Source: Salinivirgaceae bacterium (GTDB lineage: Bacteria; Bacteroidota; Bacteroidia; Bacteroidales; SZUA-534). Taken from it: a DNA stretch of 56,370 bases. Below the pieces are notes generated by a model that was given only the letters and a program-made list of their open reading frames with translations, was not told the DNA's origin and ran no database searches. A program made the position numbers and the translations under genes. Shown here one piece after another: positions 1 through 56,370 of this stretch (position 1 is its first letter; the number at the start of each line of letters is the position of its first letter). The stretch is taken from the NCBI GenBank assembly GCA_017557785.1, contig JAFYYA010000085.1:1-56370 (forward strand), in the 5' to 3' direction.

Positions 1-1113
1 CAGAACTGTGCCCGTGAAGCCTGCCATACCGTGAACCGAAATGGCACCAACAGGGTCATCGATATGCAGTTTGGTATCAAGGAAGTTAACGCAGAAGCAC
101 ATAACAACCGAAGCAACCAGACCGATAATAGCGGCAGAACCAATTGAAACGCAGTCGCAACCAGCGGTGATACCAACCAGACCAGCCAGAATGCCGTTGC
201 AAACCATTGACAATGACGGCTTTCCGAATACCAGCCAAGTATAAATCAAGGCTGCGATACCGCCCACAGCGGCTGCAATGTTGGTTGTTACAAAGATGTG
301 CGATGCGGCAGACATATTGTTCAAGATGCCGCCACCGTAGCAATCGGCGTCAACAATACCCTCCATAGCCACCGTTGAGCCAGGGTTGAATCCGAACCAA
401 CCCATCCACAGAATCCAAACACCCAGAGCCGCCAGCGCAAGGTTGTGACCAGGAATGGCGTGAGTGCGAATCGAGCCGTCGGCGTTACGGGTGTACTTGC
501 CCAAACGCGGACCAAGCACAATGGCGCCCGCCAAGGCAATGAAACCGCCGCAAGAGTGAACCACAGCCGAGCCCGCGAAATCGTGGAAACCGAGCTCGCT
601 CAACCAGCCGCCGCCCCACGACCAGTGGCCCTGTATGGGGTAAATCAGCGCCGAAATCACCAGAGAATAAACCAGATACATCGAGAATTTGGTGCGTTCG
701 GCCATTGCGCCCGACACAATGGTGGCCGCCGTGGCGCAGAACACCGTCTGGAAAATGAAATAGCACTCTTTCGGCAGGTTGCCGCAAGGATTCTCGACAC
801 CGAAAATGCCGAATCCGTTCCAGCCCAAGAACGAGCCAGCGCCGAACATTATCGAGAAGCCCAAAATCCAGTACAGAACCGAACCCACAGAGAAGTCCAT
901 AAAGTTCTTCATCAGAATGTTAGCCGTGTTTTTGGTGCGCGTCAGGCCAGCCTCGACCAGCGCAAAACCAGGCTGCATAAAGAACACCAGCATTGCCGCA
1001 AGCAACACCCAAATTGTATCAACCGCGCTGACGCCACTTTCGGCGACAGCCTCGGCCGCAGGCGCAACCGTCGTCGCCACAGCCGAAATCGTATCAGAAA
1101 TAATTGTTTCCAC
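1..1113 (-). CDS. amt: Ammonium transporter (Amt/MEP/Rh family), 3' end cut by window
   Basis: This is a polytopic inner-membrane channel for ammonium/ammonia uptake. The reverse strand reads without a stop from about 1113 to the window edge. It contains the Amt first-helix stretch WVLLAAMLVFFMQPGFALVE, then TRTKNTANILMKNFMDF, SGAMAERTKF, the vestibule-region GHWSWGGGWL, the helix-5 stretch DFAGSAVVHSCGG, and WMGWFGFNPG. About 371 residues are present; the C-terminal part, expected to hold the last helices and the tail that GlnK binds, lies outside the window. No ATG is available in frame upstream of the conserved region. I place the start at GTG 1113, just after an AAAGG, so about 45 residues precede the first helix and may include a cleaved signal. 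The gene lies 126 nt downstream of glnK on the same strand, the usual glnK-amt pairing. The family call is secure; the start is not. Confidence 0.9.
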   Translation of the reverse strand, partial: METIISDTISAVATTVAPAAEAVAESGVSAVDTIWVLLAAMLVFFMQPGFALVEAGLTRTKNTANILMKNFMDFSVGSVLYWILGFSIMFGAGSFLGWNGFGIFGVENPCGNLPKECYFIFQTVFCATAATIVSGAMAERTKFSMYLVYSLVISALIYPIQGHWSWGGGWLSELGFHDFAGSAVVHSCGGFIALAGAIVLGPRLGKYTRNADGSIRTHAIPGHNLALAALGVWILWMGWFGFNPGSTVAMEGIVDADCYGGGILNNMSAASHIFVTTNIAAAVGGIAALIYTWLVFGKPSLSMVCNGILAGLVGITAGCDCVSIGSAAIIGLVASVVMCFCVNFLDTKLHIDDPVGAISVHGMAGFTGTVL

Positions 1114-1239
1114 AACCTTTACATTTTTGAATTTTGATTTTTGAACGCAGATTCTCGGACGCGGCACGCCACGTCCCTACAATCCTATCTGCATTCTTTC
1201 TTCATTTTTCATTTTCAATTTTTCATTTTCAATTTTCCA

Positions 1240-1587
1240 TCATTTTTTATCCGCCAGAACCGTGTCGCCGTGTTCGCCCGTGCGGATTGACCACGTGTCG
1301 TCGACGGGGCTGACGAAAATGCGGCCGTCGCCGACCTCGCCCGTGCGCGCCACGCTCATAATGGCGTCAATGGCGGGCTGCACAAACTGGTCGCGGCAGA
1401 TAATTGTAATCTCGATACGCGAGATAATGTCGGTGCTGTACATCACACCGCGGTAGATTCGGTCCTCGCGGTCCTGCCCGATAGCCTTCACTTCGGCGTA
1501 CGAGAACCAGTTGATGTCGGCTTGAAACAGAGCATCTTTCACCTCGTCGAACTTTGTCCGACGAATGATTGCTTCAATCTTTTTCAT
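1240..1587 (-). CDS. glnK: P-II family nitrogen regulatory protein (GlnK-like)
   Basis: This is a 115-residue small trimeric signal protein that reports nitrogen and energy status and typically plugs the ammonium channel encoded next to it. The N-terminus MKKIEAIIRRTKFDEVKDAL is the canonical first strand and helix of P-II. The T-loop region reads GQDREDRIYRGVMY; Tyr45 and Tyr50 correspond by my alignment to Tyr46 and Tyr51 (the uridylylated one) of the E. coli proteins. The loop is one residue shorter than in E. coli and otherwise divergent, so modification cannot be assumed. The B-loop TGEVGDGRIFV and the C-terminal RTGEHGD (ATP-contact region) are present. The start is fixed by a strong AAGGAGG (1592-1598, minus strand) a few bases upstream, which is uncommon in Bacteroidota. 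It sits between a porin-like gene and amt on one strand, probably one operon. Confidence 0.93.
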   Translation of the reverse strand: MKKIEAIIRRTKFDEVKDALFQADINWFSYAEVKAIGQDREDRIYRGVMYSTDIISRIEITIICRDQFVQPAIDAIMSVARTGEVGDGRIFVSPVDDTWSIRTGEHGDTVLADKK

Positions 1588-1591
1588 AATT

Positions 1592-1598
1592 CCTCCTT
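1592..1598 (-). promoter_or_regulatory. Strong Shine-Dalgarno site of glnK
   Basis: On the minus strand AAGGAGG precedes the glnK ATG with about 4-5 nt spacing. Most starts in this window have only A/T-rich sequence upstream, as usual for Bacteroidota, so this site stands out. It supports the chosen start. Confidence 0.7.
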
Positions 1599-1645
1599 TT
1601 TAAAACAATTATATTATTGTAATTCTGTAAGATTCGTTTGCTAAT

Positions 1646-1738
1646 AGTCGCTTCGCTGTTGTTAAAGGTTTAGAAGTTAAGTCGCTTCGCTGTTTAGAAG
1701 TTTAGCAACTTAACCTCTGAACTTCTTAACATCTAAAC
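1646..1738. repeat. Imperfect repeat/inverted-repeat element between porin-like gene and glnK
   Basis: The 14-mer GTCGCTTCGCTGTT occurs twice (at about 1647 and 1681). GTTTAGAAGTTAAG (1668-1681) and CTTAACATCTAAAC (1725-1738) form a 14-bp inverted repeat with one mismatch. A related block containing CGCTTCGCTGTTTAGA twice lies between glnN and gltB (11628-11710). No coding potential is seen. It may be a dispersed palindromic element of this genome; whether it affects the operon (a hairpin in the mRNA) is unknown. Confidence 0.55.
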
Positions 1739-1747
1739 TTTTATCTT

Positions 1748-2446
1748 TCAGAAAGATATTCCCACCAAGAAATACATTCGGTTTGCGGTTGGGTTAGCGG
1801 TGATTTGTGCGAACACAGGCAGAGTGAATTTCTCGAACTCAATCTCTTTTGTAGCCGAAAGGCTCAAATTGATTAAAGCAAAACCTTCGGCACCGTAAAA
1901 GTCGTTCTCCCAGGGTGTTATGCCCGCGGCTGCTTGCCAGTCGAGTCCGCCGAGTTTGAACGGTGCGGCAACCTCAAAGTACGATGAGTAAGCGTCGTCG
2001 CCGTTTGCTTTGGTGCCCATTGCGCCGTAAAAGTTTGTGTACCACCCGATTGACAGGAATCCGAAATCGTATGTCAGACCTGCCTCGTAGGTGTGGACGG
2101 TTGAGTCGGCCGAATACTCGAAGTATTTGGTGTCATCGTCGGCGCACCAGTAGTCGGTTACCATTGCCGTCAGGCCACCCACGGCGTACGAGAGCGTGAA
2201 GTCAATCTCTTTATAGCCGCTCCCGACAATGCTTGCCGAGCCCCACGCTCCGAGCGACAAACCTTTGTAATCGACTGAAAGTGAAGGTTGAATGGCCGCT
2301 CCGTCGAGTTTGCCGCCACGCCAGATATACGAACTTACCACATCGGCTCCAACTGAAGCCTCAACGCCGCCTTCACCTTCGGCGTAACTTGTTCCGGTCA
2401 TTGCCATCAACCCGATGACAATCATTGTTTTCTCAATTGTTTTCAT
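1748..2446 (-). CDS. Small outer-membrane porin-like beta-barrel protein (TorF-like), first gene of glnK-amt operon
   Basis: This is a 232-residue secreted beta-barrel protein. The start is set at ATG 2446 (MKTIEKTMIVIGLMAMT), which gives a normal signal peptide ending near TSYAEG. An in-frame ATG at 2521 would add 25 hydrophilic residues and lies in the loop of a terminator hairpin, so it is rejected. After the signal come ADVVSSYIWRG and alternating amphipathic strands rich in aromatic residues, with C-terminal FLVGISF ending in Phe as outer-membrane barrels do. The YIWRG near the N-terminus and the general layout resemble the TorF-type putative porins. As it is first in an apparent operon with P-II and the ammonium transporter, it may let nitrogen compounds cross the outer membrane; that role is inferred. 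It shares promoter and leader architecture with glnN. Confidence 0.7.
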   Translation of the reverse strand: MKTIEKTMIVIGLMAMTGTSYAEGEGGVEASVGADVVSSYIWRGGKLDGAAIQPSLSVDYKGLSLGAWGSASIVGSGYKEIDFTLSYAVGGLTAMVTDYWCADDDTKYFEYSADSTVHTYEAGLTYDFGFLSIGWYTNFYGAMGTKANGDDAYSSYFEVAAPFKLGGLDWQAAAGITPWENDFYGAEGFALINLSLSATKEIEFEKFTLPVFAQITANPTANRMYFLVGISF

Positions 2447-2477
2447 TTTCTTTGAATGTTTATGATTATTAAACTGC

Positions 2478-2503
2478 GATGGTTGTGTTGCCGCACAGCC
2501 ATC
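2478..2503 (-). other. Second hairpin in the porin-glnK-amt leader
   Basis: On the minus strand GATGGCTGTG and CACAACCATC can pair (10 bp with one C-A mismatch) around a 6-nt loop, directly after the U-tract of the leader terminator and about 30 nt before the porin-like start. It would be present only in read-through transcripts. Its function is unknown; it could protect the 5' end or tune translation. Confidence 0.45.
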
Positions 2504-2534
2504 AAAAAAGGCTGGTTTCATCGAAGCCAGCCTT
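2504..2534 (-). terminator. Leader terminator (putative attenuator) before porin-glnK-amt
   Basis: On the minus strand AAGGCTGG (2534-2527) and CCAGCCTT (2515-2508) form an 8-bp GC-rich stem. A further TTC/GAA pairing in the loop and an uninterrupted run of T (2509-2504) follow. It lies after the stop of the short leader frame (2554) and 58 nt before the porin-like start, with no recognisable promoter between. Upstream, CCAGCC inside the leader frame (2571-2576) can pair with the GGCTGG of the 5' arm as an alternative antiterminator. Same arrangement as upstream of glnN. Confidence 0.72.
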
Positions 2535-2553
2535 GATTTTTCTCTAAATTGAT

Positions 2554-2673
2554 TTATCTGCCAACGGCCCGGCTGGTTGGGCGCGCACAGCGTTTCTGAT
2601 TATTGCGTTTCGAGTTCCAGCGGGAACCCTGCTGCAAATTCTGATTCATTCCGTTTTTAAAAGACTTTTTCAT
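2554..2673 (-). CDS. Asn/Gln-rich leader peptide of the porin-glnK-amt operon (39 aa)
   Basis: This short open frame begins at ATG 2673 and ends at TAA 2554. It carries 6 Asn and 4 Gln in 39 residues, including MNQNLQQ and RWNSKRNNQKR, the rest being mostly Lys, Arg and Ser. It begins about 65 nt after the likely transcription start and is followed by a terminator hairpin. It aligns with the 35-residue frame upstream of glnN over the block [RK]WN-(S)K-x-NNQK, where the codons AAT AAT CAG AAA are identical. I infer a leader peptide whose translation senses supply of charged Asn/Gln tRNA, as in classic amino-acid attenuators. An alternative is that the sequence is a structured regulatory RNA and the frame is incidental. 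No homologous protein family is known to me. Confidence 0.62.
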   Translation of the reverse strand: MKKSFKNGMNQNLQQGSRWNSKRNNQKRCARPTSRAVGR

Positions 2674-2739
2674 CTCGATTGCTTTTTAATTAAACCTCAT
2701 TTAATCGTTCTCTAAACAGTCCTGTTTTTATCGTTTTCT

Positions 2740-2776
2740 GACATGGCAAATATATAGCCGATTTTTAATTCGCAAC
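2740..2776 (-). promoter_or_regulatory. Promoter and dyad operator of porin-glnK-amt, near-identical to the glnN promoter
   Basis: On the minus strand the -33 element TTG (2775-2773) and the -7 element TATATTTG (2754-2747) are 18 nt apart, fitting the Bacteroidota consensus TTTG / TAnnTTTG. The spacer holds CGAATTAAAAATCG (2759-2772), an imperfect dyad. Over 37 nt this block matches the promoter at 9110-9146 in 34 positions. The match ends shortly after the -7 box, so selection appears to act on the promoter/operator itself. A shared regulator binding the spacer dyad is inferred. Confidence 0.75.
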
Positions 2777-3130
2777 TAAAAATTGGAAAATATTTTAATA
2801 ACGTTAGTGTTTTTCTTATTTTACTTACAGATTATAATTCAGTAAGCCGATTTTAGCAATATTTATTAAAAAAGGTGCGTTTTTAAAACGTTTTCACTGA
2901 CGATTTGAAATTGAAGCATTTTAGGACAATAGAGTAAATTTTGAATTTTTGAGAGATTTTTGGCGATTTTTAAGGGGTGTCGGCGCGGAAAAAGTGAATT
3001 TTTGGACGAGATATGTGATTTTTGAAGGGGGTGATAAATCCAAAAAGCATACAAATGAACGTAATCGGGCACGAAAACAACCGAAAATTGGTAATATCGC
3101 GTAATTGTTACCGATTTAGATTATTTAGTT
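2777..3130. other. Intergenic stretch, no gene seen
   Basis: AT-rich sequence between the divergent promoters of the porin-glnK-amt operon and the GAF-PAS gene. The longest open frame here (minus strand, 2866-3072) has a composition and codon pattern unlike the neighbouring genes, no homology I recognise and no start signal. I see no RNA gene or repeat. It may hold upstream regulator sites. Confidence 0.5.
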
Positions 3131-3159
3131 TTGGATTTAAACCAAACAATCTAATTTTG
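3131..3159 (+). promoter_or_regulatory. Promoter of the GAF-PAS gene
   Basis: TTG (3131-3133) and TAATTTTG (3152-3159) are separated by 18 nt, matching the Bacteroidota promoter form. The start codon at 3188 is 28 nt downstream of the -7 box. Confidence 0.6.
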
Positions 3160-3187
3160 CCACAATTTAAAACTAATAACAAGCGAT

Positions 3188-4720
3188 ATGTTTAAAAGTA
3201 GAAGTTATACCTATAATAATATAGAGCGATTGCAAACAGTTTTGACAATCGCATCAATGGCTGCGTTGGCTGCGTTGGCAGTTTTCCATTCCAACAGACG
3301 GATTGTATTGGCTGCGGCAGCGCTGGCCGGAATACTGGTTTTGGCAAATCTGCTAATCGACAAACTTGTCAACCAAAAGATACTGAAGCAGATAGATGGC
3401 TGTCTAAAACAACTCGCCACGGGCGAAGGTGTGGAAATATCAGCAAAACAGATTAAACGCCACCAAATGTTCAGGCGCATTGGCGGTGTGGCAAGACACT
3501 ATGCCGAACTGCAGCGCTACGCCGAGTGTATCGCTTCGGGGCGGAAATACGAATCGGCAAACGCCGCGGGCGACGAGTTCTATCAGTCAATCAGCAAGCT
3601 GAACCAACACCTCGACAAACTTGTGAGCGAAGAAAACGACTGGAAAGAGCAGGAACAGAAGCGCAACTGGATGAACCAGGGCGTGGCCAAATTTTCCGAC
3701 ATTATGCGGCAGTCGAACCGCTCGCTGAATGAGATTGCAATGGAACTGCTGCGCCAGCTAATCAAATACACCGACTGCAACCAAGGCGGCATTTTTGTGC
3801 GCGAAAACACTGATGATGAGTTTCTTACAATGATTGCCTCGTACGCCTACGACCGCCAGAAGTTCCCCGACAAAAAGTGCAGTCTGGAAGACGGGCTGAT
3901 TGCCGCCGCTTACTACGAAAAGGCGCCCATTTTTATGACCGACATCCCCGACGAGTATCTGACAATACGCTCCGGTTTGGGCGAAGCGTCACCGCGTTGC
4001 CTGTTCCTTGTGCCGCTCATCAGCGACGATAAAGTGCTGGGTGTTATTGAGTTGGCATCGTTCAACGTTCTCGATGAGCACAAACAAAAATTCATTGAGA
4101 AGATTGCAGAGAGTTTTGCGTCGACCTTGTCGGCATCGCACCTGAACAACACAACCGTGAAACTGCTTGAAAAAGCGCAACAGCAGGCGCAACAGCTTAA
4201 AACTCAGGAAGAAGAACTGCGCCAAAGCATTGAAGAGATGCAGACGCAACAGGAAGAGATGGAAAGCAAGCAGCACGAACTCGAAGAGAGCGAGAATCTG
4301 ATGCGCCGCATCATCGACCTTGTGCCGTATCCGATTTTCGTTAAGAATATCCATCGCCAGTATATTGTTGCAAATCAAGAAGAAGGCAAACTTTACAATA
4401 TGCCGGTTGACAGTCTGCTCGGCCACTCCGACGACGAACTTGTAAACGACATTGATGAGTTGAACGCCATCCACGAAAGTGACACCAAAGTGCTCGAACA
4501 ACGGCAGATGATAAAACTGCCAGAGCAGACCATTTCGCTTCCCGATGGCACGCGCCGTGTTTTGCAAACCATCAAAGTGCCGTTTATCAACAACATAACA
4601 CACAACCCAAACATTTTGGGCGTCTCGTTCGACCTCACATCGGTGCGCGAGATGGAACAGCAGCTGCGTAAGAGCGAAGCAAAGGTTAAAGATTTGGAAA
4701 ACAAGTTGAAGGGAAAGTAG
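3188..4720 (+). CDS. Membrane-anchored GAF-PAS sensor-like protein without a kinase domain
   Basis: This 510-residue protein has two N-terminal membrane helices (about 17-33 and 38-57), a helical linker, a GAF domain (about 178-318, with LVPLISDDKVLGVIELAS typical of the GAF core), a Gln/Glu-rich coiled coil (about 325-372) and a PAS domain (about 372-490, with RIIDLVPYPIFVKNIHRQ and a DLTSVREME end). A short C-terminal coil follows. GAF and PAS domains bind small ligands or cofactors and normally feed a kinase, cyclase or methyl-accepting domain; none is present, and the gene has no adjacent partner. The similar GAF plus QQ-rich coil layout occurs in Bacteroidota kinases and stage II phosphatases, so it may act by hetero-assembly. 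It faces away from the nitrogen operon and has its own promoter. Confidence 0.8.
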   Translation: MFKSRSYTYNNIERLQTVLTIASMAALAALAVFHSNRRIVLAAAALAGILVLANLLIDKLVNQKILKQIDGCLKQLATGEGVEISAKQIKRHQMFRRIGGVARHYAELQRYAECIASGRKYESANAAGDEFYQSISKLNQHLDKLVSEENDWKEQEQKRNWMNQGVAKFSDIMRQSNRSLNEIAMELLRQLIKYTDCNQGGIFVRENTDDEFLTMIASYAYDRQKFPDKKCSLEDGLIAAAYYEKAPIFMTDIPDEYLTIRSGLGEASPRCLFLVPLISDDKVLGVIELASFNVLDEHKQKFIEKIAESFASTLSASHLNNTTVKLLEKAQQQAQQLKTQEEELRQSIEEMQTQQEEMESKQHELEESENLMRRIIDLVPYPIFVKNIHRQYIVANQEEGKLYNMPVDSLLGHSDDELVNDIDELNAIHESDTKVLEQRQMIKLPEQTISLPDGTRRVLQTIKVPFINNITHNPNILGVSFDLTSVREMEQQLRKSEAKVKDLENKLKGK

Positions 4721-4727
4721 CGCGTCC

Positions 4728-4926
4728 GCCCTGACGGGTTTGATTTATGCGTTACACATTTCAAAGAACGTTCGCAACCAATGAAGGTTCGCCCTGAAGG
4801 GGCAAAAGAATGGTTGTTATATGATTATTGCCTGTTGCCATTACAGGGCGTTTTTCCCTTGGTTCGTATTCCCCAAGGCGCCGCTTCGCTTGCCTTGGGC
4901 TATGTGTGAATTGCCCCTTCGGGGCG
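4728..4926. repeat. REP/MITE-like palindromic element
   Basis: CGCCCTGAAGGGGCAA (4790-4805) and TTGCCCCTTCGGGGCG (4911-4926) form a 16-bp inverted repeat with one mismatch. A further CGCCCTGACGGG lies at about 4727. Inside, CCCAAGGC (4872-4879) and GCCTTGGG (4892-4899) form a second hairpin. The composition is GC-rich against AT-rich surroundings and no gene is present. It resembles the palindromic non-coding repeats of many Bacteroidota genomes; the family name is not known to me. It lies between the convergent genes ending at 4720 and 4991 and could also end both transcripts. Confidence 0.5.
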
Positions 4927-4990
4927 CTATGTTTGGATAAATTCGGGTTAGTTTGGTTGGAAACGAATAGTCCAAAGACCAAAGTCCTTT

Positions 4991-6298
4991 TCACTTCAAC
5001 CTTCCCGCAATCCACTTGTCGACGGGCTGCAGGCGCTCGTCGCTTGCGGCGGTCAGAAGCATGATGCCGATGAATGGCAGTGCCGGCACCTTATACCTTA
5101 CAAGCGCGCCCAAGACAGGCGTGGTGAGTCCGATGAGCACAAAAAGAATAACGATGAACGAAAGGCTGTACCAGACGTCGTGGTTGGCAAGGTTTTGTGG
5201 CTTCAGATAGAAAAGTCCGGCGGCCAGTACGCACAGAATAAGCACGTTTTCAATGCCGGCCACCATCATGGCAGCCGAACCGTGCTCAAAAACAGTCGGG
5301 CGCAGAAGCGATGTCAGGAAGGCTCGCGGCGAGTTGGCCACGATGCTCGCCAGTCCGTTGTCGAGCACCGGCAGATCGATGGTGCTTCCTGCCTGAACGC
5401 TCTGCACCATCATCATGAAGTCGTGCTGCTTCCAGCAGATGACATCGAACAAATCGACACCTGTAATGAATTTCGACAGCCAGGCGGCCGCAAATATCGC
5501 CGCGTGCGCTGCCAGGAACTTTACGAAAGCCTTTTTCGGCCGGCGCCGAATCCAAACCATTGCCGCAAAAGCAGGCAGCGCGGCCATCAGCACGTAGAAT
5601 TTCGACTGCATCAGCAGAAACAGGCACACCACCACCCCAATGATATTGCCCGCCGACGGCTTGTCAATCAGGCTGCGGAAGTTGTAGACAAGCAGTCCGA
5701 AAGCAAAGATGAGTATCGACTCTTTCAGCGCCCCCGACGTCCACAGCCATACCGACGGAAAGCAGAAAACCACTATCAGCAGCAGCGTGCGCTTGTGCGA
5801 AAGTTGGCGGGCGAACGACTTGTAAATCCCCCACAATCCCACAAACGCCAAAAATCCAAAGAACATATTGTGGATATGGAAGTTGCCCATCGACAGAAGG
5901 CACATCAGCGCATTGGCGCGAATGACAATGTGGTTGTCGTTGGGCAGCCCGTAATCGAACCGTTTCAGCCAGAAGTTGCAGGTGTCGTAGTATGGCATAA
6001 GGTCGGGCGACGAAGCACCGATGCTAGTCATAATCTTCAGATAATCAGCGGGGTTCTGAAACAGAACATTGTGGATGACAAGCCCGTCGTCGAAATAATG
6101 GAAAATGTCGCCGTCAGCCGACGGATAGTAAAAACTGTAGATGAAAAAAAGCGCAAAGCCGCCGGCAATCTTAGCCAGAAACAGCGCAACAAGCCATTTT
6201 CTCTCTATTCCGGGCGAATCGAAAAAACGCCATTTCCAAATGAACCAAACCAGCAGAAGCAGGTATATGAAGTAGAGAATCCAACTCATAATCGGCAA
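4991..6298 (-). CDS. Polytopic membrane protein of unknown function
   Basis: This 435-residue protein appears to have about ten or more membrane helices, starting with SWILYFIYLLLLVWFIW. A long soluble segment follows the second helix (YYPSADGDIFHYFDDG to about residue 130). The motif PSVWLWTSGALKESILIF recalls polymerase- or glycosyltransferase-like membrane proteins (Wzy/EpsG or GT-C type) of Bacteroidota, which often carry a Lys-Glu in a helix after a Trp-Ser/Thr-Gly, but I cannot assign it to a family. ATG at 6298 or 6289 could be the start. It is alone on its strand between convergent and downstream genes and shows no operon partner other than possibly the secreted protein gene upstream (6346-7131). 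Confidence 0.65.
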   Translation of the reverse strand: MPIMSWILYFIYLLLLVWFIWKWRFFDSPGIERKWLVALFLAKIAGGFALFFIYSFYYPSADGDIFHYFDDGLVIHNVLFQNPADYLKIMTSIGASSPDLMPYYDTCNFWLKRFDYGLPNDNHIVIRANALMCLLSMGNFHIHNMFFGFLAFVGLWGIYKSFARQLSHKRTLLLIVVFCFPSVWLWTSGALKESILIFAFGLLVYNFRSLIDKPSAGNIIGVVVCLFLLMQSKFYVLMAALPAFAAMVWIRRRPKKAFVKFLAAHAAIFAAAWLSKFITGVDLFDVICWKQHDFMMMVQSVQAGSTIDLPVLDNGLASIVANSPRAFLTSLLRPTVFEHGSAAMMVAGIENVLILCVLAAGLFYLKPQNLANHDVWYSLSFIVILFVLIGLTTPVLGALVRYKVPALPFIGIMLLTAASDERLQPVDKWIAGRLK

Positions 6299-6345
6299 AT
6301 ATAGGGCCGGAAAGCAAAAAACCGAAAACCGCAGTCTTCAGCTGA

Positions 6346-7131
6346 CTATTTTTTCTTGAAGATTTCGGTTTTGGTGTCGTAGTTCAGGAAGTAGTCGCCG
6401 ACGGGCAGTTTCGACACATCAGCCTTAACCCCCACGCCCTTGTCCATGATGGCGCCTTTGTCGTTGTAAATCTCATACATGGTTTCAGCCGAGAATTTAA
6501 TTTCAGTGAACGGTTTGACAAACGAATAGGTGACTTCGGCCAGCATGGTGCGGTGCTTTAGTTCCTTACCGTAGCGCGGTTTGCGGGTGTAGTCGATTTG
6601 CTTTACGCGGAAGCGGTTGTAGCCCGAGTGCAGATTGACTTCGACTGTGTAGGTGTGTGCGCCGGGCTTGCCGTCGCCTTCAACGGTGGCCACCTTTATC
6701 CACTTGTTCCAGCGGAACTGCTCAACAATGAACGGCAGCGAGCCGCACTCGTTGTTGGTGGTGAACGCCAGTTTGTCGTTTTTATCGATTTTGATGGTTG
6801 TAACCGTAAAGGTGCTTTGCGGATTCAGCACTTCAGGGTTGATGACCTTCGGCTCGCAGCCGCTTTTGTGCTTAATAACAACGCTCACATCGTCACCCTT
6901 GGCAAGGTTATGCACCGACAAGTCGATTTCGAAGGCGCTCGAGTTAATCTCATCAGATGTGGCCATCCCGTTCACGGTTATGCCCGTGATGCAGAAGCCG
7001 TTGTCGTCCGATGCGAACGGGTTCATCACATATAAGTTCTTACCCTGATAGATGCCTTTCAGCACTATCTCGCCTGCAAAACCTGTTGCGCACAAGGCCG
7101 ACAACAGTAATGTGTATATCAATCTTCTCAT
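6346..7131 (-). CDS. Secreted protein of unknown function
   Basis: This 261-residue protein begins with a clear signal peptide when started at ATG 7131 (MRRLIYTLLLSALCATGFAG). Upstream in-frame codons up to 7206 would place 25 residues before the signal and are rejected. The mature part is all-beta in appearance: an N-terminal domain (IVLKGIYQGKNLYVMNPFAS, with a later VVIKHKSGCEPKVINPE) and a second domain with alternating strands (WIKVATVEGDGKPGAHTYTV, YNRFRVKQIDYTRKPRYG). The C-terminus KLPVGDYFLNYDTKTEIFKKK resembles the short Ig-like end found on many Bacteroidota secreted proteins, including T9SS-type tails, but it is not a firm match. Function not recognised. Confidence 0.65.
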   Translation of the reverse strand: MRRLIYTLLLSALCATGFAGEIVLKGIYQGKNLYVMNPFASDDNGFCITGITVNGMATSDEINSSAFEIDLSVHNLAKGDDVSVVIKHKSGCEPKVINPEVLNPQSTFTVTTIKIDKNDKLAFTTNNECGSLPFIVEQFRWNKWIKVATVEGDGKPGAHTYTVEVNLHSGYNRFRVKQIDYTRKPRYGKELKHRTMLAEVTYSFVKPFTEIKFSAETMYEIYNDKGAIMDKGVGVKADVSKLPVGDYFLNYDTKTEIFKKK

Positions 7132-7226
7132 TTGCGAACTGCTTGTTAAAGTAGCAATTTCAAAACTAACCAAAATATTTATACGGCAAACAAATGTTGG
7201 CGGCACAATTGACCAAAGGACAAAAA

Positions 7227-7261
7227 AAATGGACTTGCGTTCAGTTTTCGCAAGTCCATTT
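7227..7261 (-). terminator. Intrinsic terminator after the histidine phosphatase gene
   Basis: AAATGGACTTGCG (7227-7239) and CGCAAGTCCATTT (7249-7261) form a 13-bp perfect stem with a 9-nt loop. Read on the minus strand it is followed by a run of eight T. It lies just past the stop of the phosphatase gene at 7270 and isolates it from the downstream secreted-protein gene. Confidence 0.85.
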
Positions 7262-7269
7262 CAGTTTTC

Positions 7270-8562
7270 TTATTTCTTGACGCTCAGCGGAATTTCTTTC
7301 AGAACGTTGCGGTAGTAGGCTTCAACTTCGTCCCACTTGTAGTATGGGGCGGTCTTGCTCTCGAGCGGCAGTTTCACTTCGTTTTCGTTGAGCAGAACCT
7401 TCACCAGAATGTCTTTCGACTTGTCCGACTTGTAGAAAATCATCTGCAGGTTGCCGCCCATCGGAATGATTTTGAAGTCGCACCAAACCTTGTAGAGTTC
7501 AGCAAAATCGGTCACTTTGGCGTTGCAGCCTTCAAGTCCCATAAGGCTTGCCAGCGGCATCAGGCCGGTGTCGTGGCCAAAGCGCAGATTGGCAGAAACG
7601 CCATTGCCGGCCAAAGCAGCGTCGGCTTCGTCAAGGAAATTGGTGAGCAGGTTGCGTGCGCACCAGGCACCGCGTGAGTCGGAATAGGGGCAGGTGCTGA
7701 AATTGGCGTACCAGTAAACGTTGGTAACCTGCCAGTTGTCGAACATCTCGTCGTCAGTGAAGAAATCGCTGAAATCAAAATCAAGATCGTCGATGTTCTG
7801 CATGTTGCACTGAAGATCGAACAACTTGCGCATGAACTGATGTGCGTTCACTTTGGTGCGAACGTAAGCAGTGTCAGAGAACACCTGTTTGATGAGCCTT
7901 TCGGGATGAACAAGAGCGTGGTCGATGGCATCGTTGGCCTTGCGGAAACCGTCGGTGCGGTTCAGGTAGCGGGTCACAGAGTCGCGCTCTTCATTGTTGA
8001 TATAGTGCATGATGCGCTTGCTCGATTCGGTGGTCACGTTCAGTGTGGGGCGCATGGCTTTCATCTTCTGCATAAAGGCGTCCATGCTGCAGAGCACGCG
8101 GTGCGAAGTTGACGATTTGACAACGATCTTTGCGTTGTCGGCAAACACTTCGGGGAACGAGTTCACCATTCGCTCAGCAATGCCTTGATGCTGATTGAAA
8201 CCTGTTTGCGTAAGGTCGCCGGCGCGGATGACACCGTCTTCGCAAAGGCGGTCGACACGGTTTTTAAGGTCTTTTCCGGCTTCGGTGAGAGCGTTGGCGT
8301 CAGCAGCCGCTTTCATCGTGCGCTGAAACATCTGATAGTCGAATCCCGAATAGTGGTAGCGCGAGCCGTGACGGCCGTAGTGGCTGATATAGAACGGCGT
8401 GTAGCCCTTCGGTGCCGGCGTCTGAGCCTTTAGTTCGGGTTGATAAACCATATTGTTGCCACCTGTTTTTTTCAGATTGGCAAGCATTTCTTCCTTTGTG
8501 GTCTGCGCCTGCAGTGTGGCAAAGCACAACACACCAATAACTGTAAGTGTTAAGCGGTTCAT
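7270..8562 (-). CDS. Secreted histidine acid phosphatase (phytase/MINPP-like branch)
   Basis: This 430-residue protein has a signal peptide (MNRLTLTVIGVLCFATLQAQ) and the histidine acid phosphatase active-site motif HYGRHGSRYH at residues 61-70. The RHG histidine is the expected phospho-acceptor. The partner motif appears later as RFGHDTGLMPLASLMGL, with the HD dyad that supplies the proton donor. Family members release phosphate from phytate, inositol polyphosphates or other phosphomonoesters. Bacteroidota homologues are periplasmic or surface exposed and some are multiple-inositol-polyphosphate phosphatases; the substrate here cannot be told from sequence. The gene stands alone with its own terminator and an upstream intergenic region of over 500 nt. 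Confidence 0.85.
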   Translation of the reverse strand: MNRLTLTVIGVLCFATLQAQTTKEEMLANLKKTGGNNMVYQPELKAQTPAPKGYTPFYISHYGRHGSRYHYSGFDYQMFQRTMKAAADANALTEAGKDLKNRVDRLCEDGVIRAGDLTQTGFNQHQGIAERMVNSFPEVFADNAKIVVKSSTSHRVLCSMDAFMQKMKAMRPTLNVTTESSKRIMHYINNEERDSVTRYLNRTDGFRKANDAIDHALVHPERLIKQVFSDTAYVRTKVNAHQFMRKLFDLQCNMQNIDDLDFDFSDFFTDDEMFDNWQVTNVYWYANFSTCPYSDSRGAWCARNLLTNFLDEADAALAGNGVSANLRFGHDTGLMPLASLMGLEGCNAKVTDFAELYKVWCDFKIIPMGGNLQMIFYKSDKSKDILVKVLLNENEVKLPLESKTAPYYKWDEVEAYYRNVLKEIPLSVKK

Positions 8563-9109
8563 AGTTGTTAGAATTTTATTACTGAAAACAAATTAACAAT
8601 TGAATTTTGAGAAATGAAAATGTGCGGCCAAAATAATCGACAAGCGGGGCAATTCTGTGGCCCAGTGATGATTGACTGCTGATTTCGTGGCAATGGCTCT
8701 TACTACAGATCAATTTACTCGTTGAATCACGAACACCGATTTTGTTGTCGGCTTTTTCAGTCACTATATATTATGGTGTGCGTGAATAACGATTTGTTTG
8801 GAAGATTGTATTGTCAGATGCGATTTGAGAATAATTATCTATGGACACCCCTTCCACGCTTCAAAACAATAACAATCCGTAACTAAACGCCCAAAATCCG
8901 CGTCGAAAAGCAACCAAACCGCGCGAATTTATTCCAAAAACTCACTGCGCACACCCGTTCACTTATATTGTTTGATTTCGATTTGTTAGCGGAAACGTTT
9001 TCTGACCAATCGGTTTTTAATAAAAAATAAAAAAATCGGCCTTTGAAATTATAAATTATAAGTATAATACGAGAATTACTAATAGAACCAAACAAATAAT
9101 CGTTTTTCT
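8563..9109. other. Intergenic stretch upstream of the divergent phosphatase and glnN transcripts
   Basis: This AT-rich stretch has no convincing gene. The two open frames on the minus strand (8579-8764 and 8883-9095) lack recognisable homology and a plausible protein composition. The segment should hold the promoter of the phosphatase gene on the minus strand, but I could not single out a good TAnnTTTG box. The glnN promoter begins at its right end. Confidence 0.5.
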
Positions 9110-9146
9110 GTTGCGATTTTAAAATCGGCTATATATTTGCAATGTC
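9110..9146 (+). promoter_or_regulatory. Promoter and palindromic operator of the glnN leader
   Basis: TTG (9111-9113) and TATATTTG (9132-9139) are 18 nt apart and fit the Bacteroidota promoter. The spacer contains CGATTTTAAAATCG (9114-9127), a perfect 14-bp palindrome lying between the two promoter elements. The 37-nt block is identical in 34 positions to the promoter of the porin-glnK-amt operon (2740-2776, minus strand). A dimeric regulator that represses, or realigns the promoter, from this site is inferred; nitrogen limitation is the obvious signal. Confidence 0.78.
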
Positions 9147-9192
9147 GAAAGACGAAAAAAGAAAGTGATTAGAAACTTAAAAAAACGAAACA

Positions 9193-9300
9193 ATGAACAA
9201 GGGCTTGAAAGGCGGCAGAATTTTCGCTTTGAATTCCAAACAGAATTCGAAATGGAATAAGAATAATCAGAAAAACCGTGTGCCTGCCAATCCAGCCTGA
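9193..9300 (+). CDS. Asn/Gln-rich leader peptide of glnN (35 aa)
   Basis: This short open frame runs from ATG 9193 to TGA 9300. It encodes 8 Asn and 2 Gln in 35 residues, clustered in LNSKQNSKWNKNNQKN. The block KWNKNNQK matches RWNSKRNNQK of the leader before the porin-glnK-amt operon, including identical AAT AAT CAG AAA codons. The stop codon directly follows CCAGCC (9292-9297), which can pair with GGCTGG of the terminator 5' arm (9326-9331), so a ribosome at the stop would cover the antiterminator sequence while one stalled at the Asn/Gln codons would leave it free. That is the logic of amino-acid attenuation and is inferred from sequence alone. It could instead be an independent small protein or part of a structured RNA. 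Confidence 0.65.
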   Translation: MNKGLKGGRIFALNSKQNSKWNKNNQKNRVPANPA

Positions 9301-9322
9301 CAGGTGATAAGAGAAGATTAAG

Positions 9323-9353
9323 AAAGGCTGGTTCAGTTGAATCGGCCTTTTTT
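9323..9353 (+). terminator. Leader terminator (putative attenuator) before glnN
   Basis: AAAGGCTGGTTC (9323-9334) and GAATCGGCCTTT (9339-9350) pair over 12 bp with two G-U wobbles around an AGTT loop, and T9348-T9353 gives the U-tract. It lies 22 nt after the leader stop and about 79 nt before the glnN start, with no promoter-like box between. The 5' arm can alternatively pair with the CCAGCC at the end of the leader frame. Its sequence (AAGGCTGG, TTC, GAA, GCCTTTTTT) is shared with the terminator at 2504-2534. Confidence 0.78.
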
Positions 9354-9431
9354 AGTTAGAGTCAGAAAATCGAAAAATATAGACAGAAAACATTTTTATA
9401 AATCTATTAATCAATTAAATCAGTAATTGTT

Positions 9432-11618
9432 ATGAGCAAGTTAAGATTTGATGTTGTTCAAGATGCTTTCCGTAAGAAAGCGGTTGACATTGAGGTTCCT
9501 GAAACTCGTCCGTCGGAGTATTTTGGCGAGTTGGTTTTTAACCGCGAGAAGATGCACAAATACCTTGACGTTAAGACATTTAACGCCCTGGTTGACTGCA
9601 TTGACAACGGCAAGCCGTTGAGCACGGCCGTGGCCGACAAGGTGGCCGCTGGCATTAAGGAGTGGGCAGTCGGGCACGGAGTGACGCACTGCACGCACTG
9701 GTTCCAACCGCTGACCGAGGGCACCGCCGAAAAACACGACTCGTTTATGGAGTACGACTGGAAAGGCGGAATGATTGAGGAGTTCGACGGCAAATCGCTC
9801 GTTCAGCAGGAGCCCGACGCTTCGTCGTTCCCGAGTGGCGGAATCCGCGCAACCTTCGAAGCCCGCGGCTACACGGCCTGGGATCCCACGTCGCCTGTCT
9901 TCATTCAGGACGACACACTTTGCATTCCTACTGTATTTATCTCATACACAGGCGAATCGCTCGACTATAAGACACCTTTGAAAAAGGCCTTGAACGCCGT
10001 TTCGAACGCCGCAGTTCCAATCTGCCAAATGTTCGACCCGAAAGTTAAGAAGGTGTTCTCTTATCTAGGTTGGGAGCAGGAGTATTTCCTTGTCGATGAG
10101 GACCTTTACGCTGCCCGTCCCGACCTGATGCTCACTGGCCGCACGCTGATGGGCCACGAGTCGTCGAAGAACCAACAGTTGGACGACCACTACTTTGGCG
10201 CCATTCCGTCGCGCGTGGCTGCCTTTATGCGCGACCTTGAGATTCAGGGTCACCGCCTGGGCATTCCTTTGAAAACACGCCACAACGAGGTTGCGCCAAA
10301 CCAATTTGAGTTGGCCCCGATTTTCGGCGAAACCAACCTTTCGAACGACCAAAACCAATTGATAATGAATCTTATGCACAATGTTGCAAAGAAACACGGT
10401 TTTGTTGTTCTTCTTCACGAGAAACCATTTCAGGGAATCAACGGCTCGGGCAAGCACAACAACTGGAGCCTTGGCACCGACACCGGCACGTTGCTTCTGG
10501 CACCGGGCAAGGACGCACGCGGCAACCTGCAGTTCGTCACCTTCTTTGTGAACGTTCTGGCCGCCGTTCAGCGCTACAACGGCTTGCTCAAGGCTTCAAT
10601 CGCCACGGCAACCAACGCCCACCGTTTGGGCGCCAACGAGGCGCCACCGGCAATTGTTTCGGCCTTCCTTGGCAAGACAATGACCGATGTTCTGCACAAA
10701 TTGCTTGAAGTTCCGTCAGATACGCCGATTGAGATTGCCGGCAAGAAAGGTCAGTCAGTTGGTTTGGTTGAGATTCCTGAAATTTTCATCGATAACACCG
10801 ACCGCAACCGTACGTCGCCGTTCGCCTTCACTGGCAACCGCTTCGAGTTCCGCGCCGTGGGTTCGAGCGCCAACTGCGCCAACGCAATGACCGTTCTGAA
10901 CACCATTGTTGCCGACCAACTCGTTCAGTTTAAGGCAGATGTGGACAAGGCTATCGCCGCTGGAAAATCGAAGAACGTGGCCATTATGGACACCCTGAAA
11001 CCAATCATTGCTTCGATTATCGACGTTGTCTGCTTCGACGGCAACGGCTACAGCGATGAGTGGAACAAAGAGGCCGCACGCCGCGGACTGAACACTGAAA
11101 AGTCTGTGCCTGAAATGTTTAAAGAGTTTACAAAACCCGAAACTGTGGCAATGTTCGAGCGTATGGGCGTTTACACCGAAAAGGAACTCGAGGCCCGCAA
11201 CGAGGTTAAGTGGGAGATGTACACCAAGAAAGTGCAGATTGAGGCCCGCGTGACTGGCCGAATGGCTATCAACCACATTATTCCTGCCGCAATTGCCTAT
11301 CAGACAAAACTTTTGGAGAATATCGAGAAACTGAAAAACATTTTCCCCGACAAGTTCCAAAAACTGGCGGCCGTCGATATTGCTCTGGTTGAGGAGATTT
11401 CAGAGCGCATTGCCGAAATCCGCAGCAAGGTTGACGCAATGATTGAGGCCCGCAAGGTGGCCAACAAAATCGAGTGCGAGTATGAGAAGGCCAAAGCATA
11501 TCACGAGATTGCGGAATCTCTCTTCGACATTCGCAAGCCGATTGACAAACTCGAGGAGGTTGTGGACAACGATATGTGGCCGCTGCCGAAATACCGCGAA
11601 CTGCTGTTTATTAGTTAA
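9432..11618 (+). CDS. glnN: Glutamine synthetase type III
   Basis: This 728-residue cytoplasmic enzyme makes glutamine from glutamate, ammonium and ATP; the length is normal for the GSIII class (about 720-730), much longer than GSI or GSII. Diagnostic blocks are FPSGGIRATFEARGYTAWDP near residue 136, the nucleotide-binding NGSGKHNNW at residues 337-345, and NRTSPFAFTGNRFEFRAVGS from residue 459. The C-terminal third is helical, as in other GSIII enzymes. GSIII is the main glutamine synthetase of many Bacteroidales. It is followed by gltB and gltD on the same strand, so GS and GOGAT may be cotranscribed, although a repeat-rich 280-nt gap separates glnN and gltB. Expression is probably controlled by the palindromic promoter and by the Asn/Gln-rich leader and terminator upstream. 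Confidence 0.97.
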   Translation: MSKLRFDVVQDAFRKKAVDIEVPETRPSEYFGELVFNREKMHKYLDVKTFNALVDCIDNGKPLSTAVADKVAAGIKEWAVGHGVTHCTHWFQPLTEGTAEKHDSFMEYDWKGGMIEEFDGKSLVQQEPDASSFPSGGIRATFEARGYTAWDPTSPVFIQDDTLCIPTVFISYTGESLDYKTPLKKALNAVSNAAVPICQMFDPKVKKVFSYLGWEQEYFLVDEDLYAARPDLMLTGRTLMGHESSKNQQLDDHYFGAIPSRVAAFMRDLEIQGHRLGIPLKTRHNEVAPNQFELAPIFGETNLSNDQNQLIMNLMHNVAKKHGFVVLLHEKPFQGINGSGKHNNWSLGTDTGTLLLAPGKDARGNLQFVTFFVNVLAAVQRYNGLLKASIATATNAHRLGANEAPPAIVSAFLGKTMTDVLHKLLEVPSDTPIEIAGKKGQSVGLVEIPEIFIDNTDRNRTSPFAFTGNRFEFRAVGSSANCANAMTVLNTIVADQLVQFKADVDKAIAAGKSKNVAIMDTLKPIIASIIDVVCFDGNGYSDEWNKEAARRGLNTEKSVPEMFKEFTKPETVAMFERMGVYTEKELEARNEVKWEMYTKKVQIEARVTGRMAINHIIPAAIAYQTKLLENIEKLKNIFPDKFQKLAAVDIALVEEISERIAEIRSKVDAMIEARKVANKIECEYEKAKAYHEIAESLFDIRKPIDKLEEVVDNDMWPLPKYRELLFIS

Positions 11619-11627
11619 TTATGAAAG

Positions 11628-11710
11628 GTTGAGACGCTTCGCTGTTTAGAAAGTTGAGACGCTTCGCTGTTTAGACTCTCAACTTTCTCAACCTTCTAAA
11701 CTCTCAACCT
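11628..11710. repeat. Direct and inverted repeat element between glnN and gltB
   Basis: GTTGAGACGCTTCGCTGTTT occurs twice (from about 11628 and 11654) with a trailing AGA. AGAAAGTTGAGA pairs with TCTCAACTTTCT (11677-11688), and AGGTTGAGA with TCTCAACCT (11702-11710), so the block can fold on itself. It shares the core CGCTTCGCTGTTTAGA with the element at 1646-1738. No coding potential is seen. It could act as an mRNA hairpin that separates glnN from gltB, or be a dispersed element. Confidence 0.55.
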
Positions 11711-11785
11711 AAAAATCGGTGAACTGGAAAACCTTTTAATCGATGAATAGAATGATTGTATAAATCGTTGAATTGGAGCGAAATC

Positions 11786-11828
11786 GGTGAATCGTGAAAC
11801 TGAAAAAGTTTCGATTATACGATTCACC
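11786..11828 (+). other. Two-part hairpin upstream of gltB
   Basis: GGTGAATCG (11786-11794) pairs with CGATTCACC (11820-11828), and inside it GAAACT (11796-11801) pairs with AGTTTC (11807-11812). The outer stem is 9 bp, the inner 6 bp. There is no U-tract, so it is not an intrinsic terminator. The neighbourhood also contains several copies of words like ATTCACCGATTCACCAATTC in both orientations, and a similar text occurs at 24650-24690, so it may be a remnant of a dispersed repeat. It lies about 70 nt before the gltB start. Confidence 0.5.
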
Positions 11829-11898
11829 GATTCACCAATTCGACCCCAAACGCTGGTTCACCAAAAATTACAATTCACCAATTCAACGAAAAAAGAAA

Positions 11899-14800
11899 AT
11901 GCAAACCAAAGGATTATACACCCCTGAAAACGAGCACGATGCGTGTGGTGTCGGGCTGATGGTTGACCTGAAGGGGAACAAGAGCCACCAACTGGTGGAG
12001 GACGCGCTCACGGTGCTCGACAATATGAAGCACCGCGGGGCCGAGGCCGCCGACAAGAAGAGTGGCGACGGTGCGGGCATTCTGTTGCAGATTCCGCACG
12101 AGTTTATTCTGCTGCAGGGCATTGCGGTGCCCGAGCGACTGAAATACGGCACAGGACTGGTCTTCCTACCGAAAGATAAAATATTGGCCGACAAATATTT
12201 ATCAATTATCGAGACAGAAACCTGCAAGGCTGGTTTTGAGTTGCTTAAGGTGCGCGAGGTGCCCGTCAAATCCGACATTCTGGGCGACGCCGCCAAAGCC
12301 GCCGAGCCGCGCACGGTGCAGATTTTTGTTACTGGCGCCGACGATGTAAACGCCTTTGAAACAAAACTTTACCTTCTGCGCAAGAGCATTGAGCGTCAGA
12401 TTGACGACGAGCAGTTCTACATTGTCTCGCTCTCGAACCGCGTGATTGTTTACAAGGGAATGCTCTCGGCCACGCAGTTGCGCGACTACTACGACGACTT
12501 GCGCAACCCCAACTTCACAAGCGGTCTGGCGCTTGTCCACTCACGATTCAGCACCAACACTTTCCCAACCTGGTCGCTGGCGCAGCCTTTCCGTATGGTG
12601 GCGCACAACGGCGAAATCAACACCATACGCGGCAACCGCAGTTGGATGGAGGCTCGCGAGAGCGTGCTGGCGTCGGAGGCGCTGGGCGATATGCGCAACT
12701 TCTCGCCCGTGGTTCAGCCTGGAATGAGCGACAGCGCGTCGTTCGACAATGCGCTTGAGTTCTTTGTGCGCTCGGGAATGACTCTGCCGCACGCAATGGC
12801 AATGATGGTGCCCGAATCGTTCAATGAGAAAAACCCCATAAGTAGCAGTCTGAAAGCATTTTACGAGTATCACTCGATACTTATGGAGCCGTGGGACGGC
12901 CCGGCAGCGCTTATCTTCACCGACGGTCGCTATGCCGGCGGTATGCTCGACCGCAACGGTCTGCGTCCTGCGCGCTACACCGTCACCACCGACGGCCGGC
13001 TCATTCTGGCTTCGGAGGCCGGCACAATTCATATCGACGCCGACAAAATCAAATATAACGGCAAACTTCAGCCGGGCAAGATTCTGATTGTTGATAGCGA
13101 AAACGGTCAGATTTTCAGCAACGACGAAATCAAAAAGCAGTTGGCCGACGGCTGCGACTACACCAAATGGCTCGAAACCAACCGTATAGAGTTGGCGAAA
13201 CTGCACAGCGGCCGCCACGCCGAAAACACAGTGGCCGATTTTCAGCGCAAACTTCGCTGTTTCGACTTCACACGCGAGGACGTTGAGCGCACCATTGCGC
13301 CAATGTGCACCACCGCGCAGGAGCCGCTGTCGTCAATGGGCAACGACACGCAACTGGCCGTTCTGTCGCAGCGCAAGCAGTTGCTTTTCAACTATTTCCG
13401 TCAGCAGTTTGCGCAGGTAACCAACCCGCCAATCGACCCAATCCGCGAGGAGTTGGTAATGTCACTCACGGAGTACATTGGCGCCGTGGGAATGAACATT
13501 CTGACACCAAACGAGTCGCACTGCAAAATGGTGCGTCTGCCGCAGCCTGTGCTCACCAACACCGAACTCGACACCCTTTGCAATATCCGCTACAAGGGTT
13601 TCAATACCGAAAAACTTGATATTCTGTTCGATAAGTCGGCAGGAGTTGAGGGAATGAAGGCCGCTTTGGCCGCCCTTTGCCGCGAGGCCGAACAGTCGGT
13701 TGACAAAGGTGTCAACTATATCATTCTGACAGACAGGAATATAGACGAACAGCACGCCGCCATTCCGTCGTTGCTGGCCGTGAGCGCAATCCACCACTAT
13801 CTGGTGTCGATAAAGAAACGCGTGCAGACGGCGCTGATTGTTGAGAGCGGCGAGATTCGCGAGGTTATGCACGCCGCTCTGCTGCTGGGCTACGGCGCAA
13901 GCGCAATCAACCCGTATATGGCTTTCGCCGTGATTGACGACCTTGTCCGCCGCGACGAAATCCAACTCGACTACGAGACCGCGCAGCACAACTACATCAA
14001 GGCCATCGACAAAGGTTTGCTGAAGATTATGAGCAAAATGGGCATCAGCACCATCCGCTCGTACCGCGGCGCCAAAATCTTTGAGCCGATTGGCTTGAGC
14101 AGTCAGTTGCTGGCCGATTATTTCGGCACAAGTCTTTCAACTGTGGGCGGCATCGGGCTCGACACCATCACCAACGACGCTCTGCGTATGCACGCGCAAG
14201 GTTTTGACGGTCAGGCCGAAAGCGATATTCTGCCGTTCGTCGGGCAATATTCGTTCCGCAAAGACGGAATCCGCCACGCCTGGACGCCGGAGGCCATCGC
14301 AACACTGCAACTGGCCACTCGCACAGGCAGTTACAAGAAATTCAAAGAGTTTACAAGCATCATCGATAACAAGCCGGAGCCGCTCTTCCTGCGCGATTTC
14401 TTCAGGTTCAAACAGAACCCCATCGACATCAGCGAGGTGGAGCCGGCCGAAAACATTGTGCGCCGATTCATTGGCGCGGCAATGTCGTTTGGCGCCATCA
14501 GCAAGGAGGCTCACGAGGCCATCGCGCTGGCGCTTAACAAGTTGGGCAGCCGCAGCAACACCGGTGAGGGCGGCGAGGACAACCAACGCTTCTACACCGA
14601 AAAAGACGGCGTATCGCTCTCAAGTTCAATCAAACAGGTGGCAAGCGGACGCTTCGGCGTTACGGCCGAATATCTGGTGAACGCCACCGAAATTCAGATT
14701 AAGGTGGCACAGGGCGCAAAACCCGGCGAGGGCGGACAGTTGCCCGGCTACAAGGTGAACGAGGTCATCGCACGCACGCGCAACTCGATTCCCGGAATCA

Positions 14801-16374
14801 CCCTTATATCGCCGCCGCCGCACCACGACATATACTCAATTGAGGACCTTGCGCAACTCATCTACGACCTGCGCAGCGTGAACCCGAAGGCCAAAATCAG
14901 CGTGAAACTGGTGGCTGAAAGCGGTGTGGGCACCATTGCCGCGGGCGTGGCAAAGGCAAAAGCCGACCTGGTCATCATCTCGGGCGCTGAAGGCGGTACA
15001 GGAGCATCGCCTGCGTCGTCAATCCGCTATGCGGGAATATCGCCTGAAATCGGCTTGGCCGAAACACAGCAAACGCTGGTAATGAACGGTTTGCGCGGCT
15101 CAATCGAGGTGCAGACCGACGGCCAACTCAAGACCGGCCGCGACGTGGTGGCAATGGCCCTTCTGGGTGCTGGCGAGTTCGCCTTCGGAACTGCTCAACT
15201 GATTGTTCTGGGCTGCGTTCTTATGCGCAAATGCCACACCAACGCCTGCCCTGTGGGCGTGGCCACTCAAGACCCGAAACTGCGCGAGCGGTTCCTGGGA
15301 CGGAGCGAGTATCTGGTTAATTACTATATGTTTATGGCCGAAGAGGTGCGCGAGTATCTGGCTCAAATGGGCTTCCGCAAGTTCGACGACATCATCGGTC
15401 GCACCGATTTGATTGAGATTGACTCGACGAAGTTCACCGACAAGACACGCGGGCTCGATTTCAGCCGCATCCTGACTAAAGTGGATAACGGCGCAGCCAC
15501 TCGCAAAACGTCTGAAAACCAATACGATTTGTCGAAAACAATGGACGCACGCCTGATTGCCGACGCCGCAGAGGCTCTCGACTCGCAAAGGCCTGTCCGC
15601 TTGAGTTACAACATCTTGAACACCGACCGCGCTGTGGGCGCAATGCTCTCGGGCGAGGTTGCAAAGCGTTACTGCGACGCCGGTCTGCCGGACAACACCA
15701 TCAACGTGCAGTTCAGTGGTTCGGCCGGACAGAGTTTCGGCGCCTTCCTAATGAAGGGAATCAGTTTCAGTGTTGAGGGCGAGGTGAACGACTACGTGGC
15801 CAAAGGTCTTTCGGGAGGCTGCATAAGTGTTTATCCGTCAAAGAAATCGAACTTCAATCCGCAGGAGAATATCATCGCCGGAAACACCATTCTGTATGGC
15901 GCAACAAGCGGCGAGGTTTACATAAGCGGACGCGTTGGCGAGCGTTTTGCAGTGCGCAACTCGGGCGCCACAGCCGTTGTCGAGGGTACCGGCGACCATT
16001 GCTGCGAGTATATGACCGGCGGCCGCGTGGTGGTTCTGGGCACAACGGGGCGCAACTTCGCAGCCGGTATGTCGGGCGGCCTGGCCTACGTCTGGGACAA
16101 GAATCACGACTTCGACTACTACTGCAATATGGATATGATTGAGTTGAGCCTGATTGAGGAGAAATCGCGCCGCGACGAACTCTTTGAACTCATCAGCCGC
16201 CACTACCGTCACACCGGCTCGCCGCTCGCAAAGCAAATGATTGAGCACTGGTCGGACTACATCGACGACTTTATTCAGGTGACACCGATTGAGTACAAGC
16301 GCGTGCTGCACGAAGAGGCTCTGCGCCAAATTGAGAAGAAAATGGAAACTGTTCAACAAGAAGAGAATTATTAG
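11899..16374 (+). CDS. gltB: Glutamate synthase, large (alpha) subunit
   Basis: This 1491-residue iron-sulfur flavoprotein moves the amide nitrogen of glutamine to 2-oxoglutarate, giving two glutamates. The start is set at ATG 11899, so that a 15-residue propeptide (MQTKGLYTPENEHDA) precedes the catalytic Cys16 of the glutamine amidotransferase domain (CGVGLMVD). An earlier in-frame ATG at 11794 would read through a repeat-rich leader and is rejected. The N-terminal amidase domain (about 16-420) is followed by the central and FMN-binding synthase domains, with GEGGQLPGYKV and SGAEGGTGASP. The 3Fe-4S cysteines are at 1106, 1112 and 1117 in CVLMRKCHTNAC. A C-terminal beta-helix domain rich in Gly (from about 1230) is present. 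Length and domain order are those of bacterial GltB. It is followed 12 nt later by gltD. Confidence 0.97.
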   Translation: MQTKGLYTPENEHDACGVGLMVDLKGNKSHQLVEDALTVLDNMKHRGAEAADKKSGDGAGILLQIPHEFILLQGIAVPERLKYGTGLVFLPKDKILADKYLSIIETETCKAGFELLKVREVPVKSDILGDAAKAAEPRTVQIFVTGADDVNAFETKLYLLRKSIERQIDDEQFYIVSLSNRVIVYKGMLSATQLRDYYDDLRNPNFTSGLALVHSRFSTNTFPTWSLAQPFRMVAHNGEINTIRGNRSWMEARESVLASEALGDMRNFSPVVQPGMSDSASFDNALEFFVRSGMTLPHAMAMMVPESFNEKNPISSSLKAFYEYHSILMEPWDGPAALIFTDGRYAGGMLDRNGLRPARYTVTTDGRLILASEAGTIHIDADKIKYNGKLQPGKILIVDSENGQIFSNDEIKKQLADGCDYTKWLETNRIELAKLHSGRHAENTVADFQRKLRCFDFTREDVERTIAPMCTTAQEPLSSMGNDTQLAVLSQRKQLLFNYFRQQFAQVTNPPIDPIREELVMSLTEYIGAVGMNILTPNESHCKMVRLPQPVLTNTELDTLCNIRYKGFNTEKLDILFDKSAGVEGMKAALAALCREAEQSVDKGVNYIILTDRNIDEQHAAIPSLLAVSAIHHYLVSIKKRVQTALIVESGEIREVMHAALLLGYGASAINPYMAFAVIDDLVRRDEIQLDYETAQHNYIKAIDKGLLKIMSKMGISTIRSYRGAKIFEPIGLSSQLLADYFGTSLSTVGGIGLDTITNDALRMHAQGFDGQAESDILPFVGQYSFRKDGIRHAWTPEAIATLQLATRTGSYKKFKEFTSIIDNKPEPLFLRDFFRFKQNPIDISEVEPAENIVRRFIGAAMSFGAISKEAHEAIALALNKLGSRSNTGEGGEDNQRFYTEKDGVSLSSSIKQVASGRFGVTAEYLVNATEIQIKVAQGAKPGEGGQLPGYKVNEVIARTRNSIPGITLISPPPHHDIYSIEDLAQLIYDLRSVNPKAKISVKLVAESGVGTIAAGVAKAKADLVIISGAEGGTGASPASSIRYAGISPEIGLAETQQTLVMNGLRGSIEVQTDGQLKTGRDVVAMALLGAGEFAFGTAQLIVLGCVLMRKCHTNACPVGVATQDPKLRERFLGRSEYLVNYYMFMAEEVREYLAQMGFRKFDDIIGRTDLIEIDSTKFTDKTRGLDFSRILTKVDNGAATRKTSENQYDLSKTMDARLIADAAEALDSQRPVRLSYNILNTDRAVGAMLSGEVAKRYCDAGLPDNTINVQFSGSAGQSFGAFLMKGISFSVEGEVNDYVAKGLSGGCISVYPSKKSNFNPQENIIAGNTILYGATSGEVYISGRVGERFAVRNSGATAVVEGTGDHCCEYMTGGRVVVLGTTGRNFAAGMSGGLAYVWDKNHDFDYYCNMDMIELSLIEEKSRRDELFELISRHYRHTGSPLAKQMIEHWSDYIDDFIQVTPIEYKRVLHEEALRQIEKKMETVQQEENY

Positions 16375-16378
16375 GAGG
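16373..16378 (+). promoter_or_regulatory. Shine-Dalgarno site of gltD
   Basis: AGGAGG overlaps the stop of gltB (TAG at 16372-16374) and lies 8 nt before the gltD ATG. A full Shine-Dalgarno sequence is unusual in this window and fits translational coupling of the two subunits. Confidence 0.75.
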
Positions 16379-16386
16379 ATAGAGAT

Positions 16387-17727
16387 ATGGGAAATCCAAA
16401 AGCATTTCTGACCGTACCGCGTCAGGAGGCGGGACACCGCCCCATCCACGAGCGCATTTCGGATTTTGGCGAGGTGGAGCAGACTCTGAACGAGAACAAC
16501 CGAATGCTGCAGGCGTCGCGCTGTATGGACTGCGGCGTGCCGTTCTGCCACTGGGCCTGCCCGCTGGGCAACAAACAGCCCGAATGGCAAGACGCCGTGT
16601 ACAAAGGCAAATGGGAGACCGCATACAAAATACTGACCGCAACCAACGATTTTCCGGAGTTCACGGGCCGCATCTGCCCCGCGCTCTGCGAGAAGAGTTG
16701 CGTGCTCAACCACTGCATCGACGCGCCTGTGACCATCCGCGAGAACGAGTGCTCGATAATTGAAAAGGCTTTCCGTGAGGGATTTGTGCAGCCGAAGCAC
16801 TACGAGCGCAACGGCCGCAAGGTGGCGATTATTGGTGCCGGTCCGGCCGGATTGTCGGCAGCCGTGCAACTCAACCGCCGCGGCTACGAGGTCACCGTCA
16901 TCGACCGTCACAGCGACGCCGGCGGACTTCTGCGCTACGGCATTCCAAACTTCAAACTCGATAAGTACGTCGTCACTCGCCGCACCACTCTAATGGAGCA
17001 GGAAGGCATTCATTTTCAGTTTGATACTGTGGTCGATTTGAACCAATTGCCCGCAGGTTTCGACGCCTACGTGATTGCCAACGGAACGCCCACGGCGCGC
17101 GATTTGAAGATTGAAGGCCGCGACCTGAAAGGAATCTACTTTGCTCTGGAATTGCTGTCGCAGCAGAACGAGCGCCTTGCCGGGAAGGAATTCGCTGAAA
17201 GCGAAACGGTTACCGCCAAAGGCAAGCGCGTGCTGGTCATCGGCGGCGGCGACACCGGCAGCGACTGCATCGGCACCTGCCACCGTCAGGGCGCGGTGAG
17301 CGTGACGCAGATTGAGATTATGCCGAAACCGCCCGTTGGCAGCAACCCCGCCACACCGTGGCCGCAGTGGCCGGTGATTCTGAAAACCACCACAAGCCAC
17401 GAGGAAGGCTGCGAGCGCCGCTGGTGCCTGACTTCGAACCGCTTCATCGGCAACGCCAAAGGCGAATTGACCGGCGTCGAGGTTGAGGAGGTGGAGTGGC
17501 TTCCGGCCCCCGAAGGCGGACGTCCGCAAATGAAACTCACTGGCAATAAAGAGGTTATTGAGTGCGATATGGTGCTTCTGGCAATGGGATTCCTGAAACC
17601 CGAACACCCGCAGTACGCGCCGAACGTCTTTCTGGCAGGCGACGCCAAATCGGGCGCAAGCCTTGTGGTCCGCGCCATTGCAAGCGGAAGACAAGTGGCA
17701 GACGAAGTGGAGAAGTATTTTGGTTGA
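16387..17727 (+). CDS. gltD: Glutamate synthase, small (beta) subunit
   Basis: This 446-residue subunit passes electrons from NAD(P)H through FAD and 4Fe-4S clusters to GltB. The N-terminal cluster region has CMDCGVPFCHWACPLGN and CPALCEKSCVLN. The FAD fold has GAGPAGLSAA followed by GGLLRYGIPNFKLDKYV. A second nucleotide fold has VLVIGGGDTGSDCIG, and the C-terminus has VFLAGDAKSGASLVVRAI, typical of the family. Length is normal. A strong Shine-Dalgarno site and 12-nt spacing join it to gltB, and an intrinsic terminator follows, so it probably ends the nitrogen-assimilation transcript. Confidence 0.97.
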   Translation: MGNPKAFLTVPRQEAGHRPIHERISDFGEVEQTLNENNRMLQASRCMDCGVPFCHWACPLGNKQPEWQDAVYKGKWETAYKILTATNDFPEFTGRICPALCEKSCVLNHCIDAPVTIRENECSIIEKAFREGFVQPKHYERNGRKVAIIGAGPAGLSAAVQLNRRGYEVTVIDRHSDAGGLLRYGIPNFKLDKYVVTRRTTLMEQEGIHFQFDTVVDLNQLPAGFDAYVIANGTPTARDLKIEGRDLKGIYFALELLSQQNERLAGKEFAESETVTAKGKRVLVIGGGDTGSDCIGTCHRQGAVSVTQIEIMPKPPVGSNPATPWPQWPVILKTTTSHEEGCERRWCLTSNRFIGNAKGELTGVEVEEVEWLPAPEGGRPQMKLTGNKEVIECDMVLLAMGFLKPEHPQYAPNVFLAGDAKSGASLVVRAIASGRQVADEVEKYFG

Positions 17728-17772
17728 AAGAATTGAAATAGGCTATTTTAATAACTTGTAATTGGTTATATA

Positions 17773-17810
17773 AAGAAAACCGTCCATCATTAAAGTTGGG
17801 CGGTTTTCTT
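17773..17810 (+). terminator. Intrinsic terminator after gltD
   Basis: AAGAAAACCG (17773-17782) and CGGTTTTCTT (17801-17810) form a 10-bp stem, extended inside by CCA/TGG. The A/T ends mean it could work in both directions. It lies 45 nt after the gltD stop. Confidence 0.75.
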
Positions 17811-17831
17811 ATTCTCAACCACAAAGGCACA

Positions 17832-17969
17832 TTACCGATTTGTAATACGTTCATTTAAAATGAATTTCCTTATAGGGGCGCATTCATCTTCTTCCAAACA
17901 TTTAATAAATGTCGGATATGTGCAACCTGGGTCGTGCTGACGGGTAATGGTATCAAAAAACAGTTTCAT
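17832..17969 (-). CDS. Possible small protein, 45 aa, unknown
   Basis: This reverse-strand frame runs from ATG 17969 to TAA 17832 and encodes a mixed-composition peptide starting MKLFFDTITRQHDPGCTYP and containing two Cys, CLEEDE and a basic C-terminus NERITNR. The residue mix looks more protein-like than most chance frames in the region, but there is no clear ribosome site, no recognised family and no partner. It might be a remnant of a larger gene. The remaining 220 nt up to the next gene (17970-18189) hold AT-rich sequence and a copy of GATTAGCGTGATTGTCATAATC-like text, with nothing else I can support. Confidence 0.25.
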   Translation of the reverse strand: MKLFFDTITRQHDPGCTYPTFIKCLEEDECAPIRKFILNERITNR

Positions 17970-18189
17970 AATTTAACTCCTTGAGTTCCAATACTCGTCG
18001 TTGTTCGGATTACACTGATTAGCGTGATTGTCATAATCAGCATCACAATGGTTTGCGTCGGAATTCCAACTCATAATTCAAAAAATTAAAAAATTAAAAA
18101 ATAAAAATGGCTATACTCACTCGTATAGTGACGCAATGTTACGGTAGAATTTGGTGGGTTTTAAAGCAAGGTGAATCGTTGGTTGGTCA

Positions 18190-19032
18190 CTAACGCCTTT
18201 TGACCTTGTCGCTATTGATAAAATTGATAGCAAGAAAATATTTTTCCCCCTGATTTTTGCATTCGTATTGTCGGATAAAATAGAGGGGCATTATTATGCC
18301 TAATTCTTCGAAGTTTGTATTCAATTTGGAAATGTATTTTGTGAAATTATTAACGAAAGAATCTTTTGTTGGACATTTATACATTTGTTCGTAAACCTTT
18401 GCTTTATAGATTTCGTCATACAATTTTTTATATTGCTCGTATATATTATTTAGTTCTTCCTTTTTTATTCCTTGAATATTTTCTAAAAATAACACATATA
18501 ATGCCGTCAAATGAGGTTCTAAATTCACAACTCTTCTTTCTACAGTTAGAACACTGTTTATATAATCATATTTAGGTTCGCACGTTTTTTTAATGGCGGG
18601 GTATCTTTTTACTATGATTTCCTTTTTAGTTGGGAAATAGTAAAAATGCAGTTTGTAATCAATTGAAATATCATTTGGCATTTCAAGTCTGCGAAAGCCA
18701 TTGGATTTATCATTTAGTAGTAAGTATTTTTTATTATTATCAACAAAGTAATTGTGTTTTAAAATGCCTTTACCTGCAACAATATCGTTTAGAGAAGACG
18801 ATAATTGCGGAAATGAAATCTTATTATTTCCCCACTGATAATGTAAGTTTTCAAATTCACCAATAATACCCCAAAACAAAGATTCTTTATCTTGTGGAAT
18901 ATCAATTGATTCAATTTTGCCGTGGTGGTTGCGTTTGGCTTTTTTCAAAATGATAAAAATCTGTTCAGATTCAACTGAATCAATACCATTGTTAAGTAGC
19001 AAACGTTCTAAATTTTCTAAATCCAACAACAT
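18190..19032 (-). CDS. AT-rich orphan gene of unknown function
   Basis: This 280-residue soluble protein has no signal peptide or membrane helix. It is Lys, Asn, Ile and Tyr rich, with a helical N-terminal part (LENLERLLLNN, EQIFIILKKAKRNHHGK), a middle region with strands and aromatic residues (KLHFYYFPTKKEIIVKRYP), and a helical segment (EELNNIYEQYKKLYDEIYKA). It ends in a strongly basic KVKRR. I do not recognise a family. The codon and base composition are clearly more AT-rich than gltD and dapF on either side, and it is not in an operon, so horizontal acquisition is likely. Its isolated position suggests accessory or defence-type cargo, but nothing in the sequence shows this. Confidence 0.65.
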   Translation of the reverse strand: MLLDLENLERLLLNNGIDSVESEQIFIILKKAKRNHHGKIESIDIPQDKESLFWGIIGEFENLHYQWGNNKISFPQLSSSLNDIVAGKGILKHNYFVDNNKKYLLLNDKSNGFRRLEMPNDISIDYKLHFYYFPTKKEIIVKRYPAIKKTCEPKYDYINSVLTVERRVVNLEPHLTALYVLFLENIQGIKKEELNNIYEQYKKLYDEIYKAKVYEQMYKCPTKDSFVNNFTKYISKLNTNFEELGIIMPLYFIRQYECKNQGEKYFLAINFINSDKVKRR

Positions 19033-19268
19033 ATCACATTTTTTTACAATGTTTCATATTGGTAGCAAGTTAAAAAAATATGAACGACAATGCAATTTGC
19101 TTTAATCTGTGCAAATCCGTTAAATCAGTGTCATCTGTGTTCTATATTTCTGCATACGGTTTCCAATTCGTAATAAAAACTCGTAATTCAAATCTTAAAT
19201 AATATTTTTCGATAGGTATTTGTAATAAAATATCGAATTTTGCGCCATAAAAATTAAAAAGTGTAAAA

Positions 19269-20111
19269 ATGAAAGTAAAATTTACCAAAATGCACGGTCT
19301 GGGCAACGATTACATCTACGTTGACGTTACCGACCGTGAGTTGCAAAACCCTGAACAACTGTCGGTTCTGTGGAGCGACCGCCACAAGGGCATCGGCAGC
19401 GACGGGTTGGTGCTCATTGGCCGTTCGGAGGTGGCTGATTTCAGTATGCGCATCTTCAATGCCGACGGCTCGGAGGCGCTAATGTGCGGAAACGCATCGC
19501 GCTGCATCGGCAAATATTTGCACGACAATCATTTGACCGATAAAACCGAAATCCATCTCGAGACGCTTTCGGGCATCAAAATCATCCGCTTGAACCTTGC
19601 CGCCGACGGCTCGGTGGAGACCGTTACGGTGGATATGGGCGAGGGTTGCCCAATGGGTGTCATCGGATTGGGCGGACAGGAGCATTTGCTTGTGGGTGAG
19701 CGGATTGAGGCTTGCGGGCACGTATTCAACGCCACGGCCATCAATATGGGCAATCCGCACCTGGTGCTTTTTGTGCAAAACGCCGAACTTGCGCCCGTGG
19801 CTGAAGTGGGCGCCGAACTGGAGTACAGCCCAATGTTTCCGAACCGCACCAATGTTGAGTTTGCGGAGGTTATCGACAATCATAACATCCGTATGCGTGT
19901 GTGGGAGCGCGGCAGCGGCATAACGCAGGCTTGCGGAACGGGCGCGTGCGCAACCGCCGTGGCCGCCGCAATGGCCGAACTCACCGACCCAACTGACTGC
20001 CACGTTCAAATGGACGGTGGTACCCTAACCATCACCTGGAACCCCGCCACCCGCCACGTGCTAATGACCGGCACAGCCACAAAGGTGTTTGAGGGAGAGA
20101 TAGAAATTTAG
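19269..20111 (+). CDS. dapF: Diaminopimelate epimerase
   Basis: This 280-residue cytoplasmic enzyme converts LL- to meso-diaminopimelate for lysine and peptidoglycan synthesis without a cofactor. The two catalytic cysteines are seen: Cys73 in [10 protein letters not shown] and Cys222 in QACGTGACA. Other family blocks are [13 protein letters not shown] at the N-terminus, [13 protein letters not shown], and NADGSEA. The length is normal. The start is the ATG of [15 protein letters not shown]. It is a single gene, facing a divergent orphan and ending close to the convergent SpoIIE phosphatase gene. Confidence 0.96.
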
Positions 20112-20168
20112 AATTGACAATTGAAAGTGGTGAAATCCAAACGATAGCCTAGCAACACGTGCGGATTA

Positions 20169-22442
20169 TCAATCAATCTTGATTCCAACCAGCACTACAT
20201 CGTCGGTTTGTTCGGCTGGTGTTTCGCGCGGGCCATCCATACGCCAACTCTCAAACGCATCCTTGTAGATGTCAAACTGTTCGGTGAACGGCTTTTGGTA
20301 GTTGTTGAGCAGCAAATCATATAGTTTTTTGCGCCCGAACTTATGTTCGTTCGAATTGTCGAACTGGTCGGTTATGCCATCGCTGTAAGCAAAGAAACAG
20401 TCGCCTTTTTCAAATTCAATAACGTGATTTGTGAAAGGAGTGTTCTTGCTGTATTTGCCAATAGGCATGTGATCTGGCTCAATTTTGGTCAGATTGTTGT
20501 TACGAAGCATAACGAGCGGCCGGTATGCGCCCGAGTATTGCAGTAGGCGCCGTTCGGAATCGATGAGTAATAATGCCATGTCAATGCCATCAAGGCCACC
20601 CATTGCATTCATGTCTTGCCGTAAGGCGTTAATCACATTGGCGCGTAGTTGGTTAAGTATGTCGCTTGCCTGCAGTTGCTCGGAATTCATATCGATGTTG
20701 GCAACAATGTCATTCAACATTGATATGCCGAGCATGCTCATGAATGCACCAGGAACGCCGTGTCCTGTGCAGTCGGCCACAACAAGAGCCTTGTAACGCC
20801 CGATTTTGACGGCCCAATAAAAATCGCCGCTCACAATATTGCATGGACGGAACATTACCAGGCAGTTGCCGAAAATCTGCTGCATCATGTTGCGTGTTGG
20901 AATAACGGCTTCCTGAATGTGCTTTGCATAAATGATGCTGTCGGTGATGCTCTTGTTGGCGGCGTTCAGCAGTTCGTTCTGTGATTGCAGTTCTTCTTTT
21001 GCAGCCACAAGTTGGTAGTTCTTCTCATCGAGCATCTCGTTTTTCTTGTGCAGCATGAGATTGAGTTTCTTGCGCCGCATGCTCGACACCAATATCACTA
21101 TGGAAATAACCAGCAGACTTGAAATGATGGAAATCATGGCCAGCCTTTGTCTTTCGGCTTTTGCCTTGTATTGCTGCTCATGTTCGTATTCTTCAAGAGC
21201 CCGCTGACGCAGTTTCTGCTCAAAATCCATACGGGTTTTCGACATCGCCACTCGTGCCGCCACTTCGCTGTTGCTGTTGTCCATCAGCAGATAGACCAGA
21301 TCATTGAGGTATTGGTTTGATTTGCGCAAGTCGCCTTTTGCTTCGTAATATTGGCGATAGGCAATCAGCAGTTCTTTTTTTATCTCGCTGCGCGGGTGTT
21401 CTTCAGCTTCAAGTTTTTCGGCTTCTTTAAAATAGGCCAATGCTGAGTCAAGATTGCCCTTGCGCAGTTGGACACGGCCCTGTAGTGTTACGACACCAGA
21501 CCGATTAGCTCTTAAATTGTAGTCGTGTATTAACTTGAGAAGCTTGTTGCAATGTGTTTCGCAGGAATCAATAGCCGCTTGCATTTCTTTGCCTTTCGCT
21601 TTTTCTGCTATTTCCATATAGACCATTGCCTTATAGATATGAATTTGCTGCATCTCAATTATGTTTGGCAGTGGCAATGCCAAATTATAAGCTGTATCAA
21701 GATGATATTTTGCCGTTTGCAGCATTTCTTCGGCAATTGAGTCGCGGCGGCGCCGTTTGTATGTGTTTACGTTGATGCGTGCGAGTCCGGTGTGGTCGGC
21801 AATCAGTCCGTAGACATTGTTAATTGATGAGTCGATGGCGAGTGCTTGCGTGAAATAATCAGTGGCACTTTGGTAGAACCGCACATACGTGTTCAGGTTT
21901 CCCAGGTTCTGGAGCACTTGTGTAATGTGTGTTGAATCACCAATTTCCCTAAAAGTGTCAAGACTGATATGATAGTATTTTGATGCCTGATCGTATATGC
22001 CTTGTGCCATCAGAATTGAAGCCAACTGCGTGTTCATGCGTGCCAAATGGTACTTGTCCTCGAGTTTTTCCCAAATATAGATGGCTTCCATGGTAATGTC
22101 GCGAGCATTGTCGTAATCGCCAGCCCAATAGTAATAACGAGCCAGGTAGCTATAGCCGTGTGCTGTATATAATTGATGATTGAGTTTGAGGGCCAGGTCG
22201 AGCAGCAGTTTGCAGTATTTCCCGGCTGAGTCAACGTCATAGCAATATTGGCATATAAAGGCGTAGCTGGATAGTTTTGTGGTGTCATCAGGCATTGACG
22301 CAACAGCCATACGGGTACTGTCGAGTTGCCGTATAAGGACGGGCCAGTTGATCTCGTTGAATCTTTGCGCATGTGCCGGATTAGCCGTCATCATAATAAC
22401 GACTAATACTAATGATTCCAAAATTCTCTTCACGCTTACCAT
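20169..22442 (-). CDS. TPR-containing SpoIIE-type (PP2C) protein phosphatase with membrane anchor
   Basis: This 757-residue protein has a signal peptide (residues 1-25, ending AHA), about six TPR-like helical repeats in the periplasmic or extracellular part (about 45-390), a membrane helix at about 424-445, a short coiled coil (446-487) and a C-terminal SpoIIE phosphatase domain (490-757). Metal-binding and core motifs are visible: VSGDFYW (527-533) and ADCTGHGVPGAFMSM (546-560). Such proteins dephosphorylate Ser/Thr on anti-sigma-factor antagonists or similar partners, with the TPR region as the sensory part. No antagonist or anti-sigma gene lies nearby, so the target is unknown. The gene is convergent with dapF. 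Confidence 0.9.
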   Translation of the reverse strand: MVSVKRILESLVLVVIMMTANPAHAQRFNEINWPVLIRQLDSTRMAVASMPDDTTKLSSYAFICQYCYDVDSAGKYCKLLLDLALKLNHQLYTAHGYSYLARYYYWAGDYDNARDITMEAIYIWEKLEDKYHLARMNTQLASILMAQGIYDQASKYYHISLDTFREIGDSTHITQVLQNLGNLNTYVRFYQSATDYFTQALAIDSSINNVYGLIADHTGLARINVNTYKRRRRDSIAEEMLQTAKYHLDTAYNLALPLPNIIEMQQIHIYKAMVYMEIAEKAKGKEMQAAIDSCETHCNKLLKLIHDYNLRANRSGVVTLQGRVQLRKGNLDSALAYFKEAEKLEAEEHPRSEIKKELLIAYRQYYEAKGDLRKSNQYLNDLVYLLMDNSNSEVAARVAMSKTRMDFEQKLRQRALEEYEHEQQYKAKAERQRLAMISIISSLLVISIVILVSSMRRKKLNLMLHKKNEMLDEKNYQLVAAKEELQSQNELLNAANKSITDSIIYAKHIQEAVIPTRNMMQQIFGNCLVMFRPCNIVSGDFYWAVKIGRYKALVVADCTGHGVPGAFMSMLGISMLNDIVANIDMNSEQLQASDILNQLRANVINALRQDMNAMGGLDGIDMALLLIDSERRLLQYSGAYRPLVMLRNNNLTKIEPDHMPIGKYSKNTPFTNHVIEFEKGDCFFAYSDGITDQFDNSNEHKFGRKKLYDLLLNNYQKPFTEQFDIYKDAFESWRMDGPRETPAEQTDDVVLVGIKID

Positions 22443-22580
22443 TCGCTTCTTTTTTAATCAAATAAAACATAATATACGATGAATCTTATAATTAGGTTTG
22501 CCTTAAACGATCATTTTTTATTAGTTGTGCGCAAAATTTTTGAAATTTCTTTAGGGTGGTGCTAAATGCCGAAAAACTGC

Positions 22581-22610
22581 TTGCTCTCTTTTCAAATACG
22601 ATTACATTTG
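22581..22610 (+). promoter_or_regulatory. Promoter of the mannose-1-phosphate guanylyltransferase gene
   Basis: TTG (22581-22583) and TACATTTG (22603-22610) are 19 nt apart, a clean match to the Bacteroidota promoter. The ATG at 22640 is 29 nt downstream. Confidence 0.65.
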
Positions 22611-22639
22611 TGCTGATAACTGAAAAAAAACAACGGATT

Positions 22640-23731
22640 ATGAACCATAATTTATATTGCGTGATAATGGCCGGTGGGGCAGGAACACGCTTCTGGCCTG
22701 TGAGCCGCTCAACATTTCCAAAACAATTTATTGATATTCTGGGCATAGGCAAATCGCTGCTGCAACTCACTTTCGAGCGTTTCACAAAGATTGTGCCGCC
22801 GCAGAACGTCTTTATTGTCACAAGTGCCGAATATAAAGATTTGACACTCAAACAACTGCCGCAGATTAGCGCATCGCAGATTCTGCTTGAGCCTGCACGC
22901 CGCAACACTGCGCCCTGTATTGCTTACGCCAACTTCCGCATTCAGCAGATGAACCCCGACGCCTGCATTGTTGTGGCACCGTCGGACCACCTGATTCTGA
23001 ACGACCAGATGTTCATCGAGACCATCTCGAACGGCTTCGATTTTGTGGCCAACAACGATAATCTGCTCACTCTCGGCATCCAGCCCACCCGCCCCGATAC
23101 GGGCTACGGCTACATTCAGTTCGACGAGACCATCAATTTCAACAACATTCCCGACTTGAAACGGGTGAAGGCCTTCACCGAGAAGCCGAATCTTGAATTT
23201 GCAAAATTCTTTGTACAGAGTGGCGAATTCTATTGGAATTCAGGCATTTTCCTTTGGTCGCTGAAGTCGATTCAGGCCGCCTTTAAGAAACATCTGGCAG
23301 AGGTTTACAATCTGTTCAACAGCAAGTCGGAACTGTTCAACACAGACGATGAGGAAGATGCCATCGGCCAGATTTATCCCGTCTGCCCGAACATCTCTAT
23401 CGACTACGGTGTGATGGAAAAGGCTGACAATGTGGCTGTTCTTGGCTCGCACTTCGGTTGGTCCGATTTGGGAACGTGGACATCGCTCTACGAGAACCGC
23501 CCCAAAAACAACGAGCAAAACGTGGTGGGCGGCGACAATGTGCTACTCTACAACACCAACCGCTCGATTGTGTATGCTCCGAAAGAAAAACTTGTTGTTG
23601 TGCAAGGGCTTACCAACTATATCGTTGTTGACACTCCCGATGCATTGCTCATCTGCGACAAGGACGAAGAGCAGACAGTGAAGGTTATTGTGAACGACAT
23701 CAAGACCAAGACGGGCGATAAGTTTATTTAA
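22640..23731 (+). CDS. manC: Mannose-1-phosphate guanylyltransferase
   Basis: This 363-residue nucleotidyltransferase makes GDP-mannose from mannose-1-phosphate and GTP, for glycan synthesis. The start at ATG 22640 places the pyrophosphorylase signature VIMAGGAGTRFWPVSRSTFP immediately at the N-terminus; an earlier ATG at 22556 would precede the promoter and is rejected. Further motifs are VVAPSDHL, LGIQPTRPDTGYGYIQ, FTEKPN and FYWNSGIFLW. The C-terminal phosphomannose-isomerase half of bifunctional AlgA/ManC proteins is absent, so it is the short, monofunctional form. The enzyme could feed the glycan cluster at the right end of the window, though the two are 25 kb apart. A terminator follows at 23761-23788. 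Confidence 0.93.
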   Translation: MNHNLYCVIMAGGAGTRFWPVSRSTFPKQFIDILGIGKSLLQLTFERFTKIVPPQNVFIVTSAEYKDLTLKQLPQISASQILLEPARRNTAPCIAYANFRIQQMNPDACIVVAPSDHLILNDQMFIETISNGFDFVANNDNLLTLGIQPTRPDTGYGYIQFDETINFNNIPDLKRVKAFTEKPNLEFAKFFVQSGEFYWNSGIFLWSLKSIQAAFKKHLAEVYNLFNSKSELFNTDDEEDAIGQIYPVCPNISIDYGVMEKADNVAVLGSHFGWSDLGTWTSLYENRPKNNEQNVVGGDNVLLYNTNRSIVYAPKEKLVVVQGLTNYIVVDTPDALLICDKDEEQTVKVIVNDIKTKTGDKFI

Positions 23732-23760
23732 TAGGTAGAAATTATTGATTTTGATACAAA

Positions 23761-23788
23761 AAGGCGCGGAAGGTTCCGCGCTTTTTTT
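23761..23788 (+). terminator. Intrinsic terminator after manC
   Basis: GCGCGGAA (23764-23771) and TTCCGCGC (23774-23781) form a GC-rich stem followed by seven T on the plus strand. Five A precede it, so it may also serve the convergent methyltransferase gene. Confidence 0.88.
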
Positions 23789-23801
23789 GTGGTTTATCCC
23801 G

Positions 23802-24515
23802 TCAGAATTTCAAGTAAAAATCCCGCGTAAGTGCAATATATTCAAGCGAGTAAACGCCGTGCTCATCAGTTTCGATTGTGATAATTTCGTCAGTGGTGTA
23901 TGATTCGCCGTAACCATATTCCACCATTGCGCGGTGGAAAGGCGAATTAGGGTTGGGGCGTACCATAGCACGACGGACGGTTGTTAGGTGGTGCTGTGCG
24001 GCTTCTGCGTCATAATCGGCAAGGCGGTCCACAGGAATAATTACCGAAAGGCGGCCATTGTCGGTCAGCAGTTGGGCGGTGCAACCGAACAGGTCGGCCG
24101 CGGGCAGAGTGTCGTCGTGGCGGGCAAGGGCGCGGCCTTGGCTTGGTGCTTTGAGCGAGTTGCTGAAAAACGGCGGGTTGCTGACAATCAGGTCGAAACG
24201 GTCGGGGCAGTCGGCGGCAAATTCCTGAACCGAAAGGTTGAAAAGTTCAATGCGGTCGGCCCACGGACAGTTGCCGATGTTTGTTACGGCATCAATGCAC
24301 GCCTGGCTGTCAATCTCAACGGCCGCTACTTGTGCTTCTGACCGTTGCGCCGCCATAATGGCTATTAGGCCCGTTCCTGTGCCCACATCGAGCACACGTC
24401 GCGCTCCCGCGCAACTGCACCACGCTCCCAAAAGCACACCATCGGTGCCGACTTTCATCGAAGCGTTGTCCTGCACAACGGCGAATTGTTTGAAACAGAA
24501 GTAGTTGTTGCTCAT
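23802..24515 (-). CDS. trmN6: tRNA1(Val) (adenine(37)-N6)-methyltransferase, TrmN6-like
   Basis: This 237-residue SAM-dependent methyltransferase modifies adenine 37 of a valine tRNA in E. coli (YfiC). The N-terminal FKQFAVVQDNASMKVGTDGVLLG is the family block, followed by the SAM motif VLDVGTGTGLIAIM, VAAVEIDSQA, and the catalytic NPPFF in LIVSNPPFF, which suits N6-adenine methylation. The length matches. It is a single gene on the minus strand, convergent with manC. The exact tRNA target is inferred from the family. Confidence 0.88.
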   Translation of the reverse strand: MSNNYFCFKQFAVVQDNASMKVGTDGVLLGAWCSCAGARRVLDVGTGTGLIAIMAAQRSEAQVAAVEIDSQACIDAVTNIGNCPWADRIELFNLSVQEFAADCPDRFDLIVSNPPFFSNSLKAPSQGRALARHDDTLPAADLFGCTAQLLTDNGRLSVIIPVDRLADYDAEAAQHHLTTVRRAMVRPNPNSPFHRAMVEYGYGESYTTDEIITIETDEHGVYSLEYIALTRDFYLKF

Positions 24516-24671
24516 TATGAGTTGTAAGTTTTAAGTTTGAAAGTTATAAGTTGAAAAGGCAAAAGAAAGGCATAAGTTTTAGGATTTAGGCATTAGGCAC
24601 TAAAAAAGGGTCTGTTGTCCGTAGTCTGTTGTCTGAAGTCGTTTTTTTCATCAATTCACCGATTGACCGAT

Positions 24672-25448
24672 TCAACAATTCACTATTTCGCCATTCACTC
24701 CAAGACTGAACAACGCAAAATCGTACTTCACAGGGTCGTCGGGGCAGAACTGGCGTAGGCGGGCGGTGAGTTCTTCCACGGCTTGCCAGTCGTTTTGCTT
24801 GCGCAACAGCAGCCCCAACTGACGCGAGACGTTGCCCACGTGCACATCGAGCGGAATGCACAATGCCGACTGCGGGATATTTTTCCAAATGCCAAAATCG
24901 ACACCCGTGCCGCTCTGCCGTACCATCCAGCGCAGATACATATTCATCCGCTTCGATGCCGAACCTTTTTCAGGGTTGGCCAGATGCTTCTCGGTGCGGT
25001 GCTGATGGTCAATCTCGAAGAAAACCCGATAAAAATGCGATAGTGCGCCGCGTATCGAGCCTGATGATTTAAATCCTTCAGTTACAACCTGTTCCAATCC
25101 ACTGTGATTCATATATATATTGTGAAGCGAGCGCAGAAACGTAGTGCAGTCGGTGCCGTTGAAGGTGCGGTAAACAAACTTTTCAAACGGCTGCAGGTCG
25201 GCTTCGGTGCAGTTTGTGATGAAATCGTGCGGCGCGCCGTCCATCCAGTTGATGAGTTGGTTGGCCGATTTCACAATGCTCTTGCGCTGTCCCCAGGCAA
25301 TGGTTGCGGCCAGGAATCCGGCAATGGCAATATCGTCAGGGCGACTGAAGCGGTGCGGAATCGAAATCGGGTCTTCGGCAATGAAGTCCACGCAGTCGAA
25401 CCGCGCGGCCTGGCTGTCAAGGAATTGTTTTAGTTCGGTGTCGGTCAT
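24672..25448 (-). CDS. TIGR02757 (DUF2400) family protein, function unknown
   Basis: This 258-residue soluble helical protein has the features of the TIGR02757 family: the N-terminal block HRFSRPDDIAIAGFLAATIAWG, GAPHDFI, FVYRTFNGTDC, and the C-terminal KRMNMYLRWMVRQSGTGVDFGIWKNI followed by CIPLDVHVGNVSRQLGLL. The last part resembles the DNA-glycosylase helix-hairpin-helix fold, so a nucleic-acid role has been suggested for the family; none is shown here. The gene lies just upstream of the trmN6-like gene on the same strand, with a repeat-like gap of about 150 nt between them. Confidence 0.85.
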   Translation of the reverse strand: MTDTELKQFLDSQAARFDCVDFIAEDPISIPHRFSRPDDIAIAGFLAATIAWGQRKSIVKSANQLINWMDGAPHDFITNCTEADLQPFEKFVYRTFNGTDCTTFLRSLHNIYMNHSGLEQVVTEGFKSSGSIRGALSHFYRVFFEIDHQHRTEKHLANPEKGSASKRMNMYLRWMVRQSGTGVDFGIWKNIPQSALCIPLDVHVGNVSRQLGLLLRKQNDWQAVEELTARLRQFCPDDPVKYDFALFSLGVNGEIVNC

Positions 25449-25536
25449 CGTTTTAATTTAAAATCTGTGTAAATCAGTTCAAACCGTGTCATCTGCGTTC
25501 AAATTCAGGCGTCAAAAATAATAAAGTTGGCGGCTG

Positions 25537-25566
25537 TTGCACCAAACACATATTTTTCTACCTTTG
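25537..25566 (+). promoter_or_regulatory. Promoter of rplY-pth
   Basis: TTG (25537-25539) and TACCTTTG (25559-25566) are 19 nt apart. This fits the Bacteroidota promoter and places the transcript start about 65 nt before the rplY ATG. Confidence 0.68.
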
Positions 25567-25638
25567 CGCCGCTTAAAATTTTTATTGTCTAACGTGCAAT
25601 GGGTGACACAGTCACAAGTAGCACATAAATTTATTAGA

Positions 25639-26226
25639 ATGAAAACTATTGAGATTAAAGGTTCTGTTCGTTCAGACCTTGGCAAAAAGGCAACACGCGA
25701 ACTTCGCAAAAACGGACAGGTTCCTTGCGTAGTGTACGGCGGCGAGTCAGTAACCCACTTTTCAGCACCTGTTGATGCTTTCCGTGGTCTGATTTACACA
25801 CCGAACATCTACATTGTTGACCTTGTAATCGACGGAAAGGCTTGCAAGGCCGTTCTGAAGGATGTTCAGTACAACTGCGTATCTGACGCCATCGAGCACA
25901 TCGACTTCCTTGAAGTTAGCGACAAGAAACCGGTTTCTATCGCATTGCCGGTTAAACTTAACGGTTTGGCAGAAGGTGTTCGTCAGGGTGGTAAGTTGGT
26001 GCTGAAAATCCGCAAGATCCGCGTTAAAGGTATGATTGCCAAACTTCCTGATTTGCTCGAGATTGATGTTACCAACCTTGGTCTTGGCAAGGCTATCAAG
26101 ATTCAGGATTTGTCTTTCGACGGTCTCGAAATCCTTGACGCAAAGAACATTGTGGTTGCAACTGTTAAAATGACACGTGCTGCCGCAACAGCCAGCGCTG
26201 ACGCAGCTGCTGCTGAAGCAAAATAA
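25639..26226 (+). CDS. rplY: Ribosomal protein L25 (Ctc/TL5 form)
   Basis: This 195-residue 5S rRNA-binding protein consists of the L25 domain (about 1-95, MKTIEIKGSVRSDLGKKATR and VPCVVYGGESVTHF) and a C-terminal TL5-type beta domain (about 96-190, with FLEVSDKKPVSIALPVKLNG). It ends in an Ala-rich tail (AAATASADAAAAEAK), common in Bacteroidota members. The start is set at ATG 25639, since the frame upstream to 25537 covers the promoter. It is followed 8 nt later by pth, an arrangement seen in many bacteria. Confidence 0.95.
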   Translation: MKTIEIKGSVRSDLGKKATRELRKNGQVPCVVYGGESVTHFSAPVDAFRGLIYTPNIYIVDLVIDGKACKAVLKDVQYNCVSDAIEHIDFLEVSDKKPVSIALPVKLNGLAEGVRQGGKLVLKIRKIRVKGMIAKLPDLLEIDVTNLGLGKAIKIQDLSFDGLEILDAKNIVVATVKMTRAAATASADAAAAEAK

Positions 26227-26234
26227 TCTGGCTT

Positions 26235-26798
26235 GTGAAATATCTGATTGTAGGGCTGGGCAACATCGGCGCTGAATACGCCAACACCCGCCACAACATA
26301 GGATTTAAAGTATTGGATGCCTTGGCTAAGGCATCCAATATTTCTTTTAGCGAAGTGCGTCACGCCTATCGTGCCGAACTGAAGTCGCGCGGCCGCACTT
26401 TTATTCTCATCAAACCAACCACTTACATGAATCTGAGCGGAAAGGCTGTGGCCTATTGGATGCAGCAAGAGAAAATACCGCTCAACCATCTTCTTATCAT
26501 CTGCGACGATTTGGCGCTGCCTTTCGGCAAGATTCGCATCCGCGAGCGCGGTAGCGACGGCGGCCACAACGGCTTGAAAAACATTGCCGAATCGCTCTCA
26601 ACCACCGATTTTGCGCGTATGCGTTTCGGCATCGGCAATGAGTTCTCGCGCGGCCATCAGGTTGATTTTGTTCTCGGCCAGTGGACCGACGATGAACAAG
26701 CCAAAATCGACGAGCGCGTCAACCTTTGCTGTCAGGCGGTGCAGCAACTGCCTTTTGTGGGCGTTCCGGGCATAATGAATCAGTTCAACAACAAATAG
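26235..26798 (+). CDS. pth: Peptidyl-tRNA hydrolase
   Basis: This 187-residue enzyme frees tRNA from prematurely released peptidyl-tRNA. The start is a GTG at 26235 (MKYLIVGLGNIG). The catalytic histidine is His20 in NTRHNIGF, and the loop LIICDDLALPFGKIRIRERG followed by GSDGGHNGLKNI matches the active-site region with its conserved Asp and Asn. Length is normal. It is co-directional with and close to rplY, probably one transcript. Confidence 0.95.
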   Translation: MKYLIVGLGNIGAEYANTRHNIGFKVLDALAKASNISFSEVRHAYRAELKSRGRTFILIKPTTYMNLSGKAVAYWMQQEKIPLNHLLIICDDLALPFGKIRIRERGSDGGHNGLKNIAESLSTTDFARMRFGIGNEFSRGHQVDFVLGQWTDDEQAKIDERVNLCCQAVQQLPFVGVPGIMNQFNNK

Positions 26799-26856
26799 TT
26801 GTCGCGGACCGAAAAGTTCAAACCAAGTATGGTTTTGACTACAATTCCGCCTTTCG

Positions 26857-28299
26857 TTAGAATTCCGAGTAGGTGTTTATCATCGGCTTGTCTTTGAATC
26901 CTTTAGCACCGAATATCAGGTTTAGTCCGGTGCTGATGTTGAAATCGCAGACATTGTTGGGTGCAAAAATTTTGTCGCCATCGATGTTGTATTTCCGGTA
27001 TGCGATAGGTATTCCGTTGGTCATCAGGTAGTATTGCAGCAGGCCAAGGTTGAGCGAAAACCCGAAGTTGGCGGTGCAGCAGCCTTTGACATCGATGTTC
27101 ATGCCCGTTGTTAAAGAAAAGAACTTGTAGGGCACCACGTTAAGCGAAAAATTGAAATTCTGCGACACGCTGCTTTTCCAGAATGTTGTGCGCGACACAA
27201 GACCCAGACTCAGAAAATGAAGCGGCGTGTATTCGCCACCAACATAAATGTTTGGATGCACGCCAGTGGTGAAAAATCTGTGAGTCACGCTTGTAGTCAG
27301 CGAGTTCTTGACCGAATCGCCAAGGTCGGTGAGCAGTTCGCCCATGTTAGTGCCGTCGAAAAACTCATCAAGGTCGATGTCGGGACCGGTGTATGTGAAT
27401 GAGCCTTTTGCTTTGACGGTGTTAGTCTCGCCAGTCCAGAAAATAAGTCCAAGGTCGGTGACGGCTGCTGAAACTTTGAAGTTCTTGTTGAACGAGTATT
27501 CCATGCCCAAATCGACAGCCGCGCCAGGGTTGCGGATGCCTGGCAGCGCAAAGGTGAGTGCTTCGCGCAAGTCCATTTCCTTCATTTCGATTGAGTCGAT
27601 GGATATTGAGCCGTCGGCATCAGTCTTTACTTCGATGGGGAACGATGCCGAAATCGAAGCATCGATGTCGATGTCCCACTGGTCGCGACCAGTGTTGACA
27701 CTGAATCGCGGAATGTCGGTTCTAACCGCCGTGATGCCCGACAGATATTTAGCGCGTGCGCCCACGGTGAGTTCTTCGGTCAGTTTCAGCGAGTAGCCCA
27801 CGGCAAACTCATGATAGGCTTGAGCGTTGATTCTAAGGCTGTTGAATTTAAGTCGAGTACCATCGGGCAGACCTTTGTCGAGCAAGGTGAACAATGCCGA
27901 TGGCAGTGCAGCGCTTGCTTCGAAACGCTCGCTGATGCCAACCGACCAGTAGCCGTTACGGTCGCGCCAGCCAACGTTGCCCAGTTCAACCGACCATTGG
28001 TTGTTGAGCCGTGCGCCACGTCTGAACCTATGTCGAAGGTCGGAATAGTCGAAATCCTTGTCAGTGATGAAATTCCATTTGTCGTTAGTATTCGAGTACA
28101 ACTTCGATGCCTTGATGTTGGTCTCGGTATGAAGCGACATGCTGGCCACTGTTATAAACATATTGCACCGAGGCTGGTGTGCGGGGTTCAGCAGCGACGA
28201 TTGCGGCACGCTTTCCATATAGTACAGCGAGAGCGATGGCTGTGCGGCGACATCGTTCCACAGCAGAAACATCAGTATGTATATGACGTATCGTTTCAT
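26857..28299 (-). CDS. Outer-membrane beta-barrel protein, DUF5723-like
   Basis: This 480-residue protein has a signal peptide (MKRYVIYILMFLLWNDVAAQ) and the block ESVPQSSLLNPAHQPRCNMF, which together with the later beta strands resembles the DUF5723 group of Bacteroidota surface proteins. Long stretches of alternating polar and aromatic residues (for example HEFAVGYSLKLTEELTVGAR, VDLGMEYSFNKNFKVSAAVT) suggest a barrel. It starts 3 nt after the stop of the lipoprotein gene on the same strand and is the third gene of an operon with the lipoprotein and the PorE-like OmpA protein, so a role in the cell envelope or secretion is inferred. The function is unknown. Confidence 0.72.
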   Translation of the reverse strand: MKRYVIYILMFLLWNDVAAQPSLSLYYMESVPQSSLLNPAHQPRCNMFITVASMSLHTETNIKASKLYSNTNDKWNFITDKDFDYSDLRHRFRRGARLNNQWSVELGNVGWRDRNGYWSVGISERFEASAALPSALFTLLDKGLPDGTRLKFNSLRINAQAYHEFAVGYSLKLTEELTVGARAKYLSGITAVRTDIPRFSVNTGRDQWDIDIDASISASFPIEVKTDADGSISIDSIEMKEMDLREALTFALPGIRNPGAAVDLGMEYSFNKNFKVSAAVTDLGLIFWTGETNTVKAKGSFTYTGPDIDLDEFFDGTNMGELLTDLGDSVKNSLTTSVTHRFFTTGVHPNIYVGGEYTPLHFLSLGLVSRTTFWKSSVSQNFNFSLNVVPYKFFSLTTGMNIDVKGCCTANFGFSLNLGLLQYYLMTNGIPIAYRKYNIDGDKIFAPNNVCDFNISTGLNLIFGAKGFKDKPMINTYSEF

Positions 28300-28302
28300 C
28301 TT

Positions 28303-29922
28303 CTAATCTGATAAATAGTTACTTACAACTTCGAACGAGAATTTTATCTTCATCGCGTACTCGTTGTAGAATTTGAAGAATTGGCACTCGCCGGCATTCT
28401 CGGTGTCGATAATGGATTTGAGCAGAATTTTCTTCACATCGGCATCAGAGCAGCGCTTGATTTTCTCTTGGTCCATCACGGCCGTTTTGCTCACGTGCGC
28501 CCATTCTGAGACACGCTTGTTGGCGTCGATTTTTGGCATTTTCCAAACTTGTTCAAATCGTGGGAAAAGCGAGTCGACAACACGCATCTGGCCGTCGACC
28601 AGGTAGGCCTGGGTCACCATAGTGAGCGGGAAGCCGTTGTTGAAATCGAAAAACATTGACAGCGTGTCAACATAGTCGGCGTTGTCTTTGTCAATGATTA
28701 TGCTGTTCAGGTCGAAGTCGATGGTGTCGGTACGGTCCATATCAGTGATTTTCATCCAGAGCGGGATGTACATGTTCACGTGGCAGTCGAGCGATGATTC
28801 CGGTGTCAGGTAGTTCTCTTTGGTCTCGCCTTTGGGGTTCGATGTTACCAAAATGCTGTATTTATAACTGATGGGGTCGATACTTAGCAGTGAGTTCACA
28901 TCAGAGTTGGCAGTGTCGAGCGTGAACTTGTTGGCGCAGGGCTCGAAGTTGCCGTCGGGGCGGTAGGCGTCGTGGCTCACCTGGTCGACGTAGAGCGTGT
29001 TCTCAATGTCGAATTTGATGTTTTCTGTTATGTTGTCGCGGTCAACCAGCCGCATAATGTCCATTTTTACATCGAATTGCGTGCCGGTCCAGTTGTTGAC
29101 GTCGAGAGTCAGGTCGGTACCGGTGAACTCAATGCCGTCGTTGAACTCATACGAGTCGAAGAAGTCGAGCGGCATTTCCGACGGACTGTTGTAGACCAGC
29201 CGTGTGCCAAAAAATCCGAAGACAATCTGTGGCTCAATATCGGTTGTCGATAGGCTGAATGAGAATACTGAATTGATTGACGAGCTTTTTGCTGTGCCAT
29301 TCAGGCTGATGCTGATGGTCAGGTAACTCGAGTCGGTTGAGTGCTGCGGCACAATGGTGTATCCGGCAAGGTCGATTTCCTGGTTGCACCCCGATTGAGC
29401 AGCCCAACTGATATTCAGCGGCCTGCCGCCGTTGCTGAGTTCGGCAATGCTCAGAGTGTACTGTCCGTCAACATCCATCGGCTCTGCCTTGACGGTCATT
29501 GCGGCTTTTGCAATGATGAGTGAATCGATGCGTTGGCCGTCATTAGTGTTGAGTTTTAAGCGCTCGGTCATTGTCCGGTTGATTTTTACACCTTGCGTAA
29601 GCGGCATCGGGCTACTCAGCCCCAGCATTATATTGTTCATTGTGAGCACATCAGCCCAGCCAATGTGGTAGTCTTTGTTGTACTCAACGTAGAGCATGCC
29701 GTCATCTTTTGATTTTATGTCGGGCACGGTTTTGCCATCGTTCTTTGCCAGGCGTCGCAGAATGCTGTTGTAGTCGGCACTAATGGTCGATACAGGCACG
29801 GCGATGTTCACCGGACGCTTGTAACTCACGTCGTTGAACTCGACTTCGTCTTTCATGCAGCTGGCCAGCAGTGCAAGAACGGCTACGAATAATATTTTTA
29901 GGTCTATTCGTTTCATAATCAC
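28303..29922 (-). CDS. Lipoprotein of unknown function
   Basis: This 539-residue protein has a lipoprotein signal ending LALLASC, with Cys22 as the lipid-anchored residue. The start is placed at ATG 29922, overlapping the stop of the upstream OmpA gene by 4 nt (ATGA); an ATG at 29916 is also possible. The mature part shows beta-rich segments with many Asp and Thr but no domain I recognise. Its position between a PorE-like OmpA protein and a barrel protein implies an envelope-localised partner. Confidence 0.72.
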   Translation of the reverse strand: MIMKRIDLKILFVAVLALLASCMKDEVEFNDVSYKRPVNIAVPVSTISADYNSILRRLAKNDGKTVPDIKSKDDGMLYVEYNKDYHIGWADVLTMNNIMLGLSSPMPLTQGVKINRTMTERLKLNTNDGQRIDSLIIAKAAMTVKAEPMDVDGQYTLSIAELSNGGRPLNISWAAQSGCNQEIDLAGYTIVPQHSTDSSYLTISISLNGTAKSSSINSVFSFSLSTTDIEPQIVFGFFGTRLVYNSPSEMPLDFFDSYEFNDGIEFTGTDLTLDVNNWTGTQFDVKMDIMRLVDRDNITENIKFDIENTLYVDQVSHDAYRPDGNFEPCANKFTLDTANSDVNSLLSIDPISYKYSILVTSNPKGETKENYLTPESSLDCHVNMYIPLWMKITDMDRTDTIDFDLNSIIIDKDNADYVDTLSMFFDFNNGFPLTMVTQAYLVDGQMRVVDSLFPRFEQVWKMPKIDANKRVSEWAHVSKTAVMDQEKIKRCSDADVKKILLKSIIDTENAGECQFFKFYNEYAMKIKFSFEVVSNYLSD

Positions 29923-32399
29923 TTAATTACTTTAATCTCGACGCGCCGGTTCTGCTCACGCCCTTCAGGGGTGTCGTTCGAAGCTATTGGCTGCTCGAAC
30001 CCGTAGCCGGCGTAGGTTATGCGTTCGTCTTCTATACCTTTGTTAACCAGATAGTTCTTGACGGTAAGTGCGCGGTCTTTCGACAACTTTTTGTTGAGCG
30101 ATGCCGAACCGGTGTTGTCAGTGTGGCCCGATACTTCGATGCTCACTGACGGGTTTTTCTGCAGTAGTTCGGCAAATTTGTCGAGTGCTTCAAACGACTG
30201 TGGTTTCAGTGTGGCCTTGCCCGAGTTGAACAAGATGTTCTCAATCACCAGTTTGGCGCCAGTTTCCATCTTCTTTAGCGAGTAGTTGCGGACCACAAGC
30301 GTCTGGTCAACGCCAAAGTAGATGGCATCGTTTACAAAGAAGTGCATATTGGCTTCAATCTCAACCATATACGAATGGTTCGTCTTCAGCGTGACGTTGT
30401 AGTTTCCGCTCAGACTGTCGCTGAACACAATGGTTTCGGCTTCGCGTTTGCCCGATTCGTAGAAGATGAGCGCCGCGCGCAGGGGCGTGGTTTGGTCTTC
30501 TTCGGTGATGCGTCCGCGCACAACATAGTCGATGCGGCTGCATTTGAGCGCGAAATCTTCGCGGGCTTCGCTTGCACCCATTTTTGTGGCGTTAATCTGT
30601 TTTTCGGCAGAGTAATAGTCGGTTGCCGACACTTCAATCTTGAAATCGGTTTTGTCGGCAAGCGAGAAAGCATAGTTGCCGGTGAGCACACTTGTGGTTG
30701 TTTTGCCGATGATGTTTCCGCTAGCATCTTTCAGCAGCACCATAGCCCGCAAAGGTGTGCCCTTGTCGGTGTCGGTAATTGTTCCGGCAATGGTGAACGG
30801 GTGGCGCAGTTTGTCGAGCACAAACAGTTTTTTGACGGTTGTGTTCTTCTGCGGCGGACATTCAATGGTGTCGGTTACTGATTTGTAGCCTTCGCGGTTC
30901 ACGCTTACAATATAGACGCCCGTGTCGTCGAATTTGCATTTGAAAGGTTGGTCACTGTTTTGTGCTTCGCCAGTTTTCAGAGTGTTGCCAGCGGCATCGG
31001 TTATTGTCACCGACACGTTCAGCGGGTTCATCTCATCAGTCTCTATGGCTGAGCACTGGTAGTAGAACGGCTGCCGGTTGTCGTTCACAATCGAGTAGAT
31101 GTCCAGTCCGCCGTGGCCGCCCTTGCGCATGGTTGAGTAAAGCGCCACATCGGGGTCCGACGTTGGTTGGTAGAAGAGTTCGTTGGCCGGACTGTTGATT
31201 GGGAAGCCAAGGTTCTGCGGTTCGCCCCAGTTGCCGCTGGCGTCTTTCACCGATTTGTAGATGTCGAACCCACCCATTCCCAAATGGCCGTCCGATGCAA
31301 AGAAGATGGTTTTGCCGTCGGGTGTTACTGCCACGCTGGCTTCGTCGAAAGGAGTGTTGATTGGTGTCCCGATGTTCACCGGCTTATGCCAGCGGTTTTT
31401 CTTTTTGTATTGCGCCATCCAGATGTCGCTGCCGCCTTGTCCGCTGCGGTGGTTGGTGATGTAGTAGATGTTGTTGTCGGCATCGATGCTCAACGCACCT
31501 TCGCGGTAGGCAATGTGGTTGATTCCGCCCTTCAGTTTGCGCACCTTGGTCCAGCCTTTCGGTCCCTGCACGGCTGTGTAGAGCATACCGTTGCCGCGCT
31601 TGCCCTTATAGAAATATATGCGTTCGCCGTTGTGGCTCATTCCGGCAAGGCTGATGTTACGTATCGAACTAAAATCGTCTTCGAACCAAACCTTCTCGCA
31701 TTGCTGGTTGATGCCGTCTTCAGCACTCATAATCTGTTCTTTGAATGTGAATCTCGACACGCGTTTTTTTGGTTCGGAGCGTGGACGGCGCGATGTGAAA
31801 TAAATCTGCTGGTTCTTGTCGCTCACCATGGCGTTGTAGTCATCGTAGTAGGTGTTGATTATTGGGCCTAAGTTGTTGATAAACACTGCCACGGTGTCCT
31901 TAATCATCTCTTTGCCGAACTCGCATTCGCGGATAATCTGCGCCACCTTTTTGTTGGCGTTGGCATAGTCGATTTTCGAGCAACCTTGAAGATAGTTGCG
32001 GTAGGCGTTGATGGCTTCGTCGAACTGGTTGTTGTACTGATAGGCGCGGCCGAGCAGGTAGAAGTAGTCTTTTGCCACCGACGGTGTGCTGTTGAGTAGG
32101 AATTCAAGAGCGTCTTCGCGGTTGTTGCCCATCAGGTTGCAGACTGCAATTTTGTAGTTGAGCGCAGCGTCGCGGTTGTTGTAACGGTAGGCCTTCATGT
32201 AGTATTTCAGCGCTTCGTCATACAATCCGGCGCCTTTTTTATAATAGTGCTCGCCTTTTGCCAGACTCTTTTTGGCATCTTCAAGCCCCATTGGCGACGC
32301 AAAAAACGAATCTTTTTTGATTTTTGGATTTTCCTGCGCAGACAATATTGTACCAATAAATATTGATAATATGCAAAGTGTCAGATGTTTTTTCATCAT
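29919..32399 (-). CDS. PorE-like OmpA-family protein with TPR and PD40 repeats (T9SS-associated type)
   Basis: This 826-residue secreted protein has a signal peptide (residues 1-21), TPR helices (about 39-160), a PD40/WD40-like propeller (about 180-440, with repeats such as GKTIFFASDGHLGMGGFDIY and IYYITNHRSGQGGSDIW), carboxypeptidase-regulatory or CNA-B-like beta domains (about 445-700) and a C-terminal OmpA peptidoglycan-binding domain (about 712-826, with SIEVSGHTDNTGSASLNKKL and NRRVEI). This order is the one described for PorE of the P. gingivalis type IX system, which links the secretion machinery to peptidoglycan. The window also holds a T9SS adhesin and a PorP/SprF protein, which supports that role, but OmpA/PD40 proteins have several relatives, so PorE itself is not certain. 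It heads a three-gene operon. Confidence 0.85.
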   Translation of the reverse strand: MMKKHLTLCILSIFIGTILSAQENPKIKKDSFFASPMGLEDAKKSLAKGEHYYKKGAGLYDEALKYYMKAYRYNNRDAALNYKIAVCNLMGNNREDALEFLLNSTPSVAKDYFYLLGRAYQYNNQFDEAINAYRNYLQGCSKIDYANANKKVAQIIRECEFGKEMIKDTVAVFINNLGPIINTYYDDYNAMVSDKNQQIYFTSRRPRSEPKKRVSRFTFKEQIMSAEDGINQQCEKVWFEDDFSSIRNISLAGMSHNGERIYFYKGKRGNGMLYTAVQGPKGWTKVRKLKGGINHIAYREGALSIDADNNIYYITNHRSGQGGSDIWMAQYKKKNRWHKPVNIGTPINTPFDEASVAVTPDGKTIFFASDGHLGMGGFDIYKSVKDASGNWGEPQNLGFPINSPANELFYQPTSDPDVALYSTMRKGGHGGLDIYSIVNDNRQPFYYQCSAIETDEMNPLNVSVTITDAAGNTLKTGEAQNSDQPFKCKFDDTGVYIVSVNREGYKSVTDTIECPPQKNTTVKKLFVLDKLRHPFTIAGTITDTDKGTPLRAMVLLKDASGNIIGKTTTSVLTGNYAFSLADKTDFKIEVSATDYYSAEKQINATKMGASEAREDFALKCSRIDYVVRGRITEEDQTTPLRAALIFYESGKREAETIVFSDSLSGNYNVTLKTNHSYMVEIEANMHFFVNDAIYFGVDQTLVVRNYSLKKMETGAKLVIENILFNSGKATLKPQSFEALDKFAELLQKNPSVSIEVSGHTDNTGSASLNKKLSKDRALTVKNYLVNKGIEDERITYAGYGFEQPIASNDTPEGREQNRRVEIKVIK

Positions 32400-32551
32400 C
32401 GGTTGCTATTTTAAAATATAAAAGTATATCATTTTTTGATTACTGAAGCCATTTTGACAAAACTTTGGTGTCAAATTGTGGGCTGTTTGCCAAAAACTCA
32501 CCTTGGTTTGCACAAATTCAATTAAATTCGGCTCGCTAAAAAGCAAAAAAA

Positions 32552-34171
32552 ATGGACCGGCGGATTCTTTTATCGATTTTGATTGTGATGTGCGGACTAG
32601 TGGCACGTGGCCAAGAGTCGCACTCGCTCTATATGGAACACGAGTTCAACCACTACGACCGCTATGTCTATCAGAAGCAGAACCGTTTCCACACGTCGGT
32701 CAAGCCTTATCAGAACCGGCAGGTGAACACAACCGTCAATGCCGATTCAATCTACCGCATCGATGTAAGCGGTAAAATTCCTGATATCTTGCTGAACCGT
32801 AGTTGGATAACCTATAAGCAGGAAGATTTTGAGTTCACCATCGACCCGCTTATGAATTTCGAACTTGGGCGCGATGCCGATTATGACAAGATGAGTTGGG
32901 TGAACACCCGCGGAATAATACTCAATGCACGGTTGGGTAAATATGTGTTTGTGACCACCGATTTCTATGAGAATCAGGCCAAATTCTATGATTACCGCCA
33001 ACAGGTTGTGAAAGATGCGAAGACTATTCCAGGGCAGAGTTCCTACAAGACATTCAAAGACGACGGCTACGATTATGCCTGGGCCGACGCCACCATCAGC
33101 TTCCAACCCGACGAGCATTTCGACATCACATTCGGCCATGGCAAGAACTTCATCGGCGACGGCTATCGCTCAATGTTGCTCAGCGATGTGGCGGCCAACT
33201 ATCCGTTCCTGCGCATAACAACCGACTTCTGGAACGTCAAATATGTGAATCTCTGGGCTCAGTTTCAAGACCTTACAAAACACTACGACTACGGCCATCC
33301 GCACGACAAGAAGTGGGGGTCGTTCAACTATCTCGACTGGTCGGTGACACCATGGCTCAATGTAGGATTATTTGAAGCGGTAATCTGGGCCAATGCCGAT
33401 AGTTTGGGTCACCGCGGATTCGATATCAACTATGCCAATCCGGTCATCTTCACCCGTCCGGTCGAATTCTCAGTCGGTTCGCCCGACAACGCTCTGATGG
33501 GTGTGACAGGAAAAATCACCCTGGGCGATAACCACGTACTCTACGGACAGTTCATCATTGATGAGTTCAAACTTGAGAATGTGAAAGCCGGAATCAAACA
33601 TCAGTTCAACAAGTCGGACTCTACAATCCAGTGGGGCTGGTGGGCCAACAAATGGGCGTTGCAGGCCGGCTATAAAACTTACGATCTGTTTGGTTTAGAG
33701 CATCTCGATATTCAAGCAGAAATGAATGTTGCGCGGCCGTTCATGTACTCGCATGTCACACACATCCAGAACTACGGACACTTCTGTCAGCCGCTTGCTC
33801 ATCCGCTGGGCAGTAATTTCCGCGAGTTCGTGCTCATCGGGCGCTACAATTTCCAGCGGTTGTTTGTTGAGGCAAAATACATCCACGCCATGCAGGGCCG
33901 CGATGCCGGCGGACAGAATATGGGCAGCAACATCTATGCTGACTACACCACTCACGCATCGGAATACTACAACGAGATAGGGCAGGGGCAGAAGGTTATT
34001 TTGCAGAATACCAGCCTGAAGGCAGCGTACCTGATCAATCCACGCACCAACATGAATGTCTATGTAGGGTTCACTCGTCGCTCTGACGACGCTAGCGGCT
34101 CAAAAACTGCCAGCAACCTGCTGACATTCGGTTTGCGCACATCGCTGCAGAATATCTACTACGATTTCTAA
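32552..34171 (+). CDS. Wzi/RemB-like outer-membrane beta-barrel protein
   Basis: This 539-residue secreted protein begins with MDRRILLSILIVMCGLVARG (signal). It has many aromatic-rich strands (FGHGKNFIGDGYRSMLLSD, VKYVNLWAQFQDLTKHYDY, NPVIFTRPVEFSVGSPDNAL, WGWWANKWALQAGYKTYDLF) and ends SLQNIYYDF with a terminal Phe, as outer-membrane barrels do. The blocks GHGKNFIGDGYRS and NPVIFTRPVEFS resemble the capsule-assembly Wzi family and the flavobacterial gliding protein RemB, which belong to one superfamily. It lies between the PorE-like operon (divergent) and the giant adhesin. A role in surface-glycan attachment or in motility is inferred from that context. About 150 nt upstream hold the divergent promoters. 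Confidence 0.75.
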   Translation: MDRRILLSILIVMCGLVARGQESHSLYMEHEFNHYDRYVYQKQNRFHTSVKPYQNRQVNTTVNADSIYRIDVSGKIPDILLNRSWITYKQEDFEFTIDPLMNFELGRDADYDKMSWVNTRGIILNARLGKYVFVTTDFYENQAKFYDYRQQVVKDAKTIPGQSSYKTFKDDGYDYAWADATISFQPDEHFDITFGHGKNFIGDGYRSMLLSDVAANYPFLRITTDFWNVKYVNLWAQFQDLTKHYDYGHPHDKKWGSFNYLDWSVTPWLNVGLFEAVIWANADSLGHRGFDINYANPVIFTRPVEFSVGSPDNALMGVTGKITLGDNHVLYGQFIIDEFKLENVKAGIKHQFNKSDSTIQWGWWANKWALQAGYKTYDLFGLEHLDIQAEMNVARPFMYSHVTHIQNYGHFCQPLAHPLGSNFREFVLIGRYNFQRLFVEAKYIHAMQGRDAGGQNMGSNIYADYTTHASEYYNEIGQGQKVILQNTSLKAAYLINPRTNMNVYVGFTRRSDDASGSKTASNLLTFGLRTSLQNIYYDF

Positions 34172-34229
34172 TCAGTTTTTTGAGAAATCTGGCGCACACT
34201 GTCTTCGGTGTAAGACATATGTGTTTAAA

Positions 34230-34357
34230 CGATACCTATATAATAATATTGTATCGTAATCTCATTGCGGGTAAAATCGTTTCAGAATGTGTCCGGCGTA
34301 CCCCCGCAAATACTGCCTAACCTTGATTTTTGTGTATTTACCGACGTTTATTGTCGG
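34230..34357. other. Three inverted repeats upstream of the giant adhesin gene
   Basis: The 298-nt gap between the Wzi-like gene and the adhesin has CGATAC/GTATCG (34230-34235 and 34251-34256), TTGCGGGTA with TACCCCCGCAA (34265-34273 and 34299-34309, two extra C), and CCGAC/GTCGG (34341-34345 and 34353-34357). None has a good U-tract, though the first may help end the Wzi-like transcript. They could lie in the adhesin's promoter or 5' leader. No clean TAnnTTTG promoter was found. Confidence 0.4.
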
Positions 34358-34469
34358 ATTATCAAAACAAAAAAATGTCGTTTTTAAAAAAAATTACTTT
34401 TATGCGCTTTTCGTACACAAATGTATGCAGAGCAGAAAAAGGAAATAGCAACACTTAATTATAAGCGTT

Positions 34470-37400
34470 ATGAAGAGACACATTTTTACCGTATCGATTT
34501 TATTAGTTGCAGTGCAACTATTCGGTCAAGAGTCGAGATTCTGGGTAGGTGGCAGTGGCAAGTGGTCAGACACGAACCATTGGTCAGTCACATCGGGTGG
34601 CGAGCCGGGTGCGGCACTGCCTGAATCGGGAACAAGTGTAGTGTTCGACGAGAATTCGTTCAGTGGCGACAAGAACACGGTTTCGCTCAACAGCGCCGTG
34701 ACCGTTGGTAGCCTGACAGCCACCAACGCCAATTTTGTCTTCTCGGGCAAAAAGGATTTCACCATTGGCGGTTCAATCAATACTGATAACAATGCCGACT
34801 TTGGCAAACTGCGTGGTGCGCTGGTGCTTTCGGGCAGCGGTGACAACACTGTCAGCATCGCCAGCGGTCTTGAAGGCGGAATAGTCATCGACGGTGGCAG
34901 TTGGACACTTCAGTCCGACCTGACTACCGAAGGCAACATAACCCTGAAATCAGGTTCGTTCAACACCAACGGCTTCAATGTTACGTGCGCCGTATTCTCG
35001 GCAACCGAGAACGCAACGGCTCTCAACATTGAGAACTCGACGGTGACTTGCGACAAGTGGGATTTCAGCAAGGCTTCAAACTTGACCTTCGAAGCCAAAG
35101 GGTCTGAAATATTGATTCGCAACGAGTTCTTTAAGAATTTCTTCTCTGCAAGAAATCTGACATATAATCTTGTAAGGAGCTATGACCTTGCAGCATCAAA
35201 AGATCCAGCACCGAGTCTTGAACTTACTCCTATTGATGTATCGTGCCCGTCAAATGCCGATAATCTTAAAAATGACGGTGGTGTTATAGTCACAGTGGAT
35301 GGAGGTGTAGGTGATTATAATCTGGTTTTGGGTTACCTTGATGCAATCACCCATGATTTCGTATGGTTGGATGATTATTATGGCAATGGCCATCCATTTG
35401 AGAATTTGGAAGCAGGTTCATATAGCGCAGGTTTTAGTCCTGATGGAAAGAAAGTGACAATTCAAACAGTGACTGTAAATTATGCAAATCCTGATTTTAA
35501 AATTAATATTGATATAAAAGCTGACGCAGTATGTTGGGGCGATGATATAGAATTAGGATATACTGCAAGTGGTGGTACCGGCGCTGGAACATATTCGCAG
35601 CAATGGCGAAAAACGGGATATCTTGGTATTTTTTCAAATGCTGAACAAATCAGTGCTGCGCCGCAAGCATCATATGCTGTTACAATAACTGATGGTGCGG
35701 GTTGTAAGTTTGCATCTGCTTCATTCTCATATGCACCATGGTTCCGTGAATTAGGCCAGAATGACAACTACGATCACGGTCCGGCCAGAATTACAGGTGA
35801 GGCTAGTGCCGAAGAAACCTGTATTAATAAGGAATCGGGTGTGATAACAGTGTCAGAAGTGAATGGCGGCACAGGTCCATACACATACTCGGCAAAACTA
35901 GGTGAAACAACTTACAATTTCCCTGCAGGTGAAGCATCATTAGACGGTCTTCCGGCAGGTGAATACACAATTACTATTACCGACAAAGAAGGTTGTACAA
36001 ACCGCACTAATTTTGAAAGAGTCTACGAGGACTCAAGTGATTATCCTGAAGAGATAAAAGTTGAGATTACAACGATACCTGCACCAGAAGCAAATGCAGG
36101 TTCTGATGATAAAGTCTGCTTATCTGAAGGTACATATACTGTAAAGAAAGCAAAAGGCGTGGAAGCCAAAAATTATGATAAAGGCGCCATCTTGTGGGAA
36201 GTAAGCGATCTTTCTATAGCAACAATAGCATCGGGTGCCGATACCGAAACCCCGACATTGAATTTGCTCGCCGCAGGAACCGTAACGCTGACTATGACTG
36301 TATCAAACGGAACTTGCGACGATGATTCTGACGATATGGAATTGACCATTGTTGCAACACCCAAACCAGTTATTACATCAAGCGATCATCCCGTTTGTGG
36401 ACTTAAGGAAGATATCTTTGCTAATGCCAGCATGGGTGGAGGTTTGGTTGCTGATCGTGCAGGCGGTACAGGCACTGGCAATGTCTCGGTAAGTGGATTG
36501 CACGTAGAAGTAACCCAACCCGGTGAATATATCTTCAGAGTTATAGAAACTGAGCCTGAAGCTGGTTGCGTGGGATATAGCGACGCAGGTGCTCCGGCTC
36601 CGGGACAATTAGTTACATTGAATTTCTACAAAGAGCCGACAGTGTCGTTCACACCTAAAAATGGCGAAACTTGTGGAACTACCTCTGTAACAATTGCTCC
36701 TTCAATTGAAAATCAGGAATCAATATCGTGGATACACGATGGTAACGGTACTTTGAACGTAAGTGCCGATAGCAAATCGGCAACATACACGCCAAGTGGT
36801 ATTGATGCTGGCAAAGAAGTAACAATAACAGTAACAGTAGGTAATGGTGTTTGCACCGATAAAAGTGACAGTTACAAACTTAAGGTAAAACCTGTTCCTA
36901 CAGTATCAATCAATCCGATAGGCACAGGCTCAAACGGCGATTTCTGCGGTTTGTCTACCACAGCAACAGCTGTTCCGAGTCTTGGTGGAAACTTGATATG
37001 GGATAATGGCGGTGACAATACATTCCATGTTTCACCATTAACTGCAACAACTGCAAGTATCAGTGGTGATAATGGTGTAACTTATGGGTTATCAGTGGTT
37101 GAAGAAAAAGACGGTTGCTACTCAGATCCAAGTCCGGTAGTTCATGTTACTTTCCACGACAATCCGACACTTGTATTATCGGATTCTTATGATGTTTGCG
37201 TGGGTATGCCTGCAACAGCGACAGCAACAGCAACCAACAATACAACTTTGGAATGGTCAAAAAATGACGCCCTTTATAAAGGTACACTGGAAACAACCGG
37301 AACAGCATCGTCGTTGGTAGCGACTTACACCCCGGTTGATTCTGATGCCGACAAAGACGTAACACTCACTGCAACTATCAACTCTGCAGCATGCGGTTCA

Positions 37401-40400
37401 ATATCATTGCCTTACACATTCCATGTTAACAAAGTTCCGTCACCGACACTTAGTGGCAAAGAAATCTGCGGCCCGATTGATGACGGTTATTTGATTGCGT
37501 CTATTACAAGCGGTAACACCGTTGAATGGATAATCCCGTCGGGTGTGAAAAAAGCTGAAGAAATAATAGAAGGATCAGAAGCAAAGGTAAAATTGGCACT
37601 TGAAGGTACTACTTATGGCGATTATACAATCGGCGTAATTGAGTCGAATGCAAATTGCAGTAGCAACGAAGTTACCGTTACGGTTACTTTCAAAGCCAAA
37701 CCGGTTATGGAATTTGAAGAGTATACAGCGACAATTTGCGCTGGCAATCCGTACACTGTTAAAGTTAAAACTCATGAGAATTATGACAATTATATATGGA
37801 CGGCTTCTGATGGCGGAACTGTTAATATGGGTACACATTCAGGAACTTATAATTCTGTTGCTACTACCATCGGTAAAAAGGTAACCATCACTGCAACTCC
37901 TACCGGTGGTTGTACAAGCGAAGGTGCCCAGTCGATGACGCTGACGGTAAATCCAAACCCGGCACCAAATATCGACGATGTAACTGTTTGTGGTTTGGAA
38001 TATACATTACCGACACCTGTTCAAAGTGTTACTTTTGATCCGGTTTCATATCCTAATCCCCCGACGTCAGCCTTTGCATGGTCGACACCCGATGCAACGG
38101 GCAAGGTTCATGTGGTTGGCGATAAATTTATCGCTACCGAAGAAGGTAAATACACTTTGCATCTTGCTGAAATGGTAGGCGAATGCCAGGAATCTGACGA
38201 AGCGGAAATCACTTTCGTTGCCAAGCCGACAGCCAATGCGGGAACTGACGATGAAATCTGTGCCAACGAACCTACTTACACGATATCAGCAGCAACAGCC
38301 GAACACTATTCATCACTTGAATGGCGTTCGAGCAGCAATCCTTCGGTAGTGTTCAGCTCAGATCTGAATCCTACTTACACAATTAAGAGTGAAGATGTGG
38401 ATGCAGGAAGCGTAACCCTGACATTGACTGCAAAATCAAAAACACCATGCACTGTTGCTGATGACGCAACTTCATCAATAACCATTACCATCAAACCGCA
38501 ACCGGTTCCAGCCATAAGCGGTGACGATGAAGTATGTGAAGGCAAACCTGGTACTTACAGCACCGATGAAGGAATGAGTGACTACAAGTGGTTTGTTGAC
38601 GACGTTGAGCAGACAGGCGAGACATCACCTTCATTCACTTATACATGGGCGACAGCAGGGCCACATAAAGTGTCGGTAAGTTACAACGATGGTTGTGACG
38701 CCGCCGCACCAACCCCGATGGACGTAACTGTTCACGATCTGCCAGCTAGCATATTGCCGACAACAGAAACATCGTGCACCAACGGCAGTGTTGATTTAGA
38801 TGCAACAGCAACAGGCGGCAGCGGTAACTTCACTTACTCATGGACAGGCAACGGAGCATCTTATCTCTCCGACAAAAACATTGCCAATCCGACATTCTCT
38901 TGTGATGTGGCAGGCACCTACACTCTGACTTGCACCATTAACGATGTTGATTTCGGATGCCAAAAAGACTTTGAGATAACAATCGACAACCAGCAAGGTC
39001 CGACTGCAAATGCTGGCAATGACACAACAATTTGCTATGGTGTCGACTACACTATTATGGGTGCGAAAGCAGAATATGGCGACGTGCTTTGGACATCGTC
39101 GGGTGATGGCACCTTCGACAATGCTTCAAACATCAACGCAACTTATACACCGGGTGACAGTGATAAGGCTGCAGGTTCGGTGACTCTGACACTCACCACC
39201 ACAAGCGCTACTTGCGGAGTGGCAACCGATGACAAAGTAGTCACAATCATGCCTGAATTGGTAATCGGTATTGGTACACTTCAGCCGTTCCCAATCAGTG
39301 CTTCAACAAAAATTAAAGTGAGTGTGAAGGGAAATTATGCAACGGCTTTTGGCCTTCAGTTCTATTTGGTATCACCCGACGGAACACATAAAGTGAAACT
39401 GTACAACACTATTGAAGATGCCCCTAATCCCAATAAACCATGGGCTTTTAATGCCGGTAACTTCGATTTCACATTTACAACTGAGTCTGATGTCGATTTC
39501 TACAACCAGATGAAAAACTGGGGATTTGGTGCTGATGTTAATGGTACGTTCGGAATCACTGGATCTTTGAGCGACATTTACGGTCTGAATCCGGCCGAAG
39601 GCGGTTGGGCAGTTGAAGTAGGTAGCGGCTTCTCTGACGGAGTTGGTAAATTGCAACATGCGGTAATCAGCTTTACTGATGTTAATTTCGAGGGTAAAAC
39701 ACAAACTTTGACCTTCGATTCGAAGGAGTTGAACCCCGCCGTATCGATACCTAACTCTAGTACTATAAGCTACATTTCGCCAATTGGCTTGCGTGAGAGC
39801 TGCTACGGCGCATGCGACGCTCATGCAGTTGCAAAGGCAATAGGCGGTTCGGGCGTAATTGTTAAATGGGAGTGGGCACGTGATATTAACTTCACCGAAG
39901 AATACTATGTTGGTGGAACACACGAATCAGATACTCTTGATCTTTGCAGGGGAATCTACTATGTACGTGTAACCGACGCCATGGGCTGCGAAGCTGTAAC
40001 AATGGTTGAGGTTGGCTCGCCCGACAAGATTCATATCAACAAGGATGCCACTACCGACGTGACTTGCTACAGCGGCAGCGACGGTACCGTATCATTCTCG
40101 GCAACCAAGGAGCTGATTTCTCATTTCGATTTTGATGTGGCAGGTTACACCGCTACTTCTTCCAACGACGTATCTGCAAGTTTCACCACTCTGCCGTTTG
40201 GCAATAAATACAAAGTGATTGTAACTGACGAAGACGGTTGCCAGGATTCTTTGGACTTCAGCATCGGCCAGCCCGACACACTGATGGTTACCAATACCAA
40301 AGTCACATTGGCAACATCTTGCACAGTTAACAATGGTGCTGTAACCTTTACCGTAACAGGTGGAAAGATTGAAGGCGACTATCATATGGAATACATGGGC

Positions 40401-43400
40401 CTACCACAAGACCAGCCTGACATCGTAATCAACCAGACCACTCTTACGGCAACAGGCCTTACGGGTGCCAGTGGAATTAAATTCCGTATCTACGATGCCG
40501 GCACATTCGATCCGAATAATCTTAATGTAGGCTGCTATCTCGATACCACAATCTCGACCGTAGCCGAAGGAATGACAATAACACTCGCAGATCTTGGAAA
40601 CAACTTGTGCAGTGGCGACGACAATGCTTCAATTACCATATCGGTAACGAATGGCTCGGGTGACTACACATTCGAGTGGTCTGATGGAAATGGCGTAATT
40701 GCAACCACAACCGAGCCGACCATATCTGGTTTGATCGCAGGTACATATACCGTTAAGGTTACAGATAACACTTCGTTCTGCGACGCCATAAGCGATCCGA
40801 TAGATGTTGTTGATCCTGCAGAGATTGTAATAACCAAGACCATCACAGCAATGCCTAAGTGCTTTGGCGAGGAAACAGCAAGCTTCTCGGTTTCAGCAGT
40901 AGGCGGAACAGGCGAACTGTCGTACGCTTGGCAGAAAGATGGTGTTGATTACTCAAATGCCACTTCACTTGAAAATGAAGGTGCAGGCTTGTATACCGTA
41001 ATCGTAACGGATGGATTCTGCAAGGCTTATGACACTATTGAAGTAATTCAGCCAACGAGCAAGCTCATCATAACGGATGTCGTTTCTACCGAATCGGAGT
41101 GCGCAACACCGACAGGTACCGCAACAGCCTACGTTGAAGGCGGCTCAGGTATATATACTTATACTTGGACATCGCTCTCTGATGGCTCGGAGTGGAACGG
41201 ACAGTCGCCAGTTGCAATGGGCGCTGACATGTACAAACTCGTTGTTGAAGATGGTTTGGGATGTAAAGTTGATTCAATAGTTGAGGTTCAAGACAATGGA
41301 ACGCTTCAATTATCTGTAATCAACAAAGTCGGTGTTCTTTGCCTGGATCGTTGCACAGGTTCTGCAGAACTCGGTCTTGTATACGATGAAGACAATGTTT
41401 ACGATAATTCTGAATTGTATATCTGGTGGAATGGTGTTCAAACCGACAACGCTAGAAGCAACACTTTGTGCAATGGTATTAATACCGTGAAAGTTAAGAG
41501 TATTGCCAATGGTTGTAGCAAGGTTGATACATTCAAACTCAGCGATGAACGTGCATTGAAAGTTGAAATCCATCGTGACCCCGATTTGAGTACTTCGGGT
41601 AGCTGCAATGGCGCAATAACAGCAATAGGCAAGGGAGGTGTACCGGGTTATACTTACACTTGGGCCGATGCAAGCGGCAACCCGATTGAGGCTGATGCTA
41701 ATGAGCCTAACACAATATATCTGCTTTGCGAAGGTTATTATGCTCTTCACATTGAGGACAACAATCCTGATGGATGCTCGATCGATACTCTTATACAAAT
41801 TGAACACCGTCCGTTGACTTACAAACTTGTTCAAGTATCGGCAACAGCATGCTACGGTGGCAGCGACGGTGCTATTGAGATTGAAGGTGTCGGCGGTTAT
41901 TATGAGCCATACACCTACAAGTGGGGTAGCCCGATGTGGCCTGCTGACTCTGTAGCTGAAGGCGCATTGATTACAGGTTTGAAAGCCGGGAAATATGGAT
42001 TCACCATCTCGCAGCGCAATGGTACCATTTCGATAACTGATACAATTACAGTTACTCAGCCTACCGACAGCCTGCTGGCCCAGTTTGTGGCTATCGGAAC
42101 ACCTTGCTACGAGACTGTTGGTGCAATCAGCATTAAGAAGACAATAGGCGGTAACGCACCGTTCACCTATACTTTCAGCAACACCGAGTGGACTGATAAT
42201 ATTGTTAAAGTATCAGATGACGGTAAAGCTGACATTACTGGTCTGGCAACCGACAACTACGGCTTGTATGTAGTTGACGCACGTGGTTGCGAGTACAAGA
42301 CAATTGTTGAAGTTCCCGACTTGTCGGAATTCCGGATTGAACTTGTTGCTCAGGAAACACGTTGCTATGGTGAGAATAGCGGTGAAGTATCGGTAACAGC
42401 TTCGAGTGAGAACGGCGGATTCCAGTATGAATGGACTGGCCGCACCGAAACAACTGACAGAATCACAAGTCTGACAGCAGGAGTCTATACCGTTAAGGTA
42501 ACCGATAACAAGGACTGCGTGAAGATTGATTCAATTGAAGTTGCTCAACCTGAGAAGATAAACTTTGCAATAGCCAATACCAAGCCGAGCAGTTGCTACA
42601 ACACAACTGACGCTGAGATTGTAATCGACACCATTAAGGGTAGAACAGGTACGATGGTTAAATTCCACTTCATGCCTGAAGATGGCAGCGCGGTTTGCTT
42701 CGACTCAACCAAGACAATGTCGAATGTAACCTTTACAGAGTTGCTGCCGGCCGGTGGTTACAAAGTTTTGGCTTACGATGCGAAGGGTTGCCCGAGCGAT
42801 ACCGTCAGCTTGGCAGTAATGTCGGAGCGTCCAGAAATCACAATCAGCAAGATTGAAGACGATGAGCCTAACTGCTACAACTACACTGCTGATGGCAAAC
42901 TGTCGTTCGGTAAGATTACGGTTACCGCCATTGCAATGGTTAACAGCCAGGTATCGTCGACAATTACCGATCTGAAACAATACTATCAGATTGACGGTGG
43001 AGTTGCCCAGGAAGCACATATCTTTGATAAGGTTACTGCTGGACCGCACACCATCACAGTTGGTTTCGGCGACACTCTGCTTTGCCCGGTAGTGATTGAG
43101 CACGAACTCGGAAGCAAGAGCAATCTGCGCGCAAACGCAACATTCAAGAACGACGAGAAGTTGATCTTTGCTTGCCCGAGCGACGAGTTGACAGCCAAGG
43201 TAACTGCAGCTGCTACATTCAGCAGCTATAAGTTCTACGCTTTGACTGATGAAGATCTGGAGAATGAAGATGTTGAAGAGCCGCAGCCGACTCCTGCAGC
43301 CGACACAACATCTACCAATATTGCTGACTCAACCAATGTGGCTGATTCGACAATCGCTTACAGGTTCAACCGTTACATCCGCTTCCGCGATGATTCGGTA

Positions 43401-44366
43401 CCTGCCGCAGACACAACGGGCACGGTTTCTGTCGATACAACTTCGACCGAAGAACCTGGTACGGTAACTATTCCAGAGGAAAAGAAACCTGTCTACAATC
43501 ATGGCAAGAGCATAAGTGGTGAGGATGTCACATTGTTCAATGTCGAAGTTGATAAAGACGGTGTGGTTTGGGCAGATGCATTCATGCCATACGGCGGTGC
43601 AACAACCTACTACTTCGAGATTGCCGACAATCAGTGCGTATCTATTGACTCAATCAGAGCCATCACAATGCGCCCGAATGAGAAACTGACGGCAACCGTA
43701 TCGATGGATGATGCTACAAGCGACGAACTCTTAATTGCCGGCGAGTATGAAGTTCCGGAAGGCGGTCTGCTGACTCTCGAAGCCAACCAGCTGCAGTTCG
43801 ATAACATGCCAGTTGAGTTCGTTTACTCAGAAAACGCATTGTGGACATGGGATTGGGCACCTGCCAACCAACTCAATGCCGAAGGCTCTGGCCTGCGCTA
43901 CGAGTCGACAAACGATGGCAACCCGATAGTTGCACAGTCGTTCGGCAAGGTGATTGCTCGAGTTCGCGATAGCGTGACATTCGAAGTGGATGCTGAATTC
44001 AAGGATTCGCTCTACAGCGTCACCGATCTGGGTTGCAACTACTACGACAACGTAGTCATCAACTCGATTAGCGGAATCCATCCGGCTGACGTGTTCACAC
44101 CGAATGGCGACGAGTATAATGAGACTTGGAAGATTGAAGGTCTTGCATCTTACGATAATGTCACAATCTACGTGTTCAACCGCTGGGGCGGCCGAGTATG
44201 GCAATATTCGGGCACCGGAAAAGACTATTCCGACGCTAATCAGTGGAACGGACGCAATGAGAAGAACAAACCGGTTCCGTCGGGTACCTACTACTACGTT
44301 ATCCAATGCAGCGATGGTATCCTTGGTGGAAAGAAAGTTACAGGACCTGTTACAGTTATAAGGTAA
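34470..44366 (+). CDS. Giant T9SS-secreted adhesin with Ig-like, P-domain-like and SprB repeats
   Basis: This 3298-residue protein has a signal peptide (MKRHIFTVSILLVAVQLFGQ) followed by ESRFWVGGSGKWSDTNHW, a block common at the N-terminus of Bacteroidota surface proteins. Next come Ig/PKD-like domains with a recurring ANAG-x-D-(D)-x-C theme at residues 541, 1255 and 1513, and a P-domain-like region (about 1595-1770, FGLQFYLVSPDGTHKVKLYN). About 12-13 SprB-type repeats follow (about 1775-2790, each with SCYG- or TCYSGSDG-like starts and YTVKVTD-x-xGC ends). A Thr/Ser/Asp-rich linker (about 2928-3008) leads to a T9SS type B sorting domain (3202-3298, FTPNGDEYNETWKI and VFNRWGGRVWQYSG). Secretion through T9SS and surface adhesion or motility are expected. 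The 5' and middle parts differ strongly in base composition. A PorP/SprF gene follows 7 nt later. Confidence 0.9.
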   Translation: MKRHIFTVSILLVAVQLFGQESRFWVGGSGKWSDTNHWSVTSGGEPGAALPESGTSVVFDENSFSGDKNTVSLNSAVTVGSLTATNANFVFSGKKDFTIGGSINTDNNADFGKLRGALVLSGSGDNTVSIASGLEGGIVIDGGSWTLQSDLTTEGNITLKSGSFNTNGFNVTCAVFSATENATALNIENSTVTCDKWDFSKASNLTFEAKGSEILIRNEFFKNFFSARNLTYNLVRSYDLAASKDPAPSLELTPIDVSCPSNADNLKNDGGVIVTVDGGVGDYNLVLGYLDAITHDFVWLDDYYGNGHPFENLEAGSYSAGFSPDGKKVTIQTVTVNYANPDFKINIDIKADAVCWGDDIELGYTASGGTGAGTYSQQWRKTGYLGIFSNAEQISAAPQASYAVTITDGAGCKFASASFSYAPWFRELGQNDNYDHGPARITGEASAEETCINKESGVITVSEVNGGTGPYTYSAKLGETTYNFPAGEASLDGLPAGEYTITITDKEGCTNRTNFERVYEDSSDYPEEIKVEITTIPAPEANAGSDDKVCLSEGTYTVKKAKGVEAKNYDKGAILWEVSDLSIATIASGADTETPTLNLLAAGTVTLTMTVSNGTCDDDSDDMELTIVATPKPVITSSDHPVCGLKEDIFANASMGGGLVADRAGGTGTGNVSVSGLHVEVTQPGEYIFRVIETEPEAGCVGYSDAGAPAPGQLVTLNFYKEPTVSFTPKNGETCGTTSVTIAPSIENQESISWIHDGNGTLNVSADSKSATYTPSGIDAGKEVTITVTVGNGVCTDKSDSYKLKVKPVPTVSINPIGTGSNGDFCGLSTTATAVPSLGGNLIWDNGGDNTFHVSPLTATTASISGDNGVTYGLSVVEEKDGCYSDPSPVVHVTFHDNPTLVLSDSYDVCVGMPATATATATNNTTLEWSKNDALYKGTLETTGTASSLVATYTPVDSDADKDVTLTATINSAACGSISLPYTFHVNKVPSPTLSGKEICGPIDDGYLIASITSGNTVEWIIPSGVKKAEEIIEGSEAKVKLALEGTTYGDYTIGVIESNANCSSNEVTVTVTFKAKPVMEFEEYTATICAGNPYTVKVKTHENYDNYIWTASDGGTVNMGTHSGTYNSVATTIGKKVTITATPTGGCTSEGAQSMTLTVNPNPAPNIDDVTVCGLEYTLPTPVQSVTFDPVSYPNPPTSAFAWSTPDATGKVHVVGDKFIATEEGKYTLHLAEMVGECQESDEAEITFVAKPTANAGTDDEICANEPTYTISAATAEHYSSLEWRSSSNPSVVFSSDLNPTYTIKSEDVDAGSVTLTLTAKSKTPCTVADDATSSITITIKPQPVPAISGDDEVCEGKPGTYSTDEGMSDYKWFVDDVEQTGETSPSFTYTWATAGPHKVSVSYNDGCDAAAPTPMDVTVHDLPASILPTTETSCTNGSVDLDATATGGSGNFTYSWTGNGASYLSDKNIANPTFSCDVAGTYTLTCTINDVDFGCQKDFEITIDNQQGPTANAGNDTTICYGVDYTIMGAKAEYGDVLWTSSGDGTFDNASNINATYTPGDSDKAAGSVTLTLTTTSATCGVATDDKVVTIMPELVIGIGTLQPFPISASTKIKVSVKGNYATAFGLQFYLVSPDGTHKVKLYNTIEDAPNPNKPWAFNAGNFDFTFTTESDVDFYNQMKNWGFGADVNGTFGITGSLSDIYGLNPAEGGWAVEVGSGFSDGVGKLQHAVISFTDVNFEGKTQTLTFDSKELNPAVSIPNSSTISYISPIGLRESCYGACDAHAVAKAIGGSGVIVKWEWARDINFTEEYYVGGTHESDTLDLCRGIYYVRVTDAMGCEAVTMVEVGSPDKIHINKDATTDVTCYSGSDGTVSFSATKELISHFDFDVAGYTATSSNDVSASFTTLPFGNKYKVIVTDEDGCQDSLDFSIGQPDTLMVTNTKVTLATSCTVNNGAVTFTVTGGKIEGDYHMEYMGLPQDQPDIVINQTTLTATGLTGASGIKFRIYDAGTFDPNNLNVGCYLDTTISTVAEGMTITLADLGNNLCSGDDNASITISVTNGSGDYTFEWSDGNGVIATTTEPTISGLIAGTYTVKVTDNTSFCDAISDPIDVVDPAEIVITKTITAMPKCFGEETASFSVSAVGGTGELSYAWQKDGVDYSNATSLENEGAGLYTVIVTDGFCKAYDTIEVIQPTSKLIITDVVSTESECATPTGTATAYVEGGSGIYTYTWTSLSDGSEWNGQSPVAMGADMYKLVVEDGLGCKVDSIVEVQDNGTLQLSVINKVGVLCLDRCTGSAELGLVYDEDNVYDNSELYIWWNGVQTDNARSNTLCNGINTVKVKSIANGCSKVDTFKLSDERALKVEIHRDPDLSTSGSCNGAITAIGKGGVPGYTYTWADASGNPIEADANEPNTIYLLCEGYYALHIEDNNPDGCSIDTLIQIEHRPLTYKLVQVSATACYGGSDGAIEIEGVGGYYEPYTYKWGSPMWPADSVAEGALITGLKAGKYGFTISQRNGTISITDTITVTQPTDSLLAQFVAIGTPCYETVGAISIKKTIGGNAPFTYTFSNTEWTDNIVKVSDDGKADITGLATDNYGLYVVDARGCEYKTIVEVPDLSEFRIELVAQETRCYGENSGEVSVTASSENGGFQYEWTGRTETTDRITSLTAGVYTVKVTDNKDCVKIDSIEVAQPEKINFAIANTKPSSCYNTTDAEIVIDTIKGRTGTMVKFHFMPEDGSAVCFDSTKTMSNVTFTELLPAGGYKVLAYDAKGCPSDTVSLAVMSERPEITISKIEDDEPNCYNYTADGKLSFGKITVTAIAMVNSQVSSTITDLKQYYQIDGGVAQEAHIFDKVTAGPHTITVGFGDTLLCPVVIEHELGSKSNLRANATFKNDEKLIFACPSDELTAKVTAAATFSSYKFYALTDEDLENEDVEEPQPTPAADTTSTNIADSTNVADSTIAYRFNRYIRFRDDSVPAADTTGTVSVDTTSTEEPGTVTIPEEKKPVYNHGKSISGEDVTLFNVEVDKDGVVWADAFMPYGGATTYYFEIADNQCVSIDSIRAITMRPNEKLTATVSMDDATSDELLIAGEYEVPEGGLLTLEANQLQFDNMPVEFVYSENALWTWDWAPANQLNAEGSGLRYESTNDGNPIVAQSFGKVIARVRDSVTFEVDAEFKDSLYSVTDLGCNYYDNVVINSISGIHPADVFTPNGDEYNETWKIEGLASYDNVTIYVFNRWGGRVWQYSGTGKDYSDANQWNGRNEKNKPVPSGTYYYVIQCSDGILGGKKVTGPVTVIR

Positions 44367-44373
44367 TACAGTT

Positions 44374-45327
44374 ATGAAAAGGATTATTTTAACCGTATTT
44401 GCTGGGGCTCTACTTGCAGTCCCGACGGCCAAAGCACAGTTACTGCCGCAATTCTCGCAGTACATGTTCAACGAGTATGTGCTTAACCCTGCTATTGGCG
44501 GCACAAGCGACTATTGGCAGATTAAGACGAACTACCGCTATCAGTTTGCCGGCGTGAAGGACGCACCGCAGACCTATATGCTCGGCGGTTACGGACCGCA
44601 CAAGGTGATGCCAATGGGCTACGGCGGCTACATCTTCAACGATGTGACCGGACCAATCGGCAACATGGGCGCCTACGGTTCGTACAGTTATAATCTGCGC
44701 ATCACGGGTGATATCCGCATATCGGCAGGTCTGTTCGTGGGTATTGTTCAGCAGAAGGTCGATTTGTCCGATATCAACGTCCAGCTCAACGAGGGCGAGA
44801 ACGGATTCCAGAACACGGTTTACAAGAAGGTTTATCCTGATGGATCGCTCGGTGTTTATCTCTATACATCGCAGTACTACGCAGGTATCTCGTTCAACCA
44901 CTTGTTCTTCAACAACATGTCGTTGCTCGACAAGTACGATGGCGATTATCTTGTAAAAGACGGCCGCGTGAAACCGCACTTCTACATCCAGGGCGGTTAC
45001 AAGTACAACATCGACCGTAACTTCGACCTTGAGCCGTCGATCCTTATCAAAACTGTACCGCACTACGATTTCATGACTGATATCAACTGCCGCGTCATCT
45101 ATCAGAAGATGGTCTGGGGTGGTTTGGGATTCCGCTACAACTTCAAGAATCCTGAGGCTGTGATTGTGTTCGTGGGTTATAACTATAACGATATGATCAA
45201 CATTGGTTACTCATACGATTTGACCATTTCGAAGTTGAGCGCGTCAAGTTATGGTTCGCACGAGATTATGCTCGGAGTCAAGTTCGAGGATATCCGCAAG
45301 TCGAAATCGAAACGTAAGATTAGATAA
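44374..45327 (+). CDS. PorP/SprF family T9SS outer-membrane protein
   Basis: This 317-residue protein has a signal peptide (MKRIILTVFAGALLAVPTAKA) and the PorP/SprF start QLLPQFSQYMFNEYVLNPAI, then GGTSDYWQIKTNYRYQFAGV. A barrel with aromatic-rich strands and YGGYIFNDVTGPIG follows, ending in EIMLGVKFEDIRKSKSK. Proteins of this family are needed for secretion or anchoring of the partner adhesin encoded next to them: in Flavobacterium johnsoniae sprF follows sprB. Here it is 7 nt after the giant adhesin stop, so the pair is almost certainly cotranscribed. A terminator follows at 45338. Confidence 0.93.
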   Translation: MKRIILTVFAGALLAVPTAKAQLLPQFSQYMFNEYVLNPAIGGTSDYWQIKTNYRYQFAGVKDAPQTYMLGGYGPHKVMPMGYGGYIFNDVTGPIGNMGAYGSYSYNLRITGDIRISAGLFVGIVQQKVDLSDINVQLNEGENGFQNTVYKKVYPDGSLGVYLYTSQYYAGISFNHLFFNNMSLLDKYDGDYLVKDGRVKPHFYIQGGYKYNIDRNFDLEPSILIKTVPHYDFMTDINCRVIYQKMVWGGLGFRYNFKNPEAVIVFVGYNYNDMINIGYSYDLTISKLSASSYGSHEIMLGVKFEDIRKSKSKRKIR

Positions 45328-45337
45328 AACGTAAAAT

Positions 45338-45370
45338 AAAGGCTGCCGTTAACGAGCGGTGGCCTTTTTT
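45338..45370 (+). terminator. Intrinsic terminator after the PorP/SprF gene
   Basis: AAAGGC-TG-CCG (45338-45348) pairs with CGG-TG-GCCTTT (45357-45367) around an 8-nt loop, with a two-base internal mismatch, and six T follow the GCC. It lies 11 nt after the stop codon. Confidence 0.82.
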
Positions 45371-45410
45371 ATTTTGAATACAAGATTCTTAATGAATCGG
45401 AGATAAGGAA

Positions 45411-45836
45411 ATGAAAATGCTGAGAAGTTGTCTGTTGGTTCTGATGTTGGCGCTTGCTGTTCAGTCGTGCTCGCACAATGATGGCGACCGTCCTGAGATT
45501 AAACGCGACAAGTTGGTTGATGTGCTTGTCGACATCCATCTGACCGAAGGCTATCTGTCGTACTCTGGCAGCCGCATCGACCGCAACCGCGACCGTATTG
45601 AAGGCGCTTACGGCTATGTGCTTCGCAAATACGACATAACCCCCAAACAGTTTGACAACACCATGAAGTACTATAGCGACCATCTCAGCGACTATGAGCA
45701 GCTCTACAATAAGGTGATCGAGAGACTAACCAAAATGGAAACCGAAAACCTGAGTTCGCCCGAAAATCCGCAGCGCACTGATATACCTAAGAAGGATAAG
45801 ATTGACAAGCTGAAGAAAAAGGCGGAGAAGAAATAG
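45411..45836 (+). CDS. DUF4296-type lipoprotein
   Basis: This 141-residue protein has a lipoprotein signal with Cys at LALAVQSC and a helical mature part (RDKLVDVLVDIHLTEGYLSY, YGYVLRKYDITPKQFDNTMK) typical of DUF4296 proteins of Bacteroidota, and a strongly charged Lys-rich end. The function is unknown. It begins 43 nt downstream of the PorP/SprF terminator, so it may have its own promoter or be reached by read-through. It is convergent with the GT4 gene that ends at 45852. Confidence 0.8.
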   Translation: MKMLRSCLLVLMLALAVQSCSHNDGDRPEIKRDKLVDVLVDIHLTEGYLSYSGSRIDRNRDRIEGAYGYVLRKYDITPKQFDNTMKYYSDHLSDYEQLYNKVIERLTKMETENLSSPENPQRTDIPKKDKIDKLKKKAEKK

Positions 45837-45851
45837 TGTTGTTAGGCCGGT

Positions 45852-47168
45852 CTATAGGCTCAAAACTATGTCGGCTAGCATTTCAGCACCGCCCTTCCTC
45901 GAATACTTTTCTTCGCCAACAGTGCCACAAGCAATGCTCCCTGTTGCGGAAAACTCATTGTACAAATCGGCCAACACGCCCATCAGATGGTCTTTGTCTT
46001 TTACAACCACGCCTGAGTGTGTGGCGTTAATCATGTCTTCCTGCAGATGGGTGCTCAATCCGGCAATCTCTTCTGTCGGATAGTACATTTCTTTGAGCTG
46101 GCGGGCTTCGCTGTCGTCGGAATAGCAGAGTAATATCTTGCGTTTCAAGCCCAGATAATCGTAGATTTTGGTACCAATTATAGAGTGATCATTGAATAAC
46201 AGCATAATATTATGCCTGGCCAATTTCTGCATCAGCAGGCCGTTATCCATCCGTGGGATAACATGCACTTTTCCAATCAGATTCTGAAACTTGCCGGTCA
46301 GTAGTGAATTCAATTCGTCGGCATTGTTTATCCCGAAGAAGTTCAATTCGAATTTTGGCTTTGTGGCAGCATCAGCAAAAAGCGAGAAACATCGCAGCAC
46401 ACTCTCAAGCGGATGCCATTTGTAGATGGTGCCGACAAAGGCGAATCTCAAACAATCGTTTTTCTGACTAATCCCTGATACCGCATTTATGGCGTCGGGG
46501 TTATAGCCGTTGGGGATAATGTGGAAGGGCTTGCTCACATTGGTCCCAATCTGCATCCGAAAGAAATCGTCAACAGTAATGGCACATTCGGCGTTAGCTG
46601 TAAATAGCCTTTCATAGTGTTTGCTCAATCTGCCGAACCATTTGTTACGGTTCCTATTTTCAGTCCATGGGTCGCGGTAGTCGGCAATCCACGGAATGTT
46701 GTGCTTCCGGCTCAGGGCCGATGCGTATTTGAACAGCACAAACGGTTCGCCTGTGGCGATTATGGCATCAACCTTGTTGTTTTTCAGATAATTTTTCGCA
46801 CCGCGATAAACACACGATTTCGGCCCGACAAAAAACAGGTATTGTGCGAACTCATAGAAAGCCGTAACCGCCTTCCGCACAAGCGCAAAATGGTTTTTGC
46901 CGTATCTGAGCATCAGCCGGTTAGCCAGATTCGGCTTGTACGGTGTGCGGATAATGGTGCCGCATTCGGTCTCTTCAACAAGCGTCTCGTTGGACGAGCC
47001 TGGTGCAATATAGTCGAGCTCGTTGCCATAGACATTGCCCCACTGCCGCGTGACAACAACCGGCTCAACACCAAATTCTTTCAGATACTTATACCACGCA
47101 AACGGCCGCAAGCCACCCACCGAAACGTATGGGGGAAAATCGTAGGCCAATATTAGCAAGCGTTTCAT
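45852..47168 (-). CDS. Glycosyltransferase, GT4-like fold
   Basis: This 438-residue cytoplasmic enzyme has a GT-B layout: N-terminal MKRLLILAYDFPPYVSVGGL (the DFPP and GG positions are typical of GT4-type donors), IPWIADYRDPWTEN in the middle, and a C-terminal donor half with FHIIPNGYNPDAIN, LRFAFVGTIYKWH and VHVIPRMDNGLLMQ. Donor and acceptor are unknown. It lies downstream of the DUF4143 gene on the same strand, outside the tightly packed part of the glycan cluster. Confidence 0.82.
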   Translation of the reverse strand: MKRLLILAYDFPPYVSVGGLRPFAWYKYLKEFGVEPVVVTRQWGNVYGNELDYIAPGSSNETLVEETECGTIIRTPYKPNLANRLMLRYGKNHFALVRKAVTAFYEFAQYLFFVGPKSCVYRGAKNYLKNNKVDAIIATGEPFVLFKYASALSRKHNIPWIADYRDPWTENRNRNKWFGRLSKHYERLFTANAECAITVDDFFRMQIGTNVSKPFHIIPNGYNPDAINAVSGISQKNDCLRFAFVGTIYKWHPLESVLRCFSLFADAATKPKFELNFFGINNADELNSLLTGKFQNLIGKVHVIPRMDNGLLMQKLARHNIMLLFNDHSIIGTKIYDYLGLKRKILLCYSDDSEARQLKEMYYPTEEIAGLSTHLQEDMINATHSGVVVKDKDHLMGVLADLYNEFSATGSIACGTVGEEKYSRKGGAEMLADIVLSL

Positions 47169-47240
47169 AACTCAAACTCTAACAATGTCTTTGCAAAGGT
47201 TGTATAATTCTTCACTGTATCATAGATTCATCAAACATAC

Positions 47241-48500
47241 CTACCCTAAGAAATACGCCGCACTAACCGCAGTTATTGAATCCGAAAAATGTTGCGTCTG
47301 GTTGTCGTTCGAGAGCAGGAACGAGTGTAGCAACGGTTTGTCGAGAAACTCCTGCAAGTTGCGCAGGTGCCGCGCATCGGTGGCCGAGACGTGCTCCGCC
47401 ATCTTTATCTCGAAAGCGTAATAGCCGTCCTGCGTCTCGATAAGTAAATCAACTTCCTTGCCATCGTGGGTACGCAAATAATAAAAATTAACACGAGCAC
47501 GAATGTTGTTAACTTGCTTGTATATCTCCGATACAACGGCACTCTCGAACTCGCCGCCCGTCAGTCCGCCACGTTTTTTCAAAACTGCCTGAACCACGCC
47601 ATTGTCTAAATAGTGGATTTTGGGTGCCTTGACCAGTCGCTTGTTAATGTTTCTGCTCCACGCGGGAAGGATTAGCGTTTGATAACTCAACGACAAGTAT
47701 TGCAGATAGTTCTTAACAGTTTTGGTGGTTACGCCAATCTCTTTCGACAGCGACGTCTCATTCAGAATCTGCCCCGTGTCAGCGGCCAGCGCCTGCTGTA
47801 GTTTCACATACGGCTCAAGGTCACGAATCATTGCAAGGTCGCGGACATCGCGCTCCAAATAGGTGCGGACATAATCCGACAGCCACTCATATCGCAAATC
47901 GTCGGTCAACTGCCTGTCGGTCAGTTTAGGGTAACCGCCAAACCGCAGATAATACTGCCATTGCTGCATTTTAACGGCATAATTCTTATCGAACAGAAAC
48001 GACGGCATAAACATCACATCCGCCATTCCGTTTTTTATAATCCGCTGAAACGGCGACATTTGCACGGCATTGCCAGTGCCTTGCGTAATCAACTCAGGCA
48101 ACGTGAGTGGATAAAGCGAAAAAATAGAGCATCGCCCAGCCAGGCTCTCCTTCACCTTGTTGAGCAGCAGTATCTGACTCGACCCCAAAAGGATATACCG
48201 CACATCGTCGAACTTGTCGTAGGTTGCTTTTACGCTCTCGACAAGTTGCGGCATTTTCTGAACTTCGTCGAGAATCGCCATAGGATATGCCGAGTGCCAC
48301 ATATCGGCAGTCAACTGCCCGTACTCTGAACTTGCCACAGGGTCCTCAACCGAAATGTACTCGTATTTAGGAAAATAGCGTTTTACAAACGTAGTCTTTC
48401 CAACTTGCCTCGCCCCTGTGAAAACAACGATTCTGCCTAACGAAGACGACAGAATATCTTGTATTCCTTGTAACATTTGCCTGTCAATCACCTGTTTCAT
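47241..48500 (-). CDS. DUF4143-type AAA ATPase
   Basis: This 419-residue protein has Walker A FTGARQVGKTT (residues 27-37), Walker B AILDEVQ (75-81, with DE at 78-79), sensor region ILLGSSQI, and a C-terminal DUF4143 domain. The latter contains a PD-(D/E)xK-like pattern, EVDLLIE (349-355, Asp351) and FEIK (363-366). Between them is a winged-helix-like ETSLSKEIGVTTKTVKNYL (248-266). Members of this family are widespread and of uncertain role; ATP-driven nucleic-acid or toxin-like functions have been proposed. It has its own promoter and a repeat array upstream. Confidence 0.85.
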   Translation of the reverse strand: MKQVIDRQMLQGIQDILSSSLGRIVVFTGARQVGKTTFVKRYFPKYEYISVEDPVASSEYGQLTADMWHSAYPMAILDEVQKMPQLVESVKATYDKFDDVRYILLGSSQILLLNKVKESLAGRCSIFSLYPLTLPELITQGTGNAVQMSPFQRIIKNGMADVMFMPSFLFDKNYAVKMQQWQYYLRFGGYPKLTDRQLTDDLRYEWLSDYVRTYLERDVRDLAMIRDLEPYVKLQQALAADTGQILNETSLSKEIGVTTKTVKNYLQYLSLSYQTLILPAWSRNINKRLVKAPKIHYLDNGVVQAVLKKRGGLTGGEFESAVVSEIYKQVNNIRARVNFYYLRTHDGKEVDLLIETQDGYYAFEIKMAEHVSATDARHLRNLQEFLDKPLLHSFLLSNDNQTQHFSDSITAVSAAYFLG

Positions 48501-48516
48501 AGTTCCTTATTTTTTG

Positions 48517-48548
48517 CAAACATACAAAGCAATAGACCAACTTCCAAA
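48517..48548 (-). promoter_or_regulatory. Promoter of the DUF4143 ATPase gene
   Basis: On the minus strand TTTG (48548-48545) and TATGTTTG (48524-48517) are 20 nt apart. The -33 box is part of the first 33-bp repeat unit, so repeats and promoter overlap. The start codon is 16 nt downstream of the -7 box, giving a very short leader. Confidence 0.65.
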
Positions 48549-48640
48549 TTTTACGCCAAAATCTTGCATCTTACTACCAAATTTTACGCCAAAATCAAGA
48601 AGTATGGGTACGGATTTTACGCCAATATCATGTATTAATT
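48544..48640. repeat. Three 33-bp tandem repeats upstream of the DUF4143 gene
   Basis: The core CCAAATTTTACGCC begins at 48544 and 48577, and a diverged copy (ACGGATTTTACGCC) begins at 48610, giving an exact 33-bp period. Each core is followed by AAAATC or AATATC, so each unit holds a short dyad ATTTT-N5-AAAAT. The unit is a multiple of three; read on the minus strand it gives repeats of DFGVKFGS, but the frame is closed by a stop and has no usable start. The array ends at the -33 box of the DUF4143 promoter, so I read it as an operator array; it could also be a translated remnant. The rest of the gap (48641-48734) shows nothing further. Confidence 0.65.
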
Positions 48641-48734
48641 TAATGGCTTACAAAATATAGAGCTCTCACTATATCAATTACTCACCAATCCCCCTAAAAT
48701 AATCGCTCCGAATCATTTCCAGCTATAACGCCAT

Positions 48735-49961
48735 TTATATAAAATCGTTATAATTTTTCACTGCTTCAAAATTCTCTTTCCAAAAATCGTAGGCATTCTG
48801 CCGATAGACAATCTGCTTTGAATTTGACAAATTCAAGTAGTTGTCAATGATTTGAGCCACATTGTGACAATCAAAATCCGCCGGTATCAGGAACCCATTT
48901 TTGCTGTTCACGGCTTCGGACGTGCCACCCACGTTGGTTGCAACAACAGGAATGCCAGCCGACAATGCTTCCATAATGCTCACGGGAATGCCTTCGGACG
49001 CGCTCAAGTTTATAAACAAATCAACGTGGTTTTCGGCATAGAAATCCAGAATACTGTTGTTCGCGACAATGCCACGGAACTCAAATTCAACATTTTGCAA
49101 CTTGTTGGCTGCCATTGCTTCAAGTTCAGCACGTAACGGTCCGTCGCCAAAATGAACCCAACGGATTTTTTTCGTCTGCAAAAGCGAAATAACTTCGATA
49201 ATCTTGTCAACTCGCTTTACAGGAATAAGATTGCTGCACGAGCAAATCAGCACCGAATCGGACGACTTGTCCATATTCGGTTGTCGGTCGTTAAATTTCC
49301 CCAACCGTGAAACCGTCACTTTATCATCGAGTTTGCAGTTCAGGTATTGCTCAAAATAGATTTTTCCTGCAACCGAGATTGAATGTGTCTGCGACAAATT
49401 GTTTATTAAGAACGATTTGAATGGAAGGTATGGTGGTGTGTGTCTGTCGGCGAAATTGTCCCAACCGTGGGCTCTTGCAACACATTTGATTGACAAGTCA
49501 TCTTTCCGCAATATCGCCAGAGCCAAGGCTTTGTAGTCGTGCCAATAGGAATAGAACACGCAGTCGGACGGATTCAGGTTTTTCGCCTTGCACAGGCCGA
49601 CAAGGTCTTTCTTTAGGTTCGTTGCGCGGTGAATTTCGACATACATTATCTTAATGGCACTCAACCAATATTTTACGGGCAAATTCCGCAAGGCAAAGAA
49701 TAGTTCCGCCACAAACATCGGCTTGAAAATGCGGAAAATCGATTTCATTTTGCCGATTTCCAGTTTTTGCCGTGAAAATGAGACGATTTCAGCATTTGTG
49801 GGCACAAAACGGTTCAGATTCTCACCTGAATCAGCTGATGCGGTGTATATCAGCACCTTATCGAACTTGGGTGCAATCACTCGCATCTCGTCGTCAATAA
49901 AAAACTCTCGCGCCGAGAGCGGGTAATTGTCGCAGAGAAGTATGAGAGTTTTTTGTTTCAT
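48735..49961 (-). CDS. Glycosyltransferase family 4
   Basis: This 408-residue enzyme (start at ATG 49961, MKQKTLILLCDNYPLSAREF; a TTG at 49970 is 9 nt earlier) has a C-terminal GT4 donor domain with SRLGKFNDRQPNMDK, LIPVKRVDKIIEVISLLQTK, WVHFGDGPLRAELEAMA, and ASEGIPVSIMEALSAGIPVV with the acidic E-x7-E of GT4. Sugar specificity is unknown. It is last in the glycan operon. Confidence 0.88.
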   Translation of the reverse strand: MKQKTLILLCDNYPLSAREFFIDDEMRVIAPKFDKVLIYTASADSGENLNRFVPTNAEIVSFSRQKLEIGKMKSIFRIFKPMFVAELFFALRNLPVKYWLSAIKIMYVEIHRATNLKKDLVGLCKAKNLNPSDCVFYSYWHDYKALALAILRKDDLSIKCVARAHGWDNFADRHTPPYLPFKSFLINNLSQTHSISVAGKIYFEQYLNCKLDDKVTVSRLGKFNDRQPNMDKSSDSVLICSCSNLIPVKRVDKIIEVISLLQTKKIRWVHFGDGPLRAELEAMAANKLQNVEFEFRGIVANNSILDFYAENHVDLFINLSASEGIPVSIMEALSAGIPVVATNVGGTSEAVNSKNGFLIPADFDCHNVAQIIDNYLNLSNSKQIVYRQNAYDFWKENFEAVKNYNDFI

Positions 49962-49966
49962 CACAA

Positions 49967-51088
49967 TCAATTCGTTTTATACAACTCTAACAACCTGTCA
50001 ACGTATAGTTTAATGTCGTATTGCTTGGCAAACTCCTGCGCAAAAGCCGACATCTCACAATACTTCTGCTTGTCGTTCCAGATTTCAAGAATGCGGTCGG
50101 CAAACTGCTCGGCATCCTGCTCATAAATCATATAGCCGTTTTTGCCCTGCACAATCAAGTCACGGTTACCACGGCCATCGAGAGTGACAACGGGAAGGCC
50201 TGCAGCCATGGCTTCTAAAAGCACCAACCCGAGCGGCTCGTAATATGCCGAATGAAGGTAAATGTCGCTTTTTGCGTACCATTCTTGAACGTTTGGTTGT
50301 ATTCCACGCAAGAAAACGTGTTCTTCCAATTGTTTTTCTGATATGGCAGACTTGACTTTTTCGTAATTGGCACCTGCGCCAATCAGGTTTATTTCAAAAT
50401 CGACATTGCGTTGGCGAAGTACATTAGCAACATCGACAATGAATATTTGGTTTTTCTTGTCGGCAAAACTGGCCACGTTGGTAATTGTCAGTTTCTTGGG
50501 CTGAAAGTCATAGTTGCGTTTCCTATAAAAAGCCGTATAGTTGAACCCATTGTAAATGAGCGATATGTTTTCACGCTGCCTTTTGGGCATAACTGTTTTG
50601 AAATAGGAAAACGTATCTTTTGAAATGGCAACGATATTTGTCGGAACCTGACTGTATTTGTGCAGTGTTAAATATCTCTTTTCGATAAAATCCAAAAGTT
50701 TTCTTTTGCTGAATAACGATTTTATCGAAAAGTTCCGCAGTTGCTCCATATTGTCGTGCCCGTGGCAGACATACTTTATTTTGGGGTTTATGTAATAACT
50801 GCTAAGAAATTCAGCAAGAAAACGGTGGGTGTGAATTACATCGGGTTGGAAAGAGTTTAAGAGTTCCTGATATTTCGGGCATTCGTTTGTCTTGAAAAGA
50901 GAAAATGTCTTATAGTCCAGATTTACAATATCGAAGTCGGCTGTTAATTCGGGATATTGGTTATTATTGTACAAGACACCTATTTTGAATTGAATGTCTT
51001 CTCGTTTTTTCAGTTCAGAACAAATGTCAATTAGCAACCGTTCGGCCCCCGAGCGTCCTAAGTCAGTAATTAGAAACAGTATTTTCAT
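49967..51088 (-). CDS. Glycosyltransferase family 4
   Basis: This 373-residue enzyme begins MKILFLITDLGRSGAERLLI, with the GGAE-type N-terminal motif of GT4. The donor half has LTITNVASFADKKNQIFIVD, FEINLIGAGANYEKV, VFLRGIQPNVQEWY and YYEPLGLVLLEAMAAGLPVV with E-x7-E. It overlaps the preceding C5-epimerase-like gene by 4 nt and precedes the next GT4 gene by 5 nt, so it is in the same operon. Donor and acceptor are unknown. Confidence 0.9.
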   Translation of the reverse strand: MKILFLITDLGRSGAERLLIDICSELKKREDIQFKIGVLYNNNQYPELTADFDIVNLDYKTFSLFKTNECPKYQELLNSFQPDVIHTHRFLAEFLSSYYINPKIKYVCHGHDNMEQLRNFSIKSLFSKRKLLDFIEKRYLTLHKYSQVPTNIVAISKDTFSYFKTVMPKRQRENISLIYNGFNYTAFYRKRNYDFQPKKLTITNVASFADKKNQIFIVDVANVLRQRNVDFEINLIGAGANYEKVKSAISEKQLEEHVFLRGIQPNVQEWYAKSDIYLHSAYYEPLGLVLLEAMAAGLPVVTLDGRGNRDLIVQGKNGYMIYEQDAEQFADRILEIWNDKQKYCEMSAFAQEFAKQYDIKLYVDRLLELYKTN

Positions 51089-52017
51089 TTTCCGACAATC
51101 TTTTTCAAACGTTGCAATCTTGGCCGCACTCTATACATTATTCTTACAATCAGATAGTTGAGTGCGGTTATATTCTTCTCCCATTTGTTTTTATAATGCA
51201 AAAATATAGGCTCGCCTGTCAGTTTATGCAAAATCTCCATTTGTGGAACATGAACATTCTTTTGATAATAATATCGAACAAGTTCCTTGTAACGCAAATC
51301 ATAGTTGGACCAATAACCTGAATCAAACCTATGCACGTTGTCTTTCAATGTCTTAATACACTCATCGATATCCGATTTCACGTCAGGTCTGTTGGTTACG
51401 CGATATAAGTCAATCAATCCGAAAAGCGTGTAAATAAAACCATTTAAAACGTATGATGGCGGATTCGACGGGTATTCTTCAAACCACAAATAGCCATTTT
51501 CATCGTAACGGCGAACACCGCCATCCTCACAGGTTTTCTTCAAAAAAGAATATGCCTTTTCTGCCGTATGCAAGTATGAAGGATTGCCTTCGAGTTGGTA
51601 CATTCGCAAATAGATTGATATGGCTTCGCCAATGGCCATCGACGACACCCAAGGTGCGGGTATATGGTATCTGATGCAATCGTACTTCTGAACCCAATAG
51701 GCAATATTTGAATCTTCAATTTTCTCTTGTTCCAAAACAGCCATACACTTGCGTAATGTTTCGTGTTTGGACTCGTCCTTTGTGGCGCAATATTGGGCGT
51801 GCATCATGAAACAATACTGCGCAATGTTAGTTGTAAAATATTCGGGGCCGTTTTGCGACATAGTCATTGGCACGCCGTTTTTATCGAAGCCACCACCATA
51901 CAAATTGCTAGTGTAGTGTACTTCGGCAGGACGCATATCAATGTAGTATGGGCCGAGTTCCATGTCCCACGAAACACATCCAAGACCTAATGTTATATTT
52001 TTTGATTCTTCCTGCAT
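51085..52017 (-). CDS. D-glucuronyl C5-epimerase-like protein
   Basis: This 310-residue protein matches the C-terminal catalytic domain of D-glucuronyl C5-epimerases. Visible blocks are APWVSSMAIGEAISIYLRMY (residues 121-140), LWFEEYPSNPPSYVLNGFIY (177-196) and LFGLIDLYRVTN. Family members, best known from heparan sulfate synthesis, turn glucuronate residues into iduronate inside a polymer; bacterial members with this domain occur in polysaccharide loci. There is no signal peptide in the frame. Its place between GT4 and DUF6625-like genes suggests it acts on the glycan made by this cluster, either as an epimerase or as a related hydrolase/lyase; the reaction is inferred. Confidence 0.8.
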   Translation of the reverse strand: MQEESKNITLGLGCVSWDMELGPYYIDMRPAEVHYTSNLYGGGFDKNGVPMTMSQNGPEYFTTNIAQYCFMMHAQYCATKDESKHETLRKCMAVLEQEKIEDSNIAYWVQKYDCIRYHIPAPWVSSMAIGEAISIYLRMYQLEGNPSYLHTAEKAYSFLKKTCEDGGVRRYDENGYLWFEEYPSNPPSYVLNGFIYTLFGLIDLYRVTNRPDVKSDIDECIKTLKDNVHRFDSGYWSNYDLRYKELVRYYYQKNVHVPQMEILHKLTGEPIFLHYKNKWEKNITALNYLIVRIMYRVRPRLQRLKKIVGK

Positions 52018-52038
52018 CTACAAGTAAGGTTTCGTAAT

Positions 52039-52977
52039 TCATTTTAACGGACAAATCCCGTTTATGCCAATGCTGATGCCCGTTGACACCATATCGGCCA
52101 CCGAAGCATGGCAAATTTTATCCAACACAGACCATGGCGCCTTTGTTCCATCGTGACGCCAAATATTACTCTTGAAGTTCATAAAATGAAGATAGATGAA
52201 TGTTCGTTCACCATCTCGCTTATTGGTTATTTCGCCATTTTTGAAATACCATTCGTCGGGTTGATTGGAATTTGTGGTTCCATCGAGCCAAGGTATTGGT
52301 GTGAATGGTGTTGTGTGCTGCTCAACCATATACATTCTCTTTCTTTTTCTTGCAGATATATAATTGGTTATGGGGTTATGAATATTGGTATGGAATTTTT
52401 GGTTGAACCTATCGACAATCGTCAGTAAGTACGCATTGGTAATACCGTGTTCGTCAAGGCCGATAAACGAAGGTGTTTCAAGTGACTCCTTCCATTGGTA
52501 TATCTTCCTAAACATCATCCTATTGTGTCGATTGTTACGAAACAATGAGAAATGGCCTGCAATTCTAACTTCGTGGGTGGATAATACATCGTTACGCATT
52601 AATATTTCATCAGTGTAAAAATTCCTGACATTGCCCAACAGCAAATCAAGGTCGATCCAGCCATAAAAGTCATATTTTGAAAAAGTGTCGTAATGTATAT
52701 AACCAACCATGGGTCTGACATCACATAATTTGATAGGGCTGTCGGGATTGAAATCAACACGTAACTTTTCGCCTATATATTTAGTGTATTCATCGTATAC
52801 CACATTGTGAATGAATACGTTTTGGGGGCAATCGCCGTCATATGCACAATCGGTGAAAATGTGAAAATCTATACTGGAATTAAGGCGTAAGGATTCCAAA
52901 TATAAAGGCATCCATTCAGGAAAACTCCCAAAATAAAAAGCGTATACGCCTATACTGTATTTGAAATTGCTGGTCAC
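52039..52977 (-). CDS. DUF6625-like glycosyltransferase-type protein
   Basis: This 312-residue protein has a Rossmann-like start YSIGVYAFYFGSFPEWMPLY, LNSSIDFHIFTD and the acidic YDFYGWIDLDLLLGNVRNF, which includes a DxD-like DLD and the look of a nucleotide-sugar binding site. HEVRIAGHFSLFRNNRHNRM and WLDGTTNSNQPDEW follow. These features match the DUF6625 group in polysaccharide loci. The start is taken as GTG 52977, 5 nt after the RmlD-like stop. Its substrate is not known. Confidence 0.75.
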   Translation of the reverse strand: MTSNFKYSIGVYAFYFGSFPEWMPLYLESLRLNSSIDFHIFTDCAYDGDCPQNVFIHNVVYDEYTKYIGEKLRVDFNPDSPIKLCDVRPMVGYIHYDTFSKYDFYGWIDLDLLLGNVRNFYTDEILMRNDVLSTHEVRIAGHFSLFRNNRHNRMMFRKIYQWKESLETPSFIGLDEHGITNAYLLTIVDRFNQKFHTNIHNPITNYISARKRKRMYMVEQHTTPFTPIPWLDGTTNSNQPDEWYFKNGEITNKRDGERTFIYLHFMNFKSNIWRHDGTKAPWSVLDKICHASVADMVSTGISIGINGICPLK

Positions 52978-52982
52978 AACTG

Positions 52983-53885
52983 TTACAATATGTATCCTTT
53001 GTAGTATTCGCCAATGTATTCTTTGAGAGCAGTTTTCCAGTCACGCATTAGGTTACAGCCCCTAATGTTCAACTTGCGGTTGACAAGACGCTCACATGCT
53101 GGTCTTACGGCAAAATATTCTTTACTGAAGTAGGATGAGTCAACAACTGTTATTTTTATTTCATTCTCTTTGCCAAGAATCTTTAATATTTCCCGAGCCA
53201 CTTCCAGACGACTTGTCTGACCGCCACAAACCATATTGTATAATCCCCAATATTCTTTTTGTATCAATAGTTTGACATTCTTTGCAAAGTCTTGTGTATA
53301 TGTGGGTGTTCCATCTTTGTCATTGACAACAAACAACTCTTTTTTCCCATCGTGGATTTGTTGCATTATTTTTTGAATGAACTTTTTGTCTTTTGACGGA
53401 CCTGCCCCCATCATCCATCCTGCTCTGCAAACCAAATACCGCCGTGCATTTTCAATAACATACCTTTCACCCATATATTTTGCTCTTGCGTATGTTCCAA
53501 GCGGATTAGGCATGTCCCAGTCGTCATAACAACTCTTTTTCCCATCGAATATGCCTGCCGTAGAAATGTATAGAATTGGAATGTCGAGCATGTTGGCAAT
53601 ATATACGGCATTTTCAACAGCAAGAGTGTTGGTGTTGTATGTCTCATCTTCGTTTTGCTCGCAAAATTCCAAATCGGTGTATGCGCCTAAATGAAACAAG
53701 TAGTCAGGTTGAAAATCCACCACATCTTTTATGTAGGCATCACGGTTGCGGAAATCTAAAAACGACAGCCAATCTGCATTCACATCCTTATCGGTGCACT
53801 TTAATTCGTATTCATCTTTAAATTGTGTGTGGAATGCTTCGCCCAGCATGCCACCACATCCTGCTATGTATATTTTCTTTTTCAT
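52983..53885 (-). CDS. RmlD-like SDR family sugar-nucleotide reductase
   Basis: This 300-residue protein is an extended short-chain dehydrogenase. It has the NAD(P)-binding GCGGMLGEAF (residues 9-18), a Ser-Thr in ILYISTAGIFDG and the catalytic Tyr-Lys pair in YARAKYMGE. The layout resembles dTDP-4-dehydrorhamnose reductase (RmlD) and related enzymes that act on 4-keto sugars. No RmlA, RmlB or RmlC partners are in the window, so the substrate is open. It overlaps the upstream GT2 gene by 4 nt. Confidence 0.85.
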   Translation of the reverse strand: MKKKIYIAGCGGMLGEAFHTQFKDEYELKCTDKDVNADWLSFLDFRNRDAYIKDVVDFQPDYLFHLGAYTDLEFCEQNEDETYNTNTLAVENAVYIANMLDIPILYISTAGIFDGKKSCYDDWDMPNPLGTYARAKYMGERYVIENARRYLVCRAGWMMGAGPSKDKKFIQKIMQQIHDGKKELFVVNDKDGTPTYTQDFAKNVKLLIQKEYWGLYNMVCGGQTSRLEVAREILKILGKENEIKITVVDSSYFSKEYFAVRPACERLVNRKLNIRGCNLMRDWKTALKEYIGEYYKGYIL

Positions 53886-54781
53886 CTATTCCGAAATAAT
53901 ATGTAATTTTTTATGATTGTTTTAGCCTCAATAAACGAACGAATTGATGCTAAATTTATAATACAAATTCTTATATAGTTGCAATAAGATCGTTGATTCC
54001 AATATGTTTTAGCTATTACACCTCTCCATTTTTGTATAGCGTTGCGAAAAAGTGTATCATGTTCGCATCCAAAAAAAACATGCATTTGTTCAAACAAAAA
54101 TATCGTTTTTTGAAACATTTCTATTTTGTTTTTTTGCGCAGTCACAGCGGAATCATGTACTCTATAGCAAGACATAATTTCATCAATATACTTGATGTTC
54201 CCTTGGTGGGCAATTAATGCTATTAATAATCTGTCTGTGCTTACATACGAATATTTGTATAAAAAACGCATATTCTCTTTTATGTAATTTGAATTACGAA
54301 AAACAAGACTTGCAGTAGGAACATACCAAGACAATATCGAGTCTTCAAATTTGATTTCTTGTATTTTAGGATTAGTGATTTTTTCTTTCTTAATATTGCC
54401 TTGTTCGTCAACGCTACTGGCATTATGATAGCATCCGGAAAGACTATGGTCACACTCCAATAAGTATACTTGCTTTTCTAATTTGTTACAATTGGTCCAA
54501 TAATCATCACCCTCACACATTGCAATGTATTCACCCTTGCATTCAGAAATGACTCGTTCCCAATTACCAGCCACACCTAAATTCTCTGCTAATGGCAATA
54601 ATCTTATTTGCGGATATTTTGCCGCATACTCCTCACATATTGCCCGCGTTCCATCCGTACCATGGTCTTCTCCAATTACCACTTCGTAATCAAAGTCAAC
54701 CTGCTGCATCAGTATGCTGTCAAGGCATTGGCGAATATATTTTTCTTGATTATATGTTACTACGAAGACGGATAGTTTCAT
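53882..54781 (-). CDS. Glycosyltransferase family 2
   Basis: This 299-residue GT-A enzyme starts MKLSVFVVTYNQEKYIRQCL, with VVIGEDHGTDGTRAICEEYA and the acidic AMCEGDDYWTN (DD at the metal site). It ends in a helical region. It overlaps the genes on both sides by 4 nt (ATGA), so it is firmly in the operon. Donor and acceptor are unknown. Confidence 0.9.
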   Translation of the reverse strand: MKLSVFVVTYNQEKYIRQCLDSILMQQVDFDYEVVIGEDHGTDGTRAICEEYAAKYPQIRLLPLAENLGVAGNWERVISECKGEYIAMCEGDDYWTNCNKLEKQVYLLECDHSLSGCYHNASSVDEQGNIKKEKITNPKIQEIKFEDSILSWYVPTASLVFRNSNYIKENMRFLYKYSYVSTDRLLIALIAHQGNIKYIDEIMSCYRVHDSAVTAQKNKIEMFQKTIFLFEQMHVFFGCEHDTLFRNAIQKWRGVIAKTYWNQRSYCNYIRICIINLASIRSFIEAKTIIKNYILFRNR

Positions 54782-55701
54782 TTGGACTTATAATTTACTA
54801 TTTGAACTGCTAATTTCAAAAAATCATGATACCAGAAATCAAAACCAGAAAATCCGTAAACAAATAAATATCGGAATATTTTTACTATAGCTTTTTTGGG
54901 GATATCAGCTCTTAAAATAAATAAATCCAATCTTTTTTTCATTTTAGAAGACATATTCATTCCGACATAATGTTCACTTTTTGAATTAACAGAATATTTA
55001 TCTGGGAAGGAATTTGTCAACATACTTATTCCTGCTGATTGGCCTTTGTGTATCCTATATTGAATAAGTGTTTCAGTAATATACCCTAATTGATTTTGAA
55101 ACGCAGCTGCAACAGCAATGACTTCATCGTGTAAAACTTTATCATCGCAGTAATCCGAAAATTTAAAAACAAAACTTCGCATCATAGCCATAGTTGCGCC
55201 AGTACATCTATTTTTGGATGCTATTATTTCAAAAGAATAACCATCGTCAAATTGTTTCTGGATTTTGGAAGAGAATCCTGTATAATTCCATAACGAACTT
55301 GCTCCATCCAACAACTTTCCATCGGCATCTATCAAGTCTGCATCTGTAAACACCACCGATTTGTCCTGATTAGAAGCAAACCATTTAATAGTAGTTTCTA
55401 CTTTGAGCGGATTCCAAATATCATCTTGGTCTGATAGGAAAATAATATCGCCATTGCATAAAAAAACAGCCTTCTCAAAGTTTGCGCATACTCCTAAATT
55501 CTGTTCATTTTCATATATGCGAATATCAACATCCTTATTTGATTCTGAAATGCTTTTAACTATTTCGACCGTTCTATCTGAAGAACAGTCATCACAAACA
55601 ATTATCTCATCAACTTTTTTTGACTGATTTATTATTGAAGACAATTGTTCTTCAATAAACCTTTCTCCATTATAAGTGCAAAGGGCAACTGAGAGTTTCA
55701 T
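54778..55701 (-). CDS. Glycosyltransferase family 2
   Basis: This 307-residue GT-A enzyme starts at ATG 55701 (MKLSVALCTYNGERFIEEQL); an ATG at 55716 would add MKIGN. The family motifs IIVCDDCSSDRTVEIV and IIFLSDQDDIWNP (SDQDD at the metal site) are present, with TDADLIDADGKLLDGA after them. It is AT-rich. It is the first gene of the tight cluster and is preceded on the same strand by a DUF4143 gene, so the promoter could be upstream of the window's right end. Confidence 0.9.
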   Translation of the reverse strand: MKLSVALCTYNGERFIEEQLSSIINQSKKVDEIIVCDDCSSDRTVEIVKSISESNKDVDIRIYENEQNLGVCANFEKAVFLCNGDIIFLSDQDDIWNPLKVETTIKWFASNQDKSVVFTDADLIDADGKLLDGASSLWNYTGFSSKIQKQFDDGYSFEIIASKNRCTGATMAMMRSFVFKFSDYCDDKVLHDEVIAVAAAFQNQLGYITETLIQYRIHKGQSAGISMLTNSFPDKYSVNSKSEHYVGMNMSSKMKKRLDLFILRADIPKKAIVKIFRYLFVYGFSGFDFWYHDFLKLAVQIVNYKSK

Positions 55702-55750
55702 ATTTCCGATTTTCATGAACAGATAATTAGTGAGAGCATAAGGTTAAGTT

Positions 55751-56370
55751 TTATGGTTTCAAACATCCGATAGGCACAACATAAACGCCATCGGGACGGC
55801 GATAGGCGTATTTGCCCACTCCAACCAACACCATTTTAAACGAAGGTGTCTGCATTCGCGTGATGTCGATGATTTTTCCCAGTGAATGAAGGTTTTTTGC
55901 GCCCTCATCGATTGCCGAATCACCACCTAACTTTATCTCAATCAAACCATAAGAGCCGTTACGCCGATGCAGGACTGCGTCGCATTCAAGGCCATTGGCA
56001 TCGCGATAGTGATACAAAGAACCATCCATTGCTTCAGCAAAAACACGCAAATCGCGAACGGCCATTGTCTCAAAAAATAATCCGAATGTGTTTAAATCGT
56101 TTAAAAAGTCCTTTGGCCCTATACCCAACGCAGCCACACCAATTGACGAATCGACAAAATAACGGGTGTCAGATGTGCGGATGGCTGTCTTGCTGCGTAA
56201 ATTAGGATTCCAGGCGGGCATATCCTCAACAACAAATATTTTTTTCAGCGCCGCTATGTATGACGCCACAGTATCAGTATCGGGTGCGTTGCCGTCGTTG
56301 GCCTGCATATCGGCTGCAATAACCGAATAGTTGACGGCCGCGCCTTGATGTCGTGCATACGAGCGCATCA
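55751..56370 (-). CDS. DUF4143-family ATPase, C-terminal part (5' end outside window)
   Basis: The window ends inside this gene. The part present (over 205 residues, from about MRSYARHQGAAVNYSVIAAD on, where the Met is internal) is the C-terminal DUF4143 region: DTVASYIAALKKIFVVEDMP, AWNPNLRSKTAIRTSDTRYF, TFGLFFETMAVRDLRVFAEA, and the nuclease-like GLECDAVLHRR with LIEIKLGG. The C-terminus is YVVPIGCLKP. The AAA domain is expected to lie upstream. It belongs to a different subgroup from the DUF4143 protein at 47241-48500 (little similarity outside the nuclease-like pattern). It lies 50 nt upstream of the first GT2 gene on the same strand. Confidence 0.9.
   Translation of the reverse strand, partial: MRSYARHQGAAVNYSVIAADMQANDGNAPDTDTVASYIAALKKIFVVEDMPAWNPNLRSKTAIRTSDTRYFVDSSIGVAALGIGPKDFLNDLNTFGLFFETMAVRDLRVFAEAMDGSLYHYRDANGLECDAVLHRRNGSYGLIEIKLGGDSAIDEGAKNLHSLGKIIDITRMQTPSFKMVLVGVGKYAYRRPDGVYVVPIGCLKP

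Follow-up and report, generated by a model that had tools for sequence, protein, structure and literature searches.

Asn/Gln-rich leaders before nitrogen operons of gut Bacteroidales as candidate ribosome-mediated attenuators with a predicted loop-borne antiterminator

The trp, his, leu and other amino-acid operons are controlled by leader-peptide attenuators, and the Bacteroid-trp element (RF01692) is a Trp-codon attenuator. Ammonia is an important nitrogen source for rumen and gut bacteria and, to our knowledge, nitrogen-sufficiency sensing in Bacteroidota is poorly understood. Bacteroid-trp is given in a table entry as a cis element of Bacteroidetes (PMC2864571). Passages of two further papers concern the same phylum: leader-peptide attenuation has been proposed before amino-acid biosynthesis operons of Flavobacterium psychrophilum (PMC9723704), and the long 5′ UTRs of Bacteroides thetaiotaomicron contain short frames "reminiscent of leader peptides" (PMC7366714). 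Therefore, attenuation as such is not new in this phylum. Ribosome-mediated attenuation has also been proposed, from comparative data, for the cysS leader uORFC-8-2 of Rhodobacterales (PMC8632094, in part). The glnA glutamine riboswitch (RF01739) is described, in the relevant section of PMC2864571, with genes for PII, glutamine synthetase, ammonium transporter and glutamate synthase, some copies being in tandem, and its ligand binding is cited in PMC8632094.

The window analyzed here is a whole stretch of 56,370 nt from a Salinivirgaceae bacterium (contig JAFYYA010000085.1, assembly GCA_017557785.1). A sequence-only reading of this DNA had proposed that two short Asn/Gln-rich frames act as attenuator leaders of a porin-glnK-amt operon and of glnN. 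The frames, the terminators behind them and the two CCAGCC segments able to pair with GGCTGG were all found where that reading had placed them. The features are as follows.

2747..2754, minus strand: TATATTTG, putative −7 box of the porin-glnK-amt operon
2554..2673, minus strand: leader frame, 39 aa, 10 Asn+Gln; leader in 10/10 genus loci
2596..2655, minus strand: Asn/Gln codon stretch, presumed stall region (sequence, with position logic from the leader set)
2558..2590, minus strand: predicted hairpin P1 with AACCAGCC in the loop (p 0.025; L1 2 nt, L2 0 nt)
2571..2576, minus strand: CCAGCC, predicted antiterminator strand, pairs with GGCTGG
2527-2532, minus strand: GGCTGG, terminator 5′ arm of the porin operon
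2504..2534, minus strand: intrinsic terminator AAGGCTGG..CCAGCCTT, T-run to 2504 (−13.5 kcal/mol)
1748..2446, minus strand: porin-like gene, first after the leader; no Pfam or NCBIfam match, name from the sequence-only reading; start at 2446 inferred, open frame from 2521
1240..1587, minus strand: glnK (P-II), Pfam PF00543
9132..9139, plus strand: TATATTTG, putative −7 box of the glnN transcript, in 10/10 genus loci
9193..9300, plus strand: leader frame, 35 aa, 10 Asn+Gln; leader in 10/10 genus loci
9232..9276, plus strand: Asn/Gln codon stretch, presumed stall region (same grounds as above)
9282..9305, plus strand: predicted hairpin P1 (GCCTG/CAGGT) with CCAGCC in the loop and the stop codon inside
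9292..9298, plus strand: CCAGCCT, predicted antiterminator strand (CCAGCC 9292-9297); partner AGGCTGG at 9325-9331
9324..9353, plus strand: intrinsic terminator AAGGCTGGTTC AGTT GAATCGGCCTT with T-run to 9353 (−17.1 kcal/mol)
9432..11618, plus strand: glnN, glutamine synthetase III (Pfam GSIII_N, Gln-synt_C-ter)
11794..17727, plus strand: gltB and a gltD-like subunit (Pfam)

We take TATATTTG to be the Bacteroidota-type −7 promoter box of both operons, and TAT[AC]TTTG lies upstream of the porin leader in 10 of 10 loci of the genus. Both arms of the porin-operon terminator are invariant at 10/10 genus loci, as are the arms of the glnN terminator and CCTGCCAATCCAGCCTGACAGG of the glnN leader at the 10 genus loci; the porin leader of locus L039 has CCAGTC (G.U) instead of CCAGCC. 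The porin-like gene is present in 10 of 11 genomes of the genus. The gltB and gltD-like genes are perhaps cotranscribed with glnN, and gltB-gltD is found downstream of glnN in a number of relatives. One glnS scored above the cut-off in the window's genome, which we count in favor of attenuation, and a full-length asnB was not found in this incomplete MAG.

Asn/Gln-rich leaders, each with a terminator behind it, are also found in other Bacteroidales ahead of glnN, glnK and asnB, and their codons are placed for stalling; both findings support the attenuator idea of the sequence-only reading. At least one short Asn/Gln-rich frame with a terminator is present at 38 of 80 related glnN loci, 7 of them from the window's own genus. 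The Asn+Gln content of relatives' leader frames reaches 50%, and the genes behind the leaders are glnN, glnK, asnB, amt and, once, glmS-pyrG. The leader is absent from 20/20 distant glnN loci, 16/30 glnK loci of one genus, 3/3 upstream regions of the second glnN copy of the genus and 9/9 glmS loci of the window's genus, and a plasmid search with the glnN leader as query gave zero matches. Note that a strict pattern (ACCAGTC..GGCTGGT..ATCAGCC, gap 15–45) had 0 matches in 393 genomes of the order, a result that says little because the gap is too short (the largest glnK leader group needs about 60 nt) and because the two leaders of the window themselves fall outside the pattern.

In 1.26 Mb, a strong terminator follows 25 of 28 short ATG frames with at least 30% Asn+Gln (the 25 still include a secondary frame, L074) versus 107 of 6,762 other frames, and the residue pair NQ ranks first among 190 pairs in the terminator-association test. 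The leader set was derived from 45 rows by removing L042:7292 (no nitrogen gene, chance) and the secondary frame L074 and by adding four leaders spotted by eye (L085, L094, L103 and L106). Filtering by sequence similarity cut the resulting 47 rows to 29, and a further ten leaders, whose loop segments were chosen by eye, brought the total to 39, the segments of L106 and L052:5805 having been re-picked.

The Asn/Gln share is 0.50–0.81 at 24–65 nt upstream of the terminator-complementary segment and 0.01–0.13 at 0–17 nt, values that are evidence of codon placing only and not of codon number, since the leaders were preselected for Asn/Gln content. This peak lies where stalling requires it, since a ribosome halted there would leave the antiterminator segment unoccupied. 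The retained codons are, judged by comparison, putative control codons for Asn in the window's genus and for Asn and Gln together elsewhere. Counted against the attenuator reading are a related leader before glnN with 2 Asn and 0 Gln (L056, L058 and L065) and the glnN leaders of L007–L009, which have zero Gln. The NNQK block, whose conservation the sequence-only reading had named as possible support, occurs in only 2/10 glnN and 2/10 porin leaders of the genus and was rejected as a conserved element. Separately, AATAATCAGAAA at 2593-2604 (minus strand) and 9262-9273 (plus strand) accounts for two of its six places in the genome.

In the part of the coding region that the genus leaders share, gap lengths are divisible by three, which is not so in the 5′ UTR; the same pattern would arise if the short frames encoded small proteins with functions of their own and the hairpins simply terminated the mRNAs for them. 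This explanation is very improbable given that the peptides of different groups are alike in little except Asn/Gln content, that the frame end stays complementary to the terminator arm, and that every retained leader precedes a nitrogen gene or a gene whose product uses glutamine. The peptides are fast-changing with little synonymous excess, which is expected for attenuators and constitutes weak proof of translation.

Within the window alone, the complementarity of frame end and terminator arm is weak relative to shuffles (p 0.063 and 0.193), and its significance therefore rests on the relatives. There are four forward occurrences of CCAGCC(20–50 nt)GGCTGG in the genome, including both of the window's leaders, against three in the reversed control. 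Among the 29 leaders, complementarity to the own terminator arm exceeds that of shuffles (combined p 3e-10), and a swapped-arm permutation yields p 1e-4. Seven leaders fetched later and analyzed with the automatic procedure yield p 0.0024 and 0.014. All p-values given here overstate independence because the loci are related. The alignment check that had been proposed for CCAGCC/GGCTGG found the complementarity kept in relatives, with compensatory change at one position. Here 28 of 39 leaders have A-U, 8 have G-C, 3 have G.U and none has A.C, a count biased toward pairing because the best register was picked for each leader. Mismatches at the fifth pairing position in 6 of 9 leaders with GAC arms, and at the sixth in 5 of 39, were counted against the pairing; several of these leaders gain pairs in another register.

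A hairpin loop around the antiterminator segment was absent from the sequence-only reading. In the 39 leaders, the terminator-complementary segment lies within the loop of predicted hairpin P1 (combined p 7e-15), and tight framing (L1 at most 3 nt, L2 at most 1 nt) is seen in 30 of them versus 22.6% of 1,950 shuffles; P1 of the window's glnN leader has p 0.095, which by itself is not significant. Because the antiterminator strand is in the P1 loop and not the stem, P1 and the antiterminator can coexist, and the predicted fold suggests a pseudoknot antiterminator. The same parts and the same Asn/Gln signal could make up a classical three-segment attenuator (1:2, 2:3, 3:4) without a pseudoknot, in which P1 would be a pause hairpin or else a competitor of the antiterminator. 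P1 does follow directly after the control codons, where a pause hairpin would sit, and tight framing is missing in 9 of the 39 leaders and 3 of the 7 later ones. However, strand 2 resides in the predicted, mostly tight P1 loop rather than in a 1:2 stem, and we consider the classical arrangement a serious contender whose chances fall somewhat short of even.

Of the 39 leaders, 38 have the loop core CC[AG]G and the other has TCAG, and TGTGTGAATCTACCAGTCGGATGAACAC is common to several glnK leaders, as might be seen if a trans-acting factor (an RNA-binding protein, a small RNA, or free Gln or Asn) worked through P1 or its loop, the frame being incidental. Such a factor would not explain why the leaders are rich in Asn/Gln or where these codons lie relative to the segment, the P1 stems are unlike between leader groups, and Rfam at gathering score gave no T-box or glutamine riboswitch match in the window or 14 loci. 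We regard it as improbable.

Pathway codons are thus enriched (Asn more than Gln in the window's genus), a terminator lies between frame and gene, a terminator-excluding pairing is conserved, and codon placing is such that stalling would free the antiterminator; these parts, with the hairpin around the segment, come from sequence and its comparison among relatives. We assign a probability of roughly 85% to the reading that each operon lies behind a ribosome-gated transcription attenuator, in which shortage of charged Asn/Gln tRNA would lead to loop/arm pairing and read-through. What follows is inferred, from translation and stalling to read-through, as are the physiological signal and the order of the steps. 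RNA polymerase would set out from the TATATTTG promoter, and a ribosome would start the leader frame. With ample charged Asn-tRNA and Gln-tRNA it would reach the stop codon and cover CCAGCC and P1, the downstream hairpin would form, and transcription would end. With scarce charged Asn/Gln tRNA it would halt on Asn/Gln codons, mainly 24–65 nt upstream as judged from the leader set, so that P1 could fold, its loop could pair with the GGCTGG arm, and the blocked terminator would permit transcription of glnN (perhaps with gltBD) or porin-glnK-amt.

The leaders most likely let the cell turn on nitrogen assimilation when Asn and Gln are scarce. The wider proposal is a nitrogen regulon of gut Bacteroidales without a protein sensor, in which Asn/Gln-codon stalling would form an H-type pseudoknot antiterminator (leader-hairpin loop with terminator 5′ arm) and jointly control the uptake of ammonium, the synthesis of glutamine and asparagine and, in a single lineage, the glutamine-using enzymes of glmS-pyrG; we give it an even chance. 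The leaders offer a concrete, directly testable candidate sensor, charged Asn/Gln tRNA read by the ribosome, positioned in rumen and gut bacteria ahead of the genes through which nitrogen assimilation begins.

The literature search, which covered few subscription journals, found no leader attenuator for glutamine or asparagine or for glnN or glnK-amt. The glnA riboswitch, as presented in the section cited, shares target gene types with these leaders; it differs in being a cyanobacterial riboswitch without a leader frame, and has no Rfam match here. Bacteroid-trp, likewise unmatched in the window and 14 loci, belongs to the trp operon, and uORFC-8-2, as outlined in its source, differs in its Cys codons, its target cysS and its host group, the alpha-proteobacteria. 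In the relevant passages of PMC9723704 and PMC7366714, no leader for glutamine, asparagine, glnN or glnK-amt is mentioned. Like the trp, his and leu attenuators, the leaders combine a short frame rich in pathway-product codons, a terminator before the gene, a terminator 5′ arm that pairs alternatively, and codons upstream of the antiterminator. Unlike them, they would respond to Asn/Gln, target ammonium uptake, glutamine synthetase III and asparagine synthetase, and carry the antiterminator strand in a predicted hairpin loop with pseudoknot geometry. Three features would each be unusual for an attenuator, namely the amino acids sensed, the genes controlled and the placing of the antiterminator in a loop. 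The Asn/Gln leaders, with no precedent in Rfam (window and 14 loci) or the literature covered, are probably a new form of ribosome-mediated attenuation.

The analysis bore out the layout that the sequence-only reading had described for both leaders of the window: promoter box TATATTTG, short ATG frame, terminator and first gene, in that order.

2554–2673, minus strand: 39-residue leader before porin-glnK-amt
9193–9300, plus strand: 35-residue leader before glnN

Pfam assignments in the window cover glnN (GSIII), gltB, a gltD-like protein and glnK. Because their promoter blocks also resemble each other, the two leaders are probably paralogous cassettes. We consider ribosome-mediated attenuation responding to the charging of Asn/Gln-tRNA the likely mode of control (probability about 0.85), since the parts, their order, their spacing and their conservation all fit. 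One glnS above the family cut-off is present in the window's genome. A GAF/PAS-domain protein, possibly a sensor, is encoded at 3188–4720, divergent from the porin-glnK-amt leader, and an open frame of 3,298 codons occupies 34470–44366.

When 1.26 Mb was scanned on both strands for ATG frames of 20 to 60 residues, 28 of 6,790 contained at least 30% Asn+Gln. A terminator rated strong by our own score lay within 110 nt after 25 of these 28 versus 107 of the 6,762 others (Fisher p = 5e-41, the loci not being independent); one of the 25, in locus L074, was subsequently discounted as a secondary frame. Of the 190 residue pairs compared, Asn/Gln gave the most matches, all 25 on the plus strand, followed by Asn/Ser with 20 (17 on plus). 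In 39 non-redundant leaders, selected by Asn/Gln content and not by its position, the Asn+Gln share, measured by distance upstream of the terminator-pairing segment, is 0.50–0.81 at 24–65 nt, 0.35 at 18–23 nt, 0.13 at 12–17 nt, 0.01 at 6–11 nt and 0.08 at 0–5 nt. If a ribosome stalled at Asn/Gln codons 24–65 nt upstream, the segment would stay free, as would most of its hairpin. Asn is encoded in the leaders by AAT 202 times versus AAC 62 times, and in 80 glnN genes 493 versus 2,161 times; the leader preference perhaps reflects slower decoding or less RNA structure.

The claimed complementarity between the frame end and the 5′ arm of the terminator held over a set of 29 non-redundant leaders, where it exceeded that of dinucleotide shuffles (combined p = 3e-10) and was greater with a leader's own arm than with swapped arms (mean 17.3 versus 15.9, permutation p = 1e-4). 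All six core positions can pair in 32 of 39 leaders. Compensatory change, which the earlier reading had named as supporting evidence to look for, was found at the third core position (A-U 28, G-C 8, G·U 3, A·C 0; Fisher p = 2.7e-6) but not at the fifth (p = 0.68), which is mismatched in six of nine leaders with a GAC arm; the sixth is mismatched in 5 of 39. For seven leaders fetched afterwards and processed automatically, complementarity gave p = 0.0024, with only two individually below 0.05.

With the segment held unpaired, its flanks fold better than shuffles across the 39 leaders, with a combined p of 7e-15 and 18 individual values below 0.05, and loci L053, L067, L085 and L106 gave no flank-hairpin signal. 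The innermost pair of this predicted hairpin, P1, lies at most 3 nt 5′ and at most 1 nt 3′ of the segment in 30 of 39 leaders, compared with 22.6% of 1,950 shuffles. The later seven gave a hairpin p of 0.014 (one individually below 0.05) and such tight framing in four (null 22.3%). The predicted arrangement is an H-type pseudoknot layout, having a short loop 1, approximately 6–9 bp joining the hairpin loop to the terminator arm, and no or minimal loop 2; segment and arm are 20–81 nt apart, P1 3′ strand included. In all 39 leaders the terminator is calculated to exceed the isolated loop/arm duplex in stability (−13.5 to −25.1 versus −7.8 to −14.7 kcal/mol), and P1 and duplex combined could rival it. 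The balance between terminator and antiterminator is probably kinetic, and we give even odds that the read-through form is a pseudoknot.

Within the window organism's genus (11 genomes sampled), all 20 loci located and read, 10 glnN and 10 porin, carry a leader. Within the coding part common to these leaders, gap lengths are divisible by three, unlike those in the 5′ UTR. In the glnN set, CCTGCCAATCCAGCCTGACAGG is invariant, as are both arms of the terminator; CCAGCC and both arms are kept in the porin set, L039 having CCAGTC, which can still pair via G·U. The NNQK block noted earlier is not conserved, being kept in 2 of 10 glnN leaders, with NNRK as its counterpart in four others and NNYK in the remaining four. 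Because NNQK stays in so few and the glnN leaders of L007–L009 have no Gln, the retained signal, as judged from these sequences, is Asn and not Gln. In two genus members there is a third leader, with 15 Asn among its 41 residues.

L042, 1549–1674: third leader, before a divergent second amt that neighbours asnB
L091, 3764–3889: third leader, before a divergent second amt that neighbours asnB

Genome contigs of relatives were scanned with the window GlnN and the best 80 loci kept (73–99% identity), with titles largely of ruminant guts and assignments to Salinivirgaceae, Bacteroidaceae, Prevotellaceae, Muribaculaceae, Porphyromonadaceae, Bacteroidales and others. Many upstream regions hold leaders, different in sequence and alike in make-up, for example MTTTRKNIAQQQNQQQNLND.. 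(L062) and MIYSINQQQSQRRLQQEQ.. (L114), MIGNSRQIANILSNNQQQNNQQQNQEQNQGPTSLAL before glnK (L075) and MSKGLVYIVANNNQNNNQNQNNNQVRMV.. before asnB (L051). At least one leader is present in 38 of the best 80 loci, seven of them from the window's genus. Among the genes searched for, the next one after 47 leaders, the window's two included, is glnN (18), glnK (16), asnB (9) or amt (2). One leader counted under glnK (L063:107–220, MEGIVTYNCLSNQMNDKQNLNDNRVPASPCCFTSRII, with terminator) actually precedes glmS-pyrG (NCBIfam names), both glutamine-using enzymes, so the regulon would extend to such enzymes in that lineage; glmS of the window's genus has a leader in none of nine loci. At L101:7603–8000 a second hairpin stands between an Asn/Gln leader with its terminator and glnN, and a second leader lies between amt and asnB inside the cluster at L052:5805–5918; both are possible tandem attenuators.

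The distribution is patchy and the leader sequences evolve rapidly. None of 20 distant glnN loci (L011–L030) has such a leader upstream, the lone weak match, in L020, lying elsewhere. Among the 30 glnK loci examined in one Prevotellaceae genus, a leader is present in 14 and absent from 16; four of the leaderless ones have a porin gene directly upstream. The genus of L117 has a leader at 8 of 30 glnN loci and that of L071 at 1 of 28, namely L071 itself, with fragments and divergent copies counted in both sets. Leaders before glnN and downstream of asnB in L056, L058 and L065 have two Asn and no Gln. The leader-bearing GlnN (window 9432–11618) is 73–85% identical to GlnN of other families and only 56% to the second GlnN of its own genome (G000:C79:62171–64354); GlnN of L071 is only 60–67% identical to that of its congeners. 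These identities point to possible horizontal spread of glnN together with its leader.

No Rfam family matched the window at gathering score, and no precedent for such leaders was found in Rfam or in the literature searched, mostly outside subscription journals. The portions consulted of two related papers name no Asn/Gln or nitrogen-assimilation leader. Within Bacteroidota, leader-like short frames have been noted in B. thetaiotaomicron (PMC7366714), and in Flavobacterium psychrophilum amino-acid operons have already been proposed to be under leader-peptide attenuation (PMC9723704).
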